IMG/VR virus record: IMGVR_UViG_3300020583_000007
Coordinates: 1-38,804 of that record
Strand: one strand, 5' to 3'
Origin: a virus
DNA: 38,804 bases
Part shown: one piece after another, positions 1 through 38,804 of the stretch
Layout of the letters: every line of letters starts with the position of its first letter
Position numbering within the stretch: the stretch's first letter is position 1
Made by a program: the position numbers and the translations under genes
Notes under the pieces: generated by a model
Databases searched by the model: none
What the model was told of the DNA's origin: nothing
Seen by the model: only the letters and a program-made list of their open reading frames with translations

Positions 1-94
1 GAAAGAGCTGAAGCAGAAAGGGAAGGAATTCAAAACGATTTTGCATAGGCGCAAACAGTCCAGGATTGAAAAGAATAATTCAGAAATGCTTTAA
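1..94 (+). CDS. 3' end of the hypothetical gene that starts at 38391 (partial copy)
   Basis: The last 31 codons and the stop (TAA at 92-94) of the 126-residue protein encoded at 38391-38771 appear here because the window overlaps itself. It is not a separate gene. See the 38391 entry for the protein. Confidence 0.9.
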   Translation, partial: KELKQKGKEFKTILHRRKQSRIEKNNSEML

Positions 95-127
95 TATGGC
101 CTTAATCTCATTAATGATTCTTCCCAA
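1..127. repeat. Terminal redundancy marking a circular contig (left copy)
   Basis: These 127 bases are identical to 38678-38804. They lie inside the 3' end of a gene and run 33 bases past its stop, so they are not a biological long terminal repeat with its own signals. The exact length of 127, a common largest assembly k-mer, indicates a circular molecule of about 38,677 bp whose ends overlap. Confidence 0.9.
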
Positions 128-129
128 GC

Positions 130-263
130 AATTGATTAGTGTGATAGCTGATCAATTCGCAAATCCCGGTCCAGGGGATAGGCTCCCTGGCCGGTTCCTT
201 TTAGAGTGTTTGAACAGGTTTAACACTCATGCCGGGTTCGGGAACATGGCTGCTCCCGCCCGG
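130..263. other. Cluster of consecutive stem-loops in a gene-free stretch
   Basis: Between the stop at 94 and the start at 392 there is no convincing gene. Four stem-loops follow one another: 130-157 (AATTGATTAG with CTGATCAATT, one G-T pair), 166-194 (CCGG-T-CCAGGG with CCCTGGCCGG), 204-228 (GAGTGTT with AACACTC, 11-base loop) and 232-263 (CCGGG and CGGGA arms closing on TCCCG and CCCGG). A fifth lies at 305-346. The arms are GC-rich in an AT-rich genome. The last two stems end in T-runs and could be terminators. The first three do not, so a structured RNA, a packaging signal or a single-strand initiation site are alternatives. Confidence 0.6.
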
Positions 264-270
264 TTTTTTT
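231..270 (+). terminator. Intrinsic terminator-like hairpin
   Basis: A two-part stem (232-236 with 259-263, and 239-243 with 254-258) with a two-base bulge and a ten-base loop is followed by seven T residues at 264-270. It would stop plus-strand transcripts leaving the gene that ends at 94. Confidence 0.65.
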
Positions 271-304
271 ACTGCGTTAATGGATCTGCCATCCGGTTAC
301 GCAT

Positions 305-357
305 GGGGAGGGAGGTTTTACAGAGAAGGTCTGTTTTCCCCTCCCCTTTATTTTTTG
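305..357 (+). terminator. Second terminator-like hairpin
   Basis: GGGGAGGG at 305-312 pairs with CCCTCCCC at 339-346, with a 26-base loop, followed by a T-rich tract at 347-356. Two terminators in a row before the gene at 392 would insulate it from upstream transcription. The large loop makes it weaker than the one at 231. Confidence 0.5.
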
Positions 358-391
358 CTTCAGTTAATTAACAATTATAATTTCTTAGCCT

Positions 392-643
392 ATGTCACTT
401 ATTTCTTCCCGAGTAAAAAACATCATCCTGGAGCATTATGAATTTTTGGAGCTTCAGCAAATTACCGAAAGAGCTGATTTCTATGAAGATTTCGGATTTG
501 AAGAAGTTGATTTCATTGAATTAATTCTGCATTGCGAAAAGGAATATACAATCGCTATTCCTGATGAAGATGCACTCAAAATGAAAACAGTTGGGGACTT
601 GATTAATTATCTTGAACAGAACGTTCCAAACGGAATGCGTTAA
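392..643 (+). CDS. Acyl-carrier-protein-like protein lacking the phosphopantetheine serine
   Basis: The 83-residue product has the length and layout of a bacterial acyl carrier protein: helix 1 (about residues 5-18), then GFEEVDFIEL aligning with the canonical GADSLDTVEL, then IPDEDALKMKTVGDLINYL, which matches the helix 3-4 region of AcpP closely. The serine that carries 4'-phosphopantetheine in real ACPs is replaced by Glu38, so this protein should not be able to carry acyl chains. It may be a structural adaptor or a decoy for host fatty-acid enzymes. The start ATG follows TTAGCCT. The fold assignment is good; the function is unknown. Confidence 0.75.
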   Translation: MSLISSRVKNIILEHYEFLELQQITERADFYEDFGFEEVDFIELILHCEKEYTIAIPDEDALKMKTVGDLINYLEQNVPNGMR

Positions 644-707
644 TCTCCCTAAAAGAGAAATCCGAAAATCTTGAAAAGAGTAGGAATCACCGCTAACAAC
701 AAACAAC

Positions 708-926
708 ATGAAAAGTTATCTGCTTGGATTCTTCAGTTTTCTGCTGAGTTCGCTGGTTAATCTCATCTGTTTCGCTGCTGCAATCATCAATGAGTTTGTC
801 ATTCAGCCTCTCTTCGATCCCGTTACGAAGGGGACTGCTCGCAAATCCTTTGGTGAAACTTCCAAAGTTGAATTCCAGGCGAAAGCATGGTTTTATAACT
901 GGAAGAATTTGCATCAAGTGTATTAG
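708..926 (+). CDS. Small membrane protein, hypothetical
   Basis: A 72-residue product with a strongly hydrophobic N-terminal segment (about residues 4-32, with cysteine, phenylalanine and alanine runs) and a charged C-terminal tail. It probably has one membrane helix or an uncleaved signal anchor. The start is supported by an ACCGCTAACAACAAACAAC leader, a variant of the CGCTA leader used across this element. I do not recognise the family. Confidence 0.6.
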   Translation: MKSYLLGFFSFLLSSLVNLICFAAAIINEFVIQPLFDPVTKGTARKSFGETSKVEFQAKAWFYNWKNLHQVY

Positions 927-952
927 TTGCAGACAACCACAAAATGAAAAAA

Positions 953-998
953 GGAAGAGTAATGAATTTCTCACATTACTCTTCCCCCTCCGGGGAAG
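953..998 (+). promoter_or_regulatory. Two mutually exclusive hairpins, attenuator-like
   Basis: A perfect 11-bp stem, GGAAGAGTAAT (953-963) with ATTACTCTTCC (975-985), shares its right arm with a second stem, CTTCCCC (981-987) with GGGGAAG (992-998). Both cannot form at once. They lie between the stop at 926 and the start at 1033. Neither is followed by a T-run, so this is not a standard terminator. It could be an RNA switch, an mRNA processing site or a protein-binding site. Confidence 0.5.
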
Positions 999-1032
999 CC
1001 TAAATTAAAAATGTTCACTAACCTTCAAAAAC

Positions 1033-1317
1033 ATGATTAATTCTCCTCTTATGGCAAAGAATGAAAACACGCACGTTGAATTCGTTGCCTTCTCAATGAT
1101 CTTCAATGAAATCTTTATCGGAGTCCTTACAAAGGAAGAAGCCTTAGCAAAGATCGTTGAGGATTTTGGTTGTGATACAGCATACATCATCAATCTGCAT
1201 CTCACAAAAGAATATCCGACAAATCCGAATGCTGCTCATTTAAGCAGGGCCATCCCTGATAAATATACTTCAGCGCATCATGAACGGCATGGAGGATTTA
1301 CTTCAAAGAATTCTTAG
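1033..1317 (+). CDS. Hypothetical protein
   Basis: A 94-residue soluble protein. Residues 15-62 alternate hydrophobic and charged positions with a likely helix EEALAKIVEDFGCDTAYIINLHL; the C-terminus is His- and Ser-rich and looks disordered. The start at 1033 follows CTTCAAAAAC; ATG at 1051 is an alternative that removes six residues. I do not recognise the family. It is the first gene after the double hairpin at 953-998. Confidence 0.6.
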   Translation: MINSPLMAKNENTHVEFVAFSMIFNEIFIGVLTKEEALAKIVEDFGCDTAYIINLHLTKEYPTNPNAAHLSRAIPDKYTSAHHERHGGFTSKNS

Positions 1318-1354
1318 GATAGGCAATTAATTCCTCACTTAAAACAAAAAACCA

Positions 1355-1546
1355 ATGGCAGATTTAGAAAAAAATGTTCCTGAATCTCAGGAAAGCAAGA
1401 TTGAAGAATTAAGAAAAAGAAAAGAAAAACTCCTCTCCTATAAAGCATCATTAGATCGCTCTTCAAGGGATTATGAAAGTCTATCCAATTATTACAGAGA
1501 ACAGATCTCTGAGTTGGAAAGTCAGATTAATGAACTTGAAAATTAA
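1355..1546 (+). CDS. Short coiled-coil protein
   Basis: Sixty-three residues, almost entirely predicted helix with heptad-like spacing of Leu, Ile and Tyr and many Lys/Glu pairs (residues 14-63). It probably forms a coiled coil or docks on a larger helical partner. The leader CACTTAAAACAAAAAACCA before the ATG matches a second leader type seen at 9472, 26673 and 30035. It lies 12 bases upstream of the winged-helix gene and may work with it. Confidence 0.65.
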   Translation: MADLEKNVPESQESKIEELRKRKEKLLSYKASLDRSSRDYESLSNYYREQISELESQINELEN

Positions 1547-1558
1547 GAGCATCTAGCA

Positions 1559-2518
1559 ATGACAGAAATCAAAATACTTAAAGGTTTAGCGTCTCAGCTG
1601 GTTTCGGACCGGAAGAAGCGTACTAAGTATGTGACTAATCGCATCCTTAAAGCCTTTGATTTATTTATCTGTCTCAAAGCTCAGACAACATCCGGTCACA
1701 TTAAAGATTATAGAGATCAAATTAATACGCTGCTCCCATTCTGTAAATGCGGATACAGCACTTTCTGGACTCGTTTAAACGAGTTGGAAGATTTGAAGCT
1801 CATCGAATTTACAGGAGGAGGAATGTTTGCTCCGCACATCTCATTAGCATCATGGCAAAAAGTTGCTGAGATGTATGATATTGTTTCAATTGATTTCATT
1901 ACTGTCCGATATGACGAAAAGAATAAATTACAAAATGTCGAATACATCTTAAAAGCTGTTGAAATTTTAGAGAACCAACAAGCTCAGGCCACACAAGCAA
2001 AACGCAAGCTTAACAAAACTCCGGAAATACAGGATGCATTTGATGATTTCTACAAAAAGCAAAATAAGAAGGTTGATTTTAACCTCGTTAATTTGTTTGA
2101 ATTGCAGAAAGAGACATTTTCCCTGGGGGCTGCTGATTATGATGCGCTACATGCTATAAATCCTGATGTTAATCGGTCCTCTATGCGGATGAAGGATCAA
2201 TATCAATTCCATTCGATCCGCAACGTTGCATACATGAAGAGACAATTAAAAAAGCGTGGTCTGGCCGATGTGAAGCATAGAGAAGCTCCAGTTTGCAGAT
2301 ACAAAGAACACGTTAATCCCAAAGCTTCGAAAACACGCACAAAGGATGCGGTAAGGCTCGGAGCTGTCATCGGCCTGATGATTCCCTCAGCTGGAGTCCC
2401 GGTGATTAAGAAGGGCACAAAAACGCATGAATTCACAACTTTTTATCACCGTGAAAATCACGCGAAAATTTGGAGGTTGTCCGATTCGATTGAAATAAAC
2501 ACCAAAATTTTCAAATAG
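1559..2518 (+). CDS. Two-domain winged-helix DNA-binding protein (candidate replication or transcription factor)
   Basis: A 319-residue basic protein. Residues 18-90 look like a winged helix: a helix near LKAFDLFICLKA, a recognition-type helix in CGYSTFWTRLNELEDLKLIEF, then a beta wing. A second helical DNA-binding-like segment occurs near residues 213-245 (IRNVAYMKRQLKKRGLADV), and the tail is Lys/Arg-rich. Proteins with this HTH plan are common in Bacteroidota phages and plasmids. Because the element has iteron-like repeats near 35.9 kb and no other initiator candidate, it could be the initiator, but no family-specific motif proves this. Confidence 0.55.
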   Translation: MTEIKILKGLASQLVSDRKKRTKYVTNRILKAFDLFICLKAQTTSGHIKDYRDQINTLLPFCKCGYSTFWTRLNELEDLKLIEFTGGGMFAPHISLASWQKVAEMYDIVSIDFITVRYDEKNKLQNVEYILKAVEILENQQAQATQAKRKLNKTPEIQDAFDDFYKKQNKKVDFNLVNLFELQKETFSLGAADYDALHAINPDVNRSSMRMKDQYQFHSIRNVAYMKRQLKKRGLADVKHREAPVCRYKEHVNPKASKTRTKDAVRLGAVIGLMIPSAGVPVIKKGTKTHEFTTFYHRENHAKIWRLSDSIEINTKIFK

Positions 2519-2524
2519 CTAAAA

Positions 2525-2698
2525 ATGAACGAAACCCGCACCGGCAGCCGGCCCCCGGCCCCCACGATTAAAAATTCCTATTCACGAATGTGGATATTAC
2601 ATCATGTTTGGGTTCTGTTGTTTCTGTTGTTCTCTGTTGTTACTGTCTGTTCACAAGATACAGAACACACAGAACGGCCTCAAAAATCCGAGCTATGA
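2525..2698 (+). CDS. Small signal-anchor or lipoprotein-like ORF
   Basis: A 57-codon frame starting at ATG 2525 six bases after the previous stop, with the usual A-rich start context (GCTAAAAATG). It encodes a basic N-terminus, a hydrophobic stretch (WVLLFLLFSVVTV) and a cysteine (Cys43) followed by SQDTEHTE, resembling a lipoprotein signal, although the lipobox is imperfect. Its TGA overlaps the ATG of the next gene (ATGA, 2695-2698), which suggests translational coupling. A GC-rich patch (2539-2566) lies inside it. The alternative is that this DNA is read in another frame as an N-terminal extension of the next gene. Confidence 0.45.
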   Translation: MNETRTGSRPPAPTIKNSYSRMWILHHVWVLLFLLFSVVTVCSQDTEHTERPQKSEL

Positions 2699-3096
2699 GC
2701 GAAGAAATCGAAGTGATCGAATCCCGGACTCCAGTGATCTTCAAAAGCGATAAGATCGAAGAATTCCGCAAAAGAGCATTCCATTTGCATCCATGCGGGA
2801 AGGAAGCTATCCCTCAGGGAGAAAGTCCGATTGCTATGCGTGTTTGGTTTACTGATGAACGGACCGTTAAATTCCGGGGAGACAGGAACAGCGGTTATGT
2901 AAACATCATGATTTCAAATCTCCGGAGATTGATTTTTAAATACATGAGCGAAAAGAAATTGGCGAAGGTGATCATGTACGATAACCGGCCAGAAGTTTTT
3001 TCCAAAGTGATTCTCCTGATCGAAAACGGACAGGTAATTGAAAATAAGTTTCCTCTCTATTCCAATGAATTCAAAATCAAAAAACCAGTAATATAA
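2695..3096 (+). CDS. Hypothetical protein
   Basis: From ATG 2695 the product has 133 residues, mixed alpha/beta and basic. It has a likely beta segment around AMRVWFTDERTVKFRG and a helix around NIMISNLRRLIFKYM. An upstream GTG at 2590 in the same frame would add 35 residues containing a cysteine-rich hydrophobic segment. I prefer 2695 because it overlaps the preceding small ORF as ATGA and because GTG starts are otherwise rare here. Family not recognised. Confidence 0.6.
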   Translation: MSEEIEVIESRTPVIFKSDKIEEFRKRAFHLHPCGKEAIPQGESPIAMRVWFTDERTVKFRGDRNSGYVNIMISNLRRLIFKYMSEKKLAKVIMYDNRPEVFSKVILLIENGQVIENKFPLYSNEFKIKKPVI

Positions 3097-3115
3097 ACTC
3101 CTCAAAAAAAACGCT

Positions 3116-3637
3116 ATGAATAACATCGAAAAACTCCTCAAAGAAGAAATTGAATTAATAAAAACGCTTGAATTTCAATTAAGGGAATTTAAAGTAGGAA
3201 TGAGAGAATTGAAAGTATATACTGAAAGCAGATCAGAGATTATTTCAGCTGAATTCGGATATAAATTTTCTGAAATGATAAAAGAAGCTCAGTCAGAAAT
3301 AGAGCATGCTATATCATCAATAACAAAAATTATTGATGCCGGCGAAATGAATTATGGAGAATCGCCTAAAGACGAATTAGGAATTTTCTTTTCTGAAATC
3401 ATAAATGTAATGTCTCAGACGAATGCAAAGATTTCGGCTGAAGAAGTTTTAAAGCCATTCCTTATCATCGCTCAGGATGAGAAAAGCTATTATCTATTGA
3501 AGTTTGATAAAGGAGAGGGCAGATCTGCGTATGATGTGATCCCAGGATTAACGCGAATTATTCAAATATTGAATAATCAGGATCATGGAGATTTCGGGCA
3601 AATCGGAATGATTGATGTTAAACTAATTCGTAAATAA
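3116..3637 (+). CDS. Hypothetical protein, helical N-terminus
   Basis: A 173-residue acidic protein. Residues 1-75 are likely long helices (coiled-coil-like, many Glu/Lys), followed by a mixed domain with IISAEEV and YYLLKFDKGEG segments. The start is set by an AAAAAAAACGCTATG leader. It belongs to the plus-strand run of short early genes. I do not recognise the family. Confidence 0.7.
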   Translation: MNNIEKLLKEEIELIKTLEFQLREFKVGMRELKVYTESRSEIISAEFGYKFSEMIKEAQSEIEHAISSITKIIDAGEMNYGESPKDELGIFFSEIINVMSQTNAKISAEEVLKPFLIIAQDEKSYYLLKFDKGEGRSAYDVIPGLTRIIQILNNQDHGDFGQIGMIDVKLIRK

Positions 3638-3645
3638 CCTAAGAA

Positions 3646-4116
3646 ATGAAAAACGCTACATACAAATTTTCAATACCGGAAGGAACGAGAATAGAATTCG
3701 CGAAGGATATAATCCAAGTTGATACCCTTTTTGCAAAATGCAAACAAAGAGGAGTGATAGTTCCTCCAATGCCTCCGGATCATTCAGATATGTATTGGGT
3801 AAGGCCAGATGGTAATTCTGAAAAAGATTTCTTTCATGCGGAATATTTAACGGAATTTATTATTTATGAACCTTTGCTTGAATCTCCGGGGATGAAAACG
3901 AAAGAAGAGATCTTCGCTCGAATCAATGAACTTAAAAAAGAAAGGAATGAATTAAAGAAAAACAAATTAAATATTAAAGCCGGTCAATTATCAATGAGCG
4001 AAACATTAAAAATCATCTCCGATCAATCGCATGCAATAAATACGAGAAATAATTTACTCATCGAAATCAAAGCTCTCAGATGGGTCTTAAATCAGCAGTG
4101 CGATGATAAAGATTAA
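3646..4116 (+). CDS. Hypothetical protein
   Basis: A 156-residue product with a beta-rich N-terminal part (residues 1-75, with VPPMPPDHSDMYWVRPDG) and a helical Lys/Glu-rich C-terminal part (residues 85-150). The ATG follows CCTAAGAA, a sequence that recurs at the ends of the purine-rich repeat units at 10963-11450. It overlaps the next gene by 14 bases. Family not recognised. Confidence 0.65.
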   Translation: MKNATYKFSIPEGTRIEFAKDIIQVDTLFAKCKQRGVIVPPMPPDHSDMYWVRPDGNSEKDFFHAEYLTEFIIYEPLLESPGMKTKEEIFARINELKKERNELKKNKLNIKAGQLSMSETLKIISDQSHAINTRNNLLIEIKALRWVLNQQCDDKD

Positions 4117-4507
4117 AGCCACATATAGAGAGCTGGAAGCATTCCAGAATTATTTAGACCTCTGCATCAAGGGATCTGCAAAGACTCAGGACGGAGTAAA
4201 GGAATATCTCTTAGCCTCATCTTTAAAGCAATTGCAAAATCGCATTGTAAAAAAAATGATTAATGCATTTTGCAACGAAATAGAACTCCGGAAACCTGAC
4301 ATAACAAAGGAAAGATTATATCTGATTAAGATTATGAATGATGAGGTCCTTTCCCTTTGTATTTATTTCAACCGGCATACGATTCATTCTTTCCTTCTTC
4401 CGCTCCAGACTTTCATTTTACAGAGAATACCTGTTGAAGTGATTAATGCTCAGAAAACATTCCCAACTCCTTCAACATGGACCGTAAATGAATTGTATGA
4501 TGATTGA
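4103..4507 (+). CDS. Hypothetical protein
   Basis: A 134-residue, mostly helical, basic protein without membrane segments. Its start lies within the 3' end of the previous gene, so the two are probably co-translated. It ends before a spacer (4508-4600) that may hold a promoter. Family not recognised. Confidence 0.6.
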   Translation: MIKIKATYRELEAFQNYLDLCIKGSAKTQDGVKEYLLASSLKQLQNRIVKKMINAFCNEIELRKPDITKERLYLIKIMNDEVLSLCIYFNRHTIHSFLLPLQTFILQRIPVEVINAQKTFPTPSTWTVNELYDD

Positions 4508-4522
4508 TTCAAAAATAATTTC

Positions 4523-4530
4523 TATCTTTC
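4523..4530 (+). promoter_or_regulatory. Possible Bacteroidota-type -7 element
   Basis: TATCTTTC differs by one base from the Bacteroidota -7 consensus TAnnTTTG, in the spacer between two genes. A TTG lies 16 bases upstream, shorter than the usual spacing of about 19-20, so the match is weak. It would drive the genes from 4601 on. Confidence 0.25.
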
Positions 4531-4578
4531 AGCATTGTTAATTGAATGTTGATCAACTGATCAAACGCTATACATAAA

Positions 4579-4611
4579 ATGAAACAACTCCGATTAAATC
4601 ATGGCGAATAA
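4579..4611 (+). CDS. Possible 10-residue leader peptide
   Basis: ATG at 4579 opens a ten-codon frame (MKQLRLNHGE) that ends inside the start of the gene at 4601. The CGCTA leader element (AAACGCTATACATAAA) precedes this ATG rather than the one at 4601, so ribosomes may be recruited here and passed on. The frame is too short to judge from composition; the alternative is simply a long leader for 4601. Confidence 0.25.
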   Translation: MKQLRLNHGE

Positions 4612-4810
4612 GAAACTAGAATTAACTGGACAGTCATTCAAGACTGTCCGGGAGCATTACGGCATGTCCGAATACGAATTTTCCCGCAATATCGAACCCA
4701 TCAGAGACAAGCTCGATAAGATGATTGGAGCAAATGGGAAGCGATATAAGAATCTCACCCCGAGCCAGGTTCGTTTGATCATTCAGCATTTGGAAGGAGT
4801 GCAGTCATGA
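4601..4810 (+). CDS. Small helix-turn-helix-like protein
   Basis: Sixty-nine residues. The layout SFKTVREHYGMSEYEFSRNI, then a basic linker, then LTPSQVRLIIQHLEG resembles small DUF4248-type proteins of Bacteroidota, which end in a similar LTPxQVxLIxxHL segment and are suspected DNA-binding proteins. It overlaps the next gene by four bases (ATGA). Function is not shown by the sequence. Confidence 0.55.
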   Translation: MANKKLELTGQSFKTVREHYGMSEYEFSRNIEPIRDKLDKMIGANGKRYKNLTPSQVRLIIQHLEGVQS

Positions 4811-5016
4811 CCAACGCACAATTCAGAGAATTACAGGCCGACTTGGACCGAGTTGGAATAAGAACACATATTCAGAAATGCGGTCCCAAAACTTACAATT
4901 TGATTGTAAATTTCGAAGTGATTAAGATCCGGAAGCAACGTGCAGCATGTCGGAATCGGATAATCAAAATGCATCATAAGAACATTGATCTCATAAACAA
5001 ATCAAGATGCAAGTAA
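4807..5016 (+). CDS. Small basic hypothetical protein
   Basis: Sixty-nine residues, very basic in the second half (KIRKQRAACRNRIIKMHHK), which suggests nucleic-acid binding. It is coupled to both neighbours: ATGA overlap upstream and a ten-base overlap with the J-domain gene at 5007. Family not recognised. Confidence 0.55.
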   Translation: MTNAQFRELQADLDRVGIRTHIQKCGPKTYNLIVNFEVIKIRKQRAACRNRIIKMHHKNIDLINKSRCK

Positions 5017-5549
5017 AAGACCTAAAACATTTCAATATTAATGACAGCCTCCAGGATCTGCGTAAACAATGGATCGAATACGGAAAGTCATATCACCCTG
5101 ACAAGTTCAAAAGCGATAAGAGCAAAGCGGATGCGAATAATATAATGGCTGCTATAAATGCTGAGTATGATTTCGTGAAGAATGAAGAGAATAGAAAGAA
5201 AAACGAATCATCCAAAGCTCAGCCATTCAAAGCACAAGAAAATACAAACGGTTCAAAGGACCGGGAAGAAGCTCAGGCAGATTTGATTTACGAAGCCCTT
5301 ACAAACGCTTCCGGAGTGAATTATAATAAGCTCATCCCTATTATTAATGAGGTGAAGGATTGGGGGAAACTGCTTACCATTTATAAGGACAAATATACAT
5401 CGAGCGTTTTGGATCACATCATCAGGTATGTTAAGAACAAAAAAGCGGTGATTGATTTAAAAGATAAGATCCAGGGAGAGTTGATGAAGCAAGCAATGAG
5501 CGGATCTTTCTTAGGTGACATTATTTTAGCAATCTTTAAAAATCTCTGA
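5007..5549 (+). CDS. J-domain (DnaJ-like) co-chaperone
   Basis: The 180-residue product has a J-domain-like N-terminus: helix II LRKQWIEYGKSYHPDKF with the diagnostic HPD tripeptide at residues 30-32, then helix III DANNIMAAINAEYDFV. J-domains stimulate the ATPase of host DnaK. No Gly/Phe region or zinc domain follows; instead there is a Lys/Ser/Gln-rich linker and a helical C-terminal domain (residues 90-180) that probably binds a client. Viral J-domain proteins recruit DnaK for replication-complex remodelling or virion assembly. The J-domain assignment is good; the client is unknown. Confidence 0.75.
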   Translation: MQVKDLKHFNINDSLQDLRKQWIEYGKSYHPDKFKSDKSKADANNIMAAINAEYDFVKNEENRKKNESSKAQPFKAQENTNGSKDREEAQADLIYEALTNASGVNYNKLIPIINEVKDWGKLLTIYKDKYTSSVLDHIIRYVKNKKAVIDLKDKIQGELMKQAMSGSFLGDIILAIFKNL

Positions 5550-5551
5550 TC

Positions 5552-5905
5552 ATGGCAGCTGCTCTCCTCCGTTTTCTATTATTGGCACTTCTGTTTTTTA
5601 ATTCCAGAATATTTCTGAGCAGCTTGAAAGCGTTCAAATTGCAATTAGATCTCTGGAAGAATATAAGAAAGCGGGGAACCAACGGACCAGGAATCGGACT
5701 TCCTTTTTATCCGGATCATCCTATTAAATGTATATGCGAAAATTGTTCTCCGGAGGATCTGGAGGAGAAGCTGAAGGAGATCCTTGAAAATAGATTAAAG
5801 GAACACGCCAAAGTAGTTGAACATTTTGCAGTTAAAACGCTGAGAGATTTTACAGTTTGCGCCCTAGCCCTTTATTTTCTGATTCAACAAATCTTCTTTA
5901 TATAA
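5552..5905 (+). CDS. Membrane protein with two end helices, paralogue of the next gene
   Basis: A 117-residue product with a hydrophobic N-terminal segment (residues 3-24), a charged middle containing a CICENC motif near residues 57-62, and a hydrophobic C-terminal segment (residues 96-117). The next gene has the same plan: N-terminal hydrophobic stretch, aromatic/basic segment, then (V/L)RDF followed by a terminal membrane helix. The two look like diverged paralogues with both ends in the membrane. Function unknown. Confidence 0.6.
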   Translation: MAAALLRFLLLALLFFNSRIFLSSLKAFKLQLDLWKNIRKRGTNGPGIGLPFYPDHPIKCICENCSPEDLEEKLKEILENRLKEHAKVVEHFAVKTLRDFTVCALALYFLIQQIFFI

Positions 5906-5910
5906 ATTAC

Positions 5911-6204
5911 ATGGATCACTCTCAATATATCTGTTTAATCATTTTTTGCATTGCTCAATTTGAAATGGCATGTAAAAGTGCGAGAATATTCTGGATTTCG
6001 TTTCGTTCCTGGTGGAAACTTAAAACACAATTCTCGGATCGTTATCCTCCAAAAGGATTTTCCAAATGTCATCTTGATGAAATAAACCGGCAAAGAGATA
6101 AAATTAAATTAGAAGAGGCGAAGCGATCAATGATAGAAACGATCCCGGTTTTTGTGAGAGATTTTTTTCTTTATCTGCTCGTTTTTCATTTTCTGATTGA
6201 ATAA
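5911..6204 (+). CDS. Membrane protein, paralogue of the previous gene
   Basis: A 97-residue product from ATG 5911. The open frame extends back to 5857, but the A-rich context TATAAATTAC and the hydrophobic N-terminus at MDHSQYICLI favour 5911. An N-terminal hydrophobic segment, WISFRSWWKLK, a charged centre and VRDFFLYLLVFHFLIE at the end repeat the plan of the protein at 5552. Confidence 0.6.
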   Translation: MDHSQYICLIIFCIAQFEMACKSARIFWISFRSWWKLKTQFSDRYPPKGFSKCHLDEINRQRDKIKLEEAKRSMIETIPVFVRDFFLYLLVFHFLIE

Positions 6205-6224
6205 CCATTCTTAATTTATACGCT

Positions 6225-6824
6225 ATGAAAGTTGAAAAAACAATTGATACTCCAACAATGACAATGATAACCGGAACGGAAGGGCCTCCTGAAACTATTC
6301 ATTCAGCATTAATCCGATCCATCAAAGGGCAGGAAGATGTTGCGAGAATAATTTTGGAATCAATGGGACCCTTTTTCTTTCATCTCCGAGACATGATCGG
6401 ATCAAAAACAAAAGGCACTCCAGCAAAGATCCATTCATACAGGTCTGAGAAGTTTCCGGACCGGCCTACTCAGATGAGCTGGAATGAAGCCAGAGGATTA
6501 ATGAAGGATCTCCAGCTTTACGGATTGGCTGAGCAACATCTTTCGGATAGTGATGTTTGGAGAATTCATCTTGATCCTGCATTCAGAATTGCATATTTCA
6601 TACATCAGAAAGCAATATGCATCCGGAATATCTCAGAATATAACGTTGCGATCAGCCATATCGAGGCAGAAGATAAAATTCAGAAGGAAGCAATTGCTGA
6701 GCTGGAAAAGGAAGTTAACCAGGATGCGAAGATCCCTAAGCAGACAACCCGAAAGCCTAAAAATCGCAAAACACGAAAGAAAGGGCCCAAAGATTCCCCG
6801 ACTCCTCCTGATCAGGCTATTTAA
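6225..6824 (+). CDS. Hypothetical protein with basic C-terminal tail
   Basis: A 199-residue protein. Residues 25-130 contain helices and short strands compatible with a winged-helix-like fold (MSWNEARGLMKDLQLYGLAEQ), and residues 160-195 are Lys/Arg/Pro-rich and likely disordered. A DNA-associated role is possible. The start is fixed by a TTATACGCTATG leader. Family not recognised. Confidence 0.6.
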   Translation: MKVEKTIDTPTMTMITGTEGPPETIHSALIRSIKGQEDVARIILESMGPFFFHLRDMIGSKTKGTPAKIHSYRSEKFPDRPTQMSWNEARGLMKDLQLYGLAEQHLSDSDVWRIHLDPAFRIAYFIHQKAICIRNISEYNVAISHIEAEDKIQKEAIAELEKEVNQDAKIPKQTTRKPKNRKTRKKGPKDSPTPPDQAI

Positions 6825-6858
6825 AAAATAATACTAACTTTATCAAAATTACCCTCAG

Positions 6859-7470
6859 ATGGACAGCGTATTTAAATGGATTGGCATAATTTGTGTATCA
6901 ACCTGGGGCCTTTGCGTCTTATATCTTATAGTTCAATCAATAATCAAACACCTCAAAAAACGAAAAATGGATTCAAAAATCAAAAATGGCTGCAAAGTGG
7001 TTTTGCTTGCTTACCCTGCTATCCTTAAAGTATTTAAGGATAATTACTCTTTTCCTGATGGATCAGTTGAACAGACTGCTCAGCAGCTTGCCGGTAAAGC
7101 CGGTGAATGTCATAGCGTTGATGAAGAAGGAAAACACCCCTTCCAGTTTCATTATGACGGAAGCAAACAGATCATGTTGCCATTGGATGCAATTGAATCT
7201 GTGACTGAAGAAGCTCCGGTTATTGCCCCGGTCCTCAAACCAGGAGAACAAGCTGCTGCAACATCGGATACATCAGCTTCAGTAAGCGTCAGCGAAGAAA
7301 ACAAAGCCGTTGTTGCTGCTGATCCGAACATCCCGAAAACGGTATCCGTTATTGTTTGCAATGACGAACACACGCATCTGGAGCAGATCTTTCAGATTAT
7401 CCCTGGAGTGAACGGAGCTGCGGATACCAAATGGCTTTGGAAAACAATCCAGACCAACAAAAAAAAGTAA
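6859..7470 (+). CDS. Membrane-anchored protein sharing a domain with the protein at 29675
   Basis: A 203-residue product with a membrane helix at residues 5-30, a Lys-rich turn, then a domain (residues 37-115) related to the small protein at 29675: NGCKVVLLAYPAILKV aligns with NGSKVILKSYHDLIAV, and HPFQFHYDGSKQIMLPLDAI with KPFTFRYGKGTMISIPLPVSAI. A Ser/Ala/Thr-rich linker and a C-terminal module (residues 145-203) follow. An internal ATG at 6967, preceded by CTCAAAAAACGAAAA, would give a 167-residue soluble form that starts exactly where the paralogue starts, so two products are possible. Confidence 0.6.
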   Translation: MDSVFKWIGIICVSTWGLCVLYLIVQSIIKHLKKRKMDSKIKNGCKVVLLAYPAILKVFKDNYSFPDGSVEQTAQQLAGKAGECHSVDEEGKHPFQFHYDGSKQIMLPLDAIESVTEEAPVIAPVLKPGEQAAATSDTSASVSVSEENKAVVAADPNIPKTVSVIVCNDEHTHLEQIFQIIPGVNGAADTKWLWKTIQTNKKK

Positions 7471-7495
7471 ACAATTTTTATTCCTTTATAGATTC

Positions 7496-7526
7496 AGAGT
7501 AGGGCAGAGATGCCCTACTCTTATTT
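7496..7526 (+). terminator. Intrinsic terminator
   Basis: AGAGTAGGGCA (7496-7506) pairs perfectly with TGCCCTACTCT (7511-7521) across a four-base loop, followed by TATTTC. It separates the early run from the ParB gene. Confidence 0.8.
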
Positions 7527-7534
7527 CAAAAATT

Positions 7535-7556
7535 AACGCTAACAAAAAACGCTATC
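7535..7556 (+). promoter_or_regulatory. Doubled CGCTA leader before the ParB gene
   Basis: The leader element AACGCTA occurs twice in a row (about 7535-7541 and 7547-7553) directly before the ParB start. It is the only doubled copy I see of the leader found at about 19 starts in this element. Confidence 0.5.
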
Positions 7557-9359
7557 ATGAAATCACTTTCCGTCAACCTCGCCGATATTTCTATTGGCAA
7601 AACAAACCCTCGTAAAATTTTCCACGAAAAGGAAATCCAGGAATTAGGGGAATCCATCAAAAAGAACACGCTTATCCAGCCGATCACTGTCAGGCCAATA
7701 AAAGGCAAGGCAGGAAAATACGAATTGGTATGCGGTGAAAAACGCCTGAGAGCGCATAAACTTATTAAGGCAATACAAATAGACTGCATTATTAAGGAGC
7801 TGACCGATGAACAGGTTATCGAATATCAGATCATCGAAAACCTTATGCGGAGCGATATTCATGCGATGGAGGAAGCAGTTGCTTTCAAAAATCTGTGTGC
7901 GGTCCGGAAGATTGATTATAACGAGATCGCTAAGCTCATCGGCAAGTCACATATATATGTCTTTCAGCGTTTGAAGCTGAATGATCTCTCCCCTGAATTC
8001 CAGCAAGCTTTCTATGATAACCGGATGACTCTCACAATTGCGATGAGATTGTGCAGAATGCCGAATGCATCTCAAAAACAGCTCTGGAATGAAATGAAAT
8101 TCAAGGATCTGGAAGGGAACTTAGAAATCAACGATGGTGTTTTCAAGAAATATCTAGGGAATCTGAAGGATGCTCCTTTTGATATAGCTGACAAAAAATT
8201 AGTTGAATCAGCTGGAGCTTGTACCAATTGCCAATACAATTCAGCAGCCAGCACAAGCCTTTTCCCCGATGCGGAGAAAAAAGCGATCTGCACGAATCTC
8301 CCTTGCTTTACAAACAAATGCTCAGTGAATTACAGTAAAGGGCTGGAACACGCTCTTATGGACCCTACGATTGAATTAATCGGGAATTATCAACCCGGCC
8401 AGAAAGCTCAGGAACTTATGAAAGCCGGCCATACAGTTTATAAAGAGTATGACAGCCGAATCACGAAAATGAATAAACCTGAGCCTCCTGAGTTGGAAAC
8501 TTATTTGGATGACATTGATGATACTGATGAAGGATTTGGAGAATACAAAAACAAGGCTGAAGCTCAGAAAGCCTATAATAAAGACCTGAAACAATACGAT
8601 CAGGATATTATTGAATTCAACAAAGCGATCTCATCAGGAAAATACATCAAAGCTTTCATAGTTGAAGGAAACAATGCTGGAGGATATGAGTATATAAAGA
8701 TCAACAAAGAGAAAGCTGATAAATCCTCTTCCTCCGGAAAGACACCTTCAGCGAAAGAATCCGCTGAGGCAGAAATCAAACGTCTCCAGGAAAAGGAGAA
8801 ACGCAATCAGGAACTTGATGCGGAGAAGATCCGGCCTCTTTATGAAAAGCTGATGAATGAATCAAAAACTTATGTTTCCCCAAAACAGCTTACTCATCTT
8901 GAAAGTAAGATTGCTTTGTTCCGCATGTTTGGATATATAGACATGGAGGCAGCTGATAGATTTCTGGAATATATTGGAGCAGCAAAACACGGTCGCGGAG
9001 GGGATCTCGATGATCTGATTGCTTTTGCTAAAGGAAAACCAATTACAAAGATTCATGAATGGTTTACTATTTTAATCAAAATGGAATTTCAATACAGCGG
9101 ATTTAAACATCTGTCCGGAAATAATTATGATCCATTTTTGATTGAATTGCTTCAGGAACATGATCCGAAAGGCATTTCAGCCTTGCAAGCTGAGCAGAAA
9201 AAAGTAGTTGATGCGAGACAGGCCCGGATGAATGAGAAGATCAAAAATCTCAGAGCTGAAGGAAAGAAAGCCGAAACAGAAAAGCCGGCTGCAAAGAAAG
9301 AAGCTCCCGCAGCGAAGAAACCCGCTCCAGCTGCTAAGAAGCCAATCAAGAAAAAATAA
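7557..9359 (+). CDS. ParB/RepB/Spo0J-family partition-like protein with long C-terminal extension
   Basis: The 600-residue product begins with a ParB N-terminal CTP-binding domain: NPRK at 17-20, a VCGEKRLRAHK segment (residues 58-68) matching the GxRRxxA box, and ENLMRSDIHAMEEA (94-107) matching ENxxRxDLxxxEEA. A helix-turn-helix follows (YNEIAKLIGKSHIYVFQRLKL, 121-141). Cysteines at 222, 225, 245, 250 and 255 may bind zinc. A long charged helical region and a Lys/Ala/Pro tail resembling histone H1 (about 570-600) follow. ParB normally works with ParA and parS; no ParA is visible here. It could act in partition, genome condensation or transcription control. The family is clear, the role is not. 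Confidence 0.85.
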   Translation: MKSLSVNLADISIGKTNPRKIFHEKEIQELGESIKKNTLIQPITVRPIKGKAGKYELVCGEKRLRAHKLIKAIQIDCIIKELTDEQVIEYQIIENLMRSDIHAMEEAVAFKNLCAVRKIDYNEIAKLIGKSHIYVFQRLKLNDLSPEFQQAFYDNRMTLTIAMRLCRMPNASQKQLWNEMKFKDLEGNLEINDGVFKKYLGNLKDAPFDIADKKLVESAGACTNCQYNSAASTSLFPDAEKKAICTNLPCFTNKCSVNYSKGLEHALMDPTIELIGNYQPGQKAQELMKAGHTVYKEYDSRITKMNKPEPPELETYLDDIDDTDEGFGEYKNKAEAQKAYNKDLKQYDQDIIEFNKAISSGKYIKAFIVEGNNAGGYEYIKINKEKADKSSSSGKTPSAKESAEAEIKRLQEKEKRNQELDAEKIRPLYEKLMNESKTYVSPKQLTHLESKIALFRMFGYIDMEAADRFLEYIGAAKHGRGGDLDDLIAFAKGKPITKIHEWFTILIKMEFQYSGFKHLSGNNYDPFLIELLQEHDPKGISALQAEQKKVVDARQARMNEKIKNLRAEGKKAETEKPAAKKEAPAAKKPAPAAKKPIKKK

Positions 9360-9366
9360 GTCTCAT

Positions 9367-9402
9367 TCCGGGAAGAGAGATTCTCTTCCCGGATATTTTA
9401 TT
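9367..9402 (+). terminator. Intrinsic terminator after the ParB gene
   Basis: TCCGGGAAGAGA (9367-9378) pairs perfectly with TCTCTTCCCGGA (9382-9393), followed by TATTTTATT. The loop is very short, so the innermost pairs probably open. Confidence 0.8.
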
Positions 9403-9405
9403 CAT

Positions 9406-9451
9406 AGGAAAAGACAGGAAATGAAAGGATGGGAAAGGAAAGGAATTTTTA
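9406..9451 (+). repeat. Purine-rich repeat unit, dispersed copy 1
   Basis: An almost cytosine-free run of GGAA, GGATGGGAAAGG and GGAAAGG words ending in a T-tract (GGAATTTTT). It lies between the ParB terminator and the leader of the gene at 9472. It has the same design as the units at 9951, 10331 and the array at 10963-11510. Confidence 0.6.
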
Positions 9452-9471
9452 CTCACTTAAAACAAAAAACA

Positions 9472-9945
9472 ATGATTGATACAGAAACAAAAAACACAGC
9501 AGTAGTTGTAATTCGAATAGCATGGTTTGCGGTTGCTTTGATAATGCTCAGCATGTATGGCTGTCCTTTATATCGCGTTTATTCGGCCCGAAAGGACGGA
9601 GAAGCCAAATTAGCAGAGGCTCAATCATCGAGAGAGGTTGCAGTTGCCGAGGCAAAAGCAAAGATGGAATCATCTGCTCTTTTAGCTCAGGCAGATACGA
9701 TCCGCGCTCATGGAGTGGCTAGATCCAATCAGATAATTGGAAAGAGCCTCCAGAACAATGATGCATATATACACTGGCTTTGGGTTGATGGATTGGAAAA
9801 AAATCAGAATGCAGTAATTTATGTTCCAACGGAAGCAAATATTCCGATCATGGAAGCAAATAGATTCAGAGGGAAAGACCCCCGGCCAGCAAAAAAAGGA
9901 TCTAAAGACGAAACGGAAATCGAAGTTCCAAAAGCTGAAGAATAA
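9472..9945 (+). CDS. Small SPFH/prohibitin-tail-like membrane protein of phage type
   Basis: A 157-residue product from ATG 9472, with leader ACTCACTTAAAACAAAAAAC. An N-terminal membrane helix (about 10-28) is followed by YGCP, then a long Ala/Glu helix (REVAVAEAKAKMESSALLAQAD, residues 54-75), KSLQNNDAYIHWLWVDGLEKN and VIYVPTEANIPIMEAN. These segments match the small phage proteins annotated as membrane protease subunit (stomatin/prohibitin-like), which correspond to the C-terminal part of SPFH proteins. They may protect or organise host membrane proteases. The longer upstream frame (from 9232) lies inside the ParB gene and is not used. The family is recognised with good confidence. Confidence 0.75.
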   Translation: MIDTETKNTAVVVIRIAWFAVALIMLSMYGCPLYRVYSARKDGEAKLAEAQSSREVAVAEAKAKMESSALLAQADTIRAHGVARSNQIIGKSLQNNDAYIHWLWVDGLEKNQNAVIYVPTEANIPIMEANRFRGKDPRPAKKGSKDETEIEVPKAEE

Positions 9946-9950
9946 TTTTA

Positions 9951-10013
9951 AAGAGGAGAGGTGCTGAATGGAGGTAAGTGGAATCGAAAGATATGGAATG
10001 GAAAGGCTTTATT
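9951..10013 (+). repeat. Purine-rich repeat unit, dispersed copy 2
   Basis: Begins AGAGGAGAGG like the array units and ends GGAATGGAAAGGCTTTATT. It fills the spacer before the gene at 10036 and is followed by an AAAAACGCTATG leader. Confidence 0.6.
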
Positions 10014-10035
10014 AATCATCAAAAACAAAAACGCT

Positions 10036-10332
10036 ATGGAAGAATCACATTTTGAAGTATTCGAAAAAGGAAGGAACCTGAAATATCAGATCCAGGACCT
10101 AAAAAATTTGCTTGTATTCATTGATGAAATTAACAAAGAAAAGGCTCAGATTTATAAATTGGAAGCCCAGGCAATTGCTGAAAATCATGTATCAATAAGA
10201 GGAGAATTTAGATTGAATCAAGAAAATGCAAATGTTATTTTTAAAGCATTTCTAGGATCTCCAACGCTCAAAGAATTTGTTACTGATCGGATCGAAATGT
10301 TAGAGAGACAATTCAAGGAATTAAAGGTATGA
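10036..10332 (+). CDS. Small helical hypothetical protein
   Basis: A 98-residue product, mostly helical and charged, with no membrane segment. The start at 10036 is fixed by AAAAACGCTATGG; the frame open from 9961 would translate a purine-rich repeat and is not used. The gene is flanked on both sides by purine-rich repeat units. Family not recognised. Confidence 0.65.
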   Translation: MEESHFEVFEKGRNLKYQIQDLKNLLVFIDEINKEKAQIYKLEAQAIAENHVSIRGEFRLNQENANVIFKAFLGSPTLKEFVTDRIEMLERQFKELKV

Positions 10333-10393
10333 CAGACGGGAGCGGAAAGGGATGGAGGGCTTTGGAAAGGAGATGAAAGGAAAGGTTTTTTTT
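10331..10393 (+). repeat. Purine-rich repeat unit, dispersed copy 3
   Basis: GGGAGCGGAAAGGGATGGAGGG through GGAAAGG to a run of T, in the spacer between 10332 and 10420. It has the same design as the array at 10963-11510 but lacks the GCCTAAGACATTT end. Confidence 0.6.
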
Positions 10394-10419
10394 AAACACG
10401 TAACCAACAAAAACGCTAT

Positions 10420-10962
10420 ATGAAAACAATCGGAGTAAGAATCAGAGGCACTCAGCCTCTTTTGCAACACAAAATGTCATCAACTGAGGAAGCTCAGATG
10501 AAATCCAAAGTGAAACAATCCATCGGCCAGAAGAAAGGTGATAATCCGGAGGATTACTTATATCTGCATGAAGGAATCATTTGCCAGCCTTCCGAGCATA
10601 TTTATCAGGCCATTGTAAAACGTATGTCCGGATACAAGATCCAGGGCCAGGGAAAGAAAACCTATAAAGACATGGCAAAGGGCTGCATTACCATTTTCCC
10701 TGAATTTATCCCGCATGAAAATCCTAATTGGGTTGTTGACGAAAGGACGGTTGTTATTCCTTCAACAAAGGGAAGGATCATGCGTAAGCGTCCTCGCTTT
10801 AATGAATGGAGCCTTACCTTTACGATTAAGGTGATAAACGATTTTATGCCGGCTGAAGTCATTAAATCGGCCCTGGAGGATGCAGGACGCGAAGGGGGGA
10901 TAGGTGATTACCGTCCTCGATACGGATTATTTGAAGTGACTCATTTCCATGAAAGAGATTAA
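10420..10962 (+). CDS. Conserved phage-type protein ending in a GIGDYRPRYG motif
   Basis: The 180-residue product opens with VRIRGTQPLLQHKM and closes with REGGIGDYRPRYGLFEVTHF. This beginning and end (a strand, then a small LLxH turn; a glycine-rich loop, then RPRYGxFxV) is familiar from phage proteins of unknown function that often sit among recombination or early genes. The KRPRFNEWSLTF segment near residue 126 also fits. A ferredoxin-like, RAMP-type fold is possible but unproved. The start has an AAAAACGCTATATG leader. Confidence 0.6.
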   Translation: MKTIGVRIRGTQPLLQHKMSSTEEAQMKSKVKQSIGQKKGDNPEDYLYLHEGIICQPSEHIYQAIVKRMSGYKIQGQGKKTYKDMAKGCITIFPEFIPHENPNWVVDERTVVIPSTKGRIMRKRPRFNEWSLTFTIKVINDFMPAEVIKSALEDAGREGGIGDYRPRYGLFEVTHFHERD

Positions 10963-11510
10963 TAGAGGAGAGGAGGGCAGAGGTATAGAATGAAGTGGAG
11001 AGCAATAGTGAGGATTGGACAGGAAAGGAACGGAGAGGCTTTTTTACAGCCTAAGAAATTATAGAGGAGTGGAAGTAATAGGAAATGACGGGAGAGCAGA
11101 GCATAGGAGAGGAAAGGTTTTATTTTTAGCCTAAGACATTTTAGAGGAGGGGATCTGAATCCGGATTGGAAAGCAGGGGAGTTGAAGGGAAGGGAGAGGA
11201 AAGGCTTTATTTTTAGCCTAAGACATTTGAAAGGAGAGGAAGGAAATGGAGCGCAACGGAACGGATTGGACTGGCACGGAAAGGTTTTTTTATTTTGCCT
11301 AAGACATTTTTGGGGACAGGTTAGGATGTGCTTGGAATGCAGAGGAAAAGAAAGGAGAGGTTTTATTTTGCCTGAGACATTTTTGAGGTCAGGACAGGAA
11401 TGAAAGGGAGGGCAACGGAGAGGAATGGATTTTATAGCCTAAGAAATTTTACCGGATTGGATGGAAAAGGAGTGGAAGGGAGAGCATTGGAAAGGAAAGG
11501 TTTTTATTTA
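10963..11510 (+). repeat. Array of seven degenerate purine-rich repeat units, no gene
   Basis: Seven tandem units lie at about 10963-11061, 11062-11142, 11143-11228, 11229-11310, 11311-11384, 11385-11450 and 11451-11510. Each has a purine-rich stretch built from GGA, GGAGAGG and GGATTGG words, then GGAAAGG or GGAGAGG, then a T-tract, and in units 1-6 a conserved end close to GCCTAAGACATTTT. The purine parts differ from unit to unit while the ends are conserved. Frames open through the array are compositional shadows. Several stretches (for example GGATTGGACTGGCACGG, 11264-11280) could form two-layer G-quadruplexes. Confidence 0.75.
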
Positions 11511-11522
11511 ATGAGAATCATA

Positions 11523-11843
11523 ATGAATAAGGAAACAGAGACAGAAAAACTTTTAAAAAGCGCAAGCCTTGTTTCAATGGTATATGCGGATATGTCGGCA
11601 AAGAAATTTTTTAGTAAATTATTGCCGTCACGAAAAGAACACAAGATATTTGATCATCATAAATTCAAAGCAATCCGGGAGCTTAGATGCATAAGCCGAA
11701 CGGAACTGATGAATGCTGCTGATTTGACATTAGCGCATATCTCCAGGCTTGAAAATGGGAAATGCAAAGATCCAGGCATTTCAATAGTTGCAAGAATTGC
11801 AGAAGCATTGGATGTTCCAATAGAATCACTTTTAACAAAATAA
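11523..11843 (+). CDS. XRE-family helix-turn-helix regulator
   Basis: A 106-residue product from ATG 11523 (ATG 11511 is an alternative). Residues about 48-106 form a Cro/C1-type HTH: FKAIRELRCISRTELMNAAD, LTLAHISRLENGK, then ISIVARIAEALDVPIESLL. It probably represses or activates genes of this element; candidate sites are the TAATCAGC repeats at 17955-18013 and near 38260. It directly follows the purine-rich array. The family is clear; the target sites are inference. Confidence 0.85.
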   Translation: MNKETETEKLLKSASLVSMVYADMSAKKFFSKLLPSRKEHKIFDHHKFKAIRELRCISRTELMNAADLTLAHISRLENGKCKDPGISIVARIAEALDVPIESLLTK

Positions 11844-11845
11844 TT

Positions 11846-12037
11846 ATGATCAGTCCAGGACAGATTTACATTTCATACGGAGATAAGAAGGAGCATATAG
11901 TTGATCGAGTTACGAATTCCAGACCTCCGGTTGCGACATTGCGCTGTCTCGATTGCGAAATTAAAAATGAATTTCCTGTTATGGTATCTGATTTGGAAGT
12001 CAGAATTTCACGGGGATTATTCACATTAAAAAAATAG
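11846..12037 (+). CDS. Small hypothetical protein with a CxxC
   Basis: A 63-residue product starting two bases after the XRE gene. It is beta-rich, with RCLDCEIKN giving one CxxC pair near residues 37-40. The frame open from 11762 lies in the XRE gene and is not used. Family not recognised. It is likely co-transcribed with the regulator. Confidence 0.6.
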   Translation: MISPGQIYISYGDKKEHIVDRVTNSRPPVATLRCLDCEIKNEFPVMVSDLEVRISRGLFTLKK

Positions 12038-12040
12038 ATC

Positions 12041-12604
12041 ATGGAACAGATAGCCTCAATTCATGGAGTGGACCGAACGAATTTCAAATTTGAAATCAAG
12101 ATTTTTCAAAGGGAAGAATTTCCTTGCTTATTAAAAATTGTGACTTACATCAATGCGGTTCAAATTAATGCCATTGAAATGATTTTGATTGAGCCTTTGG
12201 ATGTGGAATCACTCACCGGAATCATCCATGAGAAAGGAAAACCAGCTCTTCCGTTTAATGTTGGTCCGGGCCTGGAATATAAAGTTGATAAAAGCACATT
12301 GACAGAAGAAGAGATAAAGGCAATTGAGAATAATCCGATGACAGTTCCGCTGCGTTCAATGATTGCCAATCTCACTATTGATGAATTTATCAAAAGGAGT
12401 CCTCAGATGGGAACACGGCTTTTCAATGTGTTTCGTTCAAAAATGTATATCCGGGAAGAAGAAGTATATAGAGAGGTGCGGGATAAATGGAAAAAGGTTT
12501 CCGATATAAATCATCGGGAATTTAAGGAGATCAACGGAGGAGGCCCTAAACTTTGGAAGGAACTTGAACAGCTTTTGAAAAATATGAATTATATTGTATC
12601 ATGA
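12041..12604 (+). CDS. Hypothetical protein
   Basis: A 187-residue soluble protein: a beta-rich N-terminal half (residues 14-85), then helices, with NGGGPKLWKELEQLL near the C-terminus. It overlaps the next gene by four bases (ATGA at 12601). Family not recognised. Confidence 0.6.
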   Translation: MEQIASIHGVDRTNFKFEIKIFQREEFPCLLKIVTYINAVQINAIEMILIEPLDVESLTGIIHEKGKPALPFNVGPGLEYKVDKSTLTEEEIKAIENNPMTVPLRSMIANLTIDEFIKRSPQMGTRLFNVFRSKMYIREEEVYREVRDKWKKVSDINHREFKEINGGGPKLWKELEQLLKNMNYIVS

Positions 12605-12972
12605 AATCTCCGAACGATTTAAAATACATATACGGCATATATGGGAATAATATGCCTCCTGTCCTTTCTAAGCTGGATCGGTTCATCCTCCGGATTTGCT
12701 TTCTTTGGAAGAGAGCTTTCAGACCTCATATTGGAGAGATTAAAACAAATTGGGACAGATATGAATCTGAAGGTCTGTCAATCACTCCTGAAGGAAAATT
12801 GATGTATGAGAAAAAGAATACAGGAGAGTTTTGTTTTCCTTATGGCATTGGAGATTTCAGAGGTAGGATGTCAAGATTCCTTTATAATCATGATCCGCAA
12901 ACTGCAACCCTTTTTTTTATTACAAGAGCATGGTATTCAAACCCTAAAAACAGAAATGATGAGAAAGATTAA
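12601..12972 (+). CDS. Hypothetical protein
   Basis: A 123-residue basic protein rich in aromatic residues, with GEFCFPYGIGDFRGRMSRFLYNH near the middle. It is coupled to the gene before it (ATGA) and overlaps the patatin gene by 17 bases. Family not recognised; close coupling suggests a partner of the phospholipase or shared expression only. Confidence 0.55.
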   Translation: MKSPNDLKYIYGIYGNNMPPVLSKLDRFILRICFLWKRAFRPHIGEIKTNWDRYESEGLSITPEGKLMYEKKNTGEFCFPYGIGDFRGRMSRFLYNHDPQTATLFFITRAWYSNPKNRNDEKD

Positions 12973-13858
12973 AAATTTAGTTTTCAAAGGAGGCGGTGTT
13001 CGTGGCAGAGCCTATGCCGGTGTTATTGAAGTATTGGAAGAGAATAAACTGCTGGATGATGTCCGATCTGTTGCAGGGACCTCAGCTGGAGCGATTACAG
13101 CCTGTTTACTCGCCCTGAGGTATAATGCGAAGGAAATTACTTCGATCTCCTCAGCAATGGATTTTCCTTCATTCCTGGACAAGAAAAACTATTTCCGGAT
13201 CTTGACTAAGTTCGGGATCTATTCCGGAGATGCTTTCCTGGAATGGATGGAAAGTTTAATCAAAAGAAATATAGGTCACAATAACGCAACATTTAGGGAT
13301 CTATACGATTGGTGCGGAAGAGATCTCCATATTTTCGCAACCGATCTGAATACGAATACGCTGAAACGTTTTTCTACCCAACAAACTCCAGAGATTTCCA
13401 TAGCTGAAGCGGTCCGGGCTTCGATGTCAATTCCTTTTTTCTTCAAAGCATGGAAATTCTCATATTCTCTTCCGGATGATCATCTTTATGCTGATGGAGG
13501 GATCATGTATAATTATCCTCTGACTGCGTTTGATCAGGACGGAAAACCAAATCCTGAGACAGTTGGTTTCTTTCTGGATAACCTATCATCACCATTGACA
13601 AATAACAAGCTTAGATTCAATCATCCTATCAAGTTTACAAAAGCAGTACTTGCTTCCCTGGAGGAAGCTCAGAGTATCAATTTTGAGAATGATCCGGAGG
13701 AGCTGAAGAGATCTTGTGTTATTGACGCAATGGGGATCTCCGCAACTGATTTTAATCTGACCGAGAATGATAAACGGATCTTGCATCAGTCCGGAAGAAG
13801 ATACACATTACAATTCTTAAAAAACAATGAATCGGAATTTGGATTGAATAATGACTGA
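12956..13858 (+). CDS. Patatin-like phospholipase
   Basis: A 300-residue product. The three patatin motifs are present and in order: the oxyanion loop GGGVRG (residues 12-17), the nucleophile elbow GTSAG (41-45, Ser43) and the DGG containing the catalytic aspartate (Asp180). This Ser-Asp dyad hydrolyses acyl esters of phospholipids. There is no signal peptide, so it should act on the inner leaflet or on virion lipids. ATG at 12956 or 12959 starts the protein right before the first strand; the longer frame from 12806 is an overlap artefact. In a phage it could aid lysis, membrane remodelling or virion lipid turnover. No nucleotidyltransferase lies nearby, so a CBASS effector is unlikely. Confidence 0.88.
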   Translation: MMRKIKNLVFKGGGVRGRAYAGVIEVLEENKLLDDVRSVAGTSAGAITACLLALRYNAKEITSISSAMDFPSFLDKKNYFRILTKFGIYSGDAFLEWMESLIKRNIGHNNATFRDLYDWCGRDLHIFATDLNTNTLKRFSTQQTPEISIAEAVRASMSIPFFFKAWKFSYSLPDDHLYADGGIMYNYPLTAFDQDGKPNPETVGFFLDNLSSPLTNNKLRFNHPIKFTKAVLASLEEAQSINFENDPEELKRSCVIDAMGISATDFNLTENDKRILHQSGRRYTLQFLKNNESEFGLNND

Positions 13859-14048
13859 GACGAAGAAATATCTAAGAGAAAGCGGAATCGAAATGAGAAG
13901 ATATTTCGATTCCGTTCTTAAAGAGAAAGGTTTCACGCTCAGGCCAAATCTTTTTCAGGTCCCGAAATCAAAAGGAGAATGTGAAGATTTTGCAAATTGG
14001 CTTAGTAAAATCGTTAAGGAAATAAAAAACAATCACTACGAACAATAA
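13851..14048 (+). CDS. Small hypothetical protein
   Basis: Sixty-five residues, helical and charged, with GECEDFANWLSKIVKEIKNN at the C-terminal end. It overlaps the patatin gene by eight bases and is probably translated with it. Family not recognised. Confidence 0.6.
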   Translation: MTETKKYLRESGIEMRRYFDSVLKEKGFTLRPNLFQVPKSKGECEDFANWLSKIVKEIKNNHYEQ

Positions 14049-14058
14049 AAACGCTATC

Positions 14059-14481
14059 ATGAAAAAGAAAATTTACATTGCTTCCAGCTGGAAGAATCAA
14101 CACGGAGTCGAAATGTTAACCATGCTTCTGAGAGATCAGGGCCATGAGGTACTCAGCTGGATTGAAAATAATCACAACGATCCGGATAGTCCAGCCAATA
14201 AAGACATAAATTTTGAAGAATGGATAAATACGGAAGCAGCAGACCAATCTTTCAACTTCGATACTAAAGCAGCTGTTTTCTGCGATCTGCTTATTTATTA
14301 CGGTCCATCTGGAAAAGATTCAGCTCTCGAATGCGGAATTGCTTATGGTCATGGAGTACCAATGGTTGCACTCCATGCCAAAGGAGAAGATTTCGGTCTG
14401 ATGCGGAAATGTTTCAGCGAATGGTTTACCCGTTTCGGAGATCTCCTCCAGTTCACAGACCCGAAAAACGGAAACTTTTAA
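14059..14481 (+). CDS. Nucleoside 2-deoxyribosyltransferase-like protein
   Basis: A 140-residue product with the plan of the nucleoside 2-deoxyribosyltransferase superfamily: KIYIASSWKNQ at the N-terminus, CDLLIYYGPSGKDSALECGIAYGHG (residues 75-99) with Asp87 and a likely catalytic Glu91, then a strand VPMVALHAKG. Relatives cleave or exchange the base of deoxynucleosides or nucleotides, and phage versions are common. It may salvage or alter host nucleotide pools. The start has an AAAAACGCTATCATG leader. The fold is well supported; the substrate is not. Confidence 0.72.
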   Translation: MKKKIYIASSWKNQHGVEMLTMLLRDQGHEVLSWIENNHNDPDSPANKDINFEEWINTEAADQSFNFDTKAAVFCDLLIYYGPSGKDSALECGIAYGHGVPMVALHAKGEDFGLMRKCFSEWFTRFGDLLQFTDPKNGNF

Positions 14482-14492
14482 TCCTCATATAT

Positions 14493-14873
14493 ATGTCTAA
14501 GAAATATATTTTTATTTCAGAGGATTCATTGCAACATCTCTTATATAATCAGAGGGAACTTTGTGCAACTACATATAGACAAGATTCTTTTGATCTTACT
14601 TTTGTTGAAGCGAAAATAAGAGAAAATATTCTTCTCGCTCCAATTCCGGATTATTCCGGATTATTAACGGAGATAGATCCGCTCGAAGAGAATTCTCCTG
14701 AAGCTTTCCCTTCAATAGAAAAAGCAGAAGCTCAGGCAGACCAATTCGGAAAGCTCCGCTCAGAGAGCGAAAGAGAAAGGGCTTTGCATCGGGGATTTAT
14801 GGAATGTTACAAATGGCTTCTCCCTTTCATGCAGCAAATGAATATCAACCGAATCATAAACAAACACTTTTAA
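14493..14873 (+). CDS. Hypothetical protein
   Basis: A 126-residue product from ATG 14493 (leader CCTCATATAT). The N-terminal half has strands, and residues 88-126 are a helix rich in Glu/Arg (GKLRSESERERALHRGFMEC). The longer frame from 14331 lies in the previous gene. Family not recognised. Confidence 0.6.
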   Translation: MSKKYIFISEDSLQHLLYNQRELCATTYRQDSFDLTFVEAKIRENILLAPIPDYSGLLTEIDPLEENSPEAFPSIEKAEAQADQFGKLRSESERERALHRGFMECYKWLLPFMQQMNINRIINKHF

Positions 14874-14883
14874 TCCTTATTCT

Positions 14884-15108
14884 ATGTCAGCAAATGATCT
14901 CACTCCGGAAGCGTTTAACATGAAATGGGGACCTGAAGCCCTTGCAACTCTCACAAGTCAGGATGCTTGCTTAGCATTTACTTTAGGCATAACAAAAGAC
15001 GGTAAAGTACGCATGACTAAAACATCTGTTTTGGAGATGAGAGCATTGGTTAATTACCTTGAAGGAACTGCAAAGATTCTCAGACAACAACATAAAATCA
15101 TCGGATGA
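14884..15108 (+). CDS. Small hypothetical protein
   Basis: A 74-residue mixed alpha/beta protein (CLAFTLGITKDGKVRMTKTS, then a C-terminal helix). It overlaps the next gene by four bases (ATGA at 15105). Family not recognised. Confidence 0.6.
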   Translation: MSANDLTPEAFNMKWGPEALATLTSQDACLAFTLGITKDGKVRMTKTSVLEMRALVNYLEGTAKILRQQHKIIG

Positions 15109-15425
15109 AGATCAAAGAAATGCTTTCTCTCGAATCCGGGACAGAGGTTATCTGCACGAAAGGAGCTAAGAAAATATATTCCGGTTGGTACGGAGAGCAT
15201 GATTCGGAAAAATGCAGATCATGCCTGAACGGAGGCCCTTGTCAATATGCGGTTGAAGCTCCCTGGTATAAACTCGGATATATGGAAGTGAAGAAAGGAG
15301 AAGAATTTATTATTGATGAAGTCCATGAAGATAATATTCGATTTGTTTATAAGAAAGACAAAACAATGACTATTTCAGTATGGGAAAATTCTGGAATGCA
15401 ATTCGAAATCACAAAAAAACGCTAA
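15105..15425 (+). CDS. Hypothetical protein with a cysteine cluster
   Basis: A 106-residue beta-rich protein. Cysteines in EKCRSCLNGGPC (about residues 36-47), with an earlier Cys17, could bind a metal. Coupled to the previous gene by ATGA. Family not recognised. Confidence 0.6.
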   Translation: MKIKEMLSLESGTEVICTKGAKKIYSGWYGEHDSEKCRSCLNGGPCQYAVEAPWYKLGYMEVKKGEEFIIDEVHEDNIRFVYKKDKTMTISVWENSGMQFEITKKR

Positions 15426-15426
15426 C

Positions 15427-15690
15427 ATGCATATCATTCATACCGATCTCAGGCAGATAATTCAGATTGCTCTCTCCTATGCAAAAAGAGATAATTGCAA
15501 TTATACGATCTTGATTCTTAATCCAAATGAAAAGGGAGAATTCGATATTGCCTCAGGCAGCACTTATGAATTCGTCCGGGATTCATATTTTGAAAAGGAA
15601 CGGACCAACATCAAGATCCTATATACAACTGATCAATTGAAAGCAGCAGCTTCTCCTTTGACTTCCGAAGAAAAAACCAAACCTAAATAA
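15427..15690 (+). CDS. Small hypothetical protein
   Basis: Eighty-seven residues, one alpha/beta unit (helix, strand CNYTILILNPN, then further strands), without membrane segments. The leader AAAAAACGCTAACATG supports the start. Family not recognised. Confidence 0.6.
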   Translation: MHIIHTDLRQIIQIALSYAKRDNCNYTILILNPNEKGEFDIASGSTYEFVRDSYFEKERTNIKILYTTDQLKAAASPLTSEEKTKPK

Positions 15691-15697
15691 AAACGCT

Positions 15698-15964
15698 ATG
15701 TCAGACTTTCCCATTATTACTGAAATGGAATTGACCCCTGAGGACCTTGAATTTCTAAAGAAGCTTCATGATGAACTCAAAAAAACCAGAATCAGGCTTT
15801 TAGAAACGCATGATGAATTCGTTCAATACCTCAATAGCAAAGAATGTAACTTATCTCCTGAATTCATCCGCTATATGAATTCGATGATGTTGCAGAAACT
15901 TGATCGCATAGAAATTAATATCGAAGATTGGGAAACTGCATTTGAAAATCACATCGCATTTTAA
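15698..15964 (+). CDS. Small helical hypothetical protein
   Basis: Eighty-eight acidic residues, nearly all helical, probably a helical bundle. An AAAAACGCTATG leader fixes the start. Family not recognised. Confidence 0.6.
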   Translation: MSDFPIITEMELTPEDLEFLKKLHDELKKTRIRLLETHDEFVQYLNSKECNLSPEFIRYMNSMMLQKLDRIEINIEDWETAFENHIAF

Positions 15965-15978
15965 ACAAACAAAACCAC

Positions 15979-16275
15979 ATGACAGACTTCGAACAATGCC
16001 TGAAGCGGATTTCAGAAATGAAACCTAATGAAGAAGATCAAATAATTATTGCAATCATTTATTCTCATCAAAAGGAAAGTTTAAGAAAAGCTGAAAAAAG
16101 CAGAGAAGGAATGAAAAAATTCGGTTCATGCTCGAAGGAGCTTGAAGCAATATTATTGAGTTTTTATAATGAACGGATCAGGAGACTTCGAGAATTTTTA
16201 ACTGCGATTGAAGTTTTAGCACAAAAGGAATCATTCGATCTCGTCATAAAATTTTCTCTCGATGGAGAATCCTGA
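15979..16275 (+). CDS. Small helical hypothetical protein
   Basis: A 98-residue helical, charged protein. It overlaps the next gene by 14 bases. The leader ACAAACAAAACCAC is A-rich but lacks CGCTA. Family not recognised. Confidence 0.6.
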   Translation: MTDFEQCLKRISEMKPNEEDQIIIAIIYSHQKESLRKAEKSREGMKKFGSCSKELEAILLSFYNERIRRLREFLTAIEVLAQKESFDLVIKFSLDGES

Positions 16276-16603
16276 AGAATCGGAACTTGATATTGATCTG
16301 AGCTATGCTCAGAAATACCGTTTATCCATTGTCTATAAACGGGAGGACCTGGTTATCAATTCCAGATCCTATGTCCGGGAGAAGATCCTGGCCGGCCAGG
16401 GAAAGCTTCATTGCGATCATTGCGGAAAACCTTTCCCTTTCAATATTTCGTTCTTTGTGAAGCTCGATGATCGCAATCAAAGGATAAGCTGCTATCCGTG
16501 TTTTTATTCGCAGACAGGAAATCCTTATATCAGGCTGAGGGAGATCCGGAGACTCCAGGATGAGGAATTGAAAAGGTCAAAAGGACAGCAATCACTTTTT
16601 TAA
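16262..16603 (+). CDS. Zinc-ribbon protein
   Basis: A 113-residue product. Two CxxC pairs, Cys51-Cys54 (CDHC) and Cys77-Cys80 (CYPC), spaced as in a zinc ribbon, surround a short beta segment (FNISFFVKLDD). The N-terminal part is acidic and the C-terminal helix basic. This is consistent with a DNA- or protein-binding zinc protein. No HNH catalytic motif is visible. Confidence 0.65.
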   Translation: MENPEESELDIDLSYAQKYRLSIVYKREDLVINSRSYVREKILAGQGKLHCDHCGKPFPFNISFFVKLDDRNQRISCYPCFYSQTGNPYIRLREIRRLQDEELKRSKGQQSLF

Positions 16604-16614
16604 AACAAAACGCT

Positions 16615-16974
16615 ATGATCGGAAATACAATTGAATTCGTCTTTATTGATTTTAATGACAACGAAAGGCATTTGAAACCATTATCAGATAAACAAGATGT
16701 CAGGATTGGTTTAGTTGTAGATGCCTTTACTGATGTTTCAGGATCAATGAGCGGTAAATCAGAATCCTTTTTAGGATTTGGAGAAGGAAGGATGAGCGGA
16801 TCTACAAAGAGCAAACGAAAATATCTGATAGAGAGTTTTGAAAATTGGGATCAAGGGAAGAAACATCCGATACTGATAGAAATTTATCAATGGCAAGTTA
16901 AAAAAATTACTTCTTATGCCGGAAATCCTCAGCAAGAAATAAACGAAGAAAAATTTCGAGAGGGGAAAAATTAA
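16615..16974 (+). CDS. Hypothetical protein
   Basis: A 119-residue protein with an N-terminal beta region and a Gly/Ser-rich middle (DVSGSMSGKSESFLGFGEGRMSGSTKSK) that looks flexible, then an alpha/beta end with WQVKKITSY. The AAAACGCTATG leader fixes the start. Family not recognised. Confidence 0.6.
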   Translation: MIGNTIEFVFIDFNDNERHLKPLSDKQDVRIGLVVDAFTDVSGSMSGKSESFLGFGEGRMSGSTKSKRKYLIESFENWDQGKKHPILIEIYQWQVKKITSYAGNPQQEINEEKFREGKN

Positions 16975-16992
16975 TCATCTAAAAAATCAGAA

Positions 16993-17301
16993 ATGGAAAA
17001 CATTCACCTCAATACAATGTCTCTTCAGGAGCTATCTGAATATGCCAACTTCGCAGAATGGCAAGTGGAAAAAACAAAAAGGCGTTTAAAAGATCATTTA
17101 GAAAGGCTTCAGCAGAGAAATAAAGAAGGCATAGAAATTTCGAATGCTGAAGAAAAAATAGCAAGGGCTGCACAAGATTTAGTTCACTATTATGAGAAAT
17201 GCTTTGAGGATCTTGAAAATGCAATGAGAAAAAAATTCCGATCTGTTTTTCCACAAGATGAAATAGACAAAATCGCTGAATCTATAATTAAAAAAATGTA
17301 A
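16993..17301 (+). CDS. Helical hypothetical protein, last gene of the early run
   Basis: A 102-residue product that is almost wholly helical with heptad-like Leu/Ile spacing and high Lys/Glu content, probably a coiled coil. It ends ten bases before a perfect bidirectional terminator. Family not recognised. Confidence 0.65.
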   Translation: MENIHLNTMSLQELSEYANFAEWQVEKTKRRLKDHLERLQQRNKEGIEISNAEEKIARAAQDLVHYYEKCFEDLENAMRKKFRSVFPQDEIDKIAESIIKKM

Positions 17302-17306
17302 GCAAT

Positions 17307-17338
17307 AAAAAACCCGAGCAGATCTGCTCGGGTTTTTT
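17307..17338. terminator. Bidirectional terminator between convergent genes
   Basis: AACCCGAGCA GATC TGCTCGGGTT is a perfect palindrome (about 17311-17334), flanked by A-runs on one side and T-runs on the other. It can stop the early transcript on the plus strand and the endolysin transcript on the minus strand. Confidence 0.88.
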
Positions 17339-17353
17339 CGTACCTCCTTTTTC

Positions 17354-17899
17354 CTATGCGGTCCATGCATCAGGATTCTCTTCAAACAAGATCAGATCAT
17401 TCATCCTGTTATTCCATCCGTTTAAGAATTCCGCATTCTGAGGATGAGCTGTCACGCAATCCTGATAATATTGGAATCTTGCTTTCTTCAGAGCTTCCCA
17501 AAGGGTAGGTTCATCTGCTGAGTTGATTGCATCCAGGGTAAGCTTCCCCGGATTTCCATCTTCAACTAAGCCGGCATGAAAGCAAACATTGAGGATGTGT
17601 TGTAGATCATGATCAGGATTGTATTTTCCAGATCCCCAGGCCCAATCAAACATAGTATGAGCGATCCGCTCAGAGATGATCTGATCTCCGAGAACAGCAT
17701 TCCAGAAATAAGCCGTACACTTTTCCCAATCTTCCGGGGCCATTGCGAGAAAGCGATCATGGCAATCAGTTCCAAAGATCGAACACCAAAGAGTATAAGT
17801 TACTCCGATCATTGTTTCTCCTCCCCGATCAGCAGGATTATTTGCGTATTTCCCCTCCCATTTTCTCAAAAAAGGGAACATTTTTGATTCGTTTGCCAT
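17354..17899 (-). CDS. GH108-family endolysin (N-acetylmuramidase-like)
   Basis: A 181-residue product. The N-terminus KWEGKYANNPADRGGETMIGVTY (residues 13-35) matches the GH108 signature, with catalytic Glu15 in the WEGxY motif and the glycine-rich turn before IGVTY. Residues 75-165 (VLGDQIISERIAHTMFDWAW, then TLDAINS) match the associated C-terminal peptidoglycan-binding domain. It degrades peptidoglycan at lysis. No signal peptide is visible, so it would need a holin or membrane disruption. It stands alone on the minus strand between a bidirectional terminator and a divergent regulatory region. Confidence 0.88.
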   Translation of the reverse strand: MANESKMFPFLRKWEGKYANNPADRGGETMIGVTYTLWCSIFGTDCHDRFLAMAPEDWEKCTAYFWNAVLGDQIISERIAHTMFDWAWGSGKYNPDHDLQHILNVCFHAGLVEDGNPGKLTLDAINSADEPTLWEALKKARFQYYQDCVTAHPQNAEFLNGWNNRMNDLILFEENPDAWTA

Positions 17900-17954
17900 T
17901 TTTCTATGTTTTTGATTCAGAGCAAATTTGATGATAATCGGATTGAATTAATCC

Positions 17955-18013
17955 TAATCAGCCTTGAATTTACTTAACTAGACTTAATCAGCCTCAACTA
18001 AACTTAATCAGCC
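17955..18013 (+). promoter_or_regulatory. Three phased TAATCAGCC direct repeats (operator-like) before the late block
   Basis: TAATCAGCC occurs at 17955-17963, 17985-17993 and 18005-18013. The last two lie in near-perfect 20-bp repeats (CTYAACTARACTTAATCAGC). Spacings of 30 and 20 bp put all copies on one face of the helix. They lie in the 166-bp spacer between the endolysin (minus) and the late block (plus). A weak -7-like AACATTTG follows at 18038-18045, so the last repeat sits where a -33 element would be. This fits an activator or repressor site for late genes. Confidence 0.6.
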
Positions 18014-18065
18014 CGGAATCATTCTTTTAAAGTTGATAACATTTGTAGGAACAGAAATCTGAAAA

Positions 18066-18380
18066 ATGTTATTAACGCAAAATGAGGATATGATTTTTGA
18101 CAGAGTGACAAATTTTCTCGCTGTATTTTTCGGGATTCTATTCAGTTTACACATGGTTTCCTCCGGAAATTCCCCTTTTCAACATCATATTTTTATAAAT
18201 CAGTTGCAGACTCCTTATATACATCATCCGTTTATGACTGATTTAACCGTTTACTTTTTTCATTGTGTGATTGCTGCATGTACAACGCTGGTAATAAAAG
18301 TATATGGGACCAAAGGACTCATTAAGCTGAAGAAGTGGAAAAAAAGTAAATCGGCTCCCAAACATCCCCGCACCAAATGA
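18066..18380 (+). CDS. Two-helix membrane protein, possible holin
   Basis: A 104-residue product. Hydrophobic segments at about residues 13-34 and 60-80 flank a His-rich loop, and the C-terminal tail is strongly basic (KLKKWKKSKSAPKHPRTK). Two helices with a basic tail is a holin-like plan, and the endolysin is the divergent neighbour, but virion membrane proteins look similar. Overlaps the next gene by four bases (ATGA). Confidence 0.6.
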   Translation: MLLTQNEDMIFDRVTNFLAVFFGILFSLHMVSSGNSPFQHHIFINQLQTPYIHHPFMTDLTVYFFHCVIAACTTLVIKVYGTKGLIKLKKWKKSKSAPKHPRTK

Positions 18381-21103
18381 GCGAATCCTCAACATACCAA
18401 ATTCAGCGTTTAGGACTTGTCGCAACAAGCGAGAGGAAGCTTAAACCTGGAACGGAGTATGATAAACTTTTCCCTAAGCCAAATCTGAAAGATAAAATTG
18501 TCAATTCCAATGGGACGGTCTATAAAACCGTTGTCGAGATGGAAAAGATAGTTGATGAAACTCTCGATCAGACAGCGAAGATTGCTCCTTTATTGAAAGA
18601 TAAGGACCTGGGAACTACTTGCCGGAAGATCTGGAATTTCATTTATGATCATATTCAGTATGTTCCGGATGAGGATGGACTTGAACAGCTCCGTGAACCG
18701 GCCCGACTCTGGTATGATCGTAAAACAGGAGGAGATTGCGATTGCATGGCAATCATGGGAAGCTCTATCCTCTCGAATTTAAAGATTGATCATAAGCTCC
18801 GCATTACTGCTTACTCCGGAGGATGGCAGCATGTTTATATTACTGTCCCTCTTCCAAACCGTCCCGAAGAATTTTTCATCATTGATTGCGTAGTTGATAA
18901 ATTCAACTATGAGAAACCTTACTCCAGAAAATTCGATCATAAAATGGAAGCAAATACTTCATTAGCAGGAATTCCCATCGCACGTTTGAGCGGTGTTCAA
19001 AATTCGACTATCAATAATTTTGATGACGTTAAGAAAGTTCTCTCCGGATGTCATTTTGATAAAATGGATGCCGGCATTGATAACATGGCCGATGCAAACG
19101 GAAATTTAAGAGGTCCGGACCCTCTGAATGATTCTCCTCTTATGCAAGCGATTTATCAGCATTTACTTCAGACCAGGGAAGCAGCTTCGAAGAATCCGGA
19201 ATCGCTTTCAGTTGTTGGAGGAGCAGAGAATCATTTGAAGATGCTCGATTATGCTATTAAGGCATGGAATACTCCAAACCGTCAAAAAGCACTCGATGCC
19301 CTGGAAGCTGAAGAAGATCGTTGGAACAAGTCTGAAGGAATCGGATGCGCTGAGGACATGAATGATTATTATGTTCCTGGAATGGGTCCTGCTCATTTCG
19401 AAGCAGGAGCGGAGTATGATGAAGATCCGGAATATCAGGAAGTACTTGCCGGCCTGGGAAGATTCAGCCTTAAAAAGATAGGCCAATCTTTTTTCAAAAC
19501 AGTAAACAACGCTGTCAAAACAGCAGTTACGGTAAATAAAAAAATCATTGCAGCAGCGAATAAAGTGAAAAATTCGGTTGTTGCAGATGTGAAGAAGGTA
19601 GGAAAAGAAATCAGTGCCGGCGCAAAGATCGCTTTGACAAAAGCGAAAGAGTTTGCAAAAAAAGCCGGTGCATTACTGAAGAAATTCCTGATCATGTCAA
19701 ACCCGCTAACTCTTTTGATGCGGATTGGTGTACTCCTCTTCATGAAGGAAAATGTATTTTACATCGCTCAGAAATTGCTTCCTGCTCTTCTTACTGAAGC
19801 TGAAGCTCTGAAGAAAGGTGTACCTCATGATCTTTGGATGAAATCAAAAAATGCTCTGGATAAAGTTGCCGGCATTTTTGAGGACATTGGAGGAAAACGC
19901 GGAAAGCTGGAGAATGCAATTAAGACAGGACGGGCCAGCAGAAAGGCAAGTCTTGCCGGTATTGATTCCCTGGGCGAACCTTACACGGTTGCAACGACAA
20001 TCATTGCAGCAGCTGGAGTTCTTCTGAAGATGATTTCTTTGATTAATTCAGCCGGTCTTTCAAACAAAGATTATCATGCAGCAACGCAAGCTCATCGTGT
20101 TAGACGCAGACGCATAGTTGTCGCGCCTCCTCAAGCTCCAGTTGATGACTCGGGAGCGACAACAAACGGACTTGGTGATGATACCTCTGATGCAGGGACA
20201 GATGCGGGAACTGATTCCGGGACTGATTCCGGGACTGACTCCGGAACAGATACTTCAACCGATACAAGCGAAGCAACGGGAGATGGATCAGATGTTGCGG
20301 ATAACGTGCCGGCAGATGAAACCAAACACAAGGGATTTTTAGCCCGGATGTGGGCTGCTATCAAGAAATTTTTCACTCGTCACAAAGCAGAGACTCCAAT
20401 CACTGATGTTCAATCAATGGTTAAGAAAGAGCAGGGAGATTCTTCAACGATGGCTGCTCATGATGCTGCAAAATCTGCTGCTCTCGATGCAAAGAATGCA
20501 GCTGATGCAGCTGCAACTCAGGCTGAAGCTGATTCAGCTGCTGATACCAGCGATCTTGATAAGCTTTCAAAGGCAAGCGAATTAAGAGAAGCAGCTACAA
20601 AGGCAGATGATGATTATACAAAGATCGCTGATGTTGCGGATAAAGTTGATGCAGCGAATGCAGCCGGTGATTTGGCTGATCAGACTCCGGATGATCCAAC
20701 TCTTAAAGCTCGTGCTGATCAATTGACAAATGCAGCTGATACAGCGAACTCCCTTTTAAAATCTTTCGGATTAGATCCGATCAATCTTTCAAGTGAAGAA
20801 AAAGCTGGAGGAAATGTTGCGAAGAAAAAAGAACCTGAGGGAGGAGTTTTTCAGGATCTCGGAAAATTCATCGTTGATAATCCCGGAACATCTGTATTGC
20901 TCGGAATAACTGCAACAGCTGCTATTATTCTTGCATTCCCCGGTCCGAGAAAAGCGGTTGTTGATTTCTTGACTCCAGGAAAAAAACAAGCTCGTCTCAA
21001 TGGAACAGGATGCATTCAGCAACTCGATGGACCTAAGAAACGCAAAAAAAGGAAAACCAATTTTTCCGGACATAAGAAAGTCCGCAAAGTGGCATTAAAA
21101 TAA
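18377..21103 (+). CDS. Large transglutaminase-like, membrane-anchored late protein
   Basis: A 908-residue protein. Residues about 60-190 resemble the transglutaminase-like cysteine-protease fold: GGDCDCMA with Cys121, QHVYI with His152 and IIDCVVDKF with Asp170 form a plausible triad. Residues 365-435 are amphipathic and Ala/Lys-rich, followed by hydrophobic segments (about 440-475 and 540-560). A tetrapeptide repeat [AS]GTD occupies residues 606-629, then an Ala/Asp-rich helical stretch (680-800), a membrane helix (about 845-865) and a basic C-terminus. First large gene of the late block. It could mature or cross-link virion proteins, or be an entry protein. The domain call is moderate, the role inferred. 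Confidence 0.6.
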   Translation: MSESSTYQIQRLGLVATSERKLKPGTEYDKLFPKPNLKDKIVNSNGTVYKTVVEMEKIVDETLDQTAKIAPLLKDKDLGTTCRKIWNFIYDHIQYVPDEDGLEQLREPARLWYDRKTGGDCDCMAIMGSSILSNLKIDHKLRITAYSGGWQHVYITVPLPNRPEEFFIIDCVVDKFNYEKPYSRKFDHKMEANTSLAGIPIARLSGVQNSTINNFDDVKKVLSGCHFDKMDAGIDNMADANGNLRGPDPLNDSPLMQAIYQHLLQTREAASKNPESLSVVGGAENHLKMLDYAIKAWNTPNRQKALDALEAEEDRWNKSEGIGCAEDMNDYYVPGMGPAHFEAGAEYDEDPEYQEVLAGLGRFSLKKIGQSFFKTVNNAVKTAVTVNKKIIAAANKVKNSVVADVKKVGKEISAGAKIALTKAKEFAKKAGALLKKFLIMSNPLTLLMRIGVLLFMKENVFYIAQKLLPALLTEAEALKKGVPHDLWMKSKNALDKVAGIFEDIGGKRGKLENAIKTGRASRKASLAGIDSLGEPYTVATTIIAAAGVLLKMISLINSAGLSNKDYHAATQAHRVRRRRIVVAPPQAPVDDSGATTNGLGDDTSDAGTDAGTDSGTDSGTDSGTDTSTDTSEATGDGSDVADNVPADETKHKGFLARMWAAIKKFFTRHKAETPITDVQSMVKKEQGDSSTMAAHDAAKSAALDAKNAADAAATQAEADSAADTSDLDKLSKASELREAATKADDDYTKIADVADKVDAANAAGDLADQTPDDPTLKARADQLTNAADTANSLLKSFGLDPINLSSEEKAGGNVAKKKEPEGGVFQDLGKFIVDNPGTSVLLGITATAAIILAFPGPRKAVVDFLTPGKKQARLNGTGCIQQLDGPKKRKKRKTNFSGHKKVRKVALK
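20192..20263 (+). repeat. In-frame 12-bp tandem repeats encoding [AS]GTD
   Basis: About six copies of a 12-bp unit close to GGGACTGATTCC encode AGTD, AGTD, SGTD (three times) and TSTD within the 908-residue late protein. The two to three central copies are nearly identical, so copy number can vary by slippage. The encoded region is an acidic flexible linker. Confidence 0.75.
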
Positions 21104-21143
21104 TTCACAGTTTTCAATTAATCAAATCAAAAACAACAAACAA

Positions 21144-21770
21144 ATGTCAACAAAACCCAAACCACACAAGACCAAAAAGGCCAAAAAGAAAGGCAAGAAA
21201 GGTCTGGCAGGAGCTGAAAAGATGGCTGCTGTTAAAGCCGGAATGAGTGGCGAAGTTACCAGACCCATTGGTGCAGTATTGGGTTTGATTTCAGCTTCCG
21301 CTCTCGGATACGGACTCGACATGATTCCTGGAATGCAGGTCGATGAAACTAATGCAGCATTCCAGCCTCTCACACTTGTTAAACCAGCCCTCATGCTCGG
21401 AGCAGGAGTAGGTTTGATTTATGCCACGCATGGCGATAAATCAGCCGGCGCATCATTCGTAAACGGCCTCGGTTGGGGTATGGGATTCGGCGGTGCTGTC
21501 AGCGGTTTTAAAGTCTTCGTTAAAAAAGACATTTTTGCCGGCCTGGGAGCAGCAGATGATGAAGTAAGTAAGCAAATTGCCGAACACAAAAAGGCTGCTG
21601 ATTATTACCAGAACAAAGCCAACGATCTCTCGAAGATGATCGAAAAAAACAAGTTCAAAATTGAACTCCCTGCTCTGGAAGAGCGTCCTAATTCCGAAAA
21701 TGCATTCAAAGGAACAGGCGCAACAGAACACACGAGCGCAATGAATTTGAACGCAGCTGATTACGTTTAG
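21144..21770 (+). CDS. Glycine-rich membrane protein, probable virion membrane component
   Basis: A 208-residue product. The N-terminus is extremely Lys-rich (residues 4-24), followed by Gly/Ala-rich hydrophobic segments (about 40-60, 80-97 and 104-125), then a helical charged region (140-170) and a polar tail. A basic N-terminus beside small-residue membrane helices fits a protein that lines a virion membrane and touches DNA. It lies directly before the candidate capsid gene. Family not recognised. Confidence 0.55.
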   Translation: MSTKPKPHKTKKAKKKGKKGLAGAEKMAAVKAGMSGEVTRPIGAVLGLISASALGYGLDMIPGMQVDETNAAFQPLTLVKPALMLGAGVGLIYATHGDKSAGASFVNGLGWGMGFGGAVSGFKVFVKKDIFAGLGAADDEVSKQIAEHKKAADYYQNKANDLSKMIEKNKFKIELPALEERPNSENAFKGTGATEHTSAMNLNAADYV

Positions 21771-21840
21771 TCAATTGCAAAGAGTGTAAACCAAGCAACA
21801 ATTCACAAATTAATCAATTAAATTTTTAATCAAAATCAAA

Positions 21841-22566
21841 ATGGATCAGAACACACAATCGTTACTGCGTGATGCAGATGCCCTGATGGGAATCGGATAC
21901 GCAGACATTACCAAGACAGAAAATCTGCTTGGACAGATCATGTCTCTTCCGACAACCGGAGAGCAGACCGCAGCATTCCAACAGGTTCTGCGTAAGGGAC
22001 AGCCCCATATTGCTCCTTCCGGAGGTCACACAGGACGCGATAAAGCAGCAATGCGTATCGGAATGCTTCCTCCTGACATTCAGAAAGGATTGACTGAAAA
22101 ACGTTTGCAGCTTGTAGATTCCTTTTACTATGCAGTAAAAGTTGCTAACGCTGTAAACTCAGTTCGTATGCTGCTTAACACAGATACAAAAGCTCCCGGA
22201 GTTGGAAACATCGCTTTCCAGAAATTCGATAAAGATCAGTGGTTCCTTTGCACACATATCGGACTTACCTCCGGTGTTGATGCATCTTCCCTGAATGCTT
22301 CTTTCGGAGTTATTCCGATTGCCGTATCCAACGGTGATTTCGAATTCAAAGCAAACGGTAAATATTTGATGCCAAAAGATACCTCCCTGGCTATCTTCAA
22401 CACAACAAACCGTACTGATGTAGACCAGGGTGTGTATGAACTCGATTCACCAAAATGGATCGAACCACAGATTGATATTATCATGGACCTGCGTTTCTCC
22501 GAGAACACAGTTGCCAACACCAATCTGAAGTTCCTCATGATCGGACAAACAGTTCAGCCGTACTAA
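21841..22566 (+). CDS. Candidate major capsid protein
   Basis: A 241-residue soluble protein: a helical N-terminal third (residues 1-105) followed by beta-rich sequence (GNIAFQKFDKDQWFLCTHIG, FGVIPIAVSNGDFEFKANGKYL, WIEPQIDIIMDL), no membrane segment and ending QTVQPY. All eight arginines use CGT (seven) or CGC (one), while neighbouring genes use AGA, AGG and CGG often; this suggests selection for high expression. The gene is followed by a structured spacer. Position, length and codon choice fit a single-jelly-roll major capsid protein. I recognise no family motif, so the call is inference. Confidence 0.5.
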   Translation: MDQNTQSLLRDADALMGIGYADITKTENLLGQIMSLPTTGEQTAAFQQVLRKGQPHIAPSGGHTGRDKAAMRIGMLPPDIQKGLTEKRLQLVDSFYYAVKVANAVNSVRMLLNTDTKAPGVGNIAFQKFDKDQWFLCTHIGLTSGVDASSLNASFGVIPIAVSNGDFEFKANGKYLMPKDTSLAIFNTTNRTDVDQGVYELDSPKWIEPQIDIIMDLRFSENTVANTNLKFLMIGQTVQPY

Positions 22567-22571
22567 ACGGT

Positions 22572-22668
22572 TTCCCGGAAGCTCCGGAACGGGTTTAATA
22601 GCGTTAATCCCTTTCCGCTTTCGGAAATAGGTCAATTCGCTGGCTGTCTTAGGACAGTCAGCGATAAA
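22572..22668 (+). promoter_or_regulatory. Three hairpins in the spacer after the candidate capsid gene
   Basis: Stem-loops lie at about 22572-22589 (TTCCCGG/CCGGAA with one bulge), 22612-22627 (TTTCCG with CGGAAA, loop CTTT) and 22638-22663 (CGCTGGCTGTC with GACAGTCAGCG, loop TTAG, one G-T pair). The last is followed by ATAAACCTTTTT and may terminate some transcripts. Such structures would favour capsid mRNA over downstream mRNA, or protect its 3' end. Confidence 0.6.
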
Positions 22669-22703
22669 CCTTTTTACAAACAATACCAAATCCAAAAAAA
22701 TTC

Positions 22704-23111
22704 ATGGATACTCCAAAAGTAAATTCAACCCTCCGGTTTACAAAATACCAGATCTTCCCTATTGTTATTGCAGGGGCAGGACAAGCAACATCTCTTCAGA
22801 ACGCAACAACCGATCGCAATTATCAAAAGGTAAAAGGCATTGGTATTACTTGTTCTGATCAGTTCGCAGAAACAAATGCCATATTTACGAAATTCGAAGT
22901 TAACCGGAGAGAGATTTACCCTAATGGCTGGGAAATCAAAATGAATACAACCGGCCAGGATGTAGGCGTAAATGATCGCTATGATGAACGGGTTGATGAA
23001 GATGCAGCCAATTCAGTAGTTGATGTGACTGTCCAGGACAAGAGCGCAGCCGGCACAGTTTATCCTTATACCGTAAACGTTTACTTATTACTTGAAACTC
23101 CTCTCAGTTAA
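22704..23111 (+). CDS. Beta-rich structural protein, related to the next gene product
   Basis: A 135-residue protein, mostly predicted strands. It shares a plan with the 228-residue protein at 23152: an opening KYxxFxI-type strand with a Gly-Gln turn, a central VxGI-type strand, a Pro/Gly/Arg-rich middle and a terminal YTVNVYLLLE strand aligning with MTVKVYLRG. This suggests two paralogous jelly-roll-type minor capsid or penton proteins. Inference from pattern and context only. Confidence 0.5.
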   Translation: MDTPKVNSTLRFTKYQIFPIVIAGAGQATSLQNATTDRNYQKVKGIGITCSDQFAETNAIFTKFEVNRREIYPNGWEIKMNTTGQDVGVNDRYDERVDEDAANSVVDVTVQDKSAAGTVYPYTVNVYLLLETPLS

Positions 23112-23151
23112 TAGTTTGATTTTTTAATTGTATTAATTTAAAAATCACGCT

Positions 23152-23838
23152 ATGAAAACGAGAACGAGAGTAAAGTATTTAGTTATTGATATACCCGTTC
23201 CCGCTCAGGGAACGGGCCAACCCATTAAATTCAGTCAGAAGATTGATGAGGATCTTTTGATAGTTGATGGATATTCCGTTACTGAAGAATCTCCTCCTCA
23301 GGGAACATTGAATTATAATACTCCGGTTGGAGGGCCATTCGCTCCGGGAACAGTAATTACAGGAGTTACCAGCGGAGCAACTGCAATCGTTATTCTGGAT
23401 CATGTTCCCGGATTCGATATTTACGCTACCTCCGGAACGTTTCAGATTGGTGAAACGATCAATGGAGCAATAGGCCAGACCGCAATAGTAAGTGCCCCCG
23501 GAATGAGACTCATCAATCCAGTTGCTCCAGCTCCAATTGGAAGATTATCCTTATCCTTTAATAGCAAAGCTTCAAATCCTATCTTGATGACGGTATTCAC
23601 CGATAATCCGAGAAGGAAAAAAAGAGGTTACACTTTCGGAAGATTGATCGAACCTGTTAAAGGAGGAACGTATTTCGAAGGCTATTACATTGATCAGCGT
23701 CCCATCATTGGAGTTGCAGTTCCCATGACTGTTAAGGTATATCTCCGAGGAGTACAGGAAGTTGCTGAAACAATTATCGAGGAAGAGAAGAAAGAAGTAT
23801 CTCCTGAAGAAACTCCGGAAGAAAAAACAGAAGCTTAA
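23152..23838 (+). CDS. Beta-rich structural protein with an inserted GETI-type repeat domain
   Basis: A 228-residue protein. It has the same start and end as the 135-residue protein before it, but residues about 55-110 carry an insertion (APGTVITGVTSGATAIV, then GTFQIGETINGAIGQTAIV) of a kind common in phage fibres and decoration proteins. The C-terminal 25 residues are acidic (EEEKKEVSPEETPEEK). ATCACGCTATG sets the start. Possible penton or spike-base protein. Inference. Confidence 0.5.
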   Translation: MKTRTRVKYLVIDIPVPAQGTGQPIKFSQKIDEDLLIVDGYSVTEESPPQGTLNYNTPVGGPFAPGTVITGVTSGATAIVILDHVPGFDIYATSGTFQIGETINGAIGQTAIVSAPGMRLINPVAPAPIGRLSLSFNSKASNPILMTVFTDNPRRKKRGYTFGRLIEPVKGGTYFEGYYIDQRPIIGVAVPMTVKVYLRGVQEVAETIIEEEKKEVSPEETPEEKTEA

Positions 23839-23848
23839 ACATTGAACG

Positions 23849-24349
23849 ATGAACGATAAATTTCTAATGGATTTTATTGCCCTTCGAATGAAGGAGATGG
23901 ACTTTGAAAATTATACTTTCAAACCATTGATCGTTAATGTCCCCGTTGTTTCTGGAAATCCATTTTTGCAAATCAATATTCAGAACGAATATTATTACCT
24001 GGTTTCAAAAACAGTTCCCGCAACCTTAGCGATTGTTTCTGATCAGGAATTGCAGAATGCAGATGAATCAGCAGCATTTGCAAATTACAATTACGCCAAT
24101 CAGCGTGAATTTACCGGAAACGTTACGATAAGCGCAACCGGCGCAGCATTCATTTTGGAATTCATGCGTGTTATTCCGCGTATCAAATTGACTCCTCATG
24201 ATGTTGATGTTCTCTCTGAGCAGCAATTGGAAGTGATTGCACACTTCCAGGAAGAAAAGAAAGAACAAAGGGGAAGATACAGCAAGATCTCCAGGCATTT
24301 CAAGCCTATCGCTCATTATTCAAACTCATTCCGCAAGGAAAAACGATAA
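23849..24349 (+). CDS. Hypothetical late protein
   Basis: A 166-residue protein: a beta-rich core (residues 20-115, with VNVPVVSGNPFLQINIQNEYYYL and FTGNVTISATGAAFILEF) and a basic helical C-terminus (KKEQRGRYSKISRHF). Its place among candidate capsid genes suggests a minor virion protein. Family not recognised. Confidence 0.55.
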   Translation: MNDKFLMDFIALRMKEMDFENYTFKPLIVNVPVVSGNPFLQINIQNEYYYLVSKTVPATLAIVSDQELQNADESAAFANYNYANQREFTGNVTISATGAAFILEFMRVIPRIKLTPHDVDVLSEQQLEVIAHFQEEKKEQRGRYSKISRHFKPIAHYSNSFRKEKR

Positions 24350-24406
24350 ACGCAAAATAAAAACTATGCGTTCTCAATTAACAATTAACCTAAATCAAAA
24401 AACGCT

Positions 24407-25528
24407 ATGAAAACACCTGAAGAAATTTACCAGGACTGCCCTGTTCTAAAGCAGATCAAAAAACGTTTAATCGAAAGCGAAGCAATAGCAGCTGCTGAAA
24501 ATGAGAAACGTTCAAAAAAGCCGGTTCCCTCCGGTATGAGAGCATGGAAACAAGTTCCTGCTCAGCATTTCCGAGTCACTCATGTTTTAAGTAAAGGTTC
24601 CTGGGAGAAAGTTGCTTTCTTGCCTCAGCCTGGATCTGCATTTGAGGAAACTCTTATGGAGATCGAAACGCAATATGAACCCGATGCTCTGAAGATTGAA
24701 ATTTATGGAGGTTCAAAAATTACGAAGAATGGCAATGAGGATAAACACACTTGCTATTTGAAAAAGGGCCTTGAAAAGACGGAAGAAAAAGAAGAGGGAA
24801 AAGAGAAAGAAAAGACCGATGCCCTGGCCGGAACAATTGATGAGATCAAAAATCAACTTGCATCTCTCACTAAAAGCGGAGAAGGAATTTCCTCTTCAGA
24901 CAGCGGAGCGATGGCTTTGAAGTTTAAGGACCTGGAGCATACTTATGCAATGAGTCAAAAGGAGTTAAAGCATGAGCGGGAACTTGATAAGAAAGATCAG
25001 ATTATTGCGGATCTTACCGATGAGATCAATGATTTAAGACAAGAGATCCTCGATCATGATGCTGAGATCGGAAACGCAGCAGATCTGCTCGAAAAGAAAA
25101 TAGCTCCTAAGCCAATTGAAACCCTTCTCACCGCAGCAATTGAAAAAGCTGCTTTAGGCATTGTTAAAACCTATCCTAAGCTCCTCACAGTTGGTTTCGG
25201 TCTTAATGCTCAGCAGATCGCTGAAATCATGGCAGACGGTCAAAGAAACATTGATTCAGGTACAGCCGGCGATGCTTCTTTCTCTGAAGCTTCCGGAGAA
25301 GAAGAATACAAAGGTTTCGATCCTAAACATGCTGAGGCATTGAAAACCATTCACGCTTTCTGTAAATCACTTTCTTTCAGTGAATATCAGGTTTTATATA
25401 CTCTCCTCACTTTCTTGGTTTCCGATGAATCTAAATTGATCATGAGCAGACTTACAGATCTGATTTATTTCACAGGGAAGATCCTGGAGCGTGAAAAGGA
25501 AGAGGCAGGAAAAACAGAAGCAGTTTAA
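24407..25528 (+). CDS. Coiled-coil late protein with a C-terminal helical module shared with the next gene
   Basis: A 373-residue protein. The N-terminal part (1-115) is mixed, then a Glu/Lys-rich stretch (120-140), a long coiled coil (about 165-225, KKDQIIADLTDEINDLRQEI), a hydrophobic helical region (240-275) and a C-terminal module (about 308-345) where LKTIHAFCKSLSFSEYQVL aligns with MKAITAIMKKLSYSDIQLL in the 60-residue protein at 25562. Probably a virion assembly or scaffolding protein. AAAAAACGCTATG sets the start. Inference. Confidence 0.55.
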   Translation: MKTPEEIYQDCPVLKQIKKRLIESEAIAAAENEKRSKKPVPSGMRAWKQVPAQHFRVTHVLSKGSWEKVAFLPQPGSAFEETLMEIETQYEPDALKIEIYGGSKITKNGNEDKHTCYLKKGLEKTEEKEEGKEKEKTDALAGTIDEIKNQLASLTKSGEGISSSDSGAMALKFKDLEHTYAMSQKELKHERELDKKDQIIADLTDEINDLRQEILDHDAEIGNAADLLEKKIAPKPIETLLTAAIEKAALGIVKTYPKLLTVGFGLNAQQIAEIMADGQRNIDSGTAGDASFSEASGEEEYKGFDPKHAEALKTIHAFCKSLSFSEYQVLYTLLTFLVSDESKLIMSRLTDLIYFTGKILEREKEEAGKTEAV

Positions 25529-25561
25529 GCAATCGAAAAATTAACCATAAAAAATAACGCT

Positions 25562-25744
25562 ATGCCAGTTACAAAAACGTATAATTTAAATATTACTCAG
25601 GATTCAGATGAAAGATGTTTGAATACAATGAAAGCAATCACAGCTATCATGAAGAAACTGAGTTATTCCGATATTCAATTGCTTGCAAAAGCAATCCAGG
25701 AAAAACCTGAATTTATTAATACTGCACGAGCTGCATTAACATAG
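25562..25744 (+). CDS. Sixty-residue protein homologous to the C-terminus of the previous one
   Basis: Its residues 23-55 match the C-terminal helical module of the 373-residue protein at 24407. A free-standing copy next to the fused copy suggests that the two bind each other or the same partner. AAATAACGCTATG sets the start. Family not recognised. Confidence 0.6.
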   Translation: MPVTKTYNLNITQDSDERCLNTMKAITAIMKKLSYSDIQLLAKAIQEKPEFINTARAALT

Positions 25745-25750
25745 AAAAAT

Positions 25751-26650
25751 ATGGAAGAGCTTCAGCATGAATCCCCGGTAGTTTACAGAGAAGAGAGCCA
25801 CAAATCCGATACCACAATTGGAGATGCGGTTTTGTTTTTGGGATTAGCTGGAGGTCTTATCTGGCTGGGAAAAAACTGGTATGATAATTACACTGCTCAG
25901 CAAGCTTCCGGAAGATTAGGAATCAGTACAGCTGCTCAGGCAGCTTCAACGCTTTGGAGTTGCAAACATTGGTATAGCAATGATTATGATACGCCTATCC
26001 AGGTTGCCAAAGAGCTTGCTGAGCAGAAAATTCCCTTTGCAGACGTTTCCAAAGAATTCGATGCTCAGGGACATGGAAACTTAGAGGATTTTCTTGATTT
26101 TCTCGGAGCAGTAAAGAAAACCGAATTTTTCAATGCATTGAATTTAGGTGATACCACTCCAGGTAAATCCCCTACAAATGCAAAGAATCAATTTGATACG
26201 ACTAAAAACATTGTCGTTGTTTATGCCAATGCTCCAGCCCATATTCGGAAGTCCCCTAAGATTTTAGGATCGAGTGTTCTAAGAGCTGCTGCTTCATCTA
26301 TATTAGATCCTTCTGTCATTTTTAGCGCACTTACGCTTAATACTTCAACAATAAGGACTGATAATATCATTAAAGAAGCAAAGGATATAAAATCAGGTGA
26401 ATTCTTAGGTATCCTTACCGGCAATCATCAGCTCTATACCGGAACGAATTCAACCGGAGGCACTCTTTTTTATGAATTTACCGGAATTGTTTCCGGTCTT
26501 GGAACGAAAAAAATGTGGGTTGCAGCTGAATTTGTTCACTTGGAAAACTTCCAGACTAAAGAAGTTGTAAATACGCTCATGCACAAAGAAATTGATTCGA
26601 ACAATGCGCTAATCGTTACAGCTGATGATTATAATTCAGCTGTTTCTTAA
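25751..26650 (+). CDS. Membrane-anchored late protein
   Basis: A 299-residue protein with a membrane helix near residues 25-43 (DAVLFLGLAGGLIWLGKNW), a helical middle (55-135) and a beta-rich C-terminal domain (145-285; IVVVYANAPAHIRKSP, GEFLGILTGNHQLYTG, KMWVAAEFVHLE) that resembles an SH3-like layout. The acidic N-terminus precedes the helix, so the bulk probably faces one side of a membrane. Likely virion membrane or entry protein. Family not recognised. Confidence 0.55.
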   Translation: MEELQHESPVVYREESHKSDTTIGDAVLFLGLAGGLIWLGKNWYDNYTAQQASGRLGISTAAQAASTLWSCKHWYSNDYDTPIQVAKELAEQKIPFADVSKEFDAQGHGNLEDFLDFLGAVKKTEFFNALNLGDTTPGKSPTNAKNQFDTTKNIVVVYANAPAHIRKSPKILGSSVLRAAASSILDPSVIFSALTLNTSTIRTDNIIKEAKDIKSGEFLGILTGNHQLYTGTNSTGGTLFYEFTGIVSGLGTKKMWVAAEFVHLENFQTKEVVNTLMHKEIDSNNALIVTADDYNSAVS

Positions 26651-26672
26651 TTTTCACCTAAAACAAAAAATC

Positions 26673-27194
26673 ATGTTTTTATCCATTCCTCACAGAGCAT
26701 ATATTTTAAAGAACGATACAGCTGCTTATTCCCTTTTAAATGGGAAATTGGTAAAAGAAAGGAGACTATCTAAAAAGGGAACAATTATTTCCGGAGTGGT
26801 TCAAAATCTGAAGAAAGATCAAAAAGATCCTGATGTACTTTATTTGCATGTTGATCAGAATCTAAAAAATTCAAAAGGTCAGCCTATTAAAGAAGAAATC
26901 CCATTGTATTATAGTCTATCGGATGTTCAATATTATATTCCTTCAGCTCAGTCGAGTCTCCCTCCAGCTCATTTCGCAGATCCTTTGCATACGAAATATG
27001 TTCTTGCAAAGGATTATATTGCAACTAATCCTCTCACTGGCGGTAAGGTTCCTTTTCATGCCGGCATGGTCCTTACAAAAAGAATCCCTAAGAATGCATT
27101 GATGCTCGATGGAGAACAGGCCCTTCATCTGCATGATGATTTTAATATGGGATATGTTTTCCCAACCTCATTAATGAAGCGATTCGGAATTTAA
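26673..27194 (+). CDS. Hypothetical late protein
   Basis: A 173-residue product from ATG 26673 (leader TTCACCTAAAACAAAAAATC). Beta-rich and basic, with YYIPSAQSSLPPAHF in the middle and a C-terminal domain with His and Asp (ALHLHDDFNMGYVF). The frame open from 26625 overlaps the previous gene and is not used. It ends three bases before the transglycosylase gene. Family not recognised. Confidence 0.55.
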   Translation: MFLSIPHRAYILKNDTAAYSLLNGKLVKERRLSKKGTIISGVVQNLKKDQKDPDVLYLHVDQNLKNSKGQPIKEEIPLYYSLSDVQYYIPSAQSSLPPAHFADPLHTKYVLAKDYIATNPLTGGKVPFHAGMVLTKRIPKNALMLDGEQALHLHDDFNMGYVFPTSLMKRFGI

Positions 27195-27197
27195 GCG

Positions 27198-27893
27198 ATG
27201 GTAGATCTGATATATATAAACCTCATCCCGGACCTTTCTGAGCAGTATCTTTTCTCAGAGAAGGTCCGGGACGTTGCTAATAGGTTACAGACGAATCCGG
27301 ATTGGCTTATGCAAGTCATGAAAGCGGAATCTGGCCTAAGTGCGAGTATTCGTAATACTTTTGCTCCTGCAAAAGATATAGACGGAAATGTGGCTTATGC
27401 AACCGGACTTATCCAATTCATGCCTTCAACGGCCAGGGCACTCGGTACAACAACCTGGGATCTCGAAAAAATGTCTCGGGTTGATCAGATGGAATATGTT
27501 TACAAATATCTGAAGCCATACACCGGAAATCTAAAATCCTATTTTGATGTTTATCTGACTGTCTTTTTCCCGGCTGCAATTCCTCATTCAACGGAAGATA
27601 ATTGGGTATTTGAGACAAAAGGATTATCAGCAGAAAAGATTGCTAAGGCCAATCCTACAATGGATATTAATAAGGATGGGAAAATCACAATGGCTGAATT
27701 CAGGCAATATTTACAAAACACTGTAAAGAATCCAACGATTTATGAACGGGTTTTCGGTGCAGCTGTCACGGTAGTTGATACAGCAAAAAAAGCAGTTCAA
27801 ACCGTTGAAGCAAATCCGACTGCTTCAATAGCTGTTGGAATAGGCGTTGCCGGCATAGGAGGTTATTTTGTCTGGAAATATTTCATCAAATAA
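27198..27893 (+). CDS. Lytic transglycosylase with EF-hand and C-terminal membrane anchor
   Basis: A 231-residue product. Residues 20-110 form an SLT-type domain: MKAESGLSAS with catalytic Glu44 and ATGLIQFMPSTARALG (68-83). Residues 156-167 (DINKDGKITMAE) are a textbook EF-hand loop, with D1, N3, D5, G6, I8 and E12 in place, so calcium probably binds. A membrane helix lies at about 208-228, followed by lysine. The order (enzyme, calcium site, linker, C-terminal anchor) suits a virion membrane protein that cuts peptidoglycan during entry, as transglycosylases do in PRD1-like phages. Enzyme call strong; virion location inferred. Confidence 0.88.
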   Translation: MVDLIYINLIPDLSEQYLFSEKVRDVANRLQTNPDWLMQVMKAESGLSASIRNTFAPAKDIDGNVAYATGLIQFMPSTARALGTTTWDLEKMSRVDQMEYVYKYLKPYTGNLKSYFDVYLTVFFPAAIPHSTEDNWVFETKGLSAEKIAKANPTMDINKDGKITMAEFRQYLQNTVKNPTIYERVFGAAVTVVDTAKKAVQTVEANPTASIAVGIGVAGIGGYFVWKYFIK

Positions 27894-27922
27894 ATTAATA
27901 CTCACAAACTAAAAAACAAAAA

Positions 27923-29299
27923 ATGGAAAATACCTATTTAATAAAAGCAGTTGGAGCAATCAGCAGCTCCATTGTAAACCGATCAGATTTTTTCTTTGCC
28001 CTCCGGAGCATGGATCAAACCGGAGTAATTATCATTGACGGTGTTCCCTATGATGTTTCCACGTTGGATACTTCTGAAGGGAACAATGCAGCCAGCGCAA
28101 ACGTGCAGCAGCTTGATTCAATCGTTGCGGATACTTATGTATCTCATGGCCTTGTCACTCCTTATGTATTGACTCCAGGATCTTCCATCGTTATTCAGAT
28201 TAACATTACGAATACAGGTGCAGCGATGACAATTAATCCTGATGGCCTGGGAGCAATTCCTGTTAAAATTAACGGGGCTGATCCGGCTGCAAATACTTTC
28301 ATCGGAGGTCAGACTTATGTGATGAATTACTCCGGAACGGTGTTTACTCCTCCTTCCCCTTCAATCGTACCAAGTTTGATTCCGAAAGATGTGATTGATC
28401 TTTCAACAAATCCTCCTTATCCTCCTTCGAATTTCGGAGATGTTCTCCGTGTTACTGTTGCCGGTAAAATTGGAGGCGGTTCCGGAGTTTCTGCAAACGT
28501 TGATGATCAAATCACTTGCTGGTTTAAAAATACTGGAGGAAGTCAGGCAGCTGTTGGATCTTACTTCACAGTTCAACCTTCAATAACCGATGTAAATGCT
28601 CTTATTGGAGTTGAATCAGCAGCAAGATCAGCAGCCGACATGACTCTTTCCGGAAGAATTTCAGCCCTCGAAGGAGCAGTTGATTTCTCTCAGGGAGGAA
28701 ATTCATTCGGAGCAAATGCAATTCTCGGAACGAATGATAATTTCGATCTTATTTTCAAAACGGACAATACTGAAATTGGCCGTATCCTCAGAGGAGGAAA
28801 TTGGGGAATAGGCACAAATAATCCTCACGGCGCTTTAGATGTTCGTGTATCGCTTGTATCAGATAATTTCGGTATCCTGGGAGGAACTGGAACGGCTTTC
28901 CGTATCAATGATAACTCACTTACCGGAACGCTCGATGGAACAGGATTCGCTTCCGTTATTCAGGGTATCCATCAAATGATCCTCAATGGAAATGATGCCG
29001 GAAACGTTGTCCGTTTAAAAGTTATCGGATCTGCATCCTCCGGAGTAAGCACAATCGAAATCAAGGATACCACAGATACTAATTATTTCATGGCAATCAA
29101 TGATGTCGGAAGAATTGGAATCGGAGTGAAGGCTGCAAATGCTTCATGCATCATTGATATTGTATCCACTTTGGGATTTGGTTTCCCTGCGATGAATACA
29201 ACGACAAAGAATGCAATTCCTTCCCCGCGTGTTGGATGCTCGGTTTATGATACAACCTTGCTTGCGATTTCAACATGGAACGGAACTACCTGGGCTTAA
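27923..29299 (+). CDS. Spike or fibre protein, probable receptor binder
   Basis: A 458-residue beta-rich protein with many Gly, Asn and Thr and no membrane segment. Residues 85-145 contain short strands with GADPAANTFIGGQTYVMNY, like domains in phage fibres, and the middle has a coiled segment (GVESAARSAADMTLSGRISAL). The end, MNTTTKNAIPSPRVGCSVYDTT then STWNGTTWA, is a common terminus of Bacteroidota phage fibre proteins. A terminator follows. It is the best receptor-binding candidate; no tail genes lie nearby. Confidence 0.72.
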   Translation: MENTYLIKAVGAISSSIVNRSDFFFALRSMDQTGVIIIDGVPYDVSTLDTSEGNNAASANVQQLDSIVADTYVSHGLVTPYVLTPGSSIVIQINITNTGAAMTINPDGLGAIPVKINGADPAANTFIGGQTYVMNYSGTVFTPPSPSIVPSLIPKDVIDLSTNPPYPPSNFGDVLRVTVAGKIGGGSGVSANVDDQITCWFKNTGGSQAAVGSYFTVQPSITDVNALIGVESAARSAADMTLSGRISALEGAVDFSQGGNSFGANAILGTNDNFDLIFKTDNTEIGRILRGGNWGIGTNNPHGALDVRVSLVSDNFGILGGTGTAFRINDNSLTGTLDGTGFASVIQGIHQMILNGNDAGNVVRLKVIGSASSGVSTIEIKDTTDTNYFMAINDVGRIGIGVKAANASCIIDIVSTLGFGFPAMNTTTKNAIPSPRVGCSVYDTTLLAISTWNGTTWA

Positions 29300-29313
29300 A
29301 CCCTGAATAAAAC

Positions 29314-29341
29314 ACCCCTGGATTTTTCCAGGGGTATTTCT
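29314..29341 (+). terminator. Intrinsic terminator after the spike gene
   Basis: ACCCCTGG (29314-29321) pairs perfectly with CCAGGGGT (29328-29335), six-base loop, followed by ATTTCTTATC. Confidence 0.78.
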
Positions 29342-29384
29342 TATCTTTATCGCTCAAACAAAACAATCACTTAAAAACAACGCT

Positions 29385-29621
29385 ATGAACAAGAAGGAAA
29401 TTGAGGCAAAAATGCTGGATGTGCTTACAGCAAGAAACAAGGCTGAAGCAGTCGTAAAACAATGCGAAGCTCAGGCAAAGGCACAGCAAAAAATTGCTGA
29501 TACGAATAACGGGGCATATCTTGCCCTGGAGGAAATTTACCGCTCGATGCCGGCTGATGCTCCTGAAGAAACAAAAGCAGAAACAGAGGGTGAAAAAAAG
29601 CCTTTGGAAAAGGTAGATTAA
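29385..29621 (+). CDS. Small coiled-coil protein
   Basis: Seventy-eight residues: an Ala/Lys/Glu-rich helix (residues 2-52) and an acidic disordered tail. The leader TCACTTAAAAACAACGCTATG joins both leader types seen in this element. Family not recognised. Confidence 0.6.
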   Translation: MNKKEIEAKMLDVLTARNKAEAVVKQCEAQAKAQQKIADTNNGAYLALEEIYRSMPADAPEETKAETEGEKKPLEKVD

Positions 29622-29674
29622 TCTCTCAAACGCAACGAACATTTTAAGTAAACAATCTAAAACTCAAAAACAAA

Positions 29675-29950
29675 ATGGACAAAATTGATTATAATGTTTT
29701 CATCAATGGATCAAAGGTGATTCTGAAAAGCTATCATGATTTGATCGCAGTTCTTAAAAAGGATGCGAAAGAAACTGATGCAGAAATTAAGACTGCTCAG
29801 GATCTGGCTGACAGAGTAGGCGAAGGTTATGACATTGTGCCAAACGATGAAACCAAACCTTTTACTTTCCGTTATGGAAAAGGAACAATGATTTCAATTC
29901 CGTTGCCGGTCAGCGCAATTGCAAAGGTCGTTCCCGCAGCTGCAAAATAA
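29675..29950 (+). CDS. Small protein sharing a domain with the protein at 6859-7470
   Basis: A 91-residue alpha/beta protein. FINGSKVILKSYHDLIAVL and KPFTFRYGKGTMISIPLPVSAI match the central domain of the membrane-anchored protein at 6859. Here the domain stands alone. A terminator follows. The domain is unrecognised; two copies in distant operons suggest it works in more than one complex. Confidence 0.65.
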   Translation: MDKIDYNVFINGSKVILKSYHDLIAVLKKDAKETDAEIKTAQDLADRVGEGYDIVPNDETKPFTFRYGKGTMISIPLPVSAIAKVVPAAAK

Positions 29951-29980
29951 GGCTGAATAGATCTTATACTCATTAACCAT

Positions 29981-30017
29981 AAAAGGGCAACTTCTTAAAA
30001 TGTCGTTGCCCTTTTTT
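29981..30017 (+). terminator. Intrinsic terminator
   Basis: AAAAGGGCAAC (29981-29991) pairs with GTTGCCCTTTT (30005-30015), 13-base loop, with a run of six T. The downstream gene at 30035 begins soon after, so it also bounds a new unit. Confidence 0.8.
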
Positions 30018-30034
30018 CACTTAAACTAAAAACA

Positions 30035-30376
30035 ATGAATCAACTGACTCCGATCAATCTTATTCTCTTTGCATGTGGAATCTCTCTCCATTTCCTTATT
30101 TGGCTGATGGATGAAAAGAAGGATAACAAACCCGTCGGCTTTTTGATCTTCCTCTCAAACAACTGGATCAAGATTGCAATTAATCTGATTGCCGGCATTG
30201 CATTGCTTTTGATGTCTGAGGATATGGTTAAGATGCTCGGGTTGTTTCATTCATCATCATCAGTGCCTTTTTATCAATTCAATTCTTTCATGTGCGGATT
30301 CATGCCTTATTTGCTTCTCATGTATATTCAGAAGTTCGTTAAAAAATTCATCGGAGATGATCCGGACAAAAAATAA
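30035..30376 (+). CDS. Three-helix membrane protein, holin candidate
   Basis: A 113-residue product with membrane segments at about residues 7-24, 44-61 and 82-100 and a charged tail ending in DDPDKK. Size and layout fit a holin. Its neighbours are a SET protein, another membrane protein and a spanin-like protein, so a lysis module is plausible. The leader CACTTAAACTAAAAACA supports the start. Not proved. Confidence 0.55.
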   Translation: MNQLTPINLILFACGISLHFLIWLMDEKKDNKPVGFLIFLSNNWIKIAINLIAGIALLLMSEDMVKMLGLFHSSSSVPFYQFNSFMCGFMPYLLLMYIQKFVKKFIGDDPDKK

Positions 30377-30378
30377 TT

Positions 30379-30756
30379 ATGCTGAAAGTTAAAACGTACA
30401 TTGATAAAAGTCCCATTGCCGGCCTGGGATGTTTTGCAGCTGAAGTAATTCCAAAGGGAACAGTAATATGGACCTTCCAGGACGGATTTGATACCGTCAT
30501 TCCTAAAGAGACTTATGAGGGCCTCCCGGAGAGAGCAAAACGATTCATATTGAATTTCTGTTATTTCGATCAGAAGAAACAGAGCTGCATTATGTGCATG
30601 GACAATGCGAAGTATTTTAATCATGCCATTGATCCTAATTGCTCTCATGATGGAGAGGATACCATTGCATCGAGAGACATATTCCCTGGAGAAGAGATCA
30701 CTGAAAATTATTATACATTCGATGCCTGGGCTGATTCAAAATTAATCTGGTCATAA
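30379..30756 (+). CDS. SET-domain protein (lysine methyltransferase-like)
   Basis: A 125-residue product made only of a SET domain: AGLGCFAAEVIPKGTVI (14-30), the SAM-site motif YFNHAIDPNC (79-88, with Asn81-His82) and IFPGEEITENYYTFD (101-115), ending in the catalytic-type Tyr. There is no pre- or post-SET zinc cluster. SET enzymes methylate protein lysines with S-adenosylmethionine. In a phage the target could be a virion, host ribosomal or DNA-binding protein, including the Lys-rich tails encoded here. Starts two bases after the previous gene. Domain call strong; substrate unknown. Confidence 0.85.
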   Translation: MLKVKTYIDKSPIAGLGCFAAEVIPKGTVIWTFQDGFDTVIPKETYEGLPERAKRFILNFCYFDQKKQSCIMCMDNAKYFNHAIDPNCSHDGEDTIASRDIFPGEEITENYYTFDAWADSKLIWS

Positions 30757-30779
30757 TCACAATTCAAAAACGCTAAACA

Positions 30780-31211
30780 ATGAAATCGCAATTAACAGGA
30801 ATTCTTTTAGGTCTTGCAACCGCAATCGGTTGCGTTTTCTATGAAAAGATAGTGACAAGCTTTTCATATCTTTCAATGATGATTCTTTACTTAGTTTTTG
30901 AAATCCCTCTTATTTTAATCATCGGATATTTCGCATTTGGGAACGACATTAAGAATGATTATCAGAAATTCATTTCAGATCCTAAATATTGGTATTGGGT
31001 TGCAATTTGGGCTGCTTCCGGAGTGACTTCAATATGCTGGTTTTATATAACCAAGAAACAAGGCGTTTTAGTAGGATCAATATTTGAAGTAAAATACATT
31101 TTGATCTTATCGCTCATTTATATTTTCTTTGGCGAAAACAAGTTTACAGTTAATACAGGAATAGGAATTATTTTAGCAATGGCAAGTATTTACTTCATCT
31201 CAAAAAAATAA
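30780..31211 (+). CDS. Four-helix DMT/EamA-like membrane protein
   Basis: A 143-residue, very hydrophobic protein with four to five membrane helices, ending GIGIILAMASIYFISKK, as in the half-size EamA or SMR-type units of the drug/metabolite transporter superfamily. Such units act as dimers. A transporter is unusual in the late region of a phage, so it may be a host gene carried along or a gene kept for host benefit. The leader CAAAAACGCTAAACAATG supports the start. Confidence 0.6.
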   Translation: MKSQLTGILLGLATAIGCVFYEKIVTSFSYLSMMILYLVFEIPLILIIGYFAFGNDIKNDYQKFISDPKYWYWVAIWAASGVTSICWFYITKKQGVLVGSIFEVKYILILSLIYIFFGENKFTVNTGIGIILAMASIYFISKK

Positions 31212-31215
31212 CGCT

Positions 31216-31917
31216 ATGAACAAACGTGAACCTTTTTACATTTTAGCAATTCTGATCTTGATAGGAATCCTCTGGAAAGGATGCCAAAGCAAAGATGAAG
31301 TTGTAAACTTATATCGGGCCAGTACTGACAGTTTACATCAGGTCCGGAACAAAGCCGGCCAACAAGTATCTACTATTTCCATTCTCTCCGGATCTATAAA
31401 GGACTTAAAGAGCATCCGGGCCTCAGACAGCTCATCAATCGGAAAGCTTCAGAAGATGGTTGATGATATGACTATTTCAGCAACTTACCTAAGCACTCAG
31501 ACCGGCAATAAGTTTGCTGCTGCAACGGAGAAGATCTTATATGTAAAGGGAGATACAGTTGTCACCCGGAGAGATTCCATCATCTATAAAAATGTGTATC
31601 CGGAGTACCCCGCTGATTACTCAAATAAATGGGAGAAATTTCACATCCTGGCCGGCAAGGATTCAATTCATGTTGAATATAAAGTTTTCAATGAATTTGA
31701 CATAAAGCAGGAATGGCAAAAGCCAGGACTTTTTTCCAGGAAGATTCCAGTTGCAACGATCACCAATTTAAACCCTCATACTGAAACGCTCGATATGAGA
31801 ACATTCACGCTCCAGGAAAACAAAGGAAATCGTATCCGGGACGTTGGCATGGGAGCAGCTGGAGGAGCATTATTGATAGAGGTCCTCCGGATCTTCTTAT
31901 TTCCTAAGATTCATTAA
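31216..31917 (+). CDS. Membrane-anchored spanin-like protein
   Basis: A 233-residue product. The N-terminal membrane helix (residues 7-22, ending KGC) is followed by a long helical region (25-110, heptad-like) and a beta domain (115-195), and the C-terminus carries a Gly/Ala-rich hydrophobic segment (GMGAAGGALLIEVLRIFLF). An N-terminal anchor with a long periplasmic helix is the plan of inner-membrane spanins and of related lysis proteins in Bacteroidota phages. It could equally be a virion membrane protein. AAATAACGCTATG sets the start. Confidence 0.5.
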   Translation: MNKREPFYILAILILIGILWKGCQSKDEVVNLYRASTDSLHQVRNKAGQQVSTISILSGSIKDLKSIRASDSSSIGKLQKMVDDMTISATYLSTQTGNKFAAATEKILYVKGDTVVTRRDSIIYKNVYPEYPADYSNKWEKFHILAGKDSIHVEYKVFNEFDIKQEWQKPGLFSRKIPVATITNLNPHTETLDMRTFTLQENKGNRIRDVGMGAAGGALLIEVLRIFLFPKIH

Positions 31918-31932
31918 TTAATCCTTACGATA

Positions 31933-33567
31933 ATGGCAAAGAAAAAAGTTTCTCGCATTGATCATGATGTTGCCCTGATAAAAAGCTATGTCAATTTAGA
32001 TGGGAAAAAGAAATCGAATCAGCAGATCCGGTCCCTGCTCAGCAGGGTTCAAAAAGCTTTAGTTGAACAGAAGGTTTGTAAATCCTGCATGTATGCAAAA
32101 GAGGTGATGAAGATCCAGGACTCTCTTATCCAGGTTGTAAATTCAAAGGCTCCTTTCCTTCAGATAAGCATCGAGCCGAAAGCCTTAATGCATTATGAAG
32201 ATATTGCAGAACACTACTGCATACTTGTATCGGTTTCCCTATTGAAGCGGTATATCAATTTGTCTTATCAAGTTGATATGATGAGAAGGACTTCAGGAAT
32301 AGAATTTCCAAAGAGATTGATTATGGCCCGAGCTGAGCGACTCCAGGAACATTTTATGAGAGCTTCAGAATTGGGATTTGTTCCAACTTCAGACAAGTAT
32401 CATACTGAGTTTAGACATGCATTTACGGGCCTCAGCCGGTTTGTCTCCGGAAAGACAAAAGAGCTGAGCATTGATCGGGCTGAGCTGCATGGATTTAAAG
32501 AGCTTTGGGCTGGAGCAAAGAATGCAGCCTCCAAAGTATCCAGCGGAGTTAAGAAAGTGACTGAGCGGGCTAAAAAGGCGGTCAAATCGAAGGAATTTCA
32601 AAACATCCTGGATAAGACCAAGAAAGCAGGGAAATTCGTCCGGGAAAATAGCGTGAAAGCTTATAACATCTCAAAAGCAGCTGTTAAAGCTGCAAAAGCC
32701 GAACATGATCGGACTAAATCGGCTGCAAAGAAAAAGGACATTCCAAAGAAAGAAGCAGCAAGCCCGGAGCAAATAGAAAAATTCCGGAACAAGGTTGATG
32801 AGGTGATGGATGAATGGAAAGCCTATAAATTGAAGGATAAGAATGGAAATATAGTTGAAGATAAAAAAGAAGCGATTGCCATTGCTCTTTCTAAAGCGAG
32901 AAAAATGTATGGCAATGTCGGAGGACTCGGGCATTTGAAAAAAGCCCTTGCCTCAGCAGCCGGTTCTTTTGTTGAAAGTATTGTCACGGTTCATTTAAGC
33001 GGTCCAGGAATGAAAGTCGGAGATATTAAGAATCAAAAGTTTGAAAAGATCGGTTTACTCGGGGATTATAAAAAATTGATCGGAGATGCATGTAAACCAA
33101 CTTCGATTTTCATTTATGGAAGAGGCGGTTCCGGAAAGAGTACTTTTTGTTTGCGCCTGAGCGAAGTATTAAACGGCCTCGGGAATAGCATCATGTATGT
33201 TGCAAGTGAGCAATACGGATCTCCAACCTTTTCGGAGCTGCTGAATAGATTGGATCTGAGAGCTGATGATTCTTTTGTTATTGTTCCTTCCCTGGATTCG
33301 GATTCACCGGCAAAATATGATTTCATCGTTTTGGATAGCAAAGATTCATGCGGATTGAAAAACTCTGATCAGTTCGAAGCTCTCAAAAAGAAATATCCTA
33401 AACAATCATTCATTATTACTTCGAAGGGATTGAAGAATGGAGATTTCAAAGGAGATGAAGCCTGGAGGAATAACGTTGATACGATGATTCATTGTCAAAA
33501 AATGGTTGCTGAGGTAAGCGAAGAAAAGAACAGATGGGGAGGGACCGAACCAATGCAGATAAAATAA
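31933..33567 (+). CDS. Fusion protein with C-terminal RecA-like P-loop ATPase
   Basis: A 544-residue protein in three parts. Residues 1-175 are helical with Cys pairs (KVCKSCMYAKEV) and a globular helical domain. Residues 190-270 are Lys/Ala-rich, then about 285-325 match a small DUF6496-like motif (MDEWKAYKLKDKNGNIVEDK, then EAIAIALSKARK). Residues 390-544 are a P-loop domain with Walker A GRGGSGKST (396-404), YVASEQYGS as in RadA-like proteins, Walker B FIVLDS (463-469) and KNRWGG near the end. It could be the packaging motor or a replication or recombination ATPase. Last gene of the late block. The ATPase call is good; the role is open. Confidence 0.7.
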   Translation: MAKKKVSRIDHDVALIKSYVNLDGKKKSNQQIRSLLSRVQKALVEQKVCKSCMYAKEVMKIQDSLIQVVNSKAPFLQISIEPKALMHYEDIAEHYCILVSVSLLKRYINLSYQVDMMRRTSGIEFPKRLIMARAERLQEHFMRASELGFVPTSDKYHTEFRHAFTGLSRFVSGKTKELSIDRAELHGFKELWAGAKNAASKVSSGVKKVTERAKKAVKSKEFQNILDKTKKAGKFVRENSVKAYNISKAAVKAAKAEHDRTKSAAKKKDIPKKEAASPEQIEKFRNKVDEVMDEWKAYKLKDKNGNIVEDKKEAIAIALSKARKMYGNVGGLGHLKKALASAAGSFVESIVTVHLSGPGMKVGDIKNQKFEKIGLLGDYKKLIGDACKPTSIFIYGRGGSGKSTFCLRLSEVLNGLGNSIMYVASEQYGSPTFSELLNRLDLRADDSFVIVPSLDSDSPAKYDFIVLDSKDSCGLKNSDQFEALKKKYPKQSFIITSKGLKNGDFKGDEAWRNNVDTMIHCQKMVAEVSEEKNRWGGTEPMQIK

Positions 33568-33584
33568 TCTCCAGCTCTATAAAT

Positions 33585-33615
33585 AAAAAGCCTCTCATGA
33601 TTGAGAGGCTTTTTT
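33585..33615. terminator. Bidirectional terminator
   Basis: AAAAAGCCTCTCA (33585-33597) pairs perfectly with TGAGAGGCTTTTT (33602-33614) across a four-base loop. With A-runs and T-runs on opposite sides it ends the late block (plus) and the minus-strand group that starts at 35730. Confidence 0.9.
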
Positions 33616-33635
33616 GTTGCTCAGCAGATCCGGAG

Positions 33636-33959
33636 CTATTTATATTTGATCGCATCGCAACGATCAGTCCCGCCAGTGCTGAAATGCATGATCAGCGCAT
33701 CAGCGTTCGGATATTCTTTCTTTGCCCGTTTGATGAGATTATCCCGGACCGAACTATACTGTCCGGAGAGAGAGATCCCGCCCTTTACAGATCCGAGAAA
33801 GTCATATTCCGAAACAGGTTTAGAATCGGTGAAAACAAATACGCCCTGGTATTGTTCAACCTCAGCTGTATTTTTCTTTGCTTCATAACTCCCGAGCTTA
33901 AAAGCTTCAAAGGTGATGATACCCATTGCAAGGGCAAATCCTAACATGATTTTTTTCAT
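33636..33959 (-). CDS. Secreted or periplasmic hypothetical protein
   Basis: A 107-residue product with a signal-peptide-like start (KKIMLGFALAMGIITFEAF) and a small alpha/beta domain (YQGVFVFTDSKPVSEYDFLG, LIKRAKKEYPNADALIMHF). Similar small exported proteins occur in Bacteroidota genomes and mobile elements; their role is unknown. It overlaps the previous gene by four bases. Confidence 0.65.
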   Translation of the reverse strand: MKKIMLGFALAMGIITFEAFKLGSYEAKKNTAEVEQYQGVFVFTDSKPVSEYDFLGSVKGGISLSGQYSSVRDNLIKRAKKEYPNADALIMHFSTGGTDRCDAIKYK

Positions 33960-34459
33960 GATGTCTGTTTGTTTTTGATTTTGGTTAATTGTTCATTTTT
34001 ATATTCGCAAAGCGATTCAATCATGCAAGATGCATAATAGATCTTCCATTGAGTTATTCTTTTCATATATTTCAGCTGATCATAGACTTTCTGATCAGCA
34101 TAATATTTATTAAAAGCGATTTCCCATTCCTCAATTTCTTTTCTCAATCCCTTAGGAAGTTTATCTTCATTCATTTTAATATATGAAAATCCGTCATCAT
34201 TTTTAGGATCAACCATATAAAATTCTCCTCTCTCATTAGAATAATGATTTTTCATAAATTCTTTATGAGGATGATCAGAACGTTTTCCAAATATTGAATG
34301 AAAATCACCGGGATTTTTAGGACCCTCTCCCATTTTTGGTTGAAACCAGTCGGGAATCTCACGCATTGGGGCATGAGCTGCAAAATATTCCAATTGTGTT
34401 AAACCTAGAGATGTTGAATAAGGGAAAGCCGGAAGATCACATTTTGTTTCTGGAGTCAT
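33956..34459 (-). CDS. Phage protein with a GLTQLEYFAAHAP motif
   Basis: A 167-residue protein. The opening LPAFPYSTSLGLTQLEYFAAHAP resembles the (A/P)FP...GMTLRDYFAAKA segment that is widespread in small phage proteins of unknown function. The rest is charged and helical. The leader CTCTAAAACAAAAACGCTATG (read on the minus strand, 34459-34479) is the same as on the plus strand, so the leader is not strand-biased. Function unknown. Confidence 0.65.
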   Translation of the reverse strand: MTPETKCDLPAFPYSTSLGLTQLEYFAAHAPMREIPDWFQPKMGEGPKNPGDFHSIFGKRSDHPHKEFMKNHYSNERGEFYMVDPKNDDGFSYIKMNEDKLPKGLRKEIEEWEIAFNKYYADQKVYDQLKYMKRITQWKIYYASCMIESLCEYKNEQLTKIKNKQTS

Positions 34460-34483
34460 AGCGTTTTTGTTTTAGAGATTAAT

Positions 34484-35242
34484 TTATAATTTTTCACACC
34501 AATCTTTAGCCAGTTTATTTATAAATCGAGTTGCCTTTTCAGCTTCTTTAAATGCTTGCAGTATTTCCTTTCGAAATTTATTAGATCTTCCTCCGAGAAT
34601 ATATTTAACTGCTTCTCCTTTTTCTTTTGGTGTTCCTGGAAAGTTCCAATTGTCACGTATTTGTATTCCGGAAGCCTTTTCAAATTCATTCACCTCTTCG
34701 CGTAATTTAGAAAGTTGTCTTTGTAGATCCTCCAGAATAGATTTATTTTCTGCTTTCCCTGATAATCTCGCATCATCAATTTTTTCCTTTATGCTATCAA
34801 TATGAACGAATGAGCTTTTATCTTGTGCCCGTTTCAGCATGGTTGCAATAATATTTTTGCTCAGCGGAACAGGATTTAAAGAGGGAGCTGGCTTCATTAT
34901 TTTGATAATAGATCCTCTTATGCACATCCAACCCCATGAAATCGGAATCTCTTCTATCTTCGCAACACTGTCACCCCCTGTCAGAAGCCAGAAATGATCA
35001 CAGTATTGATAAATGTTTTCCGCTTTCCGGGGATTCTTCAATTCTCCGAGCCAATCTCCCCGATGCTTTTTTAATTCAATTCCATGAACTGCTAAACCCC
35101 TGGAGGGCCATAATCCGACTGCGATATAATCAGCAGATCTCGACGCATTAAATCCAGCTGCATCCCGGACCTCTTCCATCAAGGCAAATTCCCTTTCAGG
35201 GAATTTATGCCTCAGTCTTTCGAATATTTCTCGTTTTGTCAT
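34484..35242 (-). CDS. PD-(D/E)XK nuclease-like protein
   Basis: A 252-residue product. Residues 36-62 (ADYIAVGLWPSRG, then HGIELKKHRGDW) hold Asp38, Glu56 and Lys58 in the D...ExK order of PD-(D/E)XK nucleases, followed by ELKNPRKAENIYQYCDHFWLLTG. This arrangement is typical of a phage and bacterial MmcB-like family. Residues 150-185 are a coiled coil, and the end is helical and basic. It probably binds or cuts DNA in repair, recombination or host-DNA degradation. Fold call good, role inferred. Confidence 0.75.
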   Translation of the reverse strand: MTKREIFERLRHKFPEREFALMEEVRDAAGFNASRSADYIAVGLWPSRGLAVHGIELKKHRGDWLGELKNPRKAENIYQYCDHFWLLTGGDSVAKIEEIPISWGWMCIRGSIIKIMKPAPSLNPVPLSKNIIATMLKRAQDKSSFVHIDSIKEKIDDARLSGKAENKSILEDLQRQLSKLREEVNEFEKASGIQIRDNWNFPGTPKEKGEAVKYILGGRSNKFRKEILQAFKEAEKATRFINKLAKDWCEKL

Positions 35243-35382
35243 GATTGAATAATTGAAGTAAAAAAATATTTATTGTGATTGCTGGAATATCTGAGGTAGC
35301 AAAAGCAACTATTGACATTTTTATAAGAAAGTTTTTTCCTATCACTCAGCTTCCGGCAAATATCAATGAACTTTTCCATGTC

Positions 35383-35730
35383 TCAGGCTTCAGTAAAAGA
35401 TACTTCAGTTTCATTTTCCTGGGTTCGTGAACCTTCATGAACCCTCTTAAAAAGCCCTATTTCCCATCCGAGCCAGGATAAACCGATGAAAGAGATCTTC
35501 CTCCATTCAAGTATAGTCTTAGCTCCCCTGGCATAGGCGAAAGGAATAATAGTTAACATTGGGAATAAACCGGGTTTCCAGCCTAAATGCCAGCCTTTCC
35601 AATCATATTTATCAGGATCGGCGATTTTACCTGATAATATAAACGTTACCATTTCCTCTTTTTGAAGATCAGGAGGATTTTGAACGGTTATAGAACGAAT
35701 TCGCCGGCGTTTTGAAAAGAAATTTTTCAT
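35383..35730 (-). CDS. Basic membrane-associated hypothetical protein
   Basis: A 115-residue product with a very basic N-terminus (SKRRRIRS), hydrophobic segments near residues 47-67 and 80-96 (WHLGWKPGLFPMLTIIPFAY, ISFIGLSWLGWEIGLF) and a polar acidic tail. It is first in the minus-strand group, next to the iteron region. Its 3' side (35243-35382) is a 140-bp gap without a convincing gene. Family not recognised. Confidence 0.55.
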   Translation of the reverse strand: MKNFFSKRRRIRSITVQNPPDLQKEEMVTFILSGKIADPDKYDWKGWHLGWKPGLFPMLTIIPFAYARGAKTILEWRKISFIGLSWLGWEIGLFKRVHEGSRTQENETEVSFTEA

Positions 35731-35793
35731 ATTGATGAATTATTAAAAGATTTTGATTGATTTACCCTACAATATTATTGAAAATTGTGAATG

Positions 35794-35992
35794 TTCAGCG
35801 ACTTTTCAAAGAGTTTCGAGCAATTTTCGAAAGCATTCAACGACTTTTAAACGGACTTTTTTTAGTTTACCTTGAAAATACCTGATGTAAACTTGATCTT
35901 TCCAGATTATACCTTTAAAATACTTGATAAAAGCAGGAAAATTCTAAGTTATTCTTTGAAAAAACTTGATCAAACCTTGTAAATACTTGATA
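35794..35992. repeat. Phased iteron-like repeats, candidate replication origin
   Basis: The 321-bp stretch 35731-36051 has no gene. Repeats near CCTTGAAAATACTTGATA lie at 35870-35887, 35912-35929, 35954-35971 and 35975-35992, with an extra ACTTGATC half-copy at 35891. Start-to-start spacings of the full copies are 42, 42 and 21 bp, so they face one side of the helix. A second pair (TTCAGCGACTTTTCAAA at 35794, TTCAACGACTTTTAAAC at 35836) is also 42 bp apart. The surroundings are AT-rich. This is the classic arrangement for an iteron origin bound by a plasmid initiator; an operator cluster is the alternative. Confidence 0.65.
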
Positions 35993-36016
35993 ATTCCAGA
36001 TATTTTTAGGAGAAAA

Positions 36017-36045
36017 CATAAAAATCCCCGAATTTTCGGGGATTA
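36017..36045 (-). terminator. Terminator for the minus-strand zinc-ribbon gene
   Basis: AATCCCCG and CGGGGATT arms (36023-36044) with an AT-rich loop; read on the minus strand it is followed by TTTATG and T-rich sequence. It separates the gene at 36052-36240 from the iterons. Confidence 0.7.
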
Positions 36046-36051
36046 AATCGG

Positions 36052-36240
36052 CTAAAGTCCGGGATCTGCATCAGAAAAATCAGGAAATTCATCTTCCTGG
36101 CTTATCTTTTGGAGATCATCAGAGCAATTTGTACAATAAAAAAGCTCCGGGAATGGTTCAGACCATTCCAAAGCTTCCAGGATCGCTTTAATTTCGTTTT
36201 GAGACAGCTTATCTCCGCAACAGGTACAGTGAGTTTTCAT
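36052..36240 (-). CDS. Small zinc-ribbon protein
   Basis: Sixty-two residues. CTCC (Cys5-Cys8) and CTNC (Cys36-Cys39) give two CxxC knuckles around a helix, followed by an acidic tail (EDEFPDFSDADPG). It probably binds one zinc and a protein or nucleic-acid partner. It is divergently transcribed from the gene at 36387 and shares its leader and promoter type, so the two are probably co-regulated. Confidence 0.7.
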   Translation of the reverse strand: MKTHCTCCGDKLSQNEIKAILEALEWSEPFPELFYCTNCSDDLQKISQEDEFPDFSDADPGL

Positions 36241-36256
36241 TTTGCAAGGGGTTTAA
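36238..36256 (-). repeat. Shared 19-base leader, copy 1 (minus strand)
   Basis: Read on the minus strand, TTAAACCCCTTGCAAAATG ends with the start codon of the gene at 36052-36240. Identical copies end at the start codons at 36387 and 36838 on the plus strand; with the first of these it makes a perfect 19-bp inverted repeat. Confidence 0.9.
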
Positions 36257-36269
36257 GACAGATCCGGAT

Positions 36270-36288
36270 ATACAAAGCTCATGCCAAA
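36270..36288 (-). promoter_or_regulatory. Sigma-54-like promoter (copy 1)
   Basis: TTTGGCATGAGCTTTGTAT on the minus strand: GG, ten bases, GT, close to the -24/-12 consensus TTGGCA...TTGC but with GT instead of GC. The GT lies 32 bases before the start codon at 36240. The same 19-base pattern occurs upstream of two neighbouring genes. Confidence 0.55.
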
Positions 36289-36322
36289 ACAAAAATCTTC
36301 AGCATTTCCGGGATTTCATGAG

Positions 36323-36341
36323 TTTGGCATAAGCTTTGTAT
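36323..36341 (+). promoter_or_regulatory. Sigma-54-like promoter (copy 2)
   Basis: TTTGGCATAAGCTTTGTAT differs by one base from copy 1 and is divergent to it, 34 bp away. It precedes the gene at 36387, with the GT 48 bases before the ATG. A sigma-54 promoter needs an enhancer-binding activator, which I do not see in the window; another host sigma factor is possible. Confidence 0.55.
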
Positions 36342-36370
36342 TGTTCTGATCAGGCAACAAAGCCCAAATT

Positions 36371-36389
36371 TTAAACCCCTTGCAAAATG
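36371..36389 (+). repeat. Shared 19-base leader, copy 2
   Basis: TTAAACCCCTTGCAAAATG, ending in the start codon of the gene at 36387. Perfect inverted repeat of 36238-36256 and identical to 36822-36840. Confidence 0.9.
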
Positions 36390-36743
36390 GCTACTTTAAA
36401 AAACGTTATCAAGAAAGCGGAGAAGCTCTCCGGAGAAAAAATCAAAGTGAATACTAATTTCACGCACTTTCTTTTTTACAAAGGCTATGAGATTTCATTT
36501 CATCCGAATGGAAGAATGAGTGAAACGGCTGAAGCAATTTGTTTCTATACAAAAAGAATCGGTGATGAGGATGATCATCAGTCTGATTATTTTGCCGGAA
36601 TATTTCATGAGAATATTACACAATGTTTCGATTTTATTAATCGGAACCCTTATCTGATTCCAGCAGATAAAAATAATGGAGTATCTTGCAGCTCTGAAAA
36701 TGTTAAGACCTTCCCGCCCTTGCAAGGGGTGCAAAGCGAGTGA
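36387..36743 (+). CDS. Conserved Bacteroidota phage-type hypothetical protein
   Basis: A 118-residue product. VIKKAEKLSGEKIKVN, YEISFHPNG, AICFYTKR and HQSDYFAGIFHENITQCFDF form a small alpha/beta protein of a kind often met in phages and mobile elements of Bacteroidota, with the QSDYFAG motif best conserved. Function unknown. The last codons contain TTGCAAGGGG (36720-36729), the exact complement of CCCCTTGCAA in the shared leader, so the mRNA end could pair with its own or sister leaders. Confidence 0.7.
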   Translation: MATLKNVIKKAEKLSGEKIKVNTNFTHFLFYKGYEISFHPNGRMSETAEAICFYTKRIGDEDDHQSDYFAGIFHENITQCFDFINRNPYLIPADKNNGVSCSSENVKTFPPLQGVQSE

Positions 36744-36759
36744 TTCACGCACGAATTAG

Positions 36760-36787
36760 GCTCTCCCTGCTAAGGGAGAGCTTTTTT
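36760..36787 (+). terminator. Intrinsic terminator
   Basis: GCTCTCCC (36760-36767) pairs with GGGAGAGC (36774-36781) across TGCTAA, followed by six T. It directly abuts the third sigma-54-like promoter. Confidence 0.85.
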
Positions 36788-36789
36788 AC

Positions 36790-36808
36790 TTTGGCATACC
36801 ATTTGTAT
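36790..36808 (+). promoter_or_regulatory. Sigma-54-like promoter (copy 3)
   Basis: TTTGGCATACCATTTGTAT: GG, ten bases, GT, with the same outer bases as copies 1 and 2 and changes only in the centre. It lies immediately after a terminator and 32 bases before the start codon at 36838. Confidence 0.55.
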
Positions 36809-36821
36809 AGTTCATTATAAC

Positions 36822-36840
36822 TTAAACCCCTTGCAAAATG
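36822..36840 (+). repeat. Shared 19-base leader, copy 3
   Basis: TTAAACCCCTTGCAAAATG, ending in the start codon at 36838. Identical to copies 1 and 2. Confidence 0.9.
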
Positions 36841-36984
36841 AAAACTCCCTTACCAGGGCCAAAACTGGCCCGACCAACCAAAGAACAAATAATGGCTTTC
36901 ACTCAGGAAGCTATTGATGCTCTTCCTCGCTGGTCCGAAATCAAAAAAGTGATTCCTGGATCATTTGCTAAAATTATCTTTTAG
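36838..36984 (+). CDS. Forty-eight-residue hypothetical protein
   Basis: A short frame whose reality is supported by its own promoter and by the shared 19-base leader. The product is Pro/Lys-rich at the N-terminus (KTPLPGPKLARPTKEQ) with a helix (MAFTQEAIDALPRWSEIKK) and a short hydrophobic end. Family not recognised. Confidence 0.6.
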   Translation: MKTPLPGPKLARPTKEQIMAFTQEAIDALPRWSEIKKVIPGSFAKIIF

Positions 36985-37091
36985 GTAACTATATACGAGT
37001 TTATACTTACACGATGTGCATGCAAGCGTTATATGGGGGATAGAAAAAGGGGGTGAGAGTCGACACCCCTCCTCTTCAAAAAAAGAAAACA

Positions 37092-37271
37092 ATGAAAAAA
37101 AAGGCAACAATTTTTCAAGGGAACACTGGCGGCATTTATATAATGTTTGGTTCATTCCCTACATTACTTTCTAAAAATCAAATTTACGAATTGAAAATAG
37201 AAAGCACTTTTTATGAAATGCCCGACTTTTGCCCAGAATCATATACGAAATTTTATTACAGGAGGGGATAA
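37092..37271 (+). CDS. Hypothetical protein, first part of a possible +1 frameshift gene
   Basis: A 59-residue product from ATG 37092 (AAAAGAAAACA leader; the frame open from 37053 adds 13 residues). Beta-rich with GGIYIMFGSFPTLL. It ends TAC AGG AGG GGA TAA; a +1 slip at AGG AGG G would continue into the next frame (DNGAELRLHC...). An attenuator-like hairpin (GGGGTG with CACCCC, near 37051-37072) precedes it. It may be an intact small protein, the 5' half of a frameshifted gene or an assembly error. Confidence 0.5.
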   Translation: MKKKATIFQGNTGGIYIMFGSFPTLLSKNQIYELKIESTFYEMPDFCPESYTKFYYRRG

Positions 37272-37584
37272 CGGTGCAGAACTACGACTGCACTGCCCTT
37301 TTTACGAACTCAAAAGGTATAATCTCATATATAGTTACCTCTTTTATAATTCAAAGCCGGGACTTGTATTCATAGTTGAAAATGATTTGAAAGGCAAGAT
37401 CTCTTTCTGTTCATGCAATCATCATACCGGAACATTCTCAATGCATGGATATACGAGCATTGTTTTAGGTGACGGACTTTTATTCGGAACAGAATTAACT
37501 TCTCCATCCCAATATATTGATTGTATTTTCTTTTTTGAACCCTTCAATCCATTACAAAATGACTCCAGCGATGAGACAAAATAA
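37213..37584 (+). CDS. Hypothetical protein, overlapping second frame
   Basis: A frame of 123 codons from ATG 37213 that overlaps the previous gene by 59 bases. The coherent part begins near 37269 (GAELRLHCPFYELKRYNLIY) and continues as a beta-rich domain (PGLVFIVENDLKGKISFC, GYTSIVLGDGLLFG). There is no in-frame ATG near 37270, so it is either started at 37213, reached by +1 frameshift at 37260-37268, or the result of a one-base error. Family not recognised. Confidence 0.5.
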   Translation: MKCPTFAQNHIRNFITGGDNGAELRLHCPFYELKRYNLIYSYLFYNSKPGLVFIVENDLKGKISFCSCNHHTGTFSMHGYTSIVLGDGLLFGTELTSPSQYIDCIFFFEPFNPLQNDSSDETK

Positions 37585-37753
37585 AATCATACAAGCCGTC
37601 AATGAATGGCTTGAGGATGAAAACGCAAAACCTTTCGAAGAGATCTGCATGATAACGTTAACTTGGCCCGATGTGTGTTTTCTGATTACATATTTAACGA
37701 GTCATATAGACTATGAAGGAGAATGGATGATAAAAGAAATATTCAGGGCTTAA
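37559..37753 (+). CDS. Small hypothetical protein
   Basis: A 64-residue product from ATG 37559 (CCATTACAAA context; ATG 37571 is an alternative). Mixed alpha/beta with EEICMITLTWPDVCFLITYL in the middle. It overlaps the previous gene by 26 bases. Family not recognised. Confidence 0.55.
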   Translation: MTPAMRQNKIIQAVNEWLEDENAKPFEEICMITLTWPDVCFLITYLTSHIDYEGEWMIKEIFRA

Positions 37754-37761
37754 TTATTTTC

Positions 37762-37769
37762 TACATTTG
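37762..37769 (+). promoter_or_regulatory. Bacteroidota-type -7 element
   Basis: TACATTTG is an exact match to the TAnnTTTG consensus, 25 bases before the ATG at 37794, in the short gap after 37753. No good -33 TTG is seen at the right distance, so confidence is limited. Confidence 0.4.
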
Positions 37770-37793
37770 TTCAAACAATCAAAAACTAACATC

Positions 37794-37946
37794 ATGCAGC
37801 AATCAGCATTCGAAAGACTACTAAAAAAAGAAGCGATGGGGAAAAAATTGACCTTCGCTGAGCGGAATCTTCTGAAAATGGAGAGGAAGAAAATTGAGCA
37901 GTTCAATAAAGAGAAGGAAAAACTTTCAAAAACAAAATTTAAATGA
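37794..37946 (+). CDS. Fifty-residue basic helical protein, may continue by +1 frameshift
   Basis: From ATG 37794 with leader AATCAAAAACTAACATC. The product is very basic and helical (FERLLKKEAMGKKLTFAERN, then KMERKKIEQFNKEKEK) and ends TTT AAA TGA. The neighbouring frame continues without a good start codon, so the two may be one protein joined by a +1 shift or split by a one-base error. Confidence 0.5.
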   Translation: MQQSAFERLLKKEAMGKKLTFAERNLLKMERKKIEQFNKEKEKLSKTKFK

Positions 37947-38172
37947 CAACCGACAAATTATAAAAGCTCAATCTCTAGATGAAATAATATCAGATCTGAA
38001 GATATTATTGAGATATGCAGATATTCCAGTTGAAGAATTCCCTGATTTGGATCTCCCGATGGAAACGGCTATCAGAAAAATGCTTGAGTTTCACGGAAAC
38101 GACATAGAGAAAGTAAAAGCACATATTCAAAAAAGGATTACTGAATTAGAAGATGAATTCAATAAGTTGTAA
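37894..38172 (+). CDS. Hypothetical protein with no clear start codon
   Basis: A frame of 92 codons whose only early start candidate is TTG at 37894, inside the previous gene. The convincing part begins near 37960 (QSLDEIISDLKILLRYADIP) and is helical and acidic to the end. It may be translated from TTG, from a non-standard start, or as a +1 extension of the 50-residue protein at 37794. Family not recognised. Confidence 0.5.
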   Translation: MSSSIKRRKNFQKQNLNDNRQIIKAQSLDEIISDLKILLRYADIPVEEFPDLDLPMETAIRKMLEFHGNDIEKVKAHIQKRITELEDEFNKL

Positions 38173-38256
38173 TAATAATATTTATGCATAATATCGACGA
38201 TTGTTCAAAAACAAATTATTTTCATTGTTTAAAACTTTTAAGCCTACTTAACACGC

Positions 38257-38268
38257 TTTTAATCAGCA
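38257..38268 (+). promoter_or_regulatory. Isolated TTTTAATCAGCA site, like the late-block repeats
   Basis: CTTAACACGCTTTTAATCAGCA (from about 38247) resembles the 20-bp repeat CTYAACTARACTTAATCAGC at 17974-18012. It lies in the 218-bp gene-free stretch before the gene at 38391, so one regulator may act at both places. Confidence 0.4.
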
Positions 38269-38316
38269 CATTAAACATTCATTGAAAATTCCTGTTAATT
38301 TTTTTAGAGCAGGAAG

Positions 38317-38348
38317 CTTGCCGGAATACGATTTTAATTCTTTCTTTG
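38317..38348 (+). promoter_or_regulatory. Possible Bacteroidota promoter
   Basis: CTTG (38317-38320), 20 bases, then TTTCTTTG (38341-38348), one base from TAnnTTTG. Spacing fits the -33/-7 architecture. It would start transcription about 40 bases before the ATG at 38391. Confidence 0.35.
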
Positions 38349-38390
38349 CCCCGATCCTGTTAATATCTATCACACTTAAACGCTATCAAA

Positions 38391-38771
38391 ATGCCTGAAT
38401 CACTAAAATTTATTGTTAACGATGACAAGTCCAGGAAGATCCTAACAACTTTAGGTCTGGAGGCTTTTATAGAAAACCCTAAGAGCAGAAAGAACAAAAG
38501 CTTCGTTAATAAATCTCAGGATCTGTCCGGGAAGAGATTCTTAAAGGACCTTACAAATATCCAGGCAGACCCCGCTCCGTTAATTACTATTTCACGCCCT
38601 GCTTTTTTCTCTGACATTCCGAATGAGCTTTCTGTTCATTGCACTGTCACGAATATGGAAGGTTTTGAAAAGCTTATGAAAGAGCTGAAGCAGAAAGGGA
38701 AGGAATTCAAAACGATTTTGCATAGGCGCAAACAGTCCAGGATTGAAAAGAATAATTCAGAAATGCTTTAA
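38391..38771 (+). CDS. Hypothetical protein spanning the circle junction
   Basis: A 126-residue basic protein, with an N-terminal ESLKFIVNDDKSRKILTTLG segment, a disordered Lys/Ser-rich middle and a C-terminal alpha/beta part (ELSVHCTVTNMEGFEKLMKEL, then a Lys/Arg-rich tail). The leader ACTTAAACGCTATCAAAATG supports the start. Its 3' end is repeated at 1-94 because the circular sequence overlaps itself. A DNA-binding role is possible from the charge only. Confidence 0.65.
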   Translation: MPESLKFIVNDDKSRKILTTLGLEAFIENPKSRKNKSFVNKSQDLSGKRFLKDLTNIQADPAPLITISRPAFFSDIPNELSVHCTVTNMEGFEKLMKELKQKGKEFKTILHRRKQSRIEKNNSEML

Positions 38772-38804
38772 TATGGCCTTAATCTCATTAATGATTCTTC
38801 CCAA
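38678..38804. repeat. Terminal redundancy (right copy)
   Basis: Identical to 1-127; together they show that the molecule closes on itself. Confidence 0.9.

Follow-up and report, generated by a model that had tools for sequence, protein, structure and literature searches.

A bacterial virus recorded in IMG/VR as IMGVR_UViG_3300020583_000007 very probably carries a VIPR system written in a GGA/NN scaffold code, in which up to ten guide RNAs would be coated by the protein Vipr, pair with double-stranded DNA and likely bring about silencing. The whole 38,804-nucleotide stretch of this record was analysed and is referred to below as the window. VIPR (Viral Interference Programmable Repeat) was first described in 2026 as a system of non-contiguous RNA-guided DNA recognition thought to be older than CRISPR (PMC13142463). 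It is reported to consist of a RAMP-like protein, Vipr, and of vrRNAs made of 9–16 YNNGG pentamers and a 3′ tail, encoded in arrays adjoining vipr; the NN pairs recognise dsDNA with one target base skipped, this base being the wobble position, and competing phages are silenced (PMC13142463). The GGA/NN form is most closely described as a variant of this recently described system, and the authors of the preprint may already list GGA.

Pentamer units between the genes

Seven purine-rich units are present on the + strand at 10963–11510, just as a preliminary description of this DNA had it, and its view that they are non-coding is supported. The units occupy the gap separating two genes. The bodies of the units are composed of in-phase ANNGG pentamers. 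Distances between GG dinucleotides peak at 5, 10, 15 and so on up to 40 nt (z = 9.0 to 5.8 relative to dinucleotide-preserving shuffles), and in the same comparison distances off the 5-nt series are mostly depleted. A period-5 scan and segmentation placed the bodies of candidate vrRNAs 1 to 7 at 10964–11038 (15 pentamers), 11063–11117 (11 pentamers), 11143–11204 (12 units, two of them 6-mers), 11230–11284 (11 pentamers), 11311–11360 (10 pentamers), 11384–11428 (9 pentamers) and 11451–11500 (10 pentamers), all on the + strand. Three single bodies were delimited on the same strand, each in a gap before a gene: s1 (9404–9443; 8 pentamers) upstream of the gene for a stomatin/protease-like protein, s2 (9952–10006; 11 pentamers), which is followed by CTTTATT and the start of the next gene, and s3 (10336–10385; 10 pentamers) just upstream of vipr. 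The window therefore holds ten candidate vrRNAs of 8–15 pentamers (one with 8), located on both sides of vipr, and a scan of both its strands for runs with at least five of eight GG in phase retrieved none beyond these ten bodies. The 5-nt period, the three single units and the effector gene vipr had not been part of the preliminary description.

The information content of the A, N, N, G and G positions in the segmented pentamers is 1.37, 0.26, 0.27, 1.31 and 1.20 bits, respectively, with the segmentation score itself favouring A and GG. For this reason the letters with GG on both sides were recounted independently, which gave A 29, C 1, G 1 and T 1 (32 letters). Judged by homology to the published systems, the array is best read as a VIPR guide-RNA array, and its function is likewise predicted by homology.

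The ends of the units are less uniform than first reported. GGAAAGG, originally assigned to every unit, terminates the bodies of units 2, 3, 4 and 7, whereas units 1 and 5 end in GGAGAGG and unit 6 in GGAATGG. A T-tract does follow the units, and indeed follows all ten bodies. The spacer said to accompany units 1–6 is exact (GCCTAAGACATTTT) in units 2 and 4, reads GCCTAAGACATTT(G) in unit 3 and differs by one or two changes in units 1, 5 and 6; it and its variants were found solely between array units and are absent after unit 7. In one example (11118–11142, + strand) the tail and spacer comprise the T-tract and (A)GCCTAAGACATTTT. Units 1, 2, 3 and 5 fold best into a weak hairpin of 4–5 bp, AGGY(U)...(A)GCCU, with a stability no better than that of shuffled sequences. 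The search for related elements that had been proposed with GCCTAAGACATTTT was run as a 14-base scan and yielded chance matches only, so that relatives could not be traced through the spacer. No Rfam family matched within the array, and no near-identical DNA to the window was found in phage records.

The Vipr protein and related loci

The gene at 10420–10962 (+ strand), immediately preceding the array, encodes a protein of 180 aa predicted to bind guide RNA. Its product matched a single solved protein, chain D of PDB 36pp, 'SUSP1 Vipr protein' (phmmer E 3.7e-13, residues 1–175), as well as phrog_4652, a family of unknown function (E 1.2e-23), and in a phylogenetic tree it was placed among Viprs. 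An AlphaFold (AF2) model built from 39 aligned sequences had a mean pLDDT of 91, compared to 34 with single-sequence input. The model resembles the Csm3/Cas7 RAMP subunits of CRISPR types III and VII (lowest Foldseek E 6e-7; VIA-align Z of about 13 and rmsd of about 4 Å across some 155–160 residues), and the G-loop was located at residues 159–166 (GGIGDYRP). Homology and the modelled structure together indicate that 10420–10962 encodes a Vipr with the Csm3/Cas7 RAMP fold. Directly after the array lies a gene for an XRE/Cro-type HTH protein (11523–11843, + strand; Pfam HTH_3 and HTH_26). It may be an accessory (vap) gene for a DNA-binding protein, but in the closest relative of the locus vipr is followed by a different gene, the XRE gene not being conserved there.

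The fold bears on an earlier statement that the array is not CRISPR-like. This holds for the repeats: the units share only their ends, TRF detected no tandem repeat at this position and a CRISPR array was rejected; protein-family searches of the window turned up no Cas family, and no cas genes were seen. The guide is furthermore a scaffold of pentamers rather than a continuous spacer. The statement does not extend to the mechanism, since the neighbouring protein shares its fold with class 1 RAMPs such as Csm3 (type III-A) and Cas7 (type VII).

Comparison with the type II VIPR of SUSP1 and felixounaviruses (PMC13142463; PDB 36pp) revealed a common plan, with a small RAMP Vipr borne by a virus and vrRNAs of tandem pentamers in which GG is fixed and NN variable, several of them before and after vipr. 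The two Viprs are merely 27–30% identical. A T-tract and a weak hairpin end the bodies in the window, whereas a structured pseudoknot tail is reported for SUSP1 (PMC13142463), and the SUSP1 accessory gene has no recognisable copy in the window. The fixed letter differs as well: it is A in 29 of 32 cases in the window and in none of 30 in SUSP1, where it is a pyrimidine. The fixed pyrimidine at position 1 of the published pentamer (YNNGG, the GGY motif) is thus replaced here. The main text of the preprint speaks of GGY/NN 'or a related consensus', the latter for some types, with no mention of GGA there (PMC13142463); the A letter therefore marks a variant and does not exclude the locus from VIPR.

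By Vipr homology, 35 loci were fetched from genomes and 80 from viral contigs, and annotated phages and plasmids were added. Period-5 arrays were present in 111 of the 115 loci retrieved by homology, and also beside the viprs of SUSP1, VpaE1 and others. Among the 116 Vipr loci with a countable letter, 113 use YNNGG and three ANNGG, namely the window (A in 29/32), a Chitinophagaceae MAG (JAHEZB010000003.1, hereafter L170; 18/27) and an actinobacterial MAG contig (L175; 8/13). There thus seem to be at least two versions of the repeat code, GGA and GGC/GGT. L170 is the closest relative, with a Vipr 71% identical to that of the window and with ANNGG runs that end in GGAAAGG or GGAATGG plus a T-tract, lie between genes and include a run of three. 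Its first letter is mixed (A 18, C 5, T 3, G 1; n = 27), it is devoid of the GCCTAAGACATTTT spacer, and it has other genes around it than the window, one of them a DNA methyltransferase-like ORF. L175 contains at 3906–4010 one ANNGG vrRNA ending in TTTGGAAAGGTTTTT, a second and apparently separate GGA-code VIPR. The tree joins the window and L170 as sisters (100/100), whereas L175 falls on a separate branch among Y-code Viprs (85/91); the A/Y label needs two changes on this tree, of which the well-supported branches alone force one. GGA is not a habit of the phylum, since a Bacteroidota genome elsewhere in it (L291) uses CNNGG. Vipr is altogether rare in Bacteroidota (2 of 395 genomes), and searches of IMG/VR for relatives by ParB, by the presumed capsid protein and by single-sequence Vipr patterns retrieved none. 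In an Azospirillum plasmid (L162, 2989–3753) a pentamer run lies directly 3′ of the Vipr domain and is annotated within the same ORF.

One residue of the protein was found to track the letter. All three A-code Viprs have glycine immediately ahead of the G-loop (GxGDxRP), and none of the 36 other aligned Viprs does; when all loci with at least five countable letters are considered, the glycine occurs in 3/3 A-code and 0/113 Y-code loci. The residue preceding this RNA-binding loop, G159 in the window, is accordingly a candidate specificity residue, a lead and not a proof, because the column was picked after inspection of the alignment and only two lineages are involved. Phage phiHSIC has glycine at this position too; a clear array was not found in its genome, and its single weak run is T-coded, which, if it is a genuine vrRNA, would count against the association of glycine with A. 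We tentatively entertain, at somewhat less than even confidence, the idea that the scaffold letter is a switchable dialect, in which Viprs with the pre-G-loop glycine would accept A, and that GGA/NN arose at least twice and is orthogonal to GGY/NN.

Guide content, mechanism and alternative readings

With one frame applied to all guides of the window, the NN pairs score as codon positions 1–2 of the sense strand 17.5 bits above the next frame or strand, and randomisation of letter order within NN attained this score in 2 of 5000 trials. The pairs thus seem to resemble codon positions 1–2, which fits the published rule of a one-nucleotide (wobble) skip. When frame and strand were chosen for each guide separately, a skip of one was preferred in 16 of 18 other loci, including L170 and L175. 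In the window, with the phase free per guide, it was best by 1.9 bits for full guides and lagged a skip of two by 1 bit once the guides were trimmed of their end pentamers; this per-guide result is not significant, as it was equalled by 160 of 300 randomised sets. Skips of one and two are inseparable in the window with free phase, and for this reason the rule is weaker here than in the family: codon phase supports the one-nucleotide skip for the family and only suggests it for the window.

Searches with several of the guides, limited in extent, identified no natural target. The pattern of unit 4 had no match in two MAGs, and unit 1 had none in 195 genomes of the Chitinophagaceae family at up to three mismatches; s2 had five in the same 195 genomes at up to two mismatches against two for the reversed control, which was judged to be chance. 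In IMG/VR, part of unit 1 gave one match that fails beyond the searched part (20/30), and part of unit 4 gave none. The first genome searches were perhaps too strict, since the end pentamers may be constant and not belong to the guide. Within the window itself, the best matches at a one-nucleotide skip covered 13–15 of 16–22 positions in nine guides and 19 of 30 in unit 1. These values resemble those obtained with other spacings and fall well short of complete matching.

By analogy with published work on SUSP1 and P. fulva, the + strand would be transcribed with the co-directional gene cluster to produce as many as ten guide RNAs, each about 60–100 nt long; three would be single guides encoded in the gaps that precede consecutive genes, and the other seven would come from the array after vipr. 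Vipr would coat each guide, presumably with one RAMP subunit per pentamer, and hold the constant GG-A letters, leaving the two N bases to pair with dsDNA, with one target base skipped between NN pairs. The likely outcome would be transcriptional silencing of the genes of competing mobile elements, silencing being the likelier effect because no nuclease gene was seen adjoining vipr. The preliminary description had come close in proposing an RNA bound by a GGA-reading protein, given that the homologous RNAs of SUSP1 co-purify with Vipr (PMC13142463).

Position invites another reading of the same components, in which a decayed or repurposed VIPR uses Vipr and the leader vrRNAs to regulate the virus's own operon. 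Three vrRNAs stand directly before consecutive genes, one of them just before vipr, and the layout in L170 is alike; guides in gene leaders, including that of vipr itself, leave room for such autoregulation. We nevertheless regard it as unlikely, as the self-matches are far from complete even at their best (13–15 of 16–22 positions; 19/30 for unit 1) and the NN pairs look like coding and not like leader sequence. More improbable still is that the bodies are no guides at all and instead form a multi-site platform for a TRAP-type ring RNA-binding protein, through which the genes downstream would be regulated from their leaders. TRAP sites consist of 11 NAG triplets with 2-nt spacing, giving a period of about 5 nt, and the period of five, the 8–15 repeats and the short intergenic leaders before start codons resemble them. 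Here, however, A..GG is constant instead of NAG, with two bases free, the adjoining gene encodes a Vipr, and Viprs in more than 100 loci have this backbone beside them.

The probability that the bodies are merely an expanded, decayed pentanucleotide microsatellite or a G-quadruplex tract without any guide role is very small indeed. Although the sequence is purine-rich and repetitive, with two-G tracts separated by 3-nt loops, uniform decay would not hold three letters at 1.2–1.4 bits each while freeing two (0.26 bits), and neither the T-tract after all ten bodies nor the association with vipr agrees with such an origin. G-quadruplex formation had been suggested at the outset, together with replication and packaging signals; all three are unsupported, because none accounts for the strict 5-nt phase, for hypervariable NN between fixed letters or for the coupling to vipr in more than 100 loci. 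The array is also unlikely to be the assembly artefact that had been considered as grounds for dismissing it, since the window has an exact terminal direct repeat of 127 bp and since L170, a MAG that was assembled independently, shows the same anatomy. A VIPR system with a GGA/NN code is the reading that we prefer.

The viral genome and significance of the variant code

The copies of the terminal repeat, at 1–127 and 38678–38804, suggest that the genome is complete and either circular or terminally redundant. A DUF805b RNA motif, a cis-regulatory family, was identified at 652–686 (Rfam RF02914, 50.2 bits). The sequence AACGCTA(T/A) occurs 16 times on the + strand, 6–22 nt before ATG and in many cases with an overlap of the start codon (AACGCTATG), with sites at 3110, 7548, 10030, 10412, 14050, 15418, 15692, 16609, 24401, 25556, 29379, 31210 and others; it may serve the virus as a signal for translation start or as a leader signal. 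The stomatin/protease-like protein is encoded at 9484–9945 (phrog_11227, 4.8e-48) and has homologues of up to 79% identity in many unrelated viral contigs, as well as in jumbo and cyano-phages; the array was not found in the unrelated contigs with this protein. A patatin-like phospholipase gene (12974–13858; Pfam E 2e-35) belongs to the same gene cluster as the array. The presumed structural and late genes at 18377–33567 have almost no match in PHROG or Pfam, the exceptions being an SLT protein resembling lysozyme (27198) and an AAA ATPase (31933). The phage and plasmid kin of the ATPase are limited to one huge-phage record and Persicobacter plasmids. The virus possibly represents an undescribed, perhaps tailless, group.

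The set of VIPR systems is extended here to a small, poorly annotated virus with probable ties to Bacteroidota and with ten guides. The replacement of the pyrimidine by A, apparently in two lineages and together with a residue that tracks it, makes the reading of the scaffold by Vipr directly testable, and the existence of GGA and GGY codes suggests that mutually exclusive sets of guides could share one cell.

Follow-up and report, generated by a model that had tools for sequence, protein, structure and literature searches.

The salt-lake phage SSIP-1 is tailless and membrane-containing, with a T=49 capsid and two capsid protein types (PMC6356626, PMC6260650, PMC4958249), and a 2019 review noted that its genome shares hardly any similarity with GenBank content (PMC6356626). 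Other tailless phages include P23-77, SH1 and HHIV-2 (Singelaviria, Helvetiavirae), which have capsids of the single-jelly-roll type and small membrane proteins, and the Flavobacterium phage FLiP (Finnlakeviridae), which has a 9.2-kb ssDNA genome and a double jelly-roll capsid protein. The ATPases of known viruses with single or double jelly rolls are of the FtsK/HerA type, with none listed for FLiP (PMC8328091).

We analysed the 38,804 nucleotides of the IMG/VR virus record IMGVR_UViG_3300020583_000007 (hereafter the window). With a probability of roughly 0.87, we read it as the complete circular genome of a tailless icosahedral Bacteroidota phage, distantly related to SSIP-1, whose late block is the virion module; this reading draws on homology, gene order, predicted folds and the lack of tail genes. 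An exact 127-bp direct repeat at both ends implies a circle of 38,677 bp. A length of 127 is also a common assembler k-mer overlap, which counts against the repeat as closure evidence; the contig is nevertheless likely to close on itself, as a first-pass annotation of the sequence had proposed. A tRNA scan over the window found none. The principal features are listed below; numbers of loci are those recovered for each gene by iterated profile searches.

1-127, no strand: terminal direct repeat, identical to 38678-38804; likely circle closure
7557-9359, plus: ParB-like protein (Pfam ParB_N 3.9e-22), possible episomal maintenance
17354-17899, minus: GH108 endolysin (Pfam Glyco_hydro_108 1.4e-13), homologue of SSIP-1 gp31
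18066-18380, plus: small membrane protein; weak counterpart (5e-4) upstream of the cassette of the nearest relative, the G016 element
18377-21103, plus: transglutaminase-like virion protein with a Cys121-His152-Asp170 triad and C-terminal hydrophobic segments; homologue of SSIP-1 gp34
21144-21770, plus: conserved small membrane protein just before the capsid gene; 60 loci; weak SSIP-1 gp44 match (0.0017)
21841-22566, plus: candidate major capsid protein, helical N-terminus and single jelly roll (residues 88-241); 87 loci
22704-23111, plus: small capsid-type beta sandwich, a candidate for the second capsid protein, conserved beside 21841; 66 loci
23152-23838, plus: paralogue of 22704 with an insertion; 59 loci
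23849-24349, plus: small protein conserved in the cassette, probably a component of the vertex or a minor capsid protein; 58 loci
24407-25528, plus: predicted coiled-coil protein, conserved in the cassette
25562-25744, plus: conserved cassette protein of 60 aa; 57 loci
25751-26650, plus: N-terminally membrane-anchored cassette protein; 89 loci, 13-kb genomes too
26667-27194, plus: late protein (a longer reading starts at 26625); no homologue in profile searches of the relatives' loci
27198-27893, plus: SLT lytic transglycosylase with a C-terminal hydrophobic anchor (Pfam SLT 2.7e-5)
27923-29299, plus: probable spike or receptor-binding fibre, without a Pfam domain; homologues in 7 loci
31216-31917, plus: membrane protein; 2.9e-62 match in the G016 element
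31933-33567, plus: late-block N-terminal domain fused to a RecA/KaiC-like P-loop ATPase; homologue of SSIP-1 gp40

The late open reading frames named in the first-pass annotation were found where it had placed them, all on the plus strand. It had also counted several membrane proteins and a membrane-anchored transglycosylase among them, and both observations held: membrane-spanning-like segments were seen in the sequences of eight late products (18066, 18377, 21144, 25751, 29675, 30035, 30780 and 31216), and the transglycosylase combines its SLT domain with a hydrophobic C-terminus. A SET-domain (lysine methyltransferase-like) protein also lies inside the late block, at 30379-30756 (Pfam 6e-12).

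Homology identifies the window as a distant relative of SSIP-1, the only cultured relative found. When the late proteins were compared with 50,697 phage records by tblastn, SSIP-1 was the sole match, through its structural protein gp34 (8e-4). Three matches were significant within the SSIP-1 proteome, namely 18377 with gp34 (blastp, 1.9e-9), 31933 with the virion ATPase gp40 (8.8e-7 by blastp, 3.7e-5 by phmmer) and 17354 with the endolysin gp31 (direct proteome comparison, 7.5e-10); gp34 and gp40 are annotated as structural proteins. The profile HMMs of these three proteins were built with SSIP-1 included, so that their scores against it are circular and were not used as evidence. Both genomes are large circular dsDNA (43.8 kb in SSIP-1, 38.7 kb in the window), both have a run of small structural genes of similar sizes (gp44-gp48 in SSIP-1), and both point to a Bacteroidota/Rhodothermota-type host. 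In contrast, the capsid proteins lack recognisable sequence homology (21841 gave no significant sequence match with gp45 or gp46; hhalign P 0.037 over 124 columns), gp34 lies apart from the SSIP-1 capsid genes, SSIP-1 has an integrase (gp13) whereas none was recognised in the window, and only in the window does the ATPase carry a fused, additional N-terminal domain. A BFVD fold match of the capsid candidate, I1ZBH9 (211 aa, E 5e-5), has the length of gp46. Since SSIP-1, a large tailless membrane phage of this kind with a 43.8-kb genome, was already known, the initial description of the window as a new and unusually large lineage has to be toned down; a precedent exists, and what is new is the extent of the lineage.

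The product of 21841, one of four candidate proteins for which structure prediction and a fold search had been proposed, was predicted by AlphaFold to consist of a helical N-terminus and one jelly roll (mean pLDDT 87, about 95 in the barrel). Its fold matches in the PDB are mostly viral jelly-roll capsids, including those of PBCV-1 (Z 8.0, 3.7 A over 128 residues), SPV1 (Z 7.8, Foldseek probability 1.00), PR772 (Z 7.0), HHIV-2 (6.8), PRD1 (6.7), P23-77 (6.6) and SH1 (6.2), together with EhV-201 and faustovirus, and the Foldseek list agrees. Z scores of 8 or below are middling and none is decisive singly; the argument lies in the consistency of the match list. Against it, a non-viral jelly roll, the PHM enzyme domain, scores like the viral matches. 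A sequence search of the PDB gave no match. On the predicted fold, the 21841 product is probably the main capsomer subunit. The 22704 product was modelled as a confident beta sandwich (pLDDT 92.5), smaller than the 21841 fold; its best Foldseek matches are small jelly-roll coat proteins, none of them significant alone. Profile searches with either of the 22704 and 23152 families recover the other, which identifies the beta-rich pair noted at first pass as true paralogues at the sequence level. We infer that the capsomers may be built from two major capsid proteins.

In the 18377 product, Cys121, His152 and Asp170 are kept in 165-166 of 170 aligned family rows and also in SSIP-1 gp34, and family members match transglutaminase-like Pfam domains; because of this conserved triad and these matches, the protein is probably an active virion cysteine enzyme, which might act in virion maturation or entry. 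The P-loop ATPase seen at first pass is indeed present, as the C-terminal half of 31933-33567, but its family is not that of the FtsK/HerA packaging enzymes: the ATPases of the window, SSIP-1, the proviruses and the 13-kb relatives match AAA_24/AAA_25/KaiC, and no FtsK/HerA domain was found among them. A packaging role for this RecA/KaiC-like protein is suggested tentatively. The 27198 transglycosylase is 41% identical to the FLiP lytic enzyme. In the phage collection, the best-scoring matches to the window's ATPase (6e-16) and transglycosylase (5e-28) came from a 636-kb uncultured megaphage, LR756504.1, where they sit at two distant places (200516-200995 and 544926-545399).

IMG/VR gave no match when scanned with 21841, 31933 or 18377 as single proteins, and the family was opened only by a profile (A1) built from the transglutaminase-like domain alignment of Persicobacter plasmid homologues. 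In IMG/VR this profile matched 78 contigs, and in a data set with one genome per species it matched 175 loci. The order and strand of the genes from 18377 to 25751 recur in about 80 loci, drawn from Bacteroidota MAGs, isolates, plasmids and IMG/VR contigs. Where both the transglutaminase-like and capsid genes are present they are collinear on one strand (76 of 82 loci); the six others comprise one second hit and five 12-14-kb contigs with the capsid gene upstream, as expected if a circle had been broken there. Each of the 20 genomes or records searched gave a match to the ATPase. Of the 17 bacterial genomes, 11 have a strong match (E about 1e-13 or better) on the strand of the transglutaminase-like gene and 13-21 kb downstream of it; among the other six, G003 has strong matches whose position relative to the cassette is not fixed, and five have weak, unplaced ones. 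The nearest relative, the G016 element of a Bacteroidia MAG, has gene-by-gene counterparts across almost all of the late block (18377, 3.6e-124; 21841, 2.5e-55; 31933, 2.3e-81). The Bacteroidota origin first proposed is upheld by these searches: all closest relatives are Bacteroidota, the 80 kept loci are labelled as such except for three (two without a phylum, one "uncultured proteobacterium"), and the window falls among Bacteroidota copies in the capsid tree. Neither the window's capsid protein nor those of its relatives found an isolate among the 50,697 phage records by tblastn, and no description of this group was found in the open-licence literature searched. The Charybdis elements of a preprint (PMC12324425) were considered and are unrelated 4.6-kb elements.

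Relatives occur in several forms. Two genomes have a tyrosine integrase adjoining a tRNA-Ser(TGA) gene with the cassette downstream; one of these genomes has a 15-bp repeat of the tRNA 3' end at a distance of 44.8 kb, as expected for attL/attR, and for the G007 provirus no attR was found. Five Persicobacter plasmid records carry the cassette in the order and orientation of the window: three plasmids of 47.6-53.2 kb (pPP10, JZB09 Plasmid11 and Plasmid13) and two copies inside much larger replicons (pPP1 and Plasmid3). Plasmid pPP10 has homologues of 18377, 21841, 22704, 24407, 25562, 25751 and 31933, although its ATPase and the N-terminal domain fused to it in the window are separate genes, and the Persicobacter plasmids, unlike the window, carry their own Rep/ParA/ParB. 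At the small end, 20 IMG/VR contigs of 11.6-13.8 kb bear terminal repeats and appear to be complete circles; their cassette is reduced to a transglutaminase-like gene, a membrane protein, a capsid-like gene, a small beta protein, a lysozyme and an AAA_25 ATPase (L018, L022, L026, L033, L042, L043, L049, L051, L053, L055, L059, L061, L062, L065, L071, L075, L077, L081, L085 and L088); against phage isolates, this 13-kb branch matched nothing except SSIP-1 gp34. Because related elements live as proviruses or plasmids, a temperate, plasmid-like stage involving ParB is likely. For the window itself an episomal stage is possible, since the ParB-like gene is present and no integrase was recognised; no ParA was seen beside it. 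The same ParB-like gene and the kinship with pPP10, Plasmid11, Plasmid13 and the integrated copies could instead mean that the window is a plasmid, satellite or transfer agent of viral origin, which has kept a capsid cassette and makes no infectious virions by itself. We consider this improbable, given that the window is a virus record with a full module, lysis genes and fibre included, and that an infectious phage, SSIP-1, is among its relatives.

Membership of Singelaviria/Helvetiavirae in the strict sense, which implies a pair of vertical single-jelly-roll capsid proteins plus a packaging ATPase of the FtsK/HerA family, is a more serious contender, though still unlikely. The window resembles P23-77, SH1 and HHIV-2 in the predicted single-jelly-roll fold of its capsid candidate, with all three among the 21841 matches, in its small membrane proteins and probably in being tailless, and the beta-sandwich protein 22704 would fit as a second capsid protein; however, its capsid proteins show no sequence similarity to theirs, its genome is larger than most of that type, and the ATPase family is AAA_24/AAA_25 in the window as in SSIP-1 and the relatives. 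As no FtsK/HerA domain was found, we would not place the window in Helvetiavirae. A tailed phage of the Caudoviricetes whose head and tail genes have diverged strongly would suit the 38.7-kb genome, a common size for tailed phages, and the SLT enzyme, which resembles tail and baseplate domains (phrog_196 baseplate hub, 2.3e-24). Yet the capsid candidate is a jelly roll, and FLiP and FLiP-2, both tailless, are among the top-ranked phage matches of that same enzyme. Moreover, an HMM search of ORFs of at least 150 aa against Pfam and PHROGs gave no terminase, portal, HK97 capsid, tape measure, tail or baseplate family at a meaningful E-value, the sole exception being the SLT domain, one that baseplate proteins can also contain, and none of the seven ORFs above 300 aa matches terminase, portal, HK97, tape measure or baseplate. 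The first-pass reader had recognised no such genes either, and a tailed phage is very improbable. The kinship of the transglycosylase with that of FLiP, also a tailless phage of a Bacteroidota host, might suggest a larger FLiP-like phage of the Finnlakeviridae, which we find scarcely credible: the capsid candidate has one jelly roll of about 155 residues and not two, no other window protein of suitable size matched a double-jelly-roll capsid, and in tblastn none of the remaining late proteins searched gave a match to FLiP records.

A tailless phage akin to SSIP-1 is thus our preferred reading, and we take it to work like an SSIP-1-type phage. The tailless part of the original proposal of a tailless membrane-containing phage has gained the jelly-roll fold of 21841 and the lack of tail genes; an internal membrane is probably present, judging by analogy with SSIP-1 and by the hydrophobic segments. 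Membrane, capsid geometry, packaging and infection cycle would then fit together as follows. The single jelly roll of 21841 would be the main capsomer subunit of the shell, assisted by the two beta paralogues, 22704 and 23152, and by the small protein 23849, and the shell would lie on a lipid vesicle bearing the small membrane proteins. The 27923 fibre, at the vertices, would bind the host. The anchored transglycosylase and the transglutaminase-like protein would be carried in the particle for cell-wall opening or virion maturation, the RecA/KaiC-like ATPase would package or handle DNA, and the GH108 endolysin would release progeny.

The group is widespread. The capsid gene was present in 8 of 395 genomes drawn evenly from the phylum of one carrier, the Bacteroidota (about 2%, one of the eight being the centre genome itself), which gives SSIP-1, so far alone, kin in that share of sampled Bacteroidota genomes. 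Given this frequency, tailless membrane phages, missed by tail-centred virus surveys, may belong to the ordinary Bacteroidota virome, and related proviruses sat unnoticed in Bacteroidota genomes. We put at even odds the broader proposal of an undescribed high-rank group of tailless jelly-roll Bacteroidota phages, ranging from 13-kb circles to temperate phages and plasmid-prophages of about 45 kb, with SSIP-1 as the only cultured outlier, a conserved cassette with a virion transglutaminase-like cysteine enzyme, and a RecA/KaiC-type instead of an FtsK/HerA packaging ATPase. Cultured carriers include strains of Persicobacter (sp. CCB-QB2 and P. psychrovividus NBRC 101262), Pontibacter, Taibaiella (T. 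soli) and Nafulsella (N. turpanensis), and inducing them could put capsid structure, membrane content and the packaging motor to the test.

Several further observations were made. A patatin-like phospholipase (12953-13858, 3.2e-35) and an acyl carrier protein (392-643) are lipid-metabolism genes, of a probably lipid-containing phage. In the early/middle region, 9472-9945 strongly matches phrog_11227 "protease" (2.7e-48). At least eight imperfect G-rich direct repeats (GGAAAGG...TTTTT with CCTAAGACATTT) span 9403-11507 at a strong GC-skew peak, a candidate replication origin or regulatory region. Long inverted repeats (36228-36257 with 36821-36850, and 36972-37006 with 37317-37351) flank small genes close to the contig junction. 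Finally, a motif in start-codon context, AACGCTATG, has 10 occurrences where 0.14 would be expected (3110, 10030, 15692, 16609, 24401, 25556, 29379 and 31210 on the plus strand; 34465 and 7119 on the minus strand), most of them precisely at gene starts. Variants stand at further gene starts, and the motif is missing from the 15 relatives checked; it is possibly a translation or promoter signal specific to this virus or its host.
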